A stretch of DNA of 64,000 nt. Origin: Selaginella tamariscina (taxonomy: Eukaryota; Streptophyta; Lycopodiopsida; Selaginellales; Selaginellaceae). Within the stretch, counting starts at the first letter, position 1. Every line of letters begins with the position of its first letter. Below are positions 1 through 64,000 of the stretch, piece by piece. The DNA lies in contig PUQB01000179.1 of assembly GCA_003024785.1 (NCBI GenBank), positions 248,001-312,000 on the forward strand, read 5' to 3'. The notes below the pieces were generated by a model. The model made no database searches. It worked only from the letters and a program-made list of their open reading frames with translations, and had not been told where the DNA came from. The translations under genes were made by a program, and so were the position numbers.

Positions 1-2353
1 GTATGATATATTCCCATATGTCCAGTAATAAGTACAATAGAACCTTCATACATGAAGTATCATATCTTATTGCAGCTTTAATAAATTAGATGTAAGCTTT
101 ACACATATAACACTTACATCTTTTGATGTGGAATTCAGTAAAGCACCCTGAAGGCAACTCTGGTGAGTGTATTCCCATCTCAAACATGCCTTGCCTGCAC
201 ATACGCACACACACCCAGTTAACTCCACATTCGGAGTCATTAACAAGAATGGGTTACCTGTAAACAGATTGGCTAAATAGAAGTTTACACATACGTGCAA
301 CCTTTGGATCAAGCTTTGTGTGTGCAGCCGCTGAACCAAGCTGCTTATCTGATAAACCTCCAGCACGTGGATCAATTGCATCATCCTGCATATATAAATA
401 CCCACATTAACACATTTAACTGTTTCTATAACACATACACATTATAGATATCAATGTGTAACATCTCTAAGTACCACTAAATTACTAGTAAAGACTGTAC
501 CAACCATATCAAGGGGATAGAACTTGGATCGTTTCTTTGTGAACTTCTTCTGGCGTTCCCACGGCTCAAACTCATTACCGGTTAGTTCCTCAAACAAGGT
601 GGCAAAACCGTTTAGCGCCTTGGTTAAGTTAGTCTGCTCATCAAGACGCTCGTTCAATGGTATTCCAGTGACAAGCCTCCCCTCTTGTGATAATGGTAAA
701 GAGTTCCGTCAGGTACCTTAACCAGCTGCATTACTGCAACACTGTCAAATGATACAAGTCCGAAATCATAAACCACACAATCCATACATATACGTCTTTA
801 AACTTACTTGTTAAGTCCAGTAGTTATGTCACAAATGGTGAAGGCACAGTTGTATATTATGCCCTCATGTTCAAATATAACACCGCCTTCCTTATCAAGT
901 TCACTGTCCTTGTGAACGGACCTCTTCCCTGCCAGTTTTCTGCAGTGAAAACATATATATGTACAGTACACATATAGCATGTACATGTTCAGTATACAGT
1001 TACGCATACAGAATACATTACCTCATCTATTAAATGAGAACTGTTCTCCACCTCTTGGTCATCCTGTGGAGCTTGGTCTTGCTCAGTAGCAGCAACCGGC
1101 TTCTTTTCAGTGGGTTTCTTCTGCTCCTTTCCTTTAGCATGGACCTCATATGGAGCAAAGTCTACCACTTCCTTCTTTGTTATACTGTCCTGAATCCATG
1201 TTTCTTTCACAACAGGTATACCAAGCGACCTAAGAGATCATGACGTTAGTATTATACATGCTGTATTTACAATATAAAATTACTTAGCAGCTGCAATCTT
1301 TGCATGAACTCCACTAGAAATGTCTCTGTCAGCAACCACGAGACATGAAACTCCTGAAAAAGATTACAACTTCAAGACTCAAACATACATGTGTATGTAT
1401 GTATATACAACGTACTAGATCTTACACCCTTAATTACCTTCTTTCACGACGTGTACCAATTTCCCACCTCCTTTCTCAATGTCCTCTCGTAACTTGTACT
1501 GTGAAAACGACATAAACATATCTTAATATTATACTATTGAGTAATATATATTACTAATACCTGTGGGCGACGAGTACGCCCAGAAGAAAACCTGCATCCC
1601 AGAAAATGGCTTGCCTTCGCTCTTTCCAGACTCCTCTGGCTCACGCACTGGCCGTTTCTTTGTATCATGTTCCTTCTCCCACTATAAGAAATGTATTATA
1701 TTACGTACTCAAACATAGAACACACACACACACATATGCGTGTGTGTGTGCGCGTGTAAATCACATTAAACACATGCGCCACACACACAAACATACACAC
1801 CTTGTGAAGATAATCATTTTTGAGATTCTTGGGAATCTTCAGAGGCTCAGCCTTGCGTGCAACAACTTTAGTAGAGAAGCTACACTTGGACCACTCAGAT
1901 ATATAGCCTGAACACACATACTCATGCTCTGTAAACTTGAGTGTGTTATTTCCACAATGGGGACAGTTCTCCAAAGGTCCATACAACATCTGATCAGCAC
2001 TGTAATAGCACAAAAAGATCATTAGCAACATATGTGTATTAAAGTTAGAAACTTATGCATATATATGGCTAAGTGTACCAATGCTCATAGACAGAGTTAA
2101 CAGAATCGAGCTCCTGTCCATTCTCTTCAAGTATAGACCTCGCATCGGACTCGGATATGTTACTCTTTAGTGTTTCAACAAAGCCATTAAACTGACTCTC
2201 ATCTTCTTCGCGACTTTTACCAGTCTTGGGTTTCTTCCTAGATCCTAAATAAAAAAAACATATACTATATAAATAAAATAAATAAACAAAGATAAGATTA
2301 CCTTCATGGTCATCCATGGCAGCTTTACCACGAGCTTCAGAAGCTCTAGTCAT
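1..2353 (-). CDS. PARP3: PARP3-like poly(ADP-ribose) polymerase, 5' part (partial, multi-exon)
   Basis: Plant PARP3-type nuclear enzyme acting in the DNA-damage response. Reading leftwards: the ATG at 2353 opens exon 1 (2353-2302). The next exon (2244-2079) carries a segment ending in ILEENGQEL. The PADR1 zinc-binding region (about 1999-1801) has cysteines in CPHCGNN and CSGYISEW. A BRCT domain follows over about 1679-1150 (IEKGGGKLVHVV, GVSCLVVADRD, KETWIQDSI). A WGR domain lies at about 930-540 (GGVIFEHEGIIYNCAF, then VMQLVKVPDG, then TGNEFEPWERQKKF and FYPLDM). The start of the PARP regulatory domain is at about 400-118. Exons carry GT-AG ends. The catalytic domain lies beyond the left edge. 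Order and wording match Arabidopsis PARP3 rather than PARP1 (no N-terminal zinc fingers seen). Two one-base frame slips are apparent, near 1583-1592 (BRCT) and 677-686 (WGR), both at homopolymers. Family call sure; intactness not. Confidence 0.88.
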
Positions 2354-2520
2354 GGTGTAGTAAACTGAAAGAGGCCAACTTATGTGAAACTATTACGCAG
2401 AAATGCAAACTAATGTGAAACTAACAGTATTGAATTAAACAGCAGATCAAACTAATGTGAAACTTAAAGAAAACAAAATATCTACATAAGAAGGGGATCT
2501 TCTTAATATATAGCATGCAG

Positions 2521-2640
2521 TGGGGCGTTAACTTAGATCGTCGTCACGTGTCCTTCCGGAGGGATACGTGGAGCCTCTCACTGGCCGCCAATCGGCCAAA
2601 GGTGACACGTCGTCCCACCCGCATTAACGATGGTAGATCT
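2521..2640. promoter_or_regulatory. Probable PARP3 promoter block with ACGT-core (G-box/ABRE-like) sites
   Basis: A GC-richer island in AT-rich spacer, about 170-290 bp upstream of the PARP3 start. It contains a CACGTG G-box at 2545-2550, another ACGTG at 2566-2570 and GACACGT at 2604-2610 in opposite orientation. ACGT-core sites bind bZIP factors in plants and often mean ABA or stress control; here that role is inferred. The rest of the spacer (2640-3074) shows no gene, only AT-rich sequence and a CGTG/TGCG-rich microsatellite near 2965-2992. Confidence 0.4.
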
Positions 2641-3074
2641 TCCCTAAGATTATCTTCGGATTCTACACCCTCGATCTTTTAAATAGTTATTTCTATGTTT
2701 ATTACATGTACATATAACTATTATGTAGCCGTGTATATTACTAAGTGTATACTATCTTTATACGTACACATACTTGTGTACATGTCACATCTACCATACG
2801 TACATACAACTGTATGTACAAACTGATCATGTCTATACAAGTCTACATGTGCGTGTGAGTGTTGTTGTGTTTTGTGTGTGTTGTGTTCTCTATTTTACTA
2901 ATTGATTAATATCCTTTTACTTATTATAGCTTAGATTTTTCTAATTACAAGCTATTAAAACACACTGTGCGCGTGCGCGTGCGTGTGCGGGTGTATTGAA
3001 AAGATCGTATGGATGATTAAAGAGGTAAAAATTACAATAGAAACCACTACCGCATTTATTTAGTATATGTACGT

Positions 3075-6000
3075 TCAAACTTCGATCAAAGTGCTAATAT
3101 TTTGGTTTTCTTGTTGCTTGTGTGCCACCTATAAAACCCACATCAATGTGTGAATGCACACACGGACACACACGCACACGCACACACAACGAGCTAATAC
3201 TCACCTCGACCCGTGATTTTGCTTGAAATAACGTAATTGTGTCGAGATCCCAATCTATATTGCTGAAATATATAAACAATAGTTTAGAACACACACACAC
3301 ACGGGCACCACTTACCTGCGAGAGACAACTAGCTGCCAAATATATGGTAAGAAGAACTCCTCAGGGTGAAGCTCTTCCTCGTATGTAAACCGTAGCTGCG
3401 TGAAAATCTACAAAAACCAGCAGCATTCATAACATATAGAATTTATACACGTATAGCTATACGCGTATGATGTGCGAATATGCTCATGATAATCAGTAAT
3501 GTACCTTCATGCCTTCTCCACGCCAGGACCTTGCATTTGCTATAACAATCTGTAATACTCTCTCCACGGACCATTCTCCATTAAGCTGTTGATCGTCCAT
3601 TCTTACATTAAAGAAGTCCAAAACCTTCGTAAAGAACTCTGTCAGCGTGTGCGTGTGCGCGTTCATGTTGTACATATGCATGGTACGTGTATGATAAATA
3701 TACATATGTGCGTTGTGCGAGATAATTACCGTATATATATTTTCAAGAAGCTCACAAAACCGAGGATGATCTTTGAATGGTTGAAATAGCTCTTGCCTAT
3801 GAAGAAGTGCATAGACAACCTGCATGTCATGTACTACATCAGAACATTCATGGTTATACTAAAATTAGCACTAGAGGAACTATATGTTATACATTGTACA
3901 ATGTTTATACGTACTTCTGGATTGCGTGGTAGGGCGTACGTGAGGATCGCATTTATGATCTCCAAAACAATACGTAGAAAATCTGTGTATATATGTAGCT
4001 CTGTCGGCTGCAAGAAAACTTGCATTACTGTAATACAAAAGCTTATTACGCATAAACTTAAATAAATGAAAATATAGACAAGTATAAATACATATAAAAG
4101 TTTAAATGCCTCCAAATAAACACGGATGCAAAACTTGCATAAACTGGTTTAATCTATGAAGTCTAAATTTACCATATCATCTGTTGATTCAAAGCCTTCA
4201 ACTTGAATAATTTTCGTTGCAGCAATCTTAGCATTGTTATTCACATCGCAAACCTTCTTGTACCTAGTAGCAAGACATCAATACTATATATATAAAATAA
4301 ATAAAGATAAGCGTTCATAGTTTACAACAAAGTAAGGTGATGTGTGTTTTGTGCCTTTGTGTGTGTGTTTCCTAAAATGTCTACATACCATTAAGACAAG
4401 GATCAATTATTAACCAAACAGCGAGATTATTTATTTTTAATTTATATTGGTAATATATATAGTATGTATATCATTTACAGAACTCACTTGCGTGCGAGCA
4501 TGTCAAAGAGACTCACAAGCCTTTGTGAAGCATATGCATTGAGTTGGTGCATATGTGGTGCCATGTTTGCCAAAATAGCTAGGCAGTTCGTGTGTAGAAA
4601 CAAATCCTGTTCAAATAGATATGTTATCTACTATACATACTTTATATGAACACACATATCCAATGTCTAACACACACATCACACCACACACGCACACACA
4701 TACTTTGAGCTTTGAAAGATTAAATTTCACGGTTCTAATGAGAACGACGACCATTAGAGATCCTAAGGATATTCCTGGAAGAAGACGCTCTTTAACCAAG
4801 GAACAGCTGGTAAAATCTGCGAAAAGAAATTGTAAATACATTTAATATTCATCATAAAGTAAAATATATCTGTGCGTATTATACGTAAGTTATACGCTTT
4901 GTGCTCGACATTTATATTATAAATGCTCTCCCTCTACATAAATACATACGTGTATATAGGATATATATGTGCGTGACTCACAAATATAAACTATGACGCA
5001 ATAGAAGCACTATACCAGCTTGTGTATGCTTGCATTGAACGTGGAGTCTTGACTGAGGATGAGACATATAACCAGCAGCATATATATCTGATTAGGAGTA
5101 AGCTTTTGTACATCATACAGCAATTCCAATATCGGCATTATCTGTAAAGAAGGCACGTGAGCATTAGGTTATTAAGTGGTTTAGTATAATCACTCATTAT
5201 ATATATTATATGAACAACTGTGTATGTTCCTTGAATTATACCAGAGTGTCTAGATCGGTTCGGACCAAAACGTACTCCAAAAATGCAGGATTTCCATGAA
5301 TCAGCGAGTATAAAAGCAGAATAGATGCATCCTCCGTTAAGCACCTAAAGAAAAAAAAATGTGTGTGTGTGTGTGCGCGTGCGCGTGCGCGCGTGTTTAT
5401 GTCTGGATGGATGGATGCGAGCACTTATTTGTGCGATATGCATACACACACATTATTAAAACATGTGCATGCGTGTGTGTGAAGCATATACTTACTGTCC
5501 AAGTCTGTCGTAGAGAGCTGCAAATGGAATTCTGACGCCTAGACCACTGTTTTCGATGTCGGCCAGATCAACTGCACACAGACATGAATACGGGCGCAAG
5601 AAGAAGAAGGTTTATGCATGCGTGTTTGTGTGCGTGTGTGCGTGTATATGAGCAGAACAGAGAGAAATTCACATACAAACACAAAAAGACACACTTACAG
5701 TCTGTGTCCCTTGCAAATTCTACAGCTCGACGAAAGGGATTGTGAGGTTGTTGTTCCTCTGTTAAACTGCTCCTTTTTTCATAGTGTACAAGTACCAAAA
5801 GCAGAAAAAGACTATTATCTGCTAATGGGAACTTAGAATAACGATCCCCCCCAGAGCTCAGTAGATACGTGTAAGTATAATATGGTAGCATGAACACCGT
5901 AGCTGCAAAAGAGAAAAAATGTTTATAAAACAATAACATTGATGAGTAACGTGAATAACATTGATACTTCCCAGACAGTATAAACATGTCGGTATGTATA

Positions 6001-7347
6001 TACAATGCATATGGATGTTTGATATTAGTAACATACCAGCAGCAGAGCTCATTTTACTAATAACACCCGTCTGATTATCTTGTGAAAGTCTTCCATAATA
6101 TGCAGCATCAGAAGGTAGAGGTGTTCTTGCAATATAAGATAAAAGAAGCTTTCGTATAAAAGGTCCAACATTCATGCCTTCCTGCATTAACCTTTATTTA
6201 ATATTAAACATTCAAAAATTAACATGTTACTATAATGTGCTAATCTACCTGTGAAATAGCTGCATCAAGGAATGGATGAAAACCTGTGGATGCTGCCGAA
6301 TGGAGTTGTGTTGACATCATAACCAAGAGCAAGTTGACGAGCTCAAGGTGGAGCACATATGTGTATGGACTAACAACACACAACTAAGTTAAATAACCGA
6401 ATTAAACACAGACATACGCACAATATACAAGGCACTTACTTGATGTCTGAAGCACCAATGAAGTTAAATAGTGCATGCACGACTAGATTTGCAATGTTTA
6501 TATCACCTGTAAAACTTGAAATGTGATTTAAAGTGAAATGTTTAATATGCAGTCATCAAGAAAACTCTCTCTCTCTCCCTCTCTCTCTCCGTGCGTATAT
6601 ACACGCTGCCACGTACCTTTTGGGAGCTTAGAAACTTCGGAGTCATGATCACTGATGGTCAAAGTAAGATGTCCAGAGAGAGCATCTCCTTTGAAAGAGA
6701 CCTCGATCAAGTGCTTAAGAAAAACCCGAGAGATATAAGTGGCATTTATCACCTTGACAACAGAAGACTTCGAAGCAGGAGAAGAAGTCACCTCTTGCAT
6801 GCTCCAAACGAGATGAACCAGCAACTTGGGGAGATGTCGCGTTTGGGCATTGTTCTGTGCTGTAGAAAAAAAACAAAACAATCCCATGAGAAATGTCTCT
6901 TTACAGTGAGCATTGCAAAAGGCAATGCTTCACTTCGATGTGAATGCGGGATAAAAAATGCACATAGAAATGCGGGATTTGATGCATTTCAGTCAGAAGC
7001 TGCGTTTGATATTCTGTTTTATGTGAATCCATATGAAAATGCAGCTTCTAAGAATTACAGCAGATGCCGCGTGTGGGCATCAAAAATAGGAAATTTGTTC
7101 AGCCCGGAAATTTCATGGTTAACCAAAAATTCACGGATTGTGTCGAAATATGATGCAAAAACTTGATCAGACTTACCAAGGAGTGTGCAGGCGTGATTAA
7201 CTTGATCAATTGGCCACTGTAACGAGGGAGGAAGAAGCAAGAGTTTCTCCCAGAAACTGGAGCTCAATTCGAAGGCTCGATTTCCGACTGCAGCCGCCAG
7301 CAGCTCTTCCGGCTGCCCCCGCGTGGTGTGGAGACTCCCACGCCCAT
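3075..7347 (-). CDS. DYM: Dymeclin (DYM, Dyggve-Melchior-Clausen) family protein
   Basis: Dymeclin is a Golgi-associated protein that cycles on and off the membrane and supports secretory traffic. The N-terminus starts at the ATG at 7347 ([10 protein letters not shown]...) and continues with [17 protein letters not shown] and [15 protein letters not shown]. Later exons encode [15 protein letters not shown] (about 6830-6780), [20 protein letters not shown] (about 6170-6110), LLENIYTV (about 3750-3730), [20 protein letters not shown] (about 3620-3570), [12 protein letters not shown] (about 3540-3505) and [16 protein letters not shown] (about 3360-3315), all family-typical and in order. The last exons give [10 protein letters not shown] and a short tail; splicing at GAG|GTGAGT to an acceptor near 3130 gives a stop at 3075-3077. 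About a dozen exons with small introns. The first exon needs one more base in a five-C run (7316-7320, plus strand) to join the start to the rest. Parts around 4100-6100 were read only in pieces. Confidence 0.87.
5358..5396. repeat. (TG)n/(CG)n microsatellite in a dymeclin intron
   Basis: Alternating purine-pyrimidine tract, TG repeats passing into CGTGCG repeats, immediately beside an intron/exon edge. It is one of many such tracts in introns of this window. Confidence 0.8.
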
Positions 7348-7506
7348 CTCTTCTCTCAGATCCAATCTGCCCTAATTTTGCCCTGTAGTAGAACCCTAAA
7401 AACAGAGCCGTTAGAAGTCTAATCTTACCACATTGTCACTTAATTAATTCGTTAATTAATCGTTAAACCCATTCTAATTTCACTCACTCGAGGCATTAGT
7501 TTATGG
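7348..7506. promoter_or_regulatory. Short divergent promoter between dymeclin and the PPR gene, with telo-box
   Basis: Only about 160 bp separate the dymeclin ATG (minus, 7347) from the PPR ATG (plus, 7507). The gap contains a telo-box (AACCCTAA, within 7392-7400) and a TTAATTAAT-rich stretch (about 7440-7463). Telo-boxes are common near starts of housekeeping and translation-related plant genes. Shared regulation of the two genes is an inference from spacing. Confidence 0.45.
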
Positions 7507-10287
7507 ATGGAACATGGAGTCTCTCAATATGTTCCTTTTGGAGGGCGATCTACAAACAGAAGTGTCCGGGTGAGATACGGACTGGTTGGTGAACTCAAAC
7601 AATGCGGCGACAGAAAGGACTTGAAAGGAGGGAAACTCTTACATTCTCATATAGGAGAAACTGGCCGTCACAAGAACAGAGACGTTGCCATTGCTTTGAT
7701 GAAAATGTACAGCAAGTGCGGCAGCATGCAGGATGCCCAAGATGTTTTCGAGAGCATGATCCAGCGTGATGTGGTTTTCTGGACTGCGTTAATCCTTGGA
7801 TACGTGGAGAATGGGGAGAGTTTGGCTGCTTTGGAGGTGTTCAACACCATGGACTGTGCACCAGACAGTTTCACGTTTGTTGCTGCACTCAAAGCGTGTG
7901 CGGCTTTGGCTAAGCTGGACAAGAAGAGTTGTCGATACAAGTGCATGGCCATCCATAGACAAGCCAAGGAACACGGCTTCGAGAAAAATGTATTTGTCGC
8001 GAGTACCTTGGTAGGCATGTATAGCAAGCTCGGAGACATGCTAAAGGCAAGAGATGTTTTCGATGGAATGATGCATCGGAGTGTTGTATCCTGGGCTGCT
8101 TTAATCCGTGGATATGTGGAGAATGGAGAGAGTTCTGTCGCTCTGGATGTGTTTAACACCATGGACTGTGCACCAAATGGTGTTACTTTTGTTGCTGCGC
8201 TCAAGGCATGTATAGGTATGGCAGTAAACAAGTTTGATAAGAAGATTTGTCTACGGCATGGAGTCAAGATTCATGCACAAGCCAGAGACCGTGGCTTTGA
8301 CAAGGACTCGTTTGTGGCAAGCACCTTAGTGGAGATGTATACCAAATGCGGGGACATGGCACGAGCAAGAGATGTCTTTAATGGAATGACTCACCGGAGT
8401 GTTGTTTCCTGGACTGCTTTACTGCTTGGATACGTGGAGAATGGGGAGAGTTCAGTGGCCTTGGAGTTGTTCGACAGCATGGACTGTGTACCAAACCCAC
8501 ATACTTTCGTCGTTGCACTTAAGGCATGTGCAGGTTTGGCAGCGGACAATCTGTTAGACAGGGGGACTTGCCTGCAGAGGGGTTTGGCAATACACAAGCA
8601 AGCCAGAGAGCGTGGCTTCGACAAGAATGTGTTCGTGGCAAGCACCTTGGTCGACATGTATAGTAAATGCAAAGAGATGTTATGTGCAAGAGATGTCTTC
8701 AACAAGATGACGGACCGGAGTGTTGTATCCTGGAACGTTTTGATCCTTGGATACGTGGAGAACGGAGAGAGTCTGAGGGCTTTGGATGTGTTTAGCCGCA
8801 TGAGTTATCTACCGGACAGTGTCAGTTATGTTGCTGCACTCAAGGCATGTTCTACTTTAGCTGGAGAAGAACAATCGGACAAACAGAGCTGTATAGAAAG
8901 GGGAGCTGCCATTCATAGACAAGCCAGACAACGGGGCTTTGACAGACATCTGTTTGTGGGAAACACTTTGATAGACATGTATAGCAAATGCGGGGACATG
9001 GTACAGGCAAGACAAGTTTTCGACGGAATGAAGCAGCGGGACGTTGTATCCTGGAACGCTTTACTTCATGGATACGTGGAGAATGGGAAGAGCCTGGATG
9101 CTTTGGACGTGTTCAACACCATGTACTGTGCACCAAACCGTGGTACATTTGTAGCTGCACTTAAGGCATGTGCAGGCTTGGCATGTTTACAGAAGGGGTT
9201 AACCATTCATGGACAAGCAAGAGATTCTGGAGTTGACAAAGACGTATATGTGGCAAGCACCTTGGTGGACATGTATAGCAAGTGCGGGGACATGCTACAT
9301 GCTCGTGAAGTTTTTGAAGGAATGGTTCGCCGAGACGTTGTATCTTGGAACGCTTTAATCCTTGGATACGTGGAGAATAGGGAGAGTTTGATTGCCTTAG
9401 AGGTATTCAATACCATGGACTGCCCACCGGATAGTGTTACACTTGTTGCTGCATCCAAGGCATGTTCAAGCTTAGCAATTGACAATAAGGAGGACAGTTT
9501 AGAGAAGGGAGTTGCGATTCATAGACAAGCCAGAGAGTATGGCTTTGACGAAGATGTAATTGTGGCGAACAGCTTGGTGGACATGTATAGCAAGTGCGGG
9601 GACATGCTACAGGCACGAGGGGTTTTCGAGAAAATGAAGCGCAAGACTGTTGTATCCTGGACTGCTTTAATACTTGGATACGTGGAGATGGGGAAGAGCT
9701 CTGTGGCTCTGGACTTGTTCAACAATATGGATTGCGTACCGGACGCTATAACGTTTGTTGCTGCGCTCAAGGCCTGTGCTGTTCTAGGAGCCATAGAAAC
9801 CGGACAGAGGATCCATGATCGGGTATGCGAGCTCGGGATGGAAGAGCAGGAAATGGTAGCGAGCTCTCTGGTGGACTTTTACGGGAAATGTGGCAACATG
9901 GCTGCGGCCGAGGAGGTGTTCAACCGGATGCCTTCTCGGGATATTGTGTCTTGGACTGCTTTGATAGGAGGATACAGCCTGCTCGGTGACACATGTCAAG
10001 TGTTCAGTGTGGTAAGGAGGATGGAGGAAGCGAACATGCAAATGAACAGTGTGACAGTGAGGTTAGTGCTGACTGCGTGTAACCACGCAGGGATGGTGGA
10101 GGAGGGCTACCAGTGTTTCGAGTGTATTTCGAAGTACGGGTTTAACCCGAGTGTGGAACACTATACATGTATGGTTGACATGTTGGGCAGGGCCAACAGG
10201 TTGCAGGAGGCTTTGTCGCTTGTTATGAACATGCCATTTGAAGCCAGTAGTGCAGCGTGGATGAGCCTGTTAGGGGCGTGTGTGTGA
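7507..10287 (+). CDS. PLS-class pentatricopeptide repeat (PPR) protein, intronless
   Basis: A 926-residue uninterrupted reading frame made almost entirely of PPR motifs. About eight near-copies of a roughly 100-115-residue block recur, each holding MYSKCGDM.QAR.VF, then VVSW.ALILGYVENGES, then TFVAALKACA and IH.QA. PPR proteins bind organellar RNA one base per repeat; P-L-S arrays usually serve C-to-U editing in mitochondria or plastids. No DYW deaminase is seen. An E-like segment (EHYTCMVDMLGRANR...AAWMSLLGACV) begins just before the stop. The expected continuation (NLEIGKVAFSALL...YVLM) is present at about 10287-10406 but two bases out of frame, at a TGTGTGTG run (10278-10285). The start at 7507 is the first in-frame ATG; no clear targeting peptide was recognised. 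Repeat style is like Selaginella PPRs. Confidence 0.92.
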   Translation: MEHGVSQYVPFGGRSTNRSVRVRYGLVGELKQCGDRKDLKGGKLLHSHIGETGRHKNRDVAIALMKMYSKCGSMQDAQDVFESMIQRDVVFWTALILGYVENGESLAALEVFNTMDCAPDSFTFVAALKACAALAKLDKKSCRYKCMAIHRQAKEHGFEKNVFVASTLVGMYSKLGDMLKARDVFDGMMHRSVVSWAALIRGYVENGESSVALDVFNTMDCAPNGVTFVAALKACIGMAVNKFDKKICLRHGVKIHAQARDRGFDKDSFVASTLVEMYTKCGDMARARDVFNGMTHRSVVSWTALLLGYVENGESSVALELFDSMDCVPNPHTFVVALKACAGLAADNLLDRGTCLQRGLAIHKQARERGFDKNVFVASTLVDMYSKCKEMLCARDVFNKMTDRSVVSWNVLILGYVENGESLRALDVFSRMSYLPDSVSYVAALKACSTLAGEEQSDKQSCIERGAAIHRQARQRGFDRHLFVGNTLIDMYSKCGDMVQARQVFDGMKQRDVVSWNALLHGYVENGKSLDALDVFNTMYCAPNRGTFVAALKACAGLACLQKGLTIHGQARDSGVDKDVYVASTLVDMYSKCGDMLHAREVFEGMVRRDVVSWNALILGYVENRESLIALEVFNTMDCPPDSVTLVAASKACSSLAIDNKEDSLEKGVAIHRQAREYGFDEDVIVANSLVDMYSKCGDMLQARGVFEKMKRKTVVSWTALILGYVEMGKSSVALDLFNNMDCVPDAITFVAALKACAVLGAIETGQRIHDRVCELGMEEQEMVASSLVDFYGKCGNMAAAEEVFNRMPSRDIVSWTALIGGYSLLGDTCQVFSVVRRMEEANMQMNSVTVRLVLTACNHAGMVEEGYQCFECISKYGFNPSVEHYTCMVDMLGRANRLQEALSLVMNMPFEASSAAWMSLLGACV

Positions 10288-10428
10288 AATGGAGTAATCT
10301 GGAAATCGGGAAGGTTGCATTCTCCGCATTACTGGCTCAGAACAACAAGGAGTATGTAGCGGCTGCGTATGTGTTGATGAGGAGCATATATGAGACCACA
10401 TTTTGACATAAACTGAGGGGTTTTAGGA

Positions 10429-10446
10429 TTAGGGTTAGGGTAAGGG
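10429..10446 (+). promoter_or_regulatory. Telo-box cluster in the PRP3 leader
   Basis: TTAGGATTAGGGTTAGGGTA-type telomere-like repeat lying 16-33 bases before the PRP3 ATG. Such interstitial telo-boxes sit near plant transcription starts. The gap from the end of the PPR coding tail is only about 50 bp, so the PRP3 promoter must overlap the PPR 3' region. Confidence 0.5.
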
Positions 10447-10461
10447 CAGGTTCTAGTGGAA

Positions 10462-13321
10462 ATGGAGGCCGAGAGGCGCCATTCGCATCACAGAGAGAGG
10501 GAAAGGAGCGATCGACGGCATGAGAAAGCGCGCGAGGAGCACAGGAATCACCACAAATCTAAGGATGAGAGGTACGAAGATGATGTAGATCGCAAATCGA
10601 GATATGAAGATGAGAGAAATCATCATAAATCTGAGAGGCATGAGGATGATAGAAGTCATCATCGGGAGAAATCTCGAGAAGAGGGTTTCAAACGGAGGGA
10701 TTCACAGGATTCAAAGCGGAAACGGGAGTTGCAGGATGAGGATTCATCGAAACGTAGCCGGGTTTCTCCTGCCAGAGTTGAATCTCCCCGAAATCCCGTT
10801 GTTGAGAATGATGAGCATGAGCAGAGTCGTGAAAATGGTACTAATCACTCTGCCGATGCCGTTGAGAAAGCCAAGAGGCTTCTGGAAATTAAGAAGCAAC
10901 TTGCTGAGAAGATGAAGAAACTTGAACCGGAGGTATAGTATCTGCATATAGTATATATAGGTAGAAATGGACTATAAGCTGCCTTTAGAGTGTTTCTTGT
11001 TAGTTACCCACATGTACACATACAGTCTTTACTCCATGTTACGTTCTCTCTTTTGGAAGCAACTAGATAAGTGAAACTCTTCTATATGGTACATAATATA
11101 ACAATGTTATACGATATTCTAATTGTGCATCTGTTGGCAGTTGAACAAAGTTGCAACAACTAAGAAATCCACCCCTGCACAACCAGAGACTACAGATGTT
11201 GCTCCAAACGCGGCAAATTTAGCAGCATATAGAAAAGCACAAGAGTGTGTTGCTCGTTTGGGGTTTCAACAACCCGCAGGTTCTACAGTCTTACAGATAC
11301 CAGGTACATGTTTAGTTCTTGAACAAATATAAGATACATACTAATTATAATTCCGCTGTTCTTTCAGGGGCTCCTCCCGCTGCACCAAAGGTTGTCAGGG
11401 CTCCTGTTCTTCGTTTGGATGCACAAGGAAGGGAGATTGATGAAAACGGAAATGTCATTGACAGACGACTGGACAGACAGAATATTAGCACTCTCAAGGT
11501 AACCATTACCTCTATAAGTTTGTGCTTATTATTAAATATGAATGCTCACATAATGATGCACACATACATATTAATTATGACATATGTATAACTGCTTATA
11601 TATGTGTAGGTGAACATAAACAAACAAAAGAAAGAGGCATTTCAAATACTGCATCCAGAACTGGAGGCCGACCCAGTGAACAGTCCCCATTTTGATACGG
11701 GTCTGAAGGTCGACAAAACGAAGCTTGTGCGCAAGAAGAGGTCCAATTTTCAGTTTGTTGAACAGGGATTAGAGACAAAGAAAGCTGATCTATTCAGGCT
11801 CAACGTACGTAAACTACACACATACTATACATGCATAACTACTTATACTACACGCATAGGCATTACAGCATAAGATTTCGTAATAGAAGTTTATGTGTGC
11901 AGAATCGGTTTGGAGCTGCTAAAGCTAAGGAGATAAGATCAAAGCAAGCTGCTCTTGCTAAGGCTAAAGCAGAAGGTGATATTAATCCGAACTTGATAGA
12001 GGTGACTGAGAGAATATTTAAGGAGGATAAGCAGCAAAAAGACCCGATTCCTCCCGTTGAGTGGTGGTATGTGTATATCATTCTTTTGTTTGCATGTGTA
12101 TATCCATAAACATTTGTCTACAGGGACTTGAAGGTGCTGCCAGCAGAGATTCAGAGTTACGAGGAAGTAATGGACGAAACAGAAATAAAGTACAAGAAGG
12201 ACAAGATCAACATCTACGTGGAGCATCCTGTGCCAATAGAACCGCCAGCGGAGCCAGCACCCCCGCCACCTCAGCCACTTAAGCTAACTAAAAAAGAGCA
12301 GAAGAAGATCCGAACTCAGCGGCGTTTAGCTAGAGAGAAAGAAAGACAGGAGCTCATTAGGCAGGGTGCCATCGAGCCTCCTAAGAACAAAGTCAAAATG
12401 TCCAACTTGATGAAGGTTAGTTCACACGCGCGCGCTCACACACACGTATATATGTTCATTTTAGAGACAATGTATACAGATAAGACGTGATGTGTTTTAC
12501 ATACAAGTACACGTGTTTTATATACAAGTACATCTACAATAGTTGTATATATGCGTGTGTATTACATACAATCTGACTTTTGCCCAATGCAATTAGGTTC
12601 TTGGTGCGGAGGCAACTCAAGATCCAACAAGGCTCGAACAAGAGATTCGTAGTGCTGTTGCGGAACGTGAGCGTGCTCATAGTGACAGGTTAGATCTCAT
12701 GTATAAGATACATGCTGTTTCTTACACTTGCTTATGATTTGTGTAGGAACTTAGCGAGGAAACTTACTCCTGCTGAGCGTCGCGAGAAGAAGGAAAAGAG
12801 GCTGTTTGATGATCCGAGCACGCTGGAGACAATAGTGGCGGTTTTTAGAGTGAACGACATATCTGATCCGAAGAAACGCTTCAAGGTGGACATTAACGCA
12901 CAAGAGAATCGTCTCACTGGCTGTGCTATTAGCACAGATAGCATGACCGTCATCATCGTTGAAGGTATGTTATATGTATGTGTTGACGTGTATGTACAAT
13001 GTGTATACAAGAGAGAGATACTTATGACTTTTTCAACAGGGGGTGCGAAGTCTATCAAGAGGTACGCGAAGCTGATGCTGAGGAGAATTAACTGGTTAGC
13101 AAAGGAGGACGGGGAAGAGAATGAGGAAGAAGAGGAGGAAGGGTCAAGCGAGAAGAAGGAGAACAAGTGCGTGCAAGTGTGGCAGGGGAGCGTTGCACGT
13201 CCGGCATTTGATAGGTTCTTCTTTTCAGAAGTTTCACACTGCAGGGGCTGCCAGGAAGTACCTTGCGGATGCAGGTGTTGGGCATTACTGGGACAGTGCT
13301 CTGAATTACAACGAAGAATGA
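10462..13321 (+). CDS. PRP3: U4/U6 small nuclear ribonucleoprotein PRP3
   Basis: Spliceosomal protein that bridges U4/U6 snRNA in the tri-snRNP in the nucleus. The ATG at 10462 opens an Arg/His/Glu/Asp-rich charged head (ERERSDRRHEKAREEHRNHH). Exons then give LLEIKKQLAEKMKK (to 10935), AAYRKAQECVARLGFQ (from 11141), LRLDAQGREIDENGNVID (from 11369), AFQILHPELEADPVNSPHFD (from 11610), IRSKQAALAKAKAEGDINPN (from 11902), a basic region rich in KKEQKKIRTQRRLAREKERQ (12122-12415), RLEQEIRSAVAERERAH (from 12598) and the DUF1115-type C-terminus: VNDISDPKKRFKVDINAQEN, then after an intron VEGGAKSIKRYAKLMLRRI. The conserved ending (AARKYLADAGVGHYWDSALN) is reached only if one T is removed from the run at 13222-13225, giving the stop at 13319-13321. 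Nine or so exons; introns are GT-AG and TG-rich. Confidence 0.93.
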
Positions 13322-13530
13322 TGCCAATATCTATGTAAGTTCGAACATTCTATTTTGCTACTTAATAACGTACTCTTTTCTTGGTATACATCTGTATGTG
13401 CTCCATATTATATGTACGTATGATATATGTGCGTGTGTGTATTCTTCTTTCAGTGATCTTACACTTCCGGAGCCGGGATGAAGTACTCGGCATGGGCAAT
13501 ACTCCATTACGAGGAGGTAAGTACGAATAT
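13322..13530 (+). other. Possible spliced 3' UTR of PRP3
   Basis: Just after the PRP3 stop, ATAT|GTAAGT looks like a donor (about 13333). A pyrimidine-rich TTCTTTCAG acceptor lies near 13445-13453, followed by about 60 bases and another good donor (GAG|GTAAGT, about 13516). No protein family is recognisable in the short segment. An intron more than about 50 bases after a stop would make the message a candidate for nonsense-mediated decay. Speculative without transcript data. Confidence 0.3.
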
Positions 13531-14942
13531 TCCGTTATCTTTTTCATATGTACACATGCGTTTATAGACGCATATATCCCATTCTGGGGATGTGTGTGTA
13601 TCATGAATATAGGTTCAGTTTAAGATTAACTGTGCATTTGCAATTGCATTACTTTTGTGTTTATTCCATACCAATTTATAGTACTTTAATATGAATATGT
13701 ACATATCGTGATATATAATATGTAAATTAGCAATACAGCTTTATATATTGGTAGGAGGGATTGCATATTATCGTCTGTGTAGTCATAATATATGTTTACT
13801 ATTCTCAAGAAAGTTATGGGCTGGTAAATTAAGTACGTAGTAGACTGCCACGTGTCAGGAAAAGATAAGAACGGAAGAAAGTGGTAGCCTGGCACAACGC
13901 AACTCAAGATATTCTTACATGTGTGTGTATAGGTTTGTACGACAGTAGACGTTCACAGGTATGCTGACGTGGACAGCCGATGTGTATAGTATGCATTGAC
14001 ACGTAGGAGAGAGGAGGAATATTGGAGAAATGACAGATAACGTTTTTAACTTAATGTTGCTCAACTTTATCAACTTTTTTTTTTATATGTTTTGTTAGTG
14101 GGGATTGACTTTCACTTTGTCAATGTTTCATTCGGCCACTTTAGTTACATATAAGGAATCACATCAATATGTACTTCTAAAGAGTGGGCACACACATTAT
14201 ATCATGCATAATGTGTATAATATTGTGTATAACCAGCCAAAAGATATGAGACAGTTTTGTATAAGACATGGACATGGCCCACATACACTGCATGAGACAG
14301 TTTGTATACAGGCGTATATGTACATATCTTATTACTATTAATTACAAGATTTGAACGCGGTCCAAGCTCGGGAGACATGGATATCGCTTTTGTACGAGGT
14401 GATCATTCCAGTGTGTCGACCACAGGTACATGCTGCCGACACTGTTTGTACATACATATATGTATGTATAAAAAAAAAAAGTAAAAGCTCTACTCGCACT
14501 AATGAGATTAATCATGCTGGAAAATAAAATACATTAAATGGATGCGATTTTCACTCGTTAACTTTGCTTGGGAGTGATTTGAGGGAAACTTACATATTAG
14601 AGTGCAAAAACGGGATCGGTACATGTACAAAATGTATATAAATATTAGATAAAGAATAATAAGTTCAATTAAAATATTAAATAAAGTTCAACAAGAATTG
14701 AAGACAAATCTGTGGGTACGCCTGTATGGAAGATTTGGTATGGCCCGCATATCATACATATTGTATATGGCCCAAAATTCGATTCTCGTACGGATGGGTA
14801 CGGCCGAATGTGTGGACATGGTACGGAAGGGCTTAGTCAGTACGGCCCATGGCCACATCATGCCAGTAAGCTAGCTGCAGAGGATTGAAGAGGAGGGAGG
14901 AAATAGACATGTGCATTGTAAACTAGGGATTCTTAGGGTTTT
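13531..14942. promoter_or_regulatory. Upstream region of the cytokinin receptor with ACGT-core cluster and telo-box
   Basis: No gene recognised. Three ACGT-core elements lie within about 160 bp: CCACGTGTC (13848-13856), TGACGTGG (about 13974-13981) and TGACACGTA (about 13997-14005). These are G-box/ABRE-like bZIP sites. A telo-box (TTAGGGTTTT, 14933-14942) abuts the first candidate ATG. The region between 14010 and 14900 is otherwise AT-rich with short microsatellites. Confidence 0.35.
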
Positions 14943-16075
14943 ATGTGTGCTCCTGGCTTAAATCCCGACGCTGAGTCCGAGCTTGAAGCCGAGTCCGAGG
15001 TAGGAGACGGACGCAGGTTTTTAGGGTTGCTGAGCCGCACGGATCGCACCATGAAGAAGATATCCAGGCTTCGCACTCGGATAGCAATCCCAGCATGGAG
15101 AATGCACCCAGGTAGAAATGTAGTGCCCATTTTAGTTGAATCGCATTGAGCGTACAAACGTAGAGCGATAATCTGCAGAAAAATCGTGATTTTGGGGGTG
15201 AGACAGCTGATAGGCTGTGATTCTTGAAGAAAGTCGCGACTTTGAGGCGATTCAGCTGATAATCTGAGCGATTTCGAGAAAATCCGTGTTCTTGGTGTGG
15301 TTCAGGTGGATCGGGGTGGATCGCCTCTCGGATTGAGCAATGCAGAATGTAGTGTGTAGCTTTTAGTCTTGGAACATATGTTGAGGAAATCATCAAAAGC
15401 AGATACTTTTCTAATATCTGAAGAGATGTGTCGGGTACCGCCACAGCAAGAGATAGGAAGCTGTTTAGAGATCCAACAGAAGCAGAAACTGCAAAGGATA
15501 GCATTAAGAAACACGAAACCCATCTTAAACACATCGAGTAGCAGCAGCAGTAACCCGTGGCTGGTTAAGTATTTTGGGGAGAATTATCACTTCAAGTTTC
15601 TCATAGTCTGGTTGATTGCGGGGAGTATAGTGTGTCCATATATATATTTCTCTCAGACTGGGGATTATATTCAACGGAGAAGAGAAACACTCACTAATAT
15701 GTGCAAAGAACGTGCTTGGATGCTTCAGGATCAGTTTAACTCTAGTATGAATCATGTTCGATCTTTGACTGCTCTTGTTACGACGTTTCATCTAGCTAAA
15801 CAACCCTCTTCTCTCGATCAGGTATGCCTGTGTGTGCGTGTGTACATGCACGTACGTATATATAGGTGCTAGTCATCGTTTTTAGCAGAAAGTCTTACCG
15901 GGACTGTACTCTAGTATTATGTTTATGCATTAACATTTACATTTACTTGGCAATATACATAGTACCTGCACTTTATGTGTCTAGTGTATGTAAAGAAAGA
16001 CTTATATGCACGTGTCAATGCAATTAGGAGCAGATTTGATTCGTATAAGTTCTTTGACTTGGCACTACATCGGAT

Positions 16076-16109
<34 letters not shown>

Positions 16110-19100
16110 CACACACACGTTTGTACGAATCTATACACAAAATAAGCTGTGCTCATTTCATATGTGTTGTACTTTTTGCACGTTTGAATACAGGTGTTAA
16201 TGATTAGTATACTAGATATTGCTCTTTTCATTGTAAACGTTCGTTATCTCGAATAGACAGTTGTGGACAGAGAGATACACTTTATCCACGTATGAAATGC
16301 AGCTAGGATCAGACTTATTAGTAGGAAGTTTTAATTTTTTTTGCATATCTCTCTCTCTCTCTCTCTCTTGTGAGATGCAAGCCATAAACACATGGAAAAC
16401 ACATATAACACATGCAGGAAACGTTTGCTGCGTATACTGCACGTACAGCGTTTGAGAGGCCTCTTATGTCGGGAGTGGCGTATGCGCAGAGAGTGTTACA
16501 GTCACAAAGGGAAGATTTTGAGATGGAAAACGGATGGACAATTAAAGAAATGCGTACCAAGGATTCTAGGTCTCATCATAGCGAATATGCTCCCACCGTT
16601 CTCACGCAGCAAACACTTTCACACTTGGCTTTTGTCGATATGATGTCTGGCGAGGTTAGTATGCCTTCATACATAAACAATACATACAGACACACAAGTG
16701 ACGGTATGTACGTATGAATGTGTGTATATGTATGTGCAGGAGGACCGTGAGAATATACTGCGTTCAAGGTCAAGTGGGAAAGGTGCATTAACAAGTCCAT
16801 TCAGGCTATTAGAGTCAGACCATCTCGGTGTTGTCCTCACATTCACTGTTTACAAAATAGACCTCCCTGATGATGCCACCCCCGAACAACGGATTCAGGC
16901 AACTGCCGGGTATATTTTATATGTGCGCAATATATATGTAGTGACATGATATGTTATGTATTGACGTTATTATGTTCTTCTCTTTTCAGGTATGTCGGGG
17001 GAGCCTTCGATTTCGAATCATTGGTGGAAAACTTGCTACGTCAGCTGTCGGAGAGTCAAAGCATCATAGTCAACGTCAACGACGTCACCAACAAATCAAG
17101 GCCGTTGGTCATGTACGGTCCCAGTATACCGGACGGCGAGGAGATCGAAGTCTGGCAACTTGACTTTGGTGATCCTTTGCGAAAACACGAAATGCGTTGC
17201 AAGTAAATGCCAAAAAATTATAATCTACATGTATATAACATATATATGTGCTAATACTTGATATTTATAATATGTTATGTCTTATACTTAAATGTTACAA
17301 CATATTGTCTATTAGAGTCAAATGTGTAGAGAGGGAGGTATATCGTTACTGCCATCACACACACCCCCGCCCCGCGCGCACACACACACACAGAGCTGCA
17401 TAACGAGATTAGTCATATGCGCACCTCGATAGACTATATAATACCAGCATATATGTTTAGTATATATACATACTAATTGTGCATATATATATATATATGA
17501 TAGTAATTTATGCATGCAGGTATACGAATGAAGCTTCGATTGTCTGGTCACCAATATATGCAACAGCTGGGGCAATAACCATTGTTTCACTAGTTGCTTA
17601 TATTTTCTATGCTGCGATAGTTCGCATTGCAACTGTAGTGGAGGATTGTCGCAAAATGGAAAAGCTTAAGCTGCGTGCTGAATCCGCTGATGTTGCTAAA
17701 TCCCAGGTAACTAACGTGCTTAATATATAAGTACATATATACATATTATATACATATACGCATCTATACATTAACATTATTATAATTAAGATTACTTCTT
17801 TTCTCCAGTTTCTGGCTACAGATTTCTCATGAAATACGACTCCCATGAACGGGGTTCTAGGTGAGCTAATGTGTTTACAGATTTCAATAGTACGCGTGTA
17901 TACATGTGTATATAGTAAGTACTTACACACGCAGACACACATGTATGCAAAAAGTTGACGATCTTTGTACAGGGATGTTACAAATGCTAATGGACACGGA
18001 ATTGGATACAACACAAAGGGATTATGCACATACAGCTCGTGAGAGTGGAAAGCAGTTAATTAAACTAATTAACGAGGTTTTAGACCAAGCTAAGATCGAA
18101 TCCGGTCGCATGGAGCTTGAGACTGTCCCTTTTAAACTCCGAAGTATTCTAGATGATATCCTCACGCTCTTCTCTGCTGAGAACAAAGATAAAGGCATTG
18201 AGGTAACTCCTGTGTGCCTCTGTGTTGTGTTTGTGTGATCCAAATTAGTTGAACTAGAATGTTAAGTTAATTATGTAGGGTCACACATCCCGCCGTGAAG
18301 CTAATTAGAATGTTAAGCTAATCATATATATGTACACAGTTTAGTTATGAGGCTTGAGATTATAGCTGAAGTGTCTGTGCGTGCGTGGATGTGCGCGTTT
18401 TGTCCGTGATGTGAGATTGTTACACAATTTGACAATAAGATATATAGCTGATGCTAGTATGTTATAAATTACAAACACACTTAAACAGTATATAATTAGG
18501 CTATTTTATCTAGCTAGCCATTATAGACTGGTTAACTAGCTATATAAGCTGTATTATTATTCCCTGTATACCTAATTATTCTTCTATTCATCCGTTCTAC
18601 CCTGGGATGGCTAGTACAAATGCATATAATTATACAACACAATCACTCTTATCCTAATTTGTTTGGTCCCCGCCATACAATTGCCTAGTGTGTATAATGT
18701 GTATGTTTGTACCTATGTGTATGTCTACGACTGTACGTATGCGATAAATAGTTTACTTTATACGTATTCTAGCTGTCTGCCTACGTATCGGAGAGCGTGC
18801 CAGACGTGCTTCTTGGAGATCCCGTCCGTCTACATCAGATCATCACCAACCTTGTAGGAAACTCTATCAAGGTAAAAGTTGGGATATTTGTGCTGTTGTA
18901 CATAACTAGTGCATAAGATAATCTAAAAGTGATTACATATTCACTCAAACATTTGTCAGACACCATGTCTATTCTATTCGAACTAATCCTGGTTCAATAC
19001 TTACAGTTCACGGATCATGGACATATATTCGTATCTGTTCATCTAGAAGAGGATGTAAAGTCAGTAATGGCAGCACAAAATGCAGCTTGCTCCAAAATTA

Positions 19101-21791
19101 CAGAGTCTCAGGTATTACTTAAGAAACGTGTGTATAACAAATAATCAGTACTATGTATGCATGATATAGTGTCTAGTGTATATATATGGTTTAGGATTTA
19201 GGGTTTAGGTGTATACATACATACATACATACATACACACATACATACTTGACGTATACGAAGTTTACAACGTGAATTTTTGTTCTGCTAATCTCTGTTC
19301 TCATTCTTGAGGCACTGTTATTTGATATTACTTGTTATTATCTCTAGGAGTGTGAGAGGCGTAGTCTGCTTATACCATGCAACACGCTGAGTGGCTTGGA
19401 GGCCGCAGACAGAAGAAATAGTTGGGAAACGTTCAAGCTGATTATTCAACAGGAAAAGTCTCGGTTAAACCAGGTTCCTAAAATAACCGATAAAACGGTG
19501 AGGCTTGTGTTTAGTGTGGAGGACACGGGCGTGGGGATCCCCGTTCATGCACAGGAGCGCGTATTTTCACCTTTTATGCAAGCAGATAGCTCTACTTCAC
19601 GCAACTATGGAGGAACAGGCATTGGTAAGTGCATACACACCCTCTTATATACAAGAATTCATGGATATTATAGATTCTATAATTGTATACACATATTAAG
19701 TCAGACGGTACATATGGAACAAGCGTTAAGTATATTAATATATATACAACGCCCATATACATGTACTATATCACTCGACTGATACATTATATATTGACTA
19801 ATATATTTTGTAACAGGTTTAAGCATAAGCAAGTGCTTGGTGGAGCTAATGAAAGGGGAGATCGGATTTGTAAGCAGTTTAGGAGTGGGAACCACATTCT
19901 GGTTCACAGTGACCTTCGCACTTGGAGACATGGATATGCTTCAAGCAGCACAAAGCAGCTGTAAACAACCACAGCATGCAATCAGTGCACCCTTACCCAC
20001 GCAGCTAAACGGGTTTAATGCACTGGTTGTCGATGGTAGACAGCTACGGTCTGAGGTAACCCGGTACCATCTTCAACGACTTGGTGTACATGTTAGTATT
20101 GCTAACGATGTCCCGTCAGCTCTGACCTTGCTACGTAGTAGAAGGTAAGCGTGTGTGTGTTTGTGCGAGTGTGTGTACATGGCATAATGTAGATTGAATA
20201 ATATCTCATTTAATGCTATGCCATCGTATTTAATAGATTGTATGTTGGTTGTATGTACAGCTCGAGTAGCTTTGATATGATACTGATCGACAAGGATGCA
20301 TGGGGTACAGCAACGGGACTTACTTTTCCAAAGAAGCTAAAAGAGGCAGGTTTCATATTGGATTCTAGACACAAGCTCATTCTACTCGCCTTTGATGACT
20401 CTGAATTACACAAAGCGAAGGTACTTCTATCATATTAATACGCTTTTAAGATCATATAAAATCAATATATATATATATATTAAGAAGAATATGAGTGTAA
20501 TATACTGTGTATGTATGCATATTACCACGGTTGTTATGTTTACGGTAACGTAGAATGAGACGAGTCCAAGTTTATAAAGTTACCATTTTAAGTAATTATA
20601 ATGTTTTGACTCTAAACAAAATCATATTAATGCATTAATTAAATTTAAATAGTAATACACTTTATAACTAATATTGACATATAAACGATACGTAGCATAC
20701 AGATGCATACAATTCGTATGTATTTATACCTATCGCAATATTCATATAGTACCACTGCTCAAGATTTACTGTTATCAAAACAGTTCTGTAAAACAGAATA
20801 AATGGAGTTATTATATTCTTACTATAGAATTATCAATGTACAAACTAGCTATGTATTCTGGTTATTGATTATGCATGTTGTGCATATAGGCTGCAGGATT
20901 TGCGGAGAGTGTTATAAAGAAACCATTACGTGCAAGTCACATAGCACATCATTTAGAGAAAGCCATGGGGATCGAACTCAAGCAAAGAATACGTGAGGTA
21001 TCTGGAGGCAATTGCTTGGAGAATATTCTCTCCGGCAAGCTCATACTAGTTGTTGACGACAACAAAGTGAATAGAAGGGTAAGAGCATGCACACATGCAA
21101 ATAAACGTACATGTTACAATATAGTATAATAAATTAATATATATGGTCTTCATACACTCTCATGGTTAAATCTCTACATATATATTCATTTTTACTGTTG
21201 AGATACTGTATTTGTATTTACTAGAATACATATATACGTGCACAATATATTTGCTAATGTACCGTTACGGTACAAGAATCCCCCTATATCAGCATCACAT
21301 AAGCACATATACATATACACTACGTGCACGTGCTGCACGTGTTGACATATGTGTGTATATAGGTTGCGGCTGGTGCACTTCAGAAGTACGGTGCTCGAGT
21401 TGAATGCGTGGAGAGTGGAAAGCTGGCCATTGACAAGCTTCAACCTCCACATGGTTTTGATGCTTGCTTCATGGACATCCAGATGCCCGAAATGGACGGG
21501 TATGTTGTTGACCATGCACACACGCTCCCGTTCCGGGATGTATGCTGTATGTGTGCGTACGTTGCATGCATAGACGTACATACAATTGCGTACATATACA
21601 ATTATACATGCTTCCGTTTATCCTCTCGGTGATAGAAGAAGATCAATATACAAATAATCCCGTATTTATCTCAATAAGCTAGAGCTCGCACGTGTGCACC
21701 TATGCAAGTGGATGTCCATGTTATGTACAAATGCGTTACTGTAACAGCCTCAAGGGTCTTGTTTTTACTTGTTAAAATTGTATCATCATTC

Positions 21792-21839
<48 letters not shown>

Positions 21840-22145
21840 AGAGAGAGAGAGAGAGAGAGCATAGTGTAAAAACTTGTATACAAAGTAATGTATATTTAAC
21901 ATAATGTATTTATATATAAATGTTATTGTAGATTCGAAGCCACAAGGAGGATAAGGACATCTGAGAAGGAGAGCAGTGGTGAAGTGTGCAATATCTGGCA
22001 TGTTCCTATATTGGCGATGACCGCTGATGTCATCCAGGCCACGTATGACGAATGCAGGCGATGTGGCATGGATGATTACGTTAGCAAGCCTTTTGAGGAG
22101 AAGCAACTCTACAGAGCTGTTGCCAAGTTTTTTGAAAAGCCGTAA
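14943..22145 (+). CDS. CHASE-domain hybrid histidine kinase (cytokinin receptor, CRE1/AHK4-like)
   Basis: Membrane cytokinin sensor feeding the phosphorelay. The start is either ATG 14943 (exon to 15111, joined in frame to 15367) or ATG 15378. A transmembrane segment ([19 protein letters not shown]) precedes the CHASE domain: [68 protein letters not shown] second membrane helix is at about 17545-17630. The kinase follows: N-box [14 protein letters not shown]1 [11 protein letters not shown]2 [21 protein letters not shown] degenerate receiver ([11 protein letters not shown]) precedes the true receiver with DDN (about 21057), phospho-Asp in [11 protein letters not shown] and the Lys in YVSKPF; stop 22143-22145. 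Oddity: the H-box exon (17809-17860) has exactly the expected 52 bases but reads FLAT-DFS-stop instead of FLATVSHEIRTP, then resumes as TPMNGVLG. As written the phospho-accepting His is absent. Confidence 0.93.
16078..16120. repeat. (CT)n(AC)n microsatellite in a kinase intron
   Basis: CT tract followed directly by an AC tract, in the intron between the first CHASE exons. Confidence 0.85.
21791..21858. repeat. (AT)n(GT)n(GA)n microsatellite in a kinase intron
   Basis: Compound dinucleotide array inside the last intron of the CHASE kinase, about 80 bases before the final exon. Confidence 0.85.
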
Positions 22146-24240
22146 GCTCCTCTTAAACCCCCTAAATTGTACATTATATATTAACGAGCTATATATACTC
22201 TTTGACTTGTTAACCATCTCTCTAACTAATACACAAACCTCTGTATATAGATGCTATCTTTCCGTGCATGCGTACATTGTATTGCAACTATACGCATGTT
22301 ATATTAGATTCATCGCACGTACGAAATGTGGATAATTTGATATGCATTATCTCTCATTTGTGTAGAGCAGTTGTAGAAATACGTAAATCCATGCGTAAGT
22401 ATATTGTAGATGTATACAATATACTCGAAATGGTTTTAAAACTCAATTCAGTATTCAACTCTCTGAATGTAATGTTTAATGCAGATAGATAGATATATCA
22501 TTAGTTTTGCCATTGAGTTGTCTTGGAACGATGAATAAATCATATATTGAATATCTTGTCAAGGTCATTAGGAGCATTCCTTATATTATTAGCTCTCACT
22601 ATTCTATTTATAAACATGTGTGTGTGAGAGAATAACTCTTGTTTAGGATAACTGTTATACCTCCAGTGTAACACTGTAACCTTTATATTTTTATCAAATT
22701 CTTTCTTATAATAATATAAACAAAGATTTTATTATTATTATTATTAAGTTATTACAATTTTGAATTGGAATTATACAAATAACAGTTGTTAGAATTTAAT
22801 AATTTTATTCATTATTTAAAGAAAAGATATTATATAAAATTTTCTCAGCCTAACAATTATAAAATATTTATATATATGATATCACAAAAAGATTTGCTAT
22901 AAAAATATATCAATTAAGTAACTTTCCATCAAAGATGAAGAATTCTTCCCATTAGCATATTCTATTTATATCATCCACAAGTATACATATACATACAAGT
23001 TTCATATGTATATTAATATTTTAATTTATTACTCAAATTAATATCTATTGCAATACAAAATTAAAAAAATGCATAAAATTCATTTTACATTGACTACTCT
23101 ATAGGGAAATAACAATATCTAAGTTGAAAGAAATCAAGTTCATTTATTTGACTCTTGTATGAAATTATTAACATAAATAATCTTTAATATGTGTTTATAA
23201 TAATTTCTTATGACATAACATGTATAAAATATCCTACAAATGCAGGTCGAAATTATTTATATATTAATAACTTTTAAAAAATAATCAGACTCATTGAATT
23301 TTAATAATTATATTGTTAATGACACATATTCTTAAATAATATGAAGTGCAAGACATTCTTATATAATTTAATACTTTGTGTATAATATATGTGTGTTTAT
23401 CTCTCCATATTTAGTACATGAGGTTAACCATACCTTTACATAATAAGTATAAATTATTTATATTTTGGTTCTTTATAAAGAAATTCCTTCACCATTCAAT
23501 TCATTTAATTTAATTAATAGTAAGAAAACACCTCATAATATTGTGAATTCTCTTTCAAATGCAATTCTTTAAATAAAATTTTAACCTTATTTATTAACAT
23601 ATAAACAACAATAATTATGTTTCTACACATAATTTCAACCCTCTACTCATGTATTAATTAAATACAAGTAAAATTATGTTTTTACTTATACATATGTATG
23701 TATATAAATTAATAAATTATATCCAATCCAAAAATAATTATCAAATATAATTAATTATTTTTTTGGTAAATCTCATATTAGAGTTATATGACACAAAAGA
23801 TTGAATACTATAGTTCAATCTTTAAAACATATACAAATATAAGTATTTCATATGTAATAAACGTGTCATGGCCAAAGCCAATAATAAAATATAAAAAGAA
23901 TCATTTTAGTGAAGAAGAAAATAAGATAATGAAATATATTAATTACTTAGTATTAAAATATTATTAATAAATGATATTGAACCAAAATATTGAAAAAGTA
24001 ACCTTATGTATTAAAACATAACATCTTTGAACTATTGAGTATGAATTTGAATTTGAACATTTGATTTTCAATTTGAATTTAGACATATGATTCTAAAATT
24101 GAATTTAAATTTTTACTTCTGAATCTAAATCTAGACTATCAATTCCTAATTCTAAAATATTTTTAAAAAATATTCTAGTGTTGGAACATTAACTTAGTAT
24201 ATTCTGGTGGTTCATGATACCATCCTCATCTTTAGTAAGT
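22146..24240. other. AT-rich intergenic region, no gene seen
   Basis: Very AT-rich sequence with frequent stops in all frames. I see no protein family, RNA gene or intact repeat in it. A possible extra splice acceptor after the kinase stop (TTGTGTAG, near 22365) could belong to a 3' UTR. Confidence 0.6.
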
Positions 24241-24364
24241 TCCATGAATTAGACTAGAGTGGGACCCAAGCTTGTTCAAGTACTACTCATGGAATGTAAC
24301 AATGACTTGTTATGCATTAGCCAAGTTCTCCATAAACTATCAAGTGCAATCATTAGGAAAATAA

Positions 24365-24481
24365 TCAGCTCAATCAACAAGGTAATAAAGTTTACCATAA
24401 AGGAACTTAAAATCCAAAAAAGAATGAACTTTATATTTGGGTTCACCATCAAGTTCAATAGGTGGTGGCAGTGACATAATA
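24365..24481 (-). pseudogene. Chromodomain scrap of a Ty3/gypsy chromovirus
   Basis: The minus strand reads SLPPPIELDGEPKYKVHSFL and then FLYGKLYYLVD before a stop. This is the conserved start of the integrase-tail chromodomain of plant chromoviruses (consensus with PPP-EIDGE-EYEVE-IL-SR-GKLQYLVKWKGY). The WKGY part is lost. Nothing else of the element is convincingly readable nearby; 24500-25440 is low-complexity, with only short open stretches. Confidence 0.6.
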
Positions 24482-25440
24482 TGATTGGGAATGATACTAT
24501 GTGTATATGGTTCAAGAATATATACATGGAAAATTAGGGATGATCTCATCCAAGAACATGCATAATTCGGCTTCATTTTGGTCAAACATAAAAGTTATAT
24601 CTTCTAAAACCTTGCGTGATAGCCTACATAAATGATGACTATCTAGTATTTCAACGAGGTCGGGCATGCCCCGACAATGACAAACATGGTTGACAACCAT
24701 TGTCTTTTCAAGCTATGGAGCATCGTCGACGAGCTAGGCATCTTCTATTGGAGGAGGATGCTGGAGTTCGACCTCATCATCTGCATTAGCACCACCACCA
24801 TCATTCTTGTGGTGAGGAGGGTGCCTAGACTTGGCATCATCACTTTCAATAGCACCATTACCATCGAAATATTGGAATCTAAAAGGCATAATAGGTACCA
24901 GGAAATTCTCATTGATAAAACTTGTAAATGCTAGTTTCACTACTTCGCAAGTGAAGTTGTTTTCAACAAAGATGACATCGATGCTAACGAGAGTGACTTT
25001 GGCCTAGAGTTTATACCTTTTGTAGCTGTGTTCCCCAAAAACCATAAACTACAAGATTAGTTGGGGAACACAACTACATCGTTGGTTTGAAATCGTTGGT
25101 TTAATTCACACATTAGTTTCAAAGATTGAAAGATTTTTAATCGTTGGTTTAATTCACACATTAATTTAAGTCTATTAATTTTGAATTCTTAAAGAGAATA
25201 TGGTATATACCATTAAAATATGGAATATACTATGAACCTCTAAGTATATTTCATTATACAATGTTGACATGGAATTTAATGATATGATATATTATTATAT
25301 TATGCTTACTCATCCACACTTCATATGGCACACATGGTTGGAACTAGAGTCATAGCATAAACCGCCTATCGACTTGCATTCATTAGATCGGACACAGCTT
25401 CTTCTTTGTTCAATTCAGTATGACAGTGTCAATTATGTTT

Positions 25441-25729
25441 AATTGAAGTGAAAGTCCTATGTTGTGCAATTTTTGCTTGGTGATTTGTTATCATCCTATG
25501 TTGTGCAACTTCTCATCTCTTTGTACGAATTTCATATGTTTGTCATTGGAAATGAGATCACAAGTGTTGCCTTCACCAGGTTTTTACAATATGGTACCAT
25601 CAAACACCACAGTTGCAGTTGAGCTACCACATTCTAAAATAATGATTCATAAGTGCTTGTCTGGAGAGAAGAGCAAAAACCAAGAAGGGGGATTCTTGAA
25701 GTGGCAATCAAATGTAACATGCGACAAGA
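25441..25729. other. Unassigned sequence left of the large LTR element
   Basis: A plus-strand open stretch runs up to the insertion point (reading ...EKSKNQEGGFLKWQSNVTC) but matches no family I recognise. The insertion site of the large LTR element follows. The flank joined across the element reads CATGCGACAAGAGCTTGTCATG, a near-perfect palindrome. Confidence 0.3.
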
Positions 25730-25734
25730 GCTTG

Positions 25735-27565
25735 TGTCATAGTTTTTACTATGACTCGACCCTTTACTTTGGACATTGATTGTTGTTACCTACTGTACTA
25801 TGTTGATGGACCCTAGATGTAGTAGGAAACAGGCCCGCTTAGTGCACTTGGGTATCTGGTGATGGTCCGGCCGGGTGTCATTAGGTATTTGCAGGAAACT
25901 CTAAGCGAAGCTAGAACTTACCTTCTAGAAACCCACCCCCAATTTTGACGTCCCAATAGGCTGATTGGTCTTTGCAGATGAGTTTGGCATGTTAAGTAGG
26001 GTTAGGAACACCCCTAGGGTTGACCTAACCCTAGGGTTGCCCTAACCCACGCCCTAAAACCCCCACCCCCTTGGGTAGGGTTTAGGGGTAGGAGTAAGGG
26101 TGAGTTATAGGCTCATATTGCTAATTTATCTAAGGGGCTAGAATTCAGTGCCAGCCCACTAACACAAAGGAAAAGAGGGGGGGGGGGCTCCGTCACATAA
26201 ATAAGGTAGAGTATGTAGGAGAGCTCCTGGGTTCATGAATGAGTTCGTTGCTCTTCTGCCGGTGCAAGCTTCAGCTTGTGTCGTTAAGGTACAACCCTTT
26301 GTTGTGCCGCCCTAACTTCCAGATGCCAGGGGTACGTCCCACCTTCGGGGTAGCTTACCCTTAACGTTGGCGAATCCATGCCTGGGAGGTCTTGTCGGAT
26401 GCACGTTCCAAGAGGCAGAGGTTGAGGCTTGTCTCCAGCCTCCTCCTCCACGTCAAGCTAGGTGTAGCACTCACGGCCAAGCAAGGCACATCCGTGTCCT
26501 TGTCCAACTGTGGGCGTGGGATCTTGTTTGACAGGTTCACGTTACCTGGTTCCTGAGGGTTCATTGAGGGGTTCTAGAGTTGGCATTTAGGAACCACGTT
26601 TGTGGTACTTGGTGCAACTCTTGAATCTAAGGGCTATGGCATGATAGCCCACATCTTGGAAGGCAGTGTCACATGGGATGTGACACTGGGCTAAACGTCA
26701 CATGGTACAACGCCCGAGGCACGCCCTTTGGGGTTATGTCATGGGCTTGTCGCTAAGGGGTTGGATACTCTAGCAAACAGGCATGCTTGTGCTTGCACTA
26801 GGGTGCTAAGCCTTGGGCATCCGCTCGAGGGAGGTTAGGTCTCGTAACTAGGTGTGCTTTGGCACACTTGGCTAGGGGAGTGTTCTCCTTGGAATCCAGG
26901 GGTTGAACAACCTAAGCTCATTAGCAGAAGCCCTTTCGTAAGGCACTCGCAAGGTCATGTGCTTAGGGTTATCCCAAACCTAGCCTTAGGGAGTTTGCTT
27001 AGCAGAACACTCGTGTCCGCCTACGGCGCACACTCGTGTCCTCACTAAGTACTAGCCCTAGGTCTAGGGTATAACTTGGCCACTCAAACCCTTAGGGGTT
27101 AGTCGTGGTTCAGGGTACCCCTTGTCGCCCTAAAGGGGTTGTACTCCCGGATGAGGGTGATTCCTCAAGGGGTAAGTGACATGCCTTAGCTCTGTCAGGG
27201 GTATGTGTGGAACACACGTCTCCTTGATGGGGGTTAGGGCATGAGCCTGTCTAGGTCTTCTAGGGCAAGACCCTAAGTCAACTAGGGTTATCCCTCAAGG
27301 GTTTTGGGGTAGACACTCTAGGGAGACTTAGGCTAAACCCTAAGTCAACTAGGGTTATCCCTCAAGGGTTCTGGGGGCAGACATTCTAGGGAGACTTAGG
27401 CTAAACCCTAAGTCTCCTGTCCACTTGGGCATTAGAGTCTAACCCTAGGGGTCGTTGGGGTTGTTCTGGGAAACTTAGCGTTGCTCACACAGGGTGATGA
27501 CGCCGAATGGCCACCTGGCAGCCACGTGTTGCCACGTGTTGGCCCTTTGGGTTAAAACTCTGACA
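25735..27565 (+). repeat. 5' LTR of the LARD-like element (1,831 bp)
   Basis: Starts with a perfect 8-bp hairpin (GTCATAGT at 25736-25743, TTTT loop, ACTATGAC at 25748-25755). Contains a G10 run (about 26177-26186) followed by ACATAAATAAGG, a plausible TATA-type promoter. A 9-bp hairpin lies at 26664-26688. A unit of about 67 bp is tandemly duplicated at about 27271-27406 (each copy holds AAGTCAACTAGGGTTATCCC). Short open frames inside are identical in both LTRs simply because the LTRs are. Confidence 0.93.
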
Positions 27566-27567
27566 AT

Positions 27568-27580
27568 TGGTATCGGAGCC
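27568..27580 (+). other. Primer-binding site (initiator-Met tRNA type)
   Basis: TGGTATCGGAGCC two bases inside the 5' LTR. The usual plant initiator-Met primer site is TGGTATCAGAGCC, so there is one mismatch. Confidence 0.85.
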
Positions 27581-30500
27581 TATTCTCTACGGTCAGTAGG
27601 ACTACCTAAAGTGTAGTGTATTTTAGGGTTTAGTTAGTTCTAAATTCTTGAAGTACTCTATCACTTTCGGCTAATGTCTGAATTCTGCGTGGAGAGTTGG
27701 TCCTGAGATCTATAACTCTTCAGAGTACACCTACTTCATAAGTGGGTGTGGGTTATGGACTTAGAAGGTAGCACTTGGAAGTCAGCTTCCAAGTTGTATG
27801 CCAGGTTATTTTACCTTATGGTTGTCCAGGTTACTTTACCATTTACTTCCACAAGACGGCGTGTTAGTTTGTTGGCTTACAAACTAAGTCTTGTGAAGTG
27901 GCATGTGATATCCTATTCTACACATTATTGAAAATTTTTCTTTTTCTTTAAGGTGTTTGAATTTGGGATAACACATGATTTGGAAACAGATATGTCCTTG
28001 AGTTTTGGCTTAGTCAAGATTCAATATCGTCCAACAATAGTGTTCAAACGGGGAAAGACTTATGTTCAGAAGTGCATCTTTGACTTCGGGAGAAGGGGCA
28101 TATTCAAACATAAGAATGAACACTACATTTTGACATAAAGTGTAAAATAAGCTCTCATTATAGTGCATGTTTCCAGAGTGTAACTCTAGAAGCAGACTAT
28201 GGTGATGAACTTATAACAATGGAATGTCGAATATTAACATATGATAATATGTTAAGCAATTGGTTCGAAGATCCAATGTAATCAAAGTATTGTCTGATGG
28301 CAATATTTTGATGATGCTAGCTGCAAGTAACATTAGGTGGAATAGTTTACTAAGTTCAAGTCACCTAATTTGAACAAGTATAACTTGAAACCTTAGTTAG
28401 TTGTAAGCGCGCACTCTGTATTCAAGTTAGCTAGCTCGACTAACTTGATTATGAAGTTCTCATATGGGATCATGGAGAGACTTCGGATAATAGCTTGAGG
28501 ATTTCGGTTTCTTATCGATATAGTTTTGGGATAGATGGCATGATCTATCAGAAAGAGTAATGTTGGAAACATACGTTTACATTTTCAGTTTACTGAGTAA
28601 TGAAGGACTTGCATAGTGAAGGCGTTCGGCGCACACTTGTGCATTTTCATTGTTAACTCTTTAATCTTGAAACTGTAACGTTGTTTGCAATGTGGGATAA
28701 GCTCTTGAACAAGGGTGATTCCTTGGTTAAGAAGAGCATGATTTGGGATTCTTCACTTTGTTTATCGACTAAGTAAGGAAACTTGCTAAGTTTGATAACT
28801 TATGTTGAGAATTACCAATGAGCTAGTAATAGTCGGATTTCCATTGGAGGTTTAAGTGCATGTACCTCCTCAAGAGTCGGTGTTCGATGAGAATTGAAAG
28901 TTGATATTGATTTTCAATATCAATTTTATTTTAGAGTCGAATACGATTATTCAAAAGACGGTTTCTTGACTCTGCATCATGGTCGAAATGTGGGCACTTA
29001 AAGAACAAATAAAGTAGTATCTTCAGTTCTTTAGAATATTGAAAAATAGAACTATTCTTGACTCAAGGTTTGATTGTATTCCTTGGGTTAGTTGTTAGTT
29101 CTATCTCAAGGTTTGATGGTGTTCCTTGAGTTGGTTCAATAGTAAGTAATATTGTGTAGCGGGATTAGCTCAAGAAGATGGTGTCCCTTCTTGATGATTG
29201 TAGTTCAAGGTTCGTCCAATATCCGGTTCGAGAATATGAGGTTTCCTATCACCTCATCTGTGAGATATTTATATTCTAAACTTTGATAGAATTTGTGACA
29301 ATCTTTTCAAGATTGGTTATAAATGACTTGTCAAAGTATAGTATGATATCTCTTCAATATTGAGTTTGGAGCGCTCAATATCAAACTTGGTTATGATCAC
29401 ATGAGGTGGCCGTAATCATATAATATAAAGACTCAAGTGGATTTGAGTCTGACACTTTGGTAAGGCACTACCTTAGTGTTATAACTTGAAAGTGTTTTCA
29501 AGTTAGTTGAGAAATGAGACATTTCTCAATACATTGCTTGAGGGGCAATGTATACTTTCTGGATTGCTAGGTGTCTAGAGTGAATAATGTATCTTAGTTC
29601 AATACTGAACTAGATATTTTATTCATGTTTGGGGAGATCTATTGAATTATAAGGTATAATAAAACATGAAGTTGATATAACACTTCAGTGTTATGATAAC
29701 ATTTATGTGGAGGTTGATATCTTACTAAATCAATTAGATGAACCAGACACTAGTTCATGATTCCTCTTAGTCTCTGAACAAAGTTCCTCGAATATATGTC
29801 ATAACATTATATTTCCGTCTCAAAATTGAAGTTCGGTTCATGTAAACTAAGACCATATCTATAAGTAGTTGTAGCATTTTGATAAATTGATATGATTGTA
29901 AGTTTATATCCACTAGTATAACAACTAGTTGATAAGCTTAGGATTTGAACGTTAAAACGATCATTATCCATTCGAAGTATCAATATCGAAATTGCGACTA
30001 TTTATGAATAAGGATTAGTTTTAAAAGATGTTTATCAAAAACACTAGTTGCTTCAATTAGTGAAAATGCTATACTTCGGTATAGTGTTGAGAAACATTTA
30101 CGAAATCAGTTTAAGAGTTGGAAATAAATATAATGTTATGGAGGCGTGCAGTATTCGAATTCAGAGACTCTTATCGTGGAAACTAAGTCTTAAAATTTGG
30201 TATTTTGAACTTAGTGAGATAAGAGTTAGGAAGTATTGAACGGCATCTAGTATGATGTGCTCTTTGGGGAATGAGTACAATGAGGACTAATTAAGACAAA
30301 GATTGTTGATTGAGGCATAGAGATGGGTTGAATTTCCTGGTTTCCACATTGGTTTAAAGAAAGGTATGTTAGCTTATCTGGTCCCTGAACTGGTCGGTGT
30401 TATGAAAGAGTACAAAGTTGGTTGTGAAAGATGAATGGTATGCTATCACACTTGGTTGCAATTTGACTGAATTTGATTCCTATCGGGAATAAATTTATGT

Positions 30501-31256
30501 TAATAACACACCAAGTGGATGGCAGGTTGGCAAGACCTTGTTGTATACATGTGTACAGCCATGCGCCTCTGTGATCGCCTCTGGCCAGATTGACATGTTT
30601 ACAAAGAACAGGGTTTTACGAATTGTACTCTTGTATCGGAAAAGAGCTTGATTCCGATAAAAGTCTCATACTTAGTCTGGCGTAACTATATACTAACGAG
30701 AGATAGGTATAGTAGCAGACCCTTATGAAAAGGGGTAATGAGAAACACCGAGGGATGCAGAGATGTAAGCTATAATATCGTAACATGTGGGACCATTGGA
30801 AAATCAAAGAAATGCGAAGGTGTTTGGTCAAGCATTTGAGAAGTGCTTGTTGTGCGCTAGATGACAGAGGTCGTCAACAGCGTTTAATATTAAGGAATAA
30901 AGCAAGTCTTTATTTCTTTAACCAAGGGGCCGGCAACAACACTAACTAGAGGCCTCCAATATAAATTCTAGTTAAGTAAAGAAATTAACCAGTGTTGTGT
31001 GCGTCGGGTGACAGACTTTGCAGACGTGCAAAAGGTCTCCAAGTGACTTCATGTCGCAGGTGGTGCCTCCGGCAGCTGGGTTTACGACTCAGTGAACGAC
31101 GGTTCTGAAGTACTTGGTTTCGCGTAATGCAAGGGGGGTAATAAATTATGTGAACTTTTGGCTGACTCCGCATAGAGTGATATGTTAGTTTTGGTTAGTT
31201 TTCTCTAACATTATCTAGTCTTGGAGTTGGACGTCAACGAGGACGTTGACATTTTC
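27581..31256 (+). other. Non-coding interior made of serial short hairpins
   Basis: Perfect inverted repeats follow one another, many nested. Examples (left arm/right arm): 27773-27781/27786-27794 (9 bp); 27851-27857/27888-27894 enclosing 27865-27872/27879-27886; 28236-28242/28247-28253; 28422-28430/28440-28448 (9 bp); 28901-28909/28915-28923 (9 bp); 29000-29006/29026-29032; 29105-29111/29124-29130; 29170-29177/29187-29194; 29236-29242/29251-29257; 29299-29305/29309-29315 inside 29281-29286/29331-29336; 29357-29364/29374-29381; 29430-29436/29443-29449; 29483-29490/29497-29504; 29509-29516/29520-29527; 29531-29537/29545-29551; 29595-29601/29606-29612; 30069-30074/30079-30084 with a TTCG loop; 30168-30175/30218-30225 enclosing 30182-30188/30209-30215. 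No protein-coding signal. A folded genomic RNA is the natural reading; LARD interiors in cereals are reported to have conserved RNA structure. Confidence 0.75.
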
Positions 31257-31270
31257 AAAGGCGGGGAGTG

Positions 31271-33061
31271 TGTCATAGTTTTTACTATGACTCGACCCTT
31301 TACTTTGGACGTTGACTGTTGTTACCTACTGTACTATGTTGATGACCCTAGATGTAGAGAAACAGGCCCGCTTAGTGCACTTGGGTATCTGTGATGGTCC
31401 GGCCGGGTGTCATTAGGTATTTGCAGAAACTCTAAGCGAAGCTAGACTTACCTTTAGAAACCCACCCCTTTTGACGTCCAATAGGTGATTGGTTTTGCAA
31501 TGAGTTTGGCTTTAAGTAGGGTTAGGAACACCCCTAGGGTTGACCTAACCCTAGCCCTAAAAACCCCCCCCTTGGGTAGGTTTAGGGTAGGAGTAAGGGT
31601 GAGTTATAGGCTCATATTGCTAATTTATCTAAGGGCTAGAATTCAGTGCCAGCCCACTACACAAAGGAAAAGAGGGGGGGGGGGCTCCGTCACATAAATA
31701 AGGTAGAGTATACGTAGGAGAGCTCCTGGGTTCATGAATGAGTTCGTTGCTCTTCTGCCGGTGCAAGCTTCAGCTTGTGTCGTTAAGGTACAACCCTCTG
31801 TTGTGCCGCCCTAACTTCCAGATGCCAGGGGTACGTCCCACCTTCGGGGTAGCTTACCCTTAACGTTGGCGAATCCATGCCTGGGAGGTCTTGTCGGATG
31901 CACGTTCCAAGAGGCAGAGGTTGAGGCTTGTCTCCAGCCTCCTCCTCACGTCAAGCTAGGTGTAGCACTCACGGCCAAGCAAGGCACATCCGTGTCCTTG
32001 TCCAACTGTGGGCGTGGGATCTTGTTTGACAGGTTCACGTTACCTGGTTCCTGAGGGTTCATTGAGGGGTTCTAGAGTTGGCATTTAGGAACCACGTTTG
32101 TGGTACTTGGTGCAACTCTTGAATCTAAGGGCTATGGCATGATAGCCCACATCTTGGAAGGCAGTGTCACATGGGATGTGACACTGGGCTAAACGTCACA
32201 TGGTACAACGCCTGAGGCACGCCCTTTGGGGTTATGTCATGGGCTTGTCGCTAAGGGGTTGGATACTCTAGCAAACAGGCATGCTTGTGCTTGCACTAGG
32301 GTGCTAAGCCTTGGGCATCCGCTCAGGGAGGTTAGGTCTCGTAACTAGGTGTGCTTTGGCACACTTGGCTAGGGGAGTGTTCTCCTTGGAATCCAGGGGT
32401 TGAACAACCTAAGCTCATTAGCAGAAGCCCTTTCGTAAGGCACTCGCAAGGTCATGTGCTTAGGGTTATCCCAAACCTAGCCTTAGGGAGTTTGCTTAGC
32501 AGAACACTCGTGTCCGCCTACGGCGCACACTCGTGTCCTCACTAAGTACTAGCCCTAGGTCTAGGGTATAACTTGGCCACTCAAACCCTTAGGGGTTAGT
32601 CGTGGTTCAGGGTACCCCTTGTCGCCCTAAAGGGGTTGTACTCCCGGATGAGGGTGATTCCTCAAGGGGTAAGTGACATGCCTTAGCTCTGTCAGGGGTA
32701 TGTGTGGAACACACGTCTCCTTGATGGGGGTTAGGGCATGAGCCTGTCTAGGTCTTCTAGGGCAAGACCCTAAGTCAACTAGGGTTATCCCTCAAGGGTT
32801 TTGGGGGTAGACACTCTAGGGAGACTTAGGCTAAACCCTAAGTCAACTAGGGTTATCCCTCAAGGGTTCTGGGGGCAGACATTCTAGGGAGACTTAGGCT
32901 AAACCCTAAGTCTCCTGTCCACTTGGGCATTAGAGTCTAACCCTAGGGGTCGTTGGGGTTGTTCTGGGAAACTTAGCGTTGCTCACACAGGGTGATGACG
33001 CCGAATGGCCACCTGGCAGCCACGTGTTGCCACGTGTTGGCCCTTTGGGAAAACTCTGACA
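31271..33061 (+). repeat. 3' LTR of the LARD-like element (1,791 bp)
   Basis: Near-identical to the 5' LTR. Most differences are small deletions clustered in the first 400 or so bases; substitutions are few. It has the same terminal hairpin at the start and the same 67-bp tandem duplication (about 32767-32903). It is followed by the GCTTG target duplication. Confidence 0.93.
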
Positions 33062-33289
33062 GCTTGTCATGTACAGGTGTTTAAAATAACAATGATTGAT
33101 TTCTCTTTGATGAGTCTATGGTGCAATACATTATACATAGATTCGCAATATTATATATATATAAATATTTGAAAATTATAAAGGAAAAAAAATTGTTTGA
33201 GACAATTGTATTTCAAGAAGGAAAACATAACCCTAAGACTAAGTCCCTAAGATTGTCTCTAATATAATAAGAAAATCAATAACCTTTTG

Positions 33290-34078
33290 CAGGGAACAAA
33301 TGAAGCTTGCAAGTTGTTCTATTCACAACTTCAAGTACTAGTGCATCCTTTAAATCCATTTCCTTCTTTTTACACATCTTTTCCAACCTTCTCTAGATAT
33401 TACAGATCTACCCTTATATCTTTCGGTGTTTTCATCCTTGAAAAGTGCATTCAGACGCACTTGATGAGTATCTCCTTTGTTGTCTATCAGCGTGATATGT
33501 GTGATTGGATCTAGATAAGACGTCATGAACTCTTTAGGAATCCCCTGAAAAATATAAAATAGTGAAACACACACTCAGATATGAATTAGATATAACTCTT
33601 TCTATATATATATTTGTTTAACAATTGCATCCTCTATCTATCTCTCTCAGTGCATTCTCTCTTGTATTTTCTCTCTTTCTCTATCCTTCTTCTTTGAATT
33701 ACTGTTAATGAGGAGAAGTAATTTTTTTTTAAAAAGGACCAACACAAACACACACTCACACATGCATAGTTACTCACTAGCATGTTGAAGGAGTTCTGTG
33801 TGAAATGTAAGACAAAATACACATTGGAACATATTGTGTAATTCCTAGGTGCCAAGAACCACAAGATGTTGTTATGACAATATTATTATCAAAACGACAT
33901 CCATTTTGATGAAAGAACTTACTCTGAAAAGATAAACAAAATTGTACACAAATTAACAACACATAATAACACATAGCATATTATATATCAAATACATGAA
34001 TGAATTGGAACTTGTACTTACATAGTCTTATTTCTTGAGCTTAATAATGAAGAACTCCTCATGTTGCACCATAGCCAT
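33290..34078 (-). pseudogene. B3 DNA-binding domain (REM-like) gene, disrupted
   Basis: The minus strand shows GIPKEFMTSYLDPITHITL, then ISREGWKRCVK, then after slips ALVLEVVNRTTCKLHLFPA: the two halves of a plant B3 domain, with the Trp of the GWK motif and the closing beta-strand. The last exon starts after a CAG acceptor near 33547. A likely first exon begins at the ATG at 34078 (MAMVQHEEFFIIKLKK) and ends at a TAT|GTAAGT donor. A middle exon may lie at about 33925-33780 (SKFFHQNGCRF). The exon-1 frame meets an early TAA, and the B3 exon needs two one-base corrections (at an A5 run near 33370 and an A/G stretch about 20 bases on). Plant-specific transcription-factor family; broken copy or sequence error. 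Confidence 0.62.
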
Positions 34079-34518
34079 CCTAATTTTGGTTTAGGGTTTA
34101 GGCAAGGTTCTCGGTAGAAAAAAGTGACACGTACACCTAAGTATTTATTTTTGTATGTATAAAAATAATATATATATATAAATAAATAAATAAATGCATT
34201 ATTATAAATAAAAATAAAAATAAACCATATAGACATTACAAGAATCAAACACCCATCTTCAACACTTTACCAGTTTTTATAATTAGCCCCTAACCAAGGT
34301 GGTCCACAATCAAGAATTAAAAATTACAACAATGAATCGACCTTATTTCTCGATAAAACAAAGTGACACGAACACGGTACACCTTTTCATCTATTTTAGT
34401 TGATTTTTGCATTACTGAAAAAAGCTTTAAAAACCATACAATAAAAAAAAAAAACCTGTAAAAACCACACAAAAAAAAAAAAAATCAAAGCAATCCTCAA
34501 TATTTCAATAGTCCTTAC

Positions 34519-34918
34519 TGTCAAGCCACGATCTAAGAACAAGAAAGAGAGCAGGATTTCGAGAACAAGAAAACTTGACTCAGGAGTAGGACGGGAACTA
34601 GGAACTCAAGAGTAAAACAAGGAGTAGGATAGGAATTGGAGCAAGATAGGAACTAAGAACAAAACAAAAATAGAAGGCAAGAAGCAAGACAAGAATAATC
34701 GTAGAATGACTGATGTTGATAGTAACTGATTGTACATTAGGTCGGAGCTTTTATGCTCACAACTCCAAAAGCTAATCTAGTCATGAGCTAAAAATGATGA
34801 CCCTTATCATGAAGGTATATCCAGTAGCATATTCTATAGGTATATTCTATAGGCATATCTTGTGGGCATATCCTGTATCTCGTATCCTATATTCTATATC
34901 CTGTATTGGGTCGTGACA
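34519..34918. repeat. Candidate solo LTR (about 400 bp)
   Basis: A block starting TGTCAAGCC and ending GTCGTGACA has TG...CA ends with TGTCA/TGACA inverted termini. Similar AATTRRCCCCTAACCAA-type sequence lies outside it at about 34279-34326 and 34922-34968. No target duplication is visible, so the call is weak. Confidence 0.25.
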
Positions 34919-34969
34919 ATTGCAATTGACCCCTAACCAACAGGGCTCGCGATCGAGAATTAAAAATTT

Positions 34970-35880
34970 TAAATAATGAGATGGTATGGTGTGTAGGGAT
35001 ATACGTTAAAAATATATATATTACATGTGTGTATGAGTTCATGCAAAATATATATTACTTGTGTGTGTGAGTTTAGCCTGAACATTACATGACAAACGGA
35101 AATAGTAAACATATCTTTTAATCTTTGTATAGTGATAATGTGTTATATACTTTTGTTACAACATAGTGGCACACGCACATCTTTAAATATGCAAATTATA
35201 CAATATTGAATATACATATGCTAAATTATATGTTTTGCATGTGGGCCATGGCAGTGAGTTTAGCTTGAACATTACAACCTATATGTCTCAAACACACTCG
35301 TGAGTCATCAACAATTAAATATTTTTAGTTTTCTTATGGTTGATCACACTCATGAAATATTGATGCATTCTTCAGCAAGGTCTTCAACAAGAGTATAAAA
35401 TTACAGTTTTGGGCAAGAAAAACAACAAACAAGGTTTTTCACACACAGATGTGAAGAAATTGTTGCAAACCTACAGTCTATATACTCATTGATTTACAAC
35501 AATCTCAAATCATAAAACAATTTGTTTTAAACATATGATAGAATCCACAGTAACAAGCATTAAGGTACTCATGAACTTCTCTATGGCATTCCTCCCAAGT
35601 TTTATATACATGTATATTTCTACCTTTTTTTACTATATAGTAAGAGAACTTCCCCATGTGATCTATAATCTCCAAGTTAAATGTCGATCTACAATTTATA
35701 AAAGTAAAAAGAAAAAGAATTTTGCTCAACAATTGCAATTTGACATGGAGATGGTTGTATAATTTTGCATTGGATATAATTAATTATAAAATATTTTATT
35801 TGTATAAATGAGTACAATGATCTTAAAATCATGCGATTTAAACTACAATGATTTAAAATGATCTAGGCCATGGTATAAAT
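34970..35880. other. AT-rich spacer, no gene seen
   Basis: No recognisable coding, RNA or repeat structure; a few short open stretches only. Confidence 0.5.
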
Positions 35881-37850
35881 TGATTTGTCAATCAATGTCC
35901 CTATCACATACATAGCCAACAAAGATAAACTTTTTACTCTTGGATTAAGTTTCTTTAACACGTCAATTTTGCACATGCAACGCCACAACAACTACCTCTT
36001 ACCAAAATTTTTTATCCAACTTTGCATCAAGTAAAAGGCTTCGTATTGCATTTATCAATATTCAATTCTTTCATTTAGCAACTCCATTTTATTGTGGAGT
36101 GTAACATGCTATGAGTTCATGTTGGATCTCATGACAAACATCACGAAAGATATTATTAAGATACTCCTTGCCACGACTGGTTCTTAACACTTTGATCTTC
36201 CAATCCAATTGGGTCTTTATAGAGGCCTTGAAATGTTTGAAGGCCTATACAGCTTCATCTTTGCTCCTTGGGAAGAAAACACACATTTTACGACTGAAGT
36301 CATCGATGAGAGTCATCAAATATTTTGCACTAAAATGGCTAGGCACATCCATGGGGCTACATAAGTTTGAGTGAATGAGCTCAAGAGGGTGACTCACTTC
36401 ACATTTGGAGACAATGAAATTCCATTGGTGATGTTTTCCCAACATGTAAGATTCATAGAAACTAGGGTTGAACTTATTTCCAAGGTTCAACCTCACCACC
36501 ATATTCTTTGTCACCAACTTTTGTAGTGCTTTGCACTTTACATGATTAAAAACATTAAATTGTAATTGTTCAACAAATGTTGCTTGTTGTACATAAGGTG
36601 ATCCTTTTTGTCATGCAAAAATTGAACTTTTCTATGAAAAACATGTTGTCATCATCAAAGACAACCATTGCATCATTGTCACACACATCAAGTTCCTTCT
36701 CAAACTAGGGACATGCATGGCATTTGAGAAAATCATTTCACTTCCATCCTCAAGACCAAAGTGAAACTTTCGATTACCTCAAATCCCAAGGCGAGTATCA
36801 TCGCTTAAAACCACTCCTTTGGCTCCTTGTACTAGCTTATACTACTTAAACATGAATTTGTTCATACTCATGAGGTTGGTACATTCAAAATCAAAAAACC
36901 CATGTCTCAACTTCCTTTCTTACTTCGATTAGGGACTCGCTCATGTTCACAATTGTGCTACTAGGGCAATCTCGAGCCTAATGGCCAAACTCCCAATACA
37001 ACTTCCATGATTGTAATGGATATGTCTCACTCCTCCCATTGAGGCTCAACTACACCCTCTTGTAGTGGGGATGCCTCATTTAACAACACATCCTCCACCT
37101 CCTTAGTTGTCATGACTAGCTCGACCTCCATGCATAGCATTGCATCCACAACCACTTTGCCTTTCATTCCATTTTGCCAAAGTCCGCATTGGCTCTCATG
37201 GCATACATTGCATGATGCACTTCATACATTTGAGTCCTTGCGTAGAAAGGATGTATTCATCAGCTTTGTGGCTACCTCGTCAAACAAGAGATTCGTTTCA
37301 CGCATTAGTGCTTCAACAATTTCATCCCATTCTCGTGGGACTTATAAAGCTTCACTCTCTGCATTGAATCAAGAATCTCATGTTCCTTTTCCTAGCAACA
37401 AGATTTACAAACAATCGATTTAAGAATTTCACATGTTATTATATTTCAAACATGCAAAGTCATGAACTCCATGTTAGACTTTTTGCTATAAGCATCATTT
37501 AATCACTTTTAAAATTCTTTTACTCCCTACTCTATGTCAGTCTTAAGTAAAATCCCATGGTTAGATAGGTGCAAATACCATTGCATGCTCCTTCCTAATC
37601 TTCTAGTCTTTAAGAACCTTTTAGGCCTCTAGCTCATTGTCCACATTAGGTTGTGCCTCAAAACCATCAATTATGTTATACACACCTTAGAGACAAACAC
37701 AAATCTCCATTAGCTTCTTGCATAAATCAAAATTTTTCCTATTGAAGATGAAGGGCTTGTTACCAAAGCTCACCTTCATTTTGACCTTTAATTCTAGATA
37801 CCAATGTGTGTTGCTTTAATACCATATTAGAATTGCACATTGCCAATGCC
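35880..37850 (-). pseudogene. Decayed Ty1/copia retrotransposon (gag-integrase part)
   Basis: On the minus strand, from right to left: a primer-site-like ATTGGTATC (about 37815-37840); a gag-like stretch with zinc-knuckle remnant (YWEFGH-stop-ARDC, about 37010-36960); the integrase head HPLELIHSNLCSPMDVPSHF and LIDDFSRKMCVFF (about 36410-36260); the core IKVLRTSRGKEYLNNIF with YTPQ-stop-NGVAK (about 36200-36060, consensus RSDNGGEY...YTPQQNGVAERKN); then SKKFIFVGY (about 35935). Stops and slips occur throughout, and no reverse transcriptase is seen. The order gag, integrase before RT is the copia order. Confidence 0.8.
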
Positions 37851-37859
37851 CTTGCTCGC

Positions 37860-40800
37860 ATTTGATTTAAGGCTAAGAACCCTAAAACTTGTTAAGCACG
37901 CCACACCTCCCCACTGTTATATGTTTTGGCTTACTTCGATAGAATATGTTAAAAAATCGATGACATTATGAATATATTAAATTCTCAACTGAGAAAAAAA
38001 CTCTTTTGAACATACTAACATGGTAAATATATGGTTACCCATTACACAACATTAATTTGATATATTGCTACATATATATGAATATCTATGTTTGCTAGTG
38101 ATATTGCGTGCATATATTGTGCATGTAAACAATTTGATATATAATTCATTGTGTTAATACCTTTTTCTTAGCCATCTTCGCATGTGGTTAACCATTCTCT
38201 TGCTTCACCTATCACATGAGAGAGAAATGTTTCATAAACATTATATTATACAACCTTTTTATTTAGTGATAATTAATTAATTTAATTAATTTATAAATAT
38301 AAACCAAGGAAAAAATGTTTTAGGAAAATTTATATATACCTATATAAATAAATGTATTACCTTTGCATACATGATACAATATGTTTAGTGTCAAATGATG
38401 TATTGTTGATGATGCCTTAAGCATCAATTTATTTATTATTATTTATAATTTAAAAAAAATAGCCAGAAAAATTATTACTTAATATATTTAAGGTAAATTA
38501 AGCTTCACAAATGTGAGAAAATGGGTTGTATGTACACTATGGCATACAATATGGAGATTCAATTGTTAATTAATTATATAAGTGCAAAATCACACATTTT
38601 TTTACTTTATCTATATATTTAAAATTTATTGAATTTAATAAAAAATTATACTCAATTTATAAGATATGACAAAGCATATTAAACTTATTTAAATTTTTAC
38701 TTACTACTTTAAATTTAATTTATAATATTAATAAAAAGCTATACAAGTTAAGCCCTTGCTTTCCTACTTATATTATAATTTTAATTTCCAGTCTTTAATT
38801 AACATTATACTTTTTCCATTTTTCCCATTAATTTATGAATAAAATTGTTTTTATTGCATAGAGTTAAATAATTTGATTGTTAATTTAAACTTTCTCATTA
38901 GTTAAAAAGATTGAAAAAGAAAAAATATTTAAATTTAAATGAAATTATCCTTAAAACCTTGATTATGGCTGGCTCATTAATTAATTTAAGAAAAAAATAT
39001 TACATGTTAAATTGAATATAAATGATCTTAAGATTATTAAATTAATAATTTAAAATAATTTAGATATGTAGTGGCATTATATTTTATAGATTGAGTTAAT
39101 TTTAATATTAAAATAAATTTATTTGAGCACAAATATATAAATAAAAAAGTAACACATTTGAGAACTTTAATTTACCTTAAATACATCAATAATATATTTA
39201 TCTGGTTTCTCTTATTAAATTTTAAAATTATACTAATTAATAATAATACTTATGTACCTCATTTGACATATAAGCGGCATTATGTCATAAACAAAAGTAA
39301 AAAAACAAATTTAATGATTTGGCCTAAAGAAAACCTAATATTACAGCTAGCAACTCTAAACTTCAATTTAAATATAGAATATCATTTCATATAAATCATA
39401 AGCAAATCAAATTGTTTTAATATTTAAATATTCTAGTTAAATCAATTAAGTTATTAAAGTTATTTATATTATAATTTGAATCTATGCATATATTATTAAA
39501 ACTAATAAGTTATATAGTAAAGTATTATTTATGAGAAATGAAATATATAAGAAAGAAATCTATATGTACAAATAAATATAATTATGATTATGTTTTTGAT
39601 TATTTAAATTTAAATGTATTATGATTATGCTTATAAACTTAATATTATGTATGTATGAATATATTTCATAAGTTTTTAATATTTTATTAATTTTAATATA
39701 ATTAACATTTTGATTTATAAATTATAATATTTTTTATATATAACACGTGATTGCTTCATTTAAGTGGGAAGTTTAGTTAAAGTGTTACAAATTAGTGTTA
39801 ATATACTTAAGGATGTATTTAATTAAATGATTTGTAATTTCTTTCAATTAAGTTTTATTATAACAACTTCATTAAAAGTTTCATATTTCACATATAGTTT
39901 ATATATAATATCCATATTTTATGTTAAATATATGTATTTATGTATATATTTTAGAACTAAATTAATATCAATACATTTTAATTACACATATAAAGCAATC
40001 ATGAAAAGTTAAATGATTGAGCATAAGATAATTTCATACCAGGCCCTTTTACCTTAATATGATATAATAATTAACACATTATGTAGTCAATCCAACCATG
40101 TTTTTATTTTAATTTAATTGGAAATCTATGTTTTATTATAACTAGTGTCATGAGATTCAAATAGTGAAGTAGAGGCAAATGCAACATTTAATTTAAATAA
40201 ACAATAATATTATATATATATTATAACATTAATATCTAAATTTCATTATCTTAAATATAACAGTATATTTTAATTTTATATATATAAAACTTCTTAAACA
40301 ATTATATTCCAATTAGAGTATATTTTTTAACATAAGTTTAATGAATTTTACTCAAATATTCTACAATTTTTAAGTTGAAATAAAATATAAACCATCCCAT
40401 TAAAATATATCTTAAATATAAACTTTAATCATCTTAAATATAAAATAATTTAATTACTAATTTTTAAAAAAGCCATTGGACAAGGGTTTTAAAACCCTTA
40501 CTTAGTAACTTTAAAAAAAATTATCATTTATTAACTCATTTTCACATCATAAATTTATCATTAGCATTTTTTAATAAAAAAAATTTCATATGATTCAGTA
40601 ATGCAATAAATTTAATGATCTTCTAATAAAAATTTAATAGTCTAATTAGGGAGTATTTTATGTAAAGTATTTATTAAATATTAATTCTCGTTTCTAACTA
40701 AATTTTATTAATTCAACGTAATTTAAAATAAATGCATTCTTACTTATTCTATCTTAAATTCAAAAACTCCTTCAATTGTAACACACACTAAATTATAACA

Positions 40801-41640
40801 TAAGTGTAAAACTTTTAAAAGTTTAACATTAAAATATAAATCCTTATATTTTTTCACTGAAAAAAATGTAAACTATTTAATTATCGTTATATATTATATA
40901 AATATGGCCAAATCCATCCGTAGGATTGATGTGGGAGTGCATATCCTCGACGTATGTATATATTGTGTGCGTGCGTCATGTTTGTGTAATGCAATCTATT
41001 TAAGTATAATTTATATACTCCCAGTATCTTTGTATTAATCATAATTAATCAAACTTTAATTAATTAACAAACGTTAAAATCCAAAGAATTAAAATTAAAA
41101 TAATAAATAATTCATTATGATAGGTATATTCACATCATGGTTTTTATGTGTAGATATTTTCTTAAACCACACTCATATATATGCACACACTCAAGACACA
41201 CTCAATGTTTTCGTGAGTTCATCGTTTAATCAGTATATGTATGTATATGTTCAATAAAAATTTATGAAATAAACATCAAAAATTTTACAGGAAGGTACCA
41301 TTATCAATAAGTTATTAAATTTTCTTCAATATAAACTTCACTTCCTTTAATGATTTAATAGCCTGATCTCTCTCGCACACACACAAATCTTTTACTTATA
41401 TTTGCCTGGACATTAAGTATATGTGAAACTAATAATATTACTTCGTTATATTAGTTTATATAGATTAATATCAAACTCTAGTCTTATTATGCATGAATTA
41501 ATAATTTTAAAAACAGCTTTTTCTAATGGAAACATGTAATAAGTTCTCTCACTGCAATTCACATTCATATAACACATACGAGCGCACACACACGTATAAA
41601 CACACATCAACATGAATTCCAAAGTAACATTATAAAATAA
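37860..41640. other. AT-rich gene desert
   Basis: About 3.8 kb of A/T-dominated sequence full of TTAATTAA-type runs and stops. I found no protein family, RNA gene, long repeat or terminal-repeat element. Confidence 0.6.
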
Positions 41641-41660
41641 AAATAATTACGAAAGGTGGA

Positions 41661-43104
41661 TTATAAATTGTGTAGGGGCACATAGCTACAGTGGACTTCA
41701 CCAACAGGTAATAACAACTCTGGGTTCTTCTTCGAGACAGTGTGGTGTGGCTCTGGACCACTTAAGTGCTCCTTTGTAATTCGTTTGAGTTTTAGTTCTA
41801 AGAGGACGACTAGAACATAATCATTACCAGAACTCCCATCCTTACGACAATATGGGAAACTCGTCATTGGCATTAAGGCAACATAGAACTGTCGAAGTTT
41901 TGTCTTATGGGGATCCAATCCATATTTGAGTATCGATGCTATGTTCGTCCTTGGAGTACCGTGAAATACATACTCCAAATACTCTGCTTTTTCCTTGTCT
42001 TTCCCACATATAATGTCAAGCATCTCCCCTGTCAACATTACACGTTTAAACACATATCTATTCCATTATATATAAAACTTACCAATGAGTTCGGGATGAG
42101 AAGCATTATCAAGTACAGCTTTGGTAAATCTCTGCTTGAGACTCTTTGTTGGACTTGCGATAACTTCATTCAACGTGAGTTGGTCTCCTTTAAGTTCATC
42201 GTAATATTTTTGAACACGCTCCGAGTTGTAATAATTCTGCTGGCTCCAATAAGGCGAATGAAGACTGTTATAGTTTCTAAGCATCTGATCAATCTTGAAG
42301 TACCAATTTAATTGCCGATAGTTGAAATAATACTTATACTCATCATTATGATTATAATTATATCGATAATTATAATTATATGAATAATTATAATTCATAT
42401 GATTATAATTAATTGGTGCAGTAGAATATTCTTGTTCCTCGTCTTTACCACGCTCAATATTCTCCTGCTGCTGTTTTAAGATTTCCTCCATTTGTCTTAA
42501 TAAATTCTGCCTTTGTGTATTATAATCTTCCTTCAACTTGCTACGATCGACTTGTTGTTGGAACTTTTCTTTTTCCTCCTTATACTTGTTCTTTTTATCT
42601 AGACATTTCTTATCTGCAACTTCTTGTATAGCATTAAATTTCTTTTGTATAATATTCTCCACTATGTTTTTCTCCACCAATCCGTCTACTAAAGCTTCAA
42701 TAATCTGCATATAGACATACAAATATTAACATTTTAATAATTAATTAAATTGAAACTGCAGCACCTTGGTTTGAAGTGTTTTGCGATTGTCCATGGTGTA
42801 ATCCTTAAGTGCATCTGGTTTCCAAGGGAGCTTAATAATCACCTTAGTAGCCGGTGTCCCTCGTGTGTGTCTAGTCTCCTTCATCTTCTCAAAGTTGATG
42901 CAGACCACCTCACTTACTCCAATTGTGATTGACACCCTTCGTTTCCCGCTGGCCGCTGCCAATAGTATTTCACGAGCTACATCACTACTGTATTCATGCA
43001 CATCTCCCTGCTTGGTCTCATAAAACACCATGCTTTGGCTCTGTACAAATAATTAGTATGCAGCTTCGAACAAAATTACATGCATTTACCTGCTGCTGCT
43101 CCAT
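41661..43104 (-). CDS. WWE-domain protein with C-terminal ADP-ribosyltransferase-like domain
   Basis: Four exons, all GT-AG: a 15-base first exon from ATG 43104 (MEQQQ); 43041-42767 giving a WWE-like domain (MVFYETKQGDVHEYS, ILLAAASGKRRVSITIG, VCINFEKMKETRHTRG); 42700-42085 with a charged coiled coil (KKNKYKEEKEKFQQQ, LLRQMEEILKQQQEN), a Tyr/Asn-rich run and a helical stretch; and 42029-41661, an ART fold: YVFHGTPRTNIASILKYGLDP, then FYVALMPMTSFPYC, then VVLLELKLKR and NPELLLPVGEVHCSY. WWE domains bind ADP-ribose-type ligands and often sit with PARP domains. The His of FHGT and a Tyr fit the first two of the H-Y-E triad; the third position does not look like Glu, so mono-transfer or no activity is likelier than polymer synthesis. 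About 430 residues. No RST domain as in plant RCD1/SRO proteins. Exons join in frame without slips. Confidence 0.68.
42325..42425 (-). repeat. Tyr/Asn-rich low-complexity tract encoded by TTATAA repeats
   Basis: Within the WWE/ART gene, an ATTATAATTATA-type microsatellite is translated as alternating YN/YNYN with Ser, Arg and His interruptions (YNYSYNYNYRYNYNHN). Prion-like composition; it sits between the coiled coil and the ART domain. Confidence 0.8.
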
Positions 43105-43377
43105 AGTGCCTTTTCAAATGGGCTATTCCTGTATTTACCCTAACACACTTAATTTGGATATATACATATCTCCATATATGCTTACTTATTAATGAGTAGA
43201 ACGTCTCCGACTTGTTACTTGTTTGGAAGTCTGTCTTTCTTTTTCTTGTGTATGAATGAGCTTTTGACCATCAACCTTTTTTTGCTACTTTTATTATATA
43301 TATTTGTGAATCTGAGTAAATTGAAACATTACACAATGCTAAGATACAACATTGATTGTTTTCGCTATGCTTTTAGA

Positions 43378-44480
43378 TTGGCCATCGAAGGATACAGTAG
43401 TCAGTGCATCACAAGATGGAAGGCTTATAGTGTGGAATGCCATGACAAGCCAGAAAACACATGTTAAAGCTTCAGCATCCACATATGAATATAATATTAT
43501 ATTTTTCGTATAGATACAATCTTTGCACCCATTCCACTCTGTCTGTATAGTATGTATATACAATAATATGCTAATTAGAAGTATGTACTACTGACTATAC
43601 ATATTCTAGCATCAGATATTTGCTTTTTCACAAGACGGGGAGACAGTGTGCTGTGGGGGTCTAGACAACACAGTATCAGTGTTTCGCTTGAAGTACTTTG
43701 ATATATCCAGGAGCTAATAATGATCCTTCTAGAGTGCTGCAGGTATATGGCTTGTGTGCGTGTCTGTGTATGTAAGAGAGAGAGAGAGAGAGAGAGTATC
43801 AAAACTAAGACATACCAGAGGGTGCACGAGCTACTGGGAATTTGTTATTTTATTAGCTCTCTCTCTATCTCTTATTAATGATATATGTTACAGGGGCACA
43901 GAGGTTATATATCATGCTGCCGTTTTGTGCCTGGAAACAAATTATATCAAGTTCCGGTGACCACACTTGCATTTTATGTAACATTGAAGCTCAAAATTCT
44001 ATCTCCATATTTGGTGGTGATTCTTCCTCAAGCCACAGTTCGGTCAGCACTTACATATGTATACGCACATATATAGATGTGTCTATGGGAACTGTTTTAG
44101 TTAGTGAAACGTATAATCCATGTGTATATCGTTATGGATACGTTGTTGTGTATATGGATATATGAGTGTGGGTGTTAATGATATGTTTTAATAATAAATA
44201 AAGAGAGGCAGAATATGGGCTCATGTGACAAAACGGCCAAGTTATGGGACGCACGGACACCAAACAAGGCCGCACAGCTAACCTTCTTCGGACATAGGGA
44301 GGACATCAATTCCGTACAGTTCCTGCACACGTTTGGTACGGACTCGGACGACGGTACGTCGACGTGCGATATGGGTATATGCTTCAGGAATATACTGTGG
44401 ATCTTCATCCTCACGCAATTCTATTTGCGAGCTATGGTGCTCGAAAGTGCTACTTGTGGGACGTCTTAACTAGTGGTTGG
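43378..44480 (+). pseudogene. Heterotrimeric G-protein beta subunit (AGB1-like), broken or partial
   Basis: WD40 repeats in G-beta order: DWPSKDTVVSASQDGRLIVWNAMTSQ (from about 43378, after a TTTTAG acceptor); FAFSQDGETVCCGGLDNTVSVF (about 43617); NNDPSRVLQ joined to GHRGYISCCRFVPG (about 43893); ISSSGDHTCILCNIEAQ in a shifted frame (about 43946); GSCDKTAKLWDARTPNKAAQ and GHREDINSVQFL (about 44215-44330); SDDGTS; LFASYGARKCYLWDVLTSG in another frame (about 44420). The N-terminal coiled coil that binds G-gamma is not found, and at least three frame slips separate the blades. Plants usually have one G-beta gene, acting at the plasma membrane with G-alpha and G-gamma. Either a dying copy or a badly read true gene. 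Confidence 0.75.
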
Positions 44481-44799
44481 TTTACACAGGCACGCGCATG
44501 TGTGCCTCTGTATGTGTTGCCGTAGATGCATATTATTATTGCTCATCCAGTCACATTGTATGGCAGGCTAATACATGTAGGCAACACATACGCACATGAT
44601 GTTAGCATACGCACACATGCACGCACGCGAGCACGCATAAAAATGTAATGAAATGCATAACTACGTCGGGAAATAAGTATGTTACTAATTTTAAATTTAT
44701 AAACAGATTTGGACAATATAAAGTAGAGCGGATATTCTGATCTAAAGTTGAAGAATATTCCATCATTTTAACGGTTTTCTTTTGCCCTAACGCGGTTGG

Positions 44800-45460
44800 A
44801 ATGCCATGGTGGACGATGAAGAACGCGCCCTGAGGAAGGTTTTCACTTGTTTGATCCCCAGAAGAAGGTAGAAATCTGTGCTGTAAAATCCGATTTTGTG
44901 CAGCAATTGGGGTAAGATCCGTCTCCCGAGCAGCAACATCCGACTGTTCTTCCGCAAAGTTCAATCCGTGATGTTCTTCCTCAAAATCCGGTTTTGATGC
45001 ATCTGACCAGCAAATCCCGACAAGTATCTTTGAGTTTGATGGAGCAAAATCCGACGGAGTCCGTCTGGTATGTGCAGGTTCTCAGGAAGAACAGCGTGCT
45101 TCTACATGTTCTTGGCAAGAAATCGATCCGTTTAGGAAAGACCTCAGATGGATAATATGCGACAAGAGGAACTCCAGGAAAACGCAACCCAACCCACCAG
45201 ATATCTCAAGAACAAGGGGATTTGCCGCAAGATTCGCGGCAAGAACAAGATTCAAGAGCAGGAATATCAACAGCAGGCAGCAGAAGCGGAATTTTCAAAA
45301 AGCATGCAGGTTGAGGAACGGAGAGAAAATGGTTCTAGGCGTTTACAGGAACCTCACGCAGATCAGTAGCAATAGCAAGAAAAGCTGCACGGCAGAGAGA
45401 GGCTCTGAAGAAGCACGTTAAGAGGTACCAGCAATGAAAATGCAAGATGTAAAGCCTGGG
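44800..45460 (+). other. Gln/Ser-rich open stretches, possible 5' exons of the PLAC8 gene
   Basis: An ATG near 44812 starts MVDDEERALRKVFTCLIPRR, ending at a good donor. It is followed by an open stretch with repeated AAAATCCGR-type units (QNPVLMHLTSKSRQ, MEQNPTESVWYVQVL) and then a Gln/Glu-rich run (QEELQENATQ, EQEYQQQAAEAEFS). No family recognised. The opposite strand is also open in places, so strand and coding status are not settled. Confidence 0.3.
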
Positions 45461-45469
45461 CTCACAGAG

Positions 45470-47036
45470 TAGAAGAACCTCTTCACCGGCTAAGTCACAG
45501 GGTTCACCCAGTAGACGGTCCTCTTCACCAGCTAGAATGCAAAGCTCACCGAGTAGAGTCCCTTCTCCGCCTGTGCCAACTACCAGAGTGAGACTAGAGT
45601 ATGACAGAGATGCTGGAGCTGAGTTCACAAGTAGGTCGATCCGGCTGGAGACGTATGAAGATCCAAAACGGAAGTATGGCTAGATCTAGATCGCCACCCT
45701 CTTCTGCTAAGCGGAGTAGATCCCATGTCATCAGAATCGAGGCTCCGAGGTATGTATTCAAGCTAGAGAGAGAGAGAGACTGCAGGCATACTAGTCGTGT
45801 GTGTAAATGAATTGGCACCCGCGCGCACACACAATGCTCATAATGTGCAAGTTTGAAAACCCAACAGGCAGTTGGTCCATCATACTCGAGCGTGGTGTTT
45901 CCAATGCCATATATGGGGAGCCCGAACTTCTCCGACTTGTTTCCATCGTGCAATCTTCCTCCAGAGCCCAAACAGACACAGCATGTGAAGTGTCCTCCAA
46001 CAAACAAGGATGCAAATATCCTCAGGAAAGCAGTACCAAAGAAGAAGACGCACCTTTACAGGCGAGCCGCTACAGGAATCCGGCATCTGCGACTGTTGGA
46101 CCAATCCTGAGACATGTAAGTATACTCCTCTTCTTGTTCACGGGTATTTAGAGTGAGAGATCAAGCCAGCACATTAAGTCTGTTTCACATTGACGCATAT
46201 GCGTTTTTCTCCTTTGGCCTAACAGATTGGCGGTTGGTCATGGAGCAGGTTGTGTAACTGGATTCGCACCTTGCATAACCTTTGGGAGAGTGGCAGAGGG
46301 CGTTGACGATGACTTAAGATGTAAGCATATCATCACAATGTTCTATATAAATTGTATAACTGTAACTTGCGTCAGTATAATGACTTGCGTACAAGTTCAT
46401 GTTTATTACATGGTATATCTATTGTATTGAGCAGTTTAAGCATGAACTTGTTGATTATATGTGCACACACACAGACGCACATACAACACGGTCTAATCTA
46501 CTTGTTTATGACAGCCTGCTTTATAAATGGGATTTTGTACTGCCTACTCTGTTTTGCGGGGATGTGCTGCTGCTATTCATCTCATTACAGAACCAAGTTA
46601 AGGCAGAAGTATAATTTACCAGGATCAAGAAGAACAGACCTCCTTACACACTGCTTATGTGAGTGTTGTGCCCTTGCTCAAGAGTTTCATGAACAGAAAG
46701 CTGGGCAGAGATCTCCAGAACTGCCACGGATCAGTAAGTACGTGGTGTGTACATATTCATATTCTTCATGTAGTTTTTACATGCATGAGAGAGAATCTCA
46801 CGTGTGTATCAGGGATATATACGTATATGAATGCATCCTAGACACATACGTTTCAGATTGTGTATTGATTGCAATATATATAGGGAGGACCAACATCCAG
46901 AGGTATTGAAGCCTCTATCATTACCAAAGAAAATAATAGAAACTGGGGAGACCTCAGCTTCTGGATCTACTTCTTCGTTGAGGATAATAGGCTCCCCAAC
47001 TGTAGTTCCGTGTCCTGTGATCATGGAAAAGGATTA
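45470..47036 (+). CDS. PLAC8 (Cys-rich) domain protein
   Basis: The conserved part is AGCVTGFAPCITFGRVAEGVDDD (about 46244-46315), then an exon at about 46500-46735 with YCLLCFAGMCCCYSSHYRTK, LRQKYNLPGSRRTDLL and CLCECCALAQEFHE, then a final exon (about 46885-47036, ends VIMEKD, stop 47034-47036). The two Cys-rich blocks and CEC.CALAQE are diagnostic for PLAC8, a family of membrane-associated proteins tied to organ size and metal transport in plants. Upstream exons encode Ser/Pro-rich text (SPAKSQGSPSSRRSSSPAR, RSRSPPSSAKRSRSHVIRIE) and VVFPMPYMGSPNFSDLFP, joined by plausible introns. How far upstream the gene begins is uncertain. Exact role unknown. Confidence 0.68.
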
Positions 47037-47039
47037 AAG

Positions 47040-48403
47040 GTACACTGTTTGTTTTTCAATAATAATTTGTGAGTATGTATTGAAGTTTATATAACACCAT
47101 CAACTATAATATTAGTTTGCACTGGATACCTCTCTTCCTATAAGCATTGTGTTACGATTTTTAAAACGTAACACACTTCGTACATTGAACAGCAATATAA
47201 CGATCACCTAGTAATCTTGCTGTCATCCCTTTTAAGTTGTCACTTAGCATACAAACAATCTTGTTAATATGCATATGTGTGTATACATGTATTTGTATGT
47301 GTGTGGGATGACTTACTATGGCATGTTGATGGGCATTAAGATCTGCATTGCCTGCCCCTTTCCAAACGGATTTCTTCCCTCTCCGATGCTGTTCTTAAGA
47401 TCATCAATTCTTTGTTATCGAACCTATATGCATTCGTATATTCTATGCTAACTCAATATTTCGAGCTTTCATATATGATGCTATCCGTATTATGAGTTGT
47501 ACATATGTCACAATATAGAGATGTACACACACACATATATGGTTTACGACATATGTTTTACCTAGTCATTTGGTGCAATGCTCTCGTATTCGTCCGAACC
47601 ATAGGAAATGCACTTCGAACAAAGCAATCAATAGAGAAATGTGAGTGAAAGGTTTCAACGTTAATTAAATGGTTAAGCCTGGCTAAGTTGGGGTTCATGT
47701 ATTTTAATTCTGGACTGATTCATTAATCAGTCCTGCATGACATAAAGGATAAAAATATAGAGGTGTTATTTCATATAGAAAAATTATTAAAAAATTTAAA
47801 AGTATTATATATATTATATTGAATATATTTAGATGGAGACTTTTTGAACGAGATACAAATCAAAATAATCAGTTATTTGAAATATCATTTGCAAAAAACA
47901 CATGATTGTAATATCATGCACTTGTTTTTATAGGTAAGACTCTTATAACACTTGTTATAATATTTATATATTCATTGCACTTATGGAATAATAATAAAAA
48001 AATTAGTGAAGTTTTATTTATACTATAAATAAAATTACTCATCAAATTTTTATAATAAGAAATGAGTTTATATTTTATAATAAATGAAACTTTTTATTAA
48101 AAGTTTCTTAAAAGAAATTCTTATTCTTGTTTAATTTAAAAAAAAAAAATCAAACATAAGAATTGATTGAATACTTACTTATTTTCTTACATCTTAAATA
48201 AATTAATTAAATACAAGTACTTTCGCTTAATTAATTATAACTGATCATGTAATGATACTTAATCTCAACTTCATATTCATGCATACATGACTTAATTGAT
48301 TTTTTGGAATCACCAAGTTAAGAAATATGTAAAATATGTCCGTAATCTTCTCAAAATCTATTCTAATATTATAAATATGCTATAATTAAACAAAAGTAAA
48401 CTT
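47040..48403. other. Gene-free spacer
   Basis: AT-rich sequence between the PLAC8 gene and the gypsy insertion; no coding or RNA feature seen. From about 47431 it is duplicated at 56577-57575. Confidence 0.6.
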
Positions 48404-48566
48404 TGTGAGAGCTCGGAATATAGAAATGTGTATATCCCATTAGTTCAGAAAACTCTAACTTATATACAAGAGCGAGTGGTCCAGATTGAATCCAATCTAA
48501 TGGTTATCAAAATCCACTACGCTAATAATAGTATGTGCACATGCAGCAGTACACGTGGATCTTACA
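48404..48566 (-). repeat. 3' LTR of the gypsy element (163 bp)
   Basis: Left copy of the terminal repeat. With the element read on the minus strand it is the 3' LTR, preceded in that direction by the purine tract. Confidence 0.88.
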
Positions 48567-48988
48567 TCATCCCCTCCTCTCGGAAGGGTGTAAGTTGGTT
48601 AGGGTTCTCTTGTAGATGGGCCCGGATCTGGAGGAACATTAGGAGGAGGCATTGGGTGATCTGTAGGTGGCACAACTTGTTCCCGCGTTGCAGCAAATGC
48701 TTTCAACCGTTGTACATGTACAATCTCCGGAGGATCGGGTTGAATGTCGTGCCGAACCTCATAAACTTGTGGCCCTACTTACCGGTAGCACTCGATACGG
48801 TCCTTTCACTGAGGAAGGAGACTCTTACTAAACCACGTACCGTAAGCTTGGGAAAACGAACCAACACCAGTTCATCAACCTTGTACTCCGCAGGAGACGA
48901 TGATGCGAGTTGTAGCGTTGTTGTTGTCCTACTTGTACGCGGCCCAAGTGTTCTGCTGACTCCGCACGAACCAATGGAAGAATGCTCG

Positions 48989-50113
48989 TCAGATACCGAT
49001 CCCATAACCTAGCATCAGCAGCTCGTGGTAACCGAGAAGGCAAACCCAACTCCGTTGGCAACACCGGGTCATGACCATACAAAAGCTTATATGGGAAGTA
49101 CCAATGGAACTTTGAACTCCAGTGACATAAGCATATCGGAGAGACGGCAGATAACCATCCCAATCTGAATGTTGAAAGTTCACATACTTCGCGATGAAGG
49201 TTCTGACGAGCCGTTCCACTAAACCATCTGTCTGAGGATGATAAGCACTTGTGAAAGTGTGGCGTATCCCTAATCGAGATGTCAAAACATGAAATGCCTC
49301 AGCCATAAATGCGGGACCATTATCCGAGAGAATTCGCTCCGGACAAGAATGCTGAAACACGACCCGATTCAGGAGAAACTGACCAACAGCAGAAGCAGTC
49401 GCACTAGCAAGAGCACCAACTTCTACCCAACGAGTTAGGTAATCAGAAGCAATAATAACGTACTCGTTACCAGCAGTTGACCGCGGAAAAGGTCCCATCA
49501 AATCAAATGCCACCAATTCAAACGGACGAGAAACTGCAATTGACTCCAACCGTCCTTCCGAAGCACATGGGGGAGTATTGCGAGCTTGGCACCACACACA
49601 GCTACGCACATACCGAATCACATCTCCTCGCAACTCCGGCCAATAGAAAGATCTGCGCAGCTTCTCCATCACCCGACGATGTCCCATGTGCCCGCCAAGA
49701 ATAGGAGAGTCATGGTAAGCATGGAGGAAGCGTGGAATGAAGATTGAAGGCACCACCAACCGCAAAGGATCATCTGGATCAGTCCCCACAAAATAAAGAA
49801 GGTCATCCTGAAGGCGATACTGTGAATGTAAATGCCTGAAAGGCAAGTCATCAGCAAGTGATGCAGGATTCTCAAACCCATCACGAAGCCTTCGAATCCA
49901 CGGCTCAACCTTTTGAGCTTCCCGAACCTCATCCAAAGACGGCAAATCTAACTCTGCATTCTGCGGACACTGAATGTCAAGCACAGCAACTGCTGATGGT
50001 ACGGAATCTTCATCCAAAAAGTCCACTGAAGCTGGAACAACTGGTTCCTCTGGGGCAACAGAAGAGAGAGAAGGTGGAAGAGGAGCCCGAGAAAGAGCAT
50101 CAGCATCAGCCAT
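48989..50113 (-). CDS. Gypsy integrase (with end of RNase H linker)
   Basis: Begins in ADADALSRAP, the usual RNase H-integrase linker. A zinc-binding head GGHMGHRRVMEKLRRSFYWP with CVWCQARN follows. The catalytic core has D in VAFDLMGPFP, D in LSDNGPAF and E in LVERLVRTF, so the DDE triad is present. The C-terminal tail (to about 48600) is out of frame and shows no chromodomain. It inserts element DNA into the host genome. Confidence 0.88.
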   Translation of the reverse strand: MADADALSRAPLPPSLSSVAPEEPVVPASVDFLDEDSVPSAVAVLDIQCPQNAELDLPSLDEVREAQKVEPWIRRLRDGFENPASLADDLPFRHLHSQYRLQDDLLYFVGTDPDDPLRLVVPSIFIPRFLHAYHDSPILGGHMGHRRVMEKLRRSFYWPELRGDVIRYVRSCVWCQARNTPPCASEGRLESIAVSRPFELVAFDLMGPFPRSTAGNEYVIIASDYLTRWVEVGALASATASAVGQFLLNRVVFQHSCPERILSDNGPAFMAEAFHVLTSRLGIRHTFTSAYHPQTDGLVERLVRTFIAKYVNFQHSDWDGYLPSLRYAYVTGVQSSIGTSHISFCMVMTRCCQRSWVCLLGYHELLMLGYGIGI

Positions 50114-51526
50114 GGAACTTCCTGGCGATGAACAACTTCAAAGTCGTAAATTTGAAGTTTCAAGGCCCACCGAGCAGTACGCCCAATCAAATTCTTCCGC
50201 TTCAACAACGAAGTGACTGCTGCATGATCGCCTTCCAACAACGTCCGCGAACCATGCAAGTAGGCATGGAGCTTCTCAAAACCCCAAACTGCTGCTAGAC
50301 ACTCCTTTTCAGTCGTGGAGTAATTCACCTCTGCTGGCTGCAATGTACGGCTGATGTACGCAATGGGATGTCGTTGGCCAGGAACACTCGTACTCTCCTG
50401 CATCAATACACCCCCGAGGCCGATGTCAGAAGCATCTACACGCAAGATGAAAGGACGGGTGTAATCCGGGTACGCCAAAACTGGAGGAGTCGTCAACAAC
50501 TCTTTGAGATCTGCAAATGCCTGCTTGCAATCCTTAGACCAAACAAAAGAAGTCATTGACGATTTCAACAACGCGCCAACGGTGCAGTACGATCTGAAAG
50601 ATGATCCACAAAACGACCCAGATATTGTACCTTGCCAAGAAAGCGTTGCACATCATTCACACACTTTGGCGTAGGGAACTTCAAAACTGCAACTAGTTTG
50701 TCAGGATCGACTTGCAAACCTTCACGTGAAATGCGATAACCCAGATAAGTGGTGTCCTTTGATCCAAAACACACACTTAGATGGCTTCAACTTCAAACCA
50801 ACTTCCCGCATCGATCCAAAACCTTACGTACATCACCGACATGCTCCTCCACGTTCCATCCGAATGGATCAAAACATCATCGATGAAATCGGCAGTCACC
50901 TCCGGCATGTCGCAAAGAACCTCGTCCATCATACGCTGGAAAGTTGCTGGAGCATTGCTCAAACCGAAAGGCATCACCAGGAACTCGTACAGGCCAAATG
51001 GTGTCCGAAAAGCAGTCTTGGGAATGTCCATGTCAGCCATCGGAACTTGCCAATATCCAGATGCGAGATCTAACTTGGTGAACCAACGGCTCCGCCCCAG
51101 TCGATCCAAAAGGTCTGCAGTATGAGGAAGTGGGTACACATCTGAGACGGTTACCTCATTTAACGGGCGATAGTCAATGCAGAATCGAACGCTCCCATCA
51201 GGCTTCGTCACAAGGTGAGGTTCGCACGCCCAAGGACTTCGAGACTTCCGGATAACACCCTTCTCCAACATCTCTTTGACATTCGCTCGTAAGATCTTGA
51301 GCTCCTTTGGTGACCGACGCCGAACAGGTACCTTGATTGGCCTAGCTTCTCCAGTTGGAATAGGGTGGCGTGTCGCAATCTTGGCCCCAGATGACAAGTC
51401 GAAGTTGAAAAGATCAGCATACTCCTTCTTGAGTTGATCAACAACTACAGCACGACGATCATCTGATGGATCCAAAGAAGAAAGGAAGAGCATGAAGGGA
51501 AAATGGTTGGAAATAGGGTGAGACAA
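49948..51526 (-). CDS. Gypsy reverse transcriptase and RNase H (frame-slipped)
   Basis: RT: HPIPTGEARPIKVPVRR, then PHLVTKPDGSVRFCIDYRPL, then WFTKLDLASGYWQV, then FRTPFGLYEFLVMPFGLSN. The catalytic FIDDVLIHS is at about 50890-50870, an allowed variant of YxDD. After that the frame slips; the thumb resumes in TTYLGYRISREGLQVDP (about 50750) and RFLGKVQYLGRF. RNase H follows: FILRVDASDIGLGGVLMQ, YSTTEKECLAAVWG, LLEGDHAAV, with catalytic Asp and Glu. At least two slips separate the blocks. Confidence 0.87.
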
Positions 51527-52011
51527 AAGTGATGGAAGCAGAGGTGGAAGCAGATGGACGAAGTGGAATAGAAGTAAGAGGAATGGAAGAAAGACGAGGG
51601 AGAGTCAAACAAGGGGGAGACTTTTCAAAGTCACACTTGGCATGATTGCGAGTTAACCAATCCATACCAAGAATAAGGTGAAAAGCTTGACTCGGCACCA
51701 CCCGCAAAGATTGAAGCTCGAGCTCACAATCATCCACACGAACAACAATGTCCACTTCATCGCGAACAAGCATGAGTATGTCCGTTGCCGTACAGAATGA
51801 AGACTGGTTCTACCGCACGACGCAAATGAAGGCTGCAACGTGTAGCAACAGATTGAGAAACAGAGGACAAACTCGAACCTGTATCCACCAACACTGAAAG
51901 GAAAACGGGACGAGGCGTGCGATTAAAACGAGCTTGAAAAGTGAAAACCGGATGATTTGGTGCCGAGTGAACCCCTTGATGATACTCCCGAAAGAAAGAT
52001 GGAGGGGTCAC
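51459..52011 (-). CDS. Gypsy aspartic protease region
   Basis: SVLVDTGSSLSSVS holds the DTG catalytic motif (about 51890-51871). HLILGMDWLTRNHAKCDF is the typical second half (ILGMDWL). The two halves lie in different frames around 51760. Confidence 0.82.
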
Positions 52012-52078
52012 TAATTTATTCGCACGAGGACCCTCCTTCTACTCGTGCGATTCGTCGTTTTCCCGGAGATCCACCGCA

Positions 52079-53063
52079 TCACAACCTTCCATTGCAGCAG
52101 CACCAACCGGACGTTGTTGACCATGGCCTCCATCCTGGAAATGGGGGACGCCAATCGGGAAACCGTTGACAGCGCCGATACGTGTGTCCAACCTCATCAC
52201 ATGCCCAACAACGAACTGCACGTCCACGTCCTCGTCCACGGGCCCCACCTTGTGCTGGTACACGAGCGGCAACAGCCTCAACCTCCATCGGAGCAGGTCC
52301 ATCCCCAACATGGAGTGGAACAAGAGCACGTGAAGGCGCAAGTGGGAGAGGTGACGACTCATATCGTTGTGCCAGCCTCAAAGCATCGTCAAGAGTCACT
52401 GGAGCTAGTGCATGCACAAGCCCCACAAGGTCTTGACGAAGTGCTGGCCACAACATACCTAACTTGATGCGTTCCGACATGTTAGGTTCTGCACGCAGCA
52501 AAAGGCTTCGAAAGCGAACACCAAACTGCATCACCGACTCAGATGGCTCCTGACGAATACGATGCAACTGCTGAAAAGCATCATCACAGTCGTCCGCATG
52601 CCCAAATGCACGTTTGAAGATCTCTGGAAGAATATTCCAATTCACGAGTTGCAACGTCCAGACCATTGTACCACTGCAACGCCGTCCCTTGAAGACAAGT
52701 AGGAAATCGCGCAAACACTGAGCACCGTCCCACGAATGATATGTGGCAACCACATGAAGTGGTCAAACCAATGGTACACATCATCTCCAATTCCGCGAAA
52801 GAAATCCGGCCGGACACGGGGTTTGCAACATGAGTAGGAGGAGTACCCTGGACTGTGAATGCTGCCATCAACTGAGAATGATTGTTCAGTTGCACACGCA
52901 TGGCATCCAACAACTGCATGAGTAACTGCTCACAGACAAGGGATTTGCCTGTTGTGGATTCATGGACGAAGAAGAGACAAAATCCACAAAAAAAAGGAGA
53001 TCTAGACAATGGAAAAGCTAGACCTAAGAAGACAGAGAAAATTAATAAAAAACATAAATCCAA
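52079..53063 (-). CDS. Gypsy gag polyprotein (frame-slipped)
   Basis: Start region about 53063-52900; capsid-like text LQWYNGLD and FGVRFRSLLLRAEPNMSE and LVHALAPVTLDDALRLAQRY. A single zinc knuckle CWACDEVGHTYRRC (CX2CX4HX4C, about 52205-52160) follows an Arg/Gly-rich stretch. One or more slips split it near 52620. Confidence 0.8.
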
Positions 53064-53106
53064 GCACTCCGTAGGGACAATTAGAGGTGCCCCTCACCTC
53101 CACCAA

Positions 53107-53271
53107 TGTGAGAGCTCGGAATATAGAAATGTGTATATCCCATTAGTTCAGAAACCCTAACTTATATACAAGAGCGAGTGGTTCAGATTGAATCTAATCC
53201 GACGACGGCTATCAAAATCCACTACGCTAATAATAATATGTGCACATGCAGCCGTACACGTGGATCTTACA
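53107..53271 (-). repeat. 5' LTR of the gypsy element (165 bp)
   Basis: Right copy of the terminal repeat. It differs from the left copy by several substitutions and small indels over about 164 bases. Confidence 0.88.
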
Positions 53272-53377
53272 ACTTGTATTTAATTAGGTTTATTTAAGAA
53301 AATGAAGCAAGAACATAATTAATTAATATATTTTTATTGTTCAAAAAATAAAAGAGGCTTTGTAACCATCACACCCT

Positions 53378-54003
53378 CTAATCATCCCACTCCTCCTGCA
53401 TTCTCACTAGATCTCTATTTTCTATCCGTAAAACACTTTTAATATTATTCTCTATCAAGGACTGAAATTGAATAATGAGGCTACCAATCAACCTTGTGCC
53501 CAACCCTAAAACCCCCACAACTTTACCTTTTATCTGACCGAGTTGGAACTGTTCTCGTCCTAACAATGCTCGATCGTCAACAACATTGGCATCTCCTGAA
53601 TTATTGTGTTATTAATAATGTTGAAGCTAACGTTATTTATTACTTGTTTTATATATGCAAATCGTCTGTGTGCTTACCTTTTGTTATAACCTTAGTTTCC
53701 TTAGTTTCCTCAGTTTCACTATCTTTCCAAACTCTGAGGACACGATGAACAAACGGTATGTAACCGGCAATATCGATTTTAATAATTTCACCAACATCGA
53801 TTGGATCTTGGGTCTTTTTTATCAAAACTATCTCACCCTGAAAATATATAAAGAAAATAAAATTGTTTTACTCTGAATATTTAAACTTACCACTGTAAGA
53901 TTAGGCTCCATGCCTCTAGATCGAATAATAACAAGTTGAAACCGCAAAGCCACACATAAAATCACCAGGATAAAACTATGGCGACACTTATCATCCTCGC
54001 CAT
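53378..54003 (-). pseudogene. SEC11-like signal peptidase catalytic subunit, unit-1 copy
   Basis: Paralogue of the gene at 57681-58307, with the same three exons. ATG 54003; exon 1 lacks 12 bases and one base relative to its twin, so the frame breaks in the membrane anchor. Exon 2 reads DPIDVGEIIKIDIAGYIPF and VHRVLRVWKDSETEE; exon 3 GDANVVDDRALLGREQFQLG and on to the same C-terminus (stop 53378-53380). The His and DDR motifs are kept. The Ser region again reads RSRGMEPN, without the catalytic Ser. A telo-box (AACCCTAAAA, 54011-54020) lies just upstream. Probably non-functional unless the one-base gap is sequence error. Confidence 0.72.
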
Positions 54004-54889
54004 AGCTCTTAACCCTAAAACTTAGGTTTTGATGTATTTAATAATAAATAGCCCTAACTTAAATTAACTTAAAAATAAAATTAGGATTTTAAAATGTTAA
54101 TACGATAGCCGTAGTTTTAAAATGGAAATTTTTTTAAAGATGTGGTTCCTTCCGAAAAGAAAACCAGGTTAACCAACAAAAAATAATAATATAAATAACG
54201 TGTTAATAAGTGAAAATGTAAATATAAATTCTCTAAATTAAAGATTAAAATTAAAAAAAATTAAATTTTAATATTCATTAATATTATCGATGAAGCATTG
54301 TAATAAAGGTTTATTAGAAAGCAATATATTAAAAAATGAAATTGATGAAGCTAAACCGTTGAATATAAATTAAATATAAGTAACCAAAAATATTTATGTT
54401 TGGTTCTATAATTTTCTAAAATTCAAATTGAATTAATCTGTAGTTTTATTTTTTAATTTTACATGTTAAATGACAAGTTATTAATTTTTAAAGTTTAAAG
54501 AAGTCGAATAATACAATACTTCTCTAAAATAAAATATTATAAAAGTTTACACTTATATATATGAACAAAAAAAACCCACTGAAGTGACACATGCAATCGA
54601 AACTTGTTTACGACATCAGTTATGGTGACGTTAACTTAGTGCATATTTGTTAATCAATATTGCATTACTCAATTATCAGGCCGACTTCATTGGAACCGTT
54701 GCATATTTAAACTGTATATACTGAAGCCACACGATTATACACTATATATGTATGTATGTATGTATGCATTTTAGACAGCCTTCTATATCCTATATGTAAA
54801 CAAGACCAAAGAGTAATATGAATATTAAGTGAAGTTGCTTAGATGACTTACATGAGCTTTCGTTTTTCTTCAAGAGAATACTTGCTCAC

Positions 54890-56060
54890 CAGAATCCAAA
54901 ACCTAAAAATAGGCACCATTAGCTTAGGAACGAGATAAGCAATCATCTTACCATGTAGAACATCGAGTATGGTACTACTGAGGGATTCGCTTCAACTCTG
55001 TAAAAGAAGCAAGATGAAGAAAGCTCGTATAGTAAACACACACACACACACTTTACCGCTCCAAGCAAGGTCGCCACAAATCGGATTGTGCAAATGTTGC
55101 ATTTCCACTCTAAGTATATCCAGCATTAGAAACTGAACAAGACTAACTTTCTCACGAGGGTCTTCAGATTCCCAATTCACGCTAAATGAGTTTTCATATT
55201 GCGGGACATCTGCAACAAAGTAAGTTATATATAATATATATATTACGATTTTAATAATACGATCATTGATTATTAATTATTATTAAATGTTGTATTTGCA
55301 AAACATTAGCTTCTAAGATTAAGTTTACTCCAAAGATATAAGAAATTTAATTCTAAATTTATGTTATTTTTCTAAAAGTAATAAGTGTGTGTGTGTGTTG
55401 TGTGTGGTTAAATGACATACCAGGAATATAGATGGTAGCGTCGATGACTGCCCCCAAGAGACCAGGAATGAGCACACGCATAATACGATTGTCCTGCTAA
55501 CTTTCGAGGAGTATACGCATCATATCGTGAGAAAACGCAGCGACGATCTTGAAAGTATGTTTCATGTTAGTCCATGATCTGTCAGTGGCCACTGCAAGAA
55601 CAAGAGCTTAAACATTCACAGTTAAACTATAAGTAATTGTCAGATACATTAGTGTATACATTGCATAGTTAAATACAAATTATATATATATAGTTTAATA
55701 TTACATAAGTTATAGATAAGCTTACGGAAAAATAGAGCTTCTTTAAAGTTTAAAGCTGTTATTACGTCCTTAAGAGCGCCGGGTTTCAAAGGAAGCTCCT
55801 TCCTACCAGCAAGACATTAAACAAAGGGCACAAAAATCAGAAAACACAATCAAAAAAGAATATATGTGTGTGTGTGTGTGTCTATGTTATCTATATGTGT
55901 GTGTGTGTGTATGTAGTATATATATGTGTATAACACACACCACACACACACACACATATATATATATATACAGGTTTATACATGCAAAGATGTCGATGGA
56001 AATCCGATGGAGCTCTCATCGCCTCGAAAACCCTAGGGCGGCGTCGCTTTTGGCCTAATT
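54890..56060 (-). pseudogene. Unrecognised gene, unit-1 copy (partly deleted)
   Basis: Paralogue of 59040-61025. Exon-like pieces on the minus strand: LKPGALKDVITALNFKEALF (about 55790-55730), ATDRSWTNMKHTFKI (about 55590), FSHDMMRILLES followed by a stop (about 55530-55500), IYIPG, FQYENSFS-like text, VSLVQFLMLDI (about 55145) and VVPYSMFYM (about 54965). The 5' coding exon of the twin (DEFEGPIQPYGLDF...) is missing. The 5' leader (about 55985-56055, with CCCTAGGG) is retained. Family not recognised. Confidence 0.5.
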
Positions 56061-57680
56061 CAAAATAGACGACCGTTATCGATTCAAACTTAAAACTCGT
56101 GATAACCTAATTACTGATAGCTAAATATAGTATATATATCAATGTTCACACTGATCGATTTTGTTTTCTAATAACAAGTTCTTAGCCAGATAGTGAGCTA
56201 TAGTACAATTAATAAGCTAAACCATGTATACATCAATGCCCCATCATATGATACACACAGACATGCATATATATTTTATTACAACATATAATATTATAAT
56301 AATTAATTGAATATGTTTTTCCGTAAACTCCAGCTGGTTTGACATTATTTGTAATACTCCAGTAAAAGATATACACAACCAGCTTCTACTGTATTTAAAT
56401 AAAACAAGACTTTAACATTCAGTATTTTTAAGTAGTAAATATTCACGTATTGGAATCATACTTTTATGTACAAGTACAATATTTATAGCATATTCTTAGT
56501 AAATTAATATATGTAACGAGAACAATTTAAAAAAATGCCGTATCTATACCACATCATATGTAAACACACATACATGCATCGTATATTCTATGCTAACTCA
56601 ATATTTCGAGCTTTCATATATGATATACCGTATTATGAGTTATACATGTATGTCACAATATAGAGATGTACACACACACATATATGGTTTACGACATATG
56701 TTTTACCTAGTCATTTGGTGCAATGAGCTCTTATTCGTCCACACAGATGAACCATAGGAAATGCTCGAACAAAGCAATCAATAGAGACATGTGAGTGAAA
56801 GGTATCAACGTTAATTAAATGGTTAAGCTTAGCTAAGTTGGGGTTCATGTATTTTACTTCTGGACTGATTCATTAATCAGCATAAAAGATAAAATATAGA
56901 GGTGTTATTTCATATAGAAAAATTATTAATAAATTTTAAAAGTATTATATATATTTAATATAATTAAATATATTTTAGATGGATTTGTTCCCTTTTGATG
57001 AAGACTTTTTAAACGAGATACAAATCACATAATCAGGCTCACCAGTTATTTGAAATATCACTCACATGTTTACAAGATTGTAATATCATGCACTTGTTTT
57101 TATAGGTAAAACTCTTATAAAACACTTGTTATAATATTATATTATTCATTGCACTTATGGAATAATAATAAAAAATAATAGCGATGTTTTTATTTATACT
57201 ATAAATAAATTACTCATCAAATTTATTATCATAAGAAATGAGTTTATATTTTATGATAAAATGAAACTTTTTATTAAAAGTTTTTTAAAAAAATTCTTTA
57301 ATTTTTTTTTTTTAAAAATTAAACAGAAGAATTGATTGAATACTTACTTATTTTCTTAAGCATCTTAAATAAAATTAATTAAATACAAGTTTACTTTTGC
57401 TTAATTATAACTGATCATTAATCTCAACCTTCACATTCATGCATACATGACTTAATTGATTTTTTGGAATTCACCAAGTTACGAAATATGTAAATATGTC
57501 CGTAATCTCTCAAAATCTATTCTAAATATTATAAATATGCAAATATTACAGTTATAATTAAACAAAAGTAAACTTGTATTAATCAGGATTATGTTTATAA
57601 ATATTAATTAATATCTTTTTATTTGAGATGTTTAAAAATAAAAAAATAAATTTAAAAGAGGCTTTGTAACCATCACACCT

Positions 57681-58307
57681 CTAATCATCCCACTCCTCCT
57701 GCATTCGCACTAGATCTCTATTTTCTATCCGTAAAACACTTTTAATATTATCCTCTATCAAGGACTGAAATTGAATAATGAGGCTACCAATCAACCTTGT
57801 GCCCAACCCTAAAACCCCCACAACTTTACCTTTTATCTGACCGTGTTCTCGTCCTAAAAATGCTCGATCATCAACAACATTGGCATCTCCTGAATTATGC
57901 AAAATAATTATGTGTTATTAATAATGTTGAAGCTAACGTTATTTGTTACTTGTTATATATACAAAATCGTCTGTATGCTTACCTTTTGTTATAACCTTAG
58001 TTTCCTCAGTTTCACTGTCTTTCCAAGCTCTGATGACACGATGCACAACCGGTATGTAACCGGGAATATCAAATTTAATAATTTCACCAACATCAATTGG
58101 ATCTTCGGTCTTTTTTATCAAAACTATGTCACCCTGGAAATAAATAAATAAATAAATTGTTTTACTCTGAATATTTAAACTTACCACTGTCAAATTAGGC
58201 TCCATGCCTCTAGATCGAACAATAACAAGTTGAAGACGCAAAGCCACACATAAAATCGCCAGGATTAAAACTATGATTTGAACCACAACACTTATCATCC
58301 TCGCCAT
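57681..58307 (-). CDS. SEC11: SEC11-like signal peptidase subunit lacking the catalytic serine
   Basis: SEC11 is the serine protease subunit of the ER signal peptidase complex. Three exons (58307-58185, 58133-57983, 57889-57681), all GT-AG and in frame, about 160 residues. One N-terminal membrane anchor (VVVQIIVLILAILCVALRLQ). The box that normally reads SGSMEP reads SRGMEP, so the Ser just before Met is Gly. The His box (IPVVHRVIRAW) and the Asp box (NVVDDRAFLG) are intact. The C-terminus differs from standard SEC11 (ends RMQEEWDD). A telo-box (AACCCTAAAA, 58315-58324) sits just upstream. It may be an inactive scaffold or partner, since both copies in the window share the change. A separate canonical SEC11 elsewhere in the genome is expected. 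Confidence 0.82.
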
Positions 58308-58904
58308 AGCTATTAACCCTAAAACTTAGGTTTTGATATAAATTATTTAATAAAGATAAAATAGTAAATCTGGTGAAAAAATAAATAATTTCTTATCCTA
58401 AATTAAATTAAATTATAAAAATAAAAAATAAAAATAGGATTTTAAAATGTTTAGTGTCGTTTCACCTATGGAAGTCAATTTTAAAAATGTGGTTCTCCAA
58501 AATTTAAAAAAATGTGGTTCTCCAAAATTAAAAAATTAGATAAGCCAAGAAAAATAATAATATTTATATTTTTTTTTCTAACTTTTCACTGGTTAAATGA
58601 CGAGTTATTAATTTTAAAGTTTGAAGAAGCCAAATACATACACAATAAGTATTATAAAATTAGCATAAATACTCTAAAATAATCTGTTCACACACATTAT
58701 AAAATTGTACACTTATGATATATGAAAATAAAAATAAAAATACCCACTCGAGTGACACATGCAATAAAAACTTGTTTACGACACCACGTATTCAAGTCTC
58801 CTATGGTGAAGTTAACTCACTTCTTTGTGTGTGTGTTAAATCAATATTGCATTACTCAATTATTCATTGAAACCGTTGTATATACTGAAGCCACACGAAT
58901 ATAT

Positions 58905-58966
58905 TCTCTCTCTCTCTCTCTCTCTATATATATGTGTGTGTGTGCGTGTGCGTGTGCGGGTGTGTG
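58905..58966. repeat. (CT)n(AT)n(TG)n microsatellite
   Basis: Compound dinucleotide repeat: CT tract, TATATATA, then TGTG/CGTG tract; just downstream of the unrecognised unit-2 gene. Confidence 0.85.
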
Positions 58967-59039
58967 CATTTTAAACAGCCTTCTATATCCAGCTTTTTGT
59001 ATATGTAAACAAGACGAAAGAGTAAAGACGAGGAAAAGC

Positions 59040-60430
59040 TTTCGTTTTTCTTCGAGAGAAACTTGCTCACCAGAATCCAAACCTAAAAATAGGCACCATT
59101 AGATTAGGAACGAGATAAACAATCATCTTACCACGTAGAACATCGAGTACGGTACTACTAAGGAATTCGCTTCAACTCTGTAATAGAAACAAGGATAAAG
59201 AAAGCTCATATAGTAAACAAACACACACACACACACACCACTTTACCGCTCCAAGCAAGGTCAATCAAGAAAGCGCACAAATCCGATTGCACAAATGTTG
59301 CATTTCCACGACTAACGACATCCAGCATTAGAAACTGAACAAGACTAGCTTTTCGCGAGGGTCTCCAGACACAGTCAAGTTCAGACGTTCCCAATTCACG
59401 CTAAATGAGTTCTCATACTGCGGGAAATCTGCAACAAAGTTACGGATCATATATATCATATCATATGCGAATAATATAGAATAAACTAATGACTATAAAC
59501 GTGCTTTTAATACATCACGATTTTAATAATAAGATCATTGGTTATTAATTATTATTAATGTTGTATGTGCAAAACAATTTTAAGTTTACTCCAAAGATAC
59601 TATATTAAATTTTAAACTTAATTCTAACTTTATGTTATTTCTAAAAGTAATAATAATAGTGTGTGTGTGTGTGTGTGACATACCAGGAATATAGATGCCA
59701 ACGTCGGTGACTGGCTTCAAGAGAGGAGGAATGAGCACATTCACAATAAGATTGTCCTGCCCACTTTCGAGGAGTATACGCATCATATCGTGAGAAAACG
59801 AGGCGCATATCTTGAAAGTATGTCTCATGTTAGTTCATGATCTGTCAGTGGCCACTGCAAAAACAAGAGCTTAAACATTTAAAATTAAACTATATAGCCA
59901 GATATATAGTGTATAGCATACAAGTTATATATATATTTAACGTTACATAAGTTATAAGATAAGCTTACGGAAACGTAGAGCTTCTTTAAAGCTGTTCTTA
60001 CGTCCTTAAGAGCGTCGGGTTTCAAATAAAGCTCCTTCCTACCAGTCATTGCTTCAATGTCCTTAACCTACAAAAAAACCGAATGAAATAATCTCAACCG
60101 GTATGTAGATAAGATAAATAGAACGCGTGTACTTACCGTAAGGGCTCTTTTGTTAAGGGTGTTTAACACAAAGTTACGGTTGTATGAATCGTCTCCTGGA
60201 TCTCGAGACTCATTCAGCTCACGCAGCATATCCTCCGTACGAATCTGCTCATTCCATATTCCCCGTCGCCTCCATACCGGAAGCTGAGAAGGTTCGAAGT
60301 CGAGTCCGTAGGGCTGTATCGGGCCCTCGAATTCGTCTAGCATCCAATCCGCAACAATCCGACGAAATGCTAACACAAATAGAACCAGCAAGAACTAAAC
60401 AAACGACACAAAACATCAGAAAACACAATC

Positions 60431-60466
<36 letters not shown>

Positions 60467-61025
60467 AGGCGCGCGCGTGTTCGGCAAAGCGAAGCACTGC
60501 TTACCTGATCAACAGCATCGTATTGAAGAAAACTTCCCTGCAATAAAAATTGGTAATAAAAATGAGATTTTTGGCTTCGCTAAATCAAAAACTAGAAACT
60601 CAAAGAAAACACTGAAAACAGAGAAAAAAACACTTTACACACAGATCATATGATATAAAAAACGAATAGTCTCAAAGAAAAGTACATTTTTCAGGCTATC
60701 GCGATAGATATCAACTGAAAAGCTCACTAAATAGATATTCTATCATTTCCGACATAAAACTGTAAGAAATGCGGCATTTTTACACACAATGCAGGAAGCT
60801 ACTACGAGAAACTCTATTTCTTTCAAAGAAAAGAAGGATGTTTGCACTTGCGCCACTCAAATTCGGCCGAAAAAACAACAAGAAACCATGTTGACAGAAA
60901 AACGAAGATTTTCCACTGATTTTCTCTAAACACGCAGCATTCTTACCTGAAAAGATCGAAAATACAAGAAAGATGTATCGAACTCTCGCCGCCTCAAAGA
61001 TCTGTCGATGGAGCTCTCATCGCCT
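59040..61025 (-). pseudogene. Unrecognised multi-exon gene, unit-2 copy
   Basis: Minus-strand order: a leader exon (about 61025-60948, CCCTAGGG and GCGGCG-rich, good donor), a small exon (about 60541-60506, GSFLQYDAVDQ), a main exon with ATG 60343 (MLDEFEGPIQPYGLDFEPSQ, VWRRRGIWNEQIRTEDML, NRNFVLNTLNKRALT), then VKDIEAMTGRKELYLKPDAL (about 60065), MRHTFKICASFSHDMMRILL (about 59820), NLIVNVLIPPLLKPVTDVGI, ASLVQFLMLDVVSRGNATFV (about 59350) and VVPYSMFYV (about 59140). It has a 7-base deletion at about 59990 and a Trp-to-stop change at about 59840 relative to unit 1. I do not recognise the family. Helix-rich, no clear membrane segment. Confidence 0.5.
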
Positions 61026-61244
61026 TAAAGCCCTAGGGCGGCGTCGCTTTTGGCGCCTAATCAAAATATAGATGACCGTTATCGATTCAAACTTAAAAGT
61101 ACTTCAAAGCAATCATGATTAACCTCAACTTTTAATTACTGATAGCTAAGAATAGTGAGCTTTAGTAAAATTAAAAAGCTAAACCATGTATACACCAATG
61201 ACATATCATATGTACATACACACATACATGCAAATATATTTTAA

Positions 61245-61830
61245 TTACAACATATAACTATTATAATAGTTAACTTAATAAGGTTTGACGAACACTCCAG
61301 TAAATAAAACTACTAGATACACACAACCAGCTTATACTGTATTTAAAAAACAAGACTTTAACATTCAGTATGTTTTAAGTAGCAAATTATTATTCACGTA
61401 TTGGAACAAGTACAATATTTATAGTATATTCCTAATACAAGATACATATATAGTACAAAGATGCATAAATTAATATGTAACGAGAACATTAAAAAAAATG
61501 CCATGTATCTGTACCACATCACATGTACATACACACATACATGCAATATATATATGTGTGTGTGTGTGTGTTTTACAACATATAACTTCTTAAGACTATT
61601 ATAATAGGTTTGACATCGTTTGTAAGACTTCAGTAAATAAACTAGATATACACAACCAGCTTATACTGTATTTTAAATAAAACAAGACTTTAACATTCGC
61701 AAATATTATTCACGTATTGTTCTGGACAAGTATAATATTTTGATTATTTTTAGCACAAGATACATATATACAAAGGTGCATAAATTAATATTATGTATGA
61801 AGAACAATAAAAAAAATGCCCTATGTTTCT
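61245..61830. repeat. Direct repeats of the duplication tail
   Basis: A block containing CACAACCAGCTTATACTGTA and AAAACAAGACTTTAACATTC occurs at about 61245-61420 and again at 61600-61720; its unit-1 counterpart is at 56330-56450. Indicates repeated local tandem duplication. Confidence 0.75.
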
Positions 61831-62168
61831 ACATCTTCCAATTGTACCATGATCAAAATAATACTAAGCACTGTTAACATAATAATTTCAATGTACATCC
61901 TCATGCAGATTAAAAATATCATATGTAAATTTTCTATAATCGTTTTGGCTAATAGAAACATAATGTCATTAAGACCATTAACACATTGTAACAAAAAGGT
62001 AATTCCATTTCAAAAGAGTTACTGTTGAAGAACATATATTCCCAGTATTTCTTTATCCCTGTTTTAGGGTTAGGTCAATTAAACGTAACAATCTATTTTC
62101 TGCATAGGTTCAACTACTGAAAATAATAAGAAAAATGCGCCTGTGTAGATGCTTATATGCTTATGCGC

Positions 62169-62171
<3 letters not shown>

Positions 62172-62206
<35 letters not shown>
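62172..62206 (+). repeat. (CA)n microsatellite
   Basis: About 17 uninterrupted CA units in intergenic sequence. The surrounding 61830-63080 shows no convincing gene. Confidence 0.9.
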
Positions 62207-62213
<7 letters not shown>

Positions 62214-63109
62214 CCAGCATTATACATTATGTTAAAAAGGAGAAAATTCATACGCACTCCATGGGGGTCACTTCAATTTGGTCAGCAGAGTACACATACA
62301 CACATAGAAAGAAATCTCATATCTATCTCGCACACACACATCATTGGATTTATCTTGGATTTCAATTTATTCCGTATAGTTTGAAAACTACCTAAAATGT
62401 CTCACGTACATTAACTGTACTGCTACTTCCCTGCTGCACTGTTTTACCAGACTACATATTAACTATACACGTATGCATGTGCCTATATACATACACATGT
62501 GAGTATGTATGTATACGTATAAATTTCCCACTTACCACTTTACAGGCTGCTTGCGTCTCCAGCATTTACACACTATTCGTTGGCCTTGGGTCAGCAGCAT
62601 TTCACTTTCACTGCATGTCATATTCAAAAAGATTAATATCACACACATATGCACGCAAGCATGAATTACTAAGCCGTCGTCGTGAACCTATCATTTAACA
62701 ACTGACTCATGTGATATCCATGCTGCCTTTTCAGACATCAATGCACCGCACCGAATCCACCATTCAAATCCCAAACTATGCAAAAATAATAAACAAAACA
62801 TAAGATAATTATACAACAATAAAAATAAACGTGACAAGCATGCATACGACCAAAATATTAAAAATACGTAAAGTACGTCAGCAAGATGATACCTTGTATT
62901 CCACCAACCGTAATACGACTATCACTATACACACGAAAACTACGTCAGGCCAATGCATATAAACACTTCCATAAACTTAAAAATATGTTGTAAATACATA
63001 AGGAAGTTATTGCTACAAACAAAAGAGACGTCAGAACAGAAAAATTGATACATCTTATCAAACGATACACACACTAGGAGAGAGAAAGAGATGATAATGA
63101 AATTAATTT

Positions 63110-63380
63110 ACCTCATGAGCAGTTGTGTGTCTGTTACCCACTCTGCTGCACCCACGACTCCTAATGCCTAGGTACCACCATTAAGAAGCTCAGCTCAAGC
63201 TTACTTGTCCCGTGACATTAAAGAACCAAAAAGAACACACCCACACGCCGCACACACACACACACACACAAAAGGCAGTACCTATTGTTGCACCAGCTAA
63301 AAGCTGAGATACTTCTATCTTCTTTGAGCTGTACCAGTCACTCAACTTGCACATGCATACATACAGATCATGCATTGACA
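63110..63380 (-). other. Possible exons of an unidentified gene
   Basis: The minus strand reads KLSDWYSSKKIEVSQLLAGA ending at a donor (AATAG|GTACTG, about 63283). After a CTAG acceptor it continues as ALGVVGAAEWVTDTQLLMR (about 63175-63116), ending at GAG|GTAAAT. Splicing keeps the frame and joins a hydrophobic Ala/Gly stretch. Further candidate pieces lie at about 62960-62890. No family recognised; both ends unknown. Confidence 0.3.
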
Positions 63381-63540
63381 TACATTATTATATATAAACA
63401 CATATTCAGATGTAAGTACCTACGAACACCAACTATGGGAAAAACATATAACTTTGTTAAACAACCCAAATTCTTGGAGCTGTGCTGTACACACTCAAGT
63501 AACGAAAATTAATGGATAAAAATATGCCTAGTTAGCTATA

Positions 63541-64000
63541 CTAAGCCTGAGTTACCTCGAGCTCAAGTTCATGCCATACATCCGAAAAGGACCGCTTGAT
63601 AATCTCATGGTGATCGGGGGAGTTCAAGCTAAGGTAACAGAACAGAAGCTCCTCGAGGTCACACCAGTTCCTTAATTCTTTCTCACGGATCATCTCCAGC
63701 ATTGAGTCCCTGAAGTCCCTGTAAGGGTCGTGGGAGTACTTCACAAGTGGGATGCTGTCTGCTACAATTCCCTTGATTTCTGAGGAATGGAAGCTGAGAA
63801 ACTGCTGGTTGTTGCCTCCTCTTCTTGGGTAACAGGAGACTGGATTAGCTACCTGTCCTCTTCTGAGCAATCTGAGTCTCCTCCTGAACTATATCAAACT
63901 CTACCAAGTGTAGGTTTCTGAGAAGAGCCGGTAAATCTTCGTCCTCATCTTCAATGTTGGCCTTATGCACTGCTGGGTTTGTTTCCAAATCGCTTCTACA
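63541..64000 (-). CDS. OVATE family protein (partial)
   Basis: C-terminal OVATE domain: VKYSHDPYRDFRDSMLEMIR, then WCDLEELLFCYLSLNSPDHH, then IIKRSFSDVWHELE; stop at 63541-63543. OVATE proteins are plant transcriptional repressors that bind TALE homeodomain and TRM proteins to shape organs. Upstream on the minus strand a basic stretch (RRRLRLLRRGQ) leads in; the acidic text DEDEDLPALLRNLHLVEFD before it (about 63960-63900) is in another frame, so a small slip or an intron lies near 63870. The N-terminus is beyond the right edge. Confidence 0.85.

Follow-up and report, generated by a model that had tools for sequence, protein, structure and literature searches.

Non-coding LTR elements are known from many plants and raise the question why their interiors persist. 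Genome-scale ordered RNA structure (GORS) is thought to aid persistent RNA viruses. Among LARDs, for example Sukkula in grasses, the sections consulted of one source already claim conserved RNA secondary structure; the same sections describe arrays of Cassandra, a 5S-like sequence in its LTRs and TRIM interiors that are almost absent (PMC7215508). For hepatitis C virus, the part consulted of a second source gives an MFED of 6.0–10.9% (PMC7566573).

We describe an element that lies in a 64,000-nucleotide stretch of DNA, analysed as a whole and called the window. Like LARDs, it has LTRs, a primer-binding site, a polypurine tract, a long and conserved interior free of protein genes, and many copies. 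It differs from grass LARDs in its lycophyte host, which belongs to another plant lineage, and we claim no sequence kinship with Sukkula; moreover, its fold strength was measured and its copies within a single genome were used to test for sense-strand selection. Since conserved RNA structure in LARDs has already been claimed, what is new here is a well-documented variant. Cassandra and TRIM elements are likewise non-autonomous LTR elements with predicted folds, but this element is 7.3 kb long and has no Rfam match at gathering thresholds. With GORS RNA viruses it shares above-shuffle stability along a kilobase-scale genomic RNA; those viruses are positive-strand and coding, whereas the element is of the non-coding LTR type and thus resembles them without being a member. 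Its MFED of about 30% corresponds to approximately three times the excess stability of hepatitis C virus, and in contrast to these viruses most of its stems are kept among young copies. A title search of a limited literature collection found nothing on a retrotransposon with genome-scale ordered RNA structure.

A young LTR retrotransposon with a non-coding interior

The element is an LTR retrotransposon with target-site duplications outermost:

25730..25734, no strand: 5' target-site duplication, GCTTG, read off the sequence and equal to GCTTG at 33062-33066
25735..27565, + strand: 5' LTR, 1831 bp, TGTCATAG...CTGACA
27566..31270, + strand: interior, a non-coding hairpin chain predicted to form structured RNA; sense is the + strand
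27568..27579, + strand: primer-binding-site-like TGGTATCGGAGC, two bases 3' of the LTR end
31257..31270, + strand: polypurine-tract-like AAAGGCGGGGAGTG, read off the sequence, just 5' of the 3' LTR
31271..33061, + strand: 3' LTR, 1791 bp
33062..33066, no strand: 3' target-site duplication, GCTTG, read off the sequence

The two LTRs match at 1784 of 1788 aligned letters, gaps excluded, and differ in length by 40 bases. We read TGGTATCGGAGC, which is of the initiator-Met-tRNA type, as a primer-binding site on account of its position and not because the match is rare: no other match with two or fewer mismatches exists in the window, but chance alone would give about 2.3. Several features by which LARDs are recognised were found, namely LTRs ending in TG...CA with a target-site duplication, a primer-binding site and polypurine tract (by position and sequence), a kilobase-scale interior without gag or pol (in 10 of 17 frames searched), conservation of this interior among copies, which sets it apart from random debris, and a conserved predicted RNA structure. 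We class it as a young LARD-type LTR retrotransposon that is non-autonomous and was active recently.

The first reading frame of the interior contains 97 stops and the longest stop-to-stop frame spans 85 aa. Open frames of at least 50 aa number 17; a Pfam search with 10 of them gave nothing above the cut-off and one sub-threshold match. Rfam returned nothing at gathering thresholds. As far as these frames show, the interior encodes no recognisable protein.

The interior is predicted to fold far more strongly than chance

Perfect stems with loops of 3–30 bases were counted in 27770-30990 and in 100 dinucleotide-preserving shuffles. The real sequence holds 56 stems of at least 6 bp (24.9 expected), 27 of at least 7 bp (6.8 ± 2.8; top shuffle 16), 16 of at least 8 bp (1.9; top shuffle 7), 8 of at least 9 bp (0.6; top shuffle 3) and 3 of at least 10 bp (0.1). 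Thus, the chain of hairpins that an earlier note had described goes beyond chance. Its tally (over a dozen stems of 7 bp or more, three of 9 bp) captured the excess but undercounted it, the true numbers being 27 and 8, and its chance estimate of 2–4 stems of 7 bp, made for shorter loops, was rather low against 6.8 in shuffles; its nested stems and its C(TTCG)G hairpin (30069-30084) are both present in the sequence. Positions 1-3700 of the window also contain 12 stems of at least 8 bp, six of them within one CA/TG dinucleotide tract (1720-1750). Because dinucleotide runs raise counts too, the perfect-stem count alone is unspecific and was dropped as a criterion.

The folding energy, which the earlier note had proposed as a check, lies far beyond the shuffled range: −1207 kcal/mol for 27566-31270 versus −938 ± 15 for 40 shuffles (z −17.4). 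On the + strand, all 18 of the 200-nt interior tiles were stabler than their shuffles (mean z −2.98; 11/18 below −2). With 240-nt tiles the MFED was 30.0% and 13 of 15 tiles had z below −2, the tile at 29486 reaching −9.1 and that at 30206 being the exception (+1.7). Two other copies gave similar values (27.9% in L033, 25.9% in L035), compared with −0.0 to 6.5% in five control stretches of the window and 0.9% (z −0.03) in its one coding-element control, a gypsy-type element. The LTR (25733-27565) is likewise stabler than shuffles (mean z −2.83, 200-nt tiles), as is the minus strand (mean z −2.6), while positions 1-4000 average z −0.8 despite the stem-rich 1-3700. The predicted fold of the interior is therefore far stronger than chance.

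Most stems are retained among genomic copies

Genome searches for copies gave 2200, 6346 and 1580 first-look candidates. The first 1235 interior bases have at least 39 other copies, 92–97% identical, and 37 other genomic copies (three of them partial) were aligned with the window. Among 951 ungapped stem-by-copy cells, 831 were identical, 33 carried G-U and 87 were broken; a further 107 were gapped. The following structures were compared:

27773..27794, + strand: 9-bp perfect hairpin with a 4-base loop, identical in 35 of 37 copies and broken in 2
28422..28448, + strand: 9-bp perfect hairpin, identical in 37 of 37 copies
29482..29553, + strand: three adjoining perfect hairpins of 10, 10 and 9 bp (29482-29505, 29507-29529, 29529-29553)
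29642..29733, + strand: nested domain enclosing hairpin 29677-29694, in which copies carry compensatory changes
29874..29995, + strand: multibranch domain (predicted folds)
30069..30084, + strand: C(TTCG)G tetraloop hairpin, read off the sequence

The outermost pair of hairpin 28422..28448 is T-A in the window and A-T in the diverged copy L065. Across the 37 copies, the first of the three adjoining hairpins was identical in 34 and gapped in 3, the second identical in 32, G-U in 1 and gapped in 4, and the third identical in 13, G-U in 6, broken in 12 and gapped in 6. The window's 7-bp stem at 29677-29694 was identical in 22, G-U in 1, broken in 12 and gapped in 2. Here L033 exchanges TA for CG at 29642/29733 and AT for GC at 29679/29692, and the latter change recurs in L065. 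In the predicted folds of L035, the outer stem of the multibranch domain is retained with pair 29880/29988 altered on both sides, and the hairpins that it encloses are swapped for different ones. Overall variation was 11–21% lower in stems, a reduction equalled by 4–10% of rotated masks and similar in the LTRs; this rate test was weak and was rejected.

Stem changes are asymmetric on the sense strand

We folded other copies with Watson-Crick pairs only, so that neither strand was favoured, and classified transitions in the window and 37 copies as G-U-keeping or pair-breaking on the sense RNA, with the LTRs as internal control. In stems, keeping and breaking changes stood at 117:67 sites (p 0.0003), and at 63:47, 28:14 and 26:6 for variants with one, two to five, and six or more carriers. 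G>A occurred at 82/10338 stem and 283/10572 unpaired positions, T>C at 59/18318 and 127/15567, C>T at 180/10524 and 45/2941, and A>G at 198/18124 and 140/12170. The stem/unpaired ratio was lower for breaking than for keeping changes in 38/38 rows, and keeping changes were the more numerous in 36/38. The LTRs showed no bias (44:42 sites; 11/22 and 15/22 rows by the same criteria), but this control is smaller, with 86 transition sites versus 184, and 117:67 against 44:42 gives a chi-square p of about 0.05. We reason that mutation context cannot explain the difference, since both types of change share their neighbouring bases within a perfect stem.

In L033, the most diverged full-length copy, breaking changes were found at 5/748 stem and 31/701 unpaired positions (p 4e-6), and keeping changes at 22/759 and 15/407. 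Odds ratios for breaking changes in the seven copies run were 0.15–0.37 in six (p 0.019 or less) and 0.72 in L041 (p 0.53). The asymmetry stayed below p 0.001 without L033, L035, L027 and L012; as single references, L010 and L024 were not significant.

The test was run in several versions, some of them weaker. Pooled folds of 30 rows gave 70:50 (p 0.08), 55:32 (p 0.02) and 38:18 (p 0.01) for variants with at least three carriers, and 25:32, 18:17 and 14:10 for those with two. With 38 rows, variants with six or more carriers stood at 47:32 for pairs in any fold (p 0.11) and 37:16 for those in at least four folds (p 0.006), and those with three to five carriers at 30:35 and 22:20, respectively. 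In the pooled-fold version one class of LTR changes shared the lean of the interior (33:17, p 0.033) and another went against it (2:12). A test of shared versus private changes, with G-U allowed in the folds, leaned in the right direction (p 0.0006–0.054 for all changes, 0.014–0.72 for transitions alone) and was replaced by the Watson-Crick-only folds because its counts depend on the allele carried by the reference. Thus, changes that leave G-U are tolerated in stems and those that make A-C are fewer, most clearly among widely carried variants.

Compensatory changes in diverged copies

In a diverged set (the window and 16 copies, 72–87% identical), 41 pairs had a double change, compared with 29.6 ± 3.2 after shuffling (reached in 0/500) and 13–22 in slid controls. 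Keeping and breaking cells stood at 351:188, with the lean in 15 of 16 rows; over unique sites the bias was modest (101:73, p 0.04; 47:27, p 0.03, with at least three carriers). The still more distant L065, 66–74% identical over three segments, had 32 both-sided pair-keeping changes versus 20.9 ± 3.5 shuffled (5/5000 reach this) and 16 breaking ones versus 14.7. Because the copies are related, these shuffle counts are optimistic. The two arms of the stems do not mutate as if independent. Independent mutation would have refuted the reading of the earlier note, as would a folding energy within the shuffled range, and both checks thus turned out in favour of that reading.

We relied on the diverged copies and not on an earlier count of double changes, in which 29 copies were scored at the stems of the window and gave 51 keeping and 25 breaking cells; many of these double changes are C-G to T-A, possibly from deamination on both arms. 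RNAalifold on 22 rows placed 1070 pairs, 4 with both-sided changes; this run was set aside as evidence because divergence is too low and the structure is fitted to the same data. Counting against selection, the covariation bonus of RNAalifold was little or none in the close-copy and diverged sets. Extra stability stood at 40.5% for the piece taken from the window and at 13.5% across 53 tiles from diverged copies. Most diverged copies seem to have lost much of it; alternatively, these undated lineages could never have been as structured.

What might the folded RNA do?

Natural selection very probably maintains the sense-strand RNA fold of the interior, judging from these copy comparisons, and the earlier note's proposal of a LARD-like element with a structured genomic RNA gains support from fold strength, strand bias and compensation. 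The best overall explanation, to which we give a probability of roughly 0.5, is a LARD-type element whose structured sense RNA may let it travel as a passenger. The sense (genomic) RNA would form small multibranch domains and a string of short hairpins; transcribed from the LTR and presumably not usefully translated, it may be captured, compacted and reverse-transcribed by the proteins of an autonomous partner. Distributed hairpins would make a good passenger, since packaging or compaction could then act at numerous weak sites and not at a single strong one. Any of the jobs that the earlier note proposed (packaging, dimerisation or priming) could be served by such a fold. We tentatively prefer packaging or compaction in the partner's particles, although as the main job even this is rather less likely than not. 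A bolder reading, which we hold with considerable doubt, is that RNA shape is the only selected product across 3.7 kb, with swappable hairpin modules and structure, not sequence, being inherited; if true, the element would be a minimal natural system for RNA parasitism of another element's particles.

Alternatively, and somewhat less probably, the same sense structure could be selected for survival in the plant cell, where it would shield the RNA from translation, from silencing and from nucleases that attack single strands, in parallel with the suggested benefit of GORS to persistent RNA viruses; packaging would then be incidental. Structure that covers most of the interior and not one element fits this, as do a strength above the 6.0–10.9% of hepatitis C virus and the replaced hairpins of L035, as if structure in general outweighed particular sites. 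Yet bulk protection would not need most single stems to be retained (831/951 identical), although the copies are young, and long paired RNA in plants can also feed silencing.

Could reverse transcription have left the hairpins behind through snap-back template switching, without any selection on the RNA? The side-by-side perfect arms, the stretch of different hairpins in L035 and the stable minus strand are in keeping with this, but the process predicts equal G-U and A-C changes (117:67 was seen, and 26:6 for common variants) and no compensatory excess (41 versus 29.6 was seen); nested and multibranch domains, moreover, are no simple snap-backs. This process, which the earlier note had offered as its alternative, is therefore improbable. 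We think even less of the hairpins as a source of miRNA-like or double-stranded small RNAs for element or host: they do extend across most of the interior, but stems of 7–10 bp are far shorter than those of plant miRNA precursors, and Rfam gave no match at gathering thresholds. That the inverted repeats work as DNA, as cruciforms or as integration or recombination sites, is hardly credible; perfect Watson-Crick arms and folding of both strands suit it, but such a role would be strand-symmetric and the interior is asymmetric. Sense-strand selection thus argues against both neutral snap-back switching and DNA cruciforms. Equally implausible is a decayed or unrecognised coding region with incidental structure, whose frames might be masked by numerous single-base indels that distinguish the copies and are probably errors of long-read sequencing, given the 97 stops, the 85-aa longest frame, the one sub-threshold Pfam match from 10/17 frames and the lack of structure in the sole coding element tested, in the window.

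For the preferred passenger role, a partner was sought beside other LTRs. Of 40 scored places from an LTR search, 10 were inspected on both flanks: 8 adjoin the interior and 2 have it on neither side, and no autonomous partner was recognised beside the LTRs at these 10 places. The gypsy-type element in the window does not carry this primer-binding motif at two or fewer mismatches and is therefore not an obvious partner.

With copies gathered in one genome, the persistence of such an interior can be tested directly, and the outcome points towards the sense RNA in its folded form. As dozens of alignable copies at varied divergence exist, the most important stems can be identified from the same data, and capture by the particles of a partner can be studied with an RNA that is free of proteins. 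Testing for strand asymmetry with an LTR control requires no deep alignment and is applicable to any multi-copy element. A tandem LTR-interior array is also present here, paralleling the Cassandra arrays mentioned in the sections consulted of PMC7215508.

A non-coding LTR element encloses the hairpin chain

The chain of hairpins at 27770-30990, which the earlier note read as a structured genomic RNA, lies inside a complete LTR retrotransposon with the following parts:

25735-27565, 5' LTR
27568-27579, primer-site-like TGGTATCGGAGC
27566-31270, interior, sense on the + strand
31257-31270, purine tract
31271-33061, 3' LTR
either side of the element, target-site duplication GCTTG

The two LTRs are the same at 1784 of 1788 aligned letters (gaps excluded), and the window insertion is therefore young; in 17 other copies with both LTRs comparable, pair identity is 95.6-99.8%, in some over ~600 letters only. 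The interior lacks a protein signature: its first frame alone holds 97 stops, no stop-to-stop frame exceeds 85 aa, and the 10 frames searched against Pfam (of 17 of at least 50 aa) gave one sub-threshold match and nothing above. The element shows all the features of LARDs decidable here, a described kind of element for which conserved RNA structure is stated in PMC7215508.

The assembly (300.7 Mb, 1391 contigs) contains at least 39 other copies, 92-97% identical to the interior's first 1235 bases, which served as the query (scoring covered 40 of 2200 first-look candidates); 37 of the 39 were compared, three in part only. Among ten places reached by an LTR search, this same interior adjoins in eight and is on neither side in two. 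Two copies, L010 and L041 (contig C1102), show a tandem LTR-interior-LTR-interior arrangement, another interior beginning directly behind the LTR in L010, and contig C334 carries two interiors 5.5 kb apart. One-base indels are frequent between copies over 27566-31270, several of them seen in the window copy alone (one base is missing at 28474 relative to 20 of 21 others, for example), and are probably long-read assembly errors.

Predicted folding of the sense RNA spans most of the interior

The hairpin chain is real: perfect stems of at least 7 bp number 27, against 6.8 ± 2.8 in 100 dinucleotide shuffles, and those of at least 9 bp number 8, against 0.6. We compared the folding energy of the whole interior with shuffled controls, as the earlier note had proposed, and found it outside their range (-1207.4 kcal/mol vs -938.5 ± 15.5 for 40 shuffles). 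The 200-nt tiles of the interior have mean z values of -2.98 (+ strand) and -2.61 (- strand), and + strand averages in five comparison stretches of the window run from -0.8 to 0.02. Measured on 240-nt tiles, excess stability over shuffles is 30.0% in the interior, 20.0% in the LTR and -0.0 to 6.5% in five control stretches; a coding gypsy-type element at 48989-53063 reaches 0.9%, and none of its 16 tiles falls below z = -2. A measure of this kind in PMC7566573 puts hepatitis C virus, whose RNA is structured, at 6.0-10.9%. One interior tile, 30206-30445, is unstructured (z +1.7). Computation shows an LTR element that is non-coding and has a sense RNA with predicted folding over most of the interior. 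In this it resembles RNA viruses with genome-scale ordered structure, but it is no such virus.

Substitutions among copies tend to spare the pairs of the sense RNA

Transitions can occur on either side of a G-C or A-T stem pair. In the sense RNA, the pair is kept as G-U after C>T opposite G and after A>G opposite T, whereas G>A or T>C makes an A-C mismatch and breaks it; in the antisense RNA the two classes swap, and in DNA they are equivalent. Because keeping and breaking changes in a perfect stem share sequence context, mutation alone should give a ratio of ~1. To favor neither strand, folding of the individual copies allowed Watson-Crick pairs alone; for every copy, changes were then counted on stems taken from the others.

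In the interior (38 rows, the window and 37 copies), 117 sites were pair-keeping and 67 pair-breaking (p 0.0003), and the ratio rose with the number of carriers, from 63:47 (one copy) to 28:14 (two to five) and 26:6 (six or more). The breaking changes G>A (82/10338 in stems vs 283/10572 unpaired) and T>C (59/18318 vs 127/15567) had a lower stem-to-unpaired ratio than keeping changes in 38 of 38 rows, the latter occurring at near-equal rates in stems and unpaired positions (C>T, 180/10524 and 45/2941; A>G, 198/18124 and 140/12170). Identical treatment of the LTRs (22 rows) gave 44:42 sites and a lower breaking ratio in 11 of 22 rows; the interior differs from this smaller set at p ~0.05 (chi-square). 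L033, the most diverged full-length copy, has breaking changes at 5 of 748 stem positions and 31 of 701 unpaired ones, and of seven copies run in the same way only L041 lacked significant depletion. The p value stays below 0.001 without four odd copies (L033, L035, L027 and L012).

Weaker versions of the test pooled pairs across folds. For variants in at least three copies, the ratio was 70:50 (p 0.08) with pairs from any fold and 38:18 (p 0.01) with pairs present in at least eight folds; two-copy variants gave 25:32 and 14:10, respectively, and the LTRs leaned in opposite directions by carrier class (33:17 vs 2:12). With 38 rows pooled, the range was 47:32 (p 0.11) to 37:16 (p 0.006) for variants carried by at least six copies and 30:35 to 22:20 for variants carried by three to five. 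Total variation in stems relative to loops was 0.79-0.89, a value reached by 4-10% of rotated masks and similar in the LTRs.

Compensatory change and diverged relatives

Double changes are scarce among young copies. In L033, pairing survives six of them and is lost in one, and the hairpin 29677-29694 of this copy is still predicted to fold with several bases altered on both arms. In L035, the stretch matching 29780-30280 is just 66% alike; the long outer stem of domain 29874-29995 is retained with one pair altered on both sides, and the predicted hairpins inside this domain are others. This single case suggests that structure rather than sequence is kept. Part of the chain, L035:1940-2450, has been exchanged for different hairpin-bearing sequence.

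The earlier note had asked whether arms mutate independently in other copies; they do not behave as if they did, and pair-keeping double changes were in excess. L065, a diverged relative neighboring one copy (66-74% identical in three segments), has 32 both-sided changes that still pair among 480 window pairs, against 20.9 ± 3.5 shuffled (reached in 5 of 5000), and 16 that do not, against 14.7. With double changes of the simple C-G to T-A type set aside, 15 keep the pair (6.6 ± 2.4 shuffled), and single transitions are 64 keeping to 30 breaking. At least 38 further diverged places were reached from L065; 20 of them, with the window and L065, left 17 rows after removal of near-duplicates. On the window's stems this set has 41 double-change pairs, against 29.6 ± 3.2 shuffled (0 of 500) and 13-22 with the partner slid. 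Since the shuffles take no account of kinship among rows, one of which supplied the stems, the excess is supporting evidence and not stand-alone proof. Keeping changes are favored in 15 of 16 rows (unique sites 101:73, p 0.04). For the 17 rows, the RNAalifold consensus fold reached -30.7 (shuffled columns, -1.1 ± 1.4), with no covariation bonus.

Excess stability is 40.5% for the window's piece, 29.9% in L086 (87% identical), 16.5% in L076 (86%) and 25.2% in L075 (80%), and the diverged copies average 13.5% over 53 tiles, of which 18 have z < -2. Lower stability of most diverged copies is as expected if selection acts during replication and ends after insertion; alternatively, the lineages of these undated copies may never have been as structured. 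The diverged copy L065 (L065:4001-4706, contig C1113) has an inverted interior segment, and its LTR is apparently interrupted by a younger copy of the LARD-type element; the 821 bases used as query recur unchanged on contig C1259, possibly through duplicated assembly.

What would the fold do?

The substitution pattern fits selection for the fold of the sense RNA. The element's RNA would depend on a partner's proteins, as PMC7215508 assumes for LARDs, and hairpins distributed along it may aid its capture and compaction in particles. Almost as likely, the fold protects the RNA against translation, nucleases or silencing. Neutral snap-back template switching, the alternative in the earlier note, and a DNA-level role of the inverted repeats are both disfavored because of the strand asymmetry of substitutions. 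What stands of the structured genomic RNA is a predicted fold with a substitution pattern fitting sense-strand selection. Neither the use of same-genome copies as evidence for such selection nor a measurement of fold strength was met for such an element in a literature search at the level of listings.

Other features of the window

48404-53271, - strand, compact gypsy-type element (Pfam: gag, reverse transcriptase, RNase H, integrase)
47434-48310 and 56579-57470, second direct-repeat pair
7507-10287, 926-aa open frame with internal repeats

The gypsy-type element, with repeats ~4.7 kb apart, is unstructured. The second repeat pair, ~9.15 kb apart, encloses it and probably represents an older element that took up a nested insertion. 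The open frame resembles a pentatricopeptide-repeat protein.
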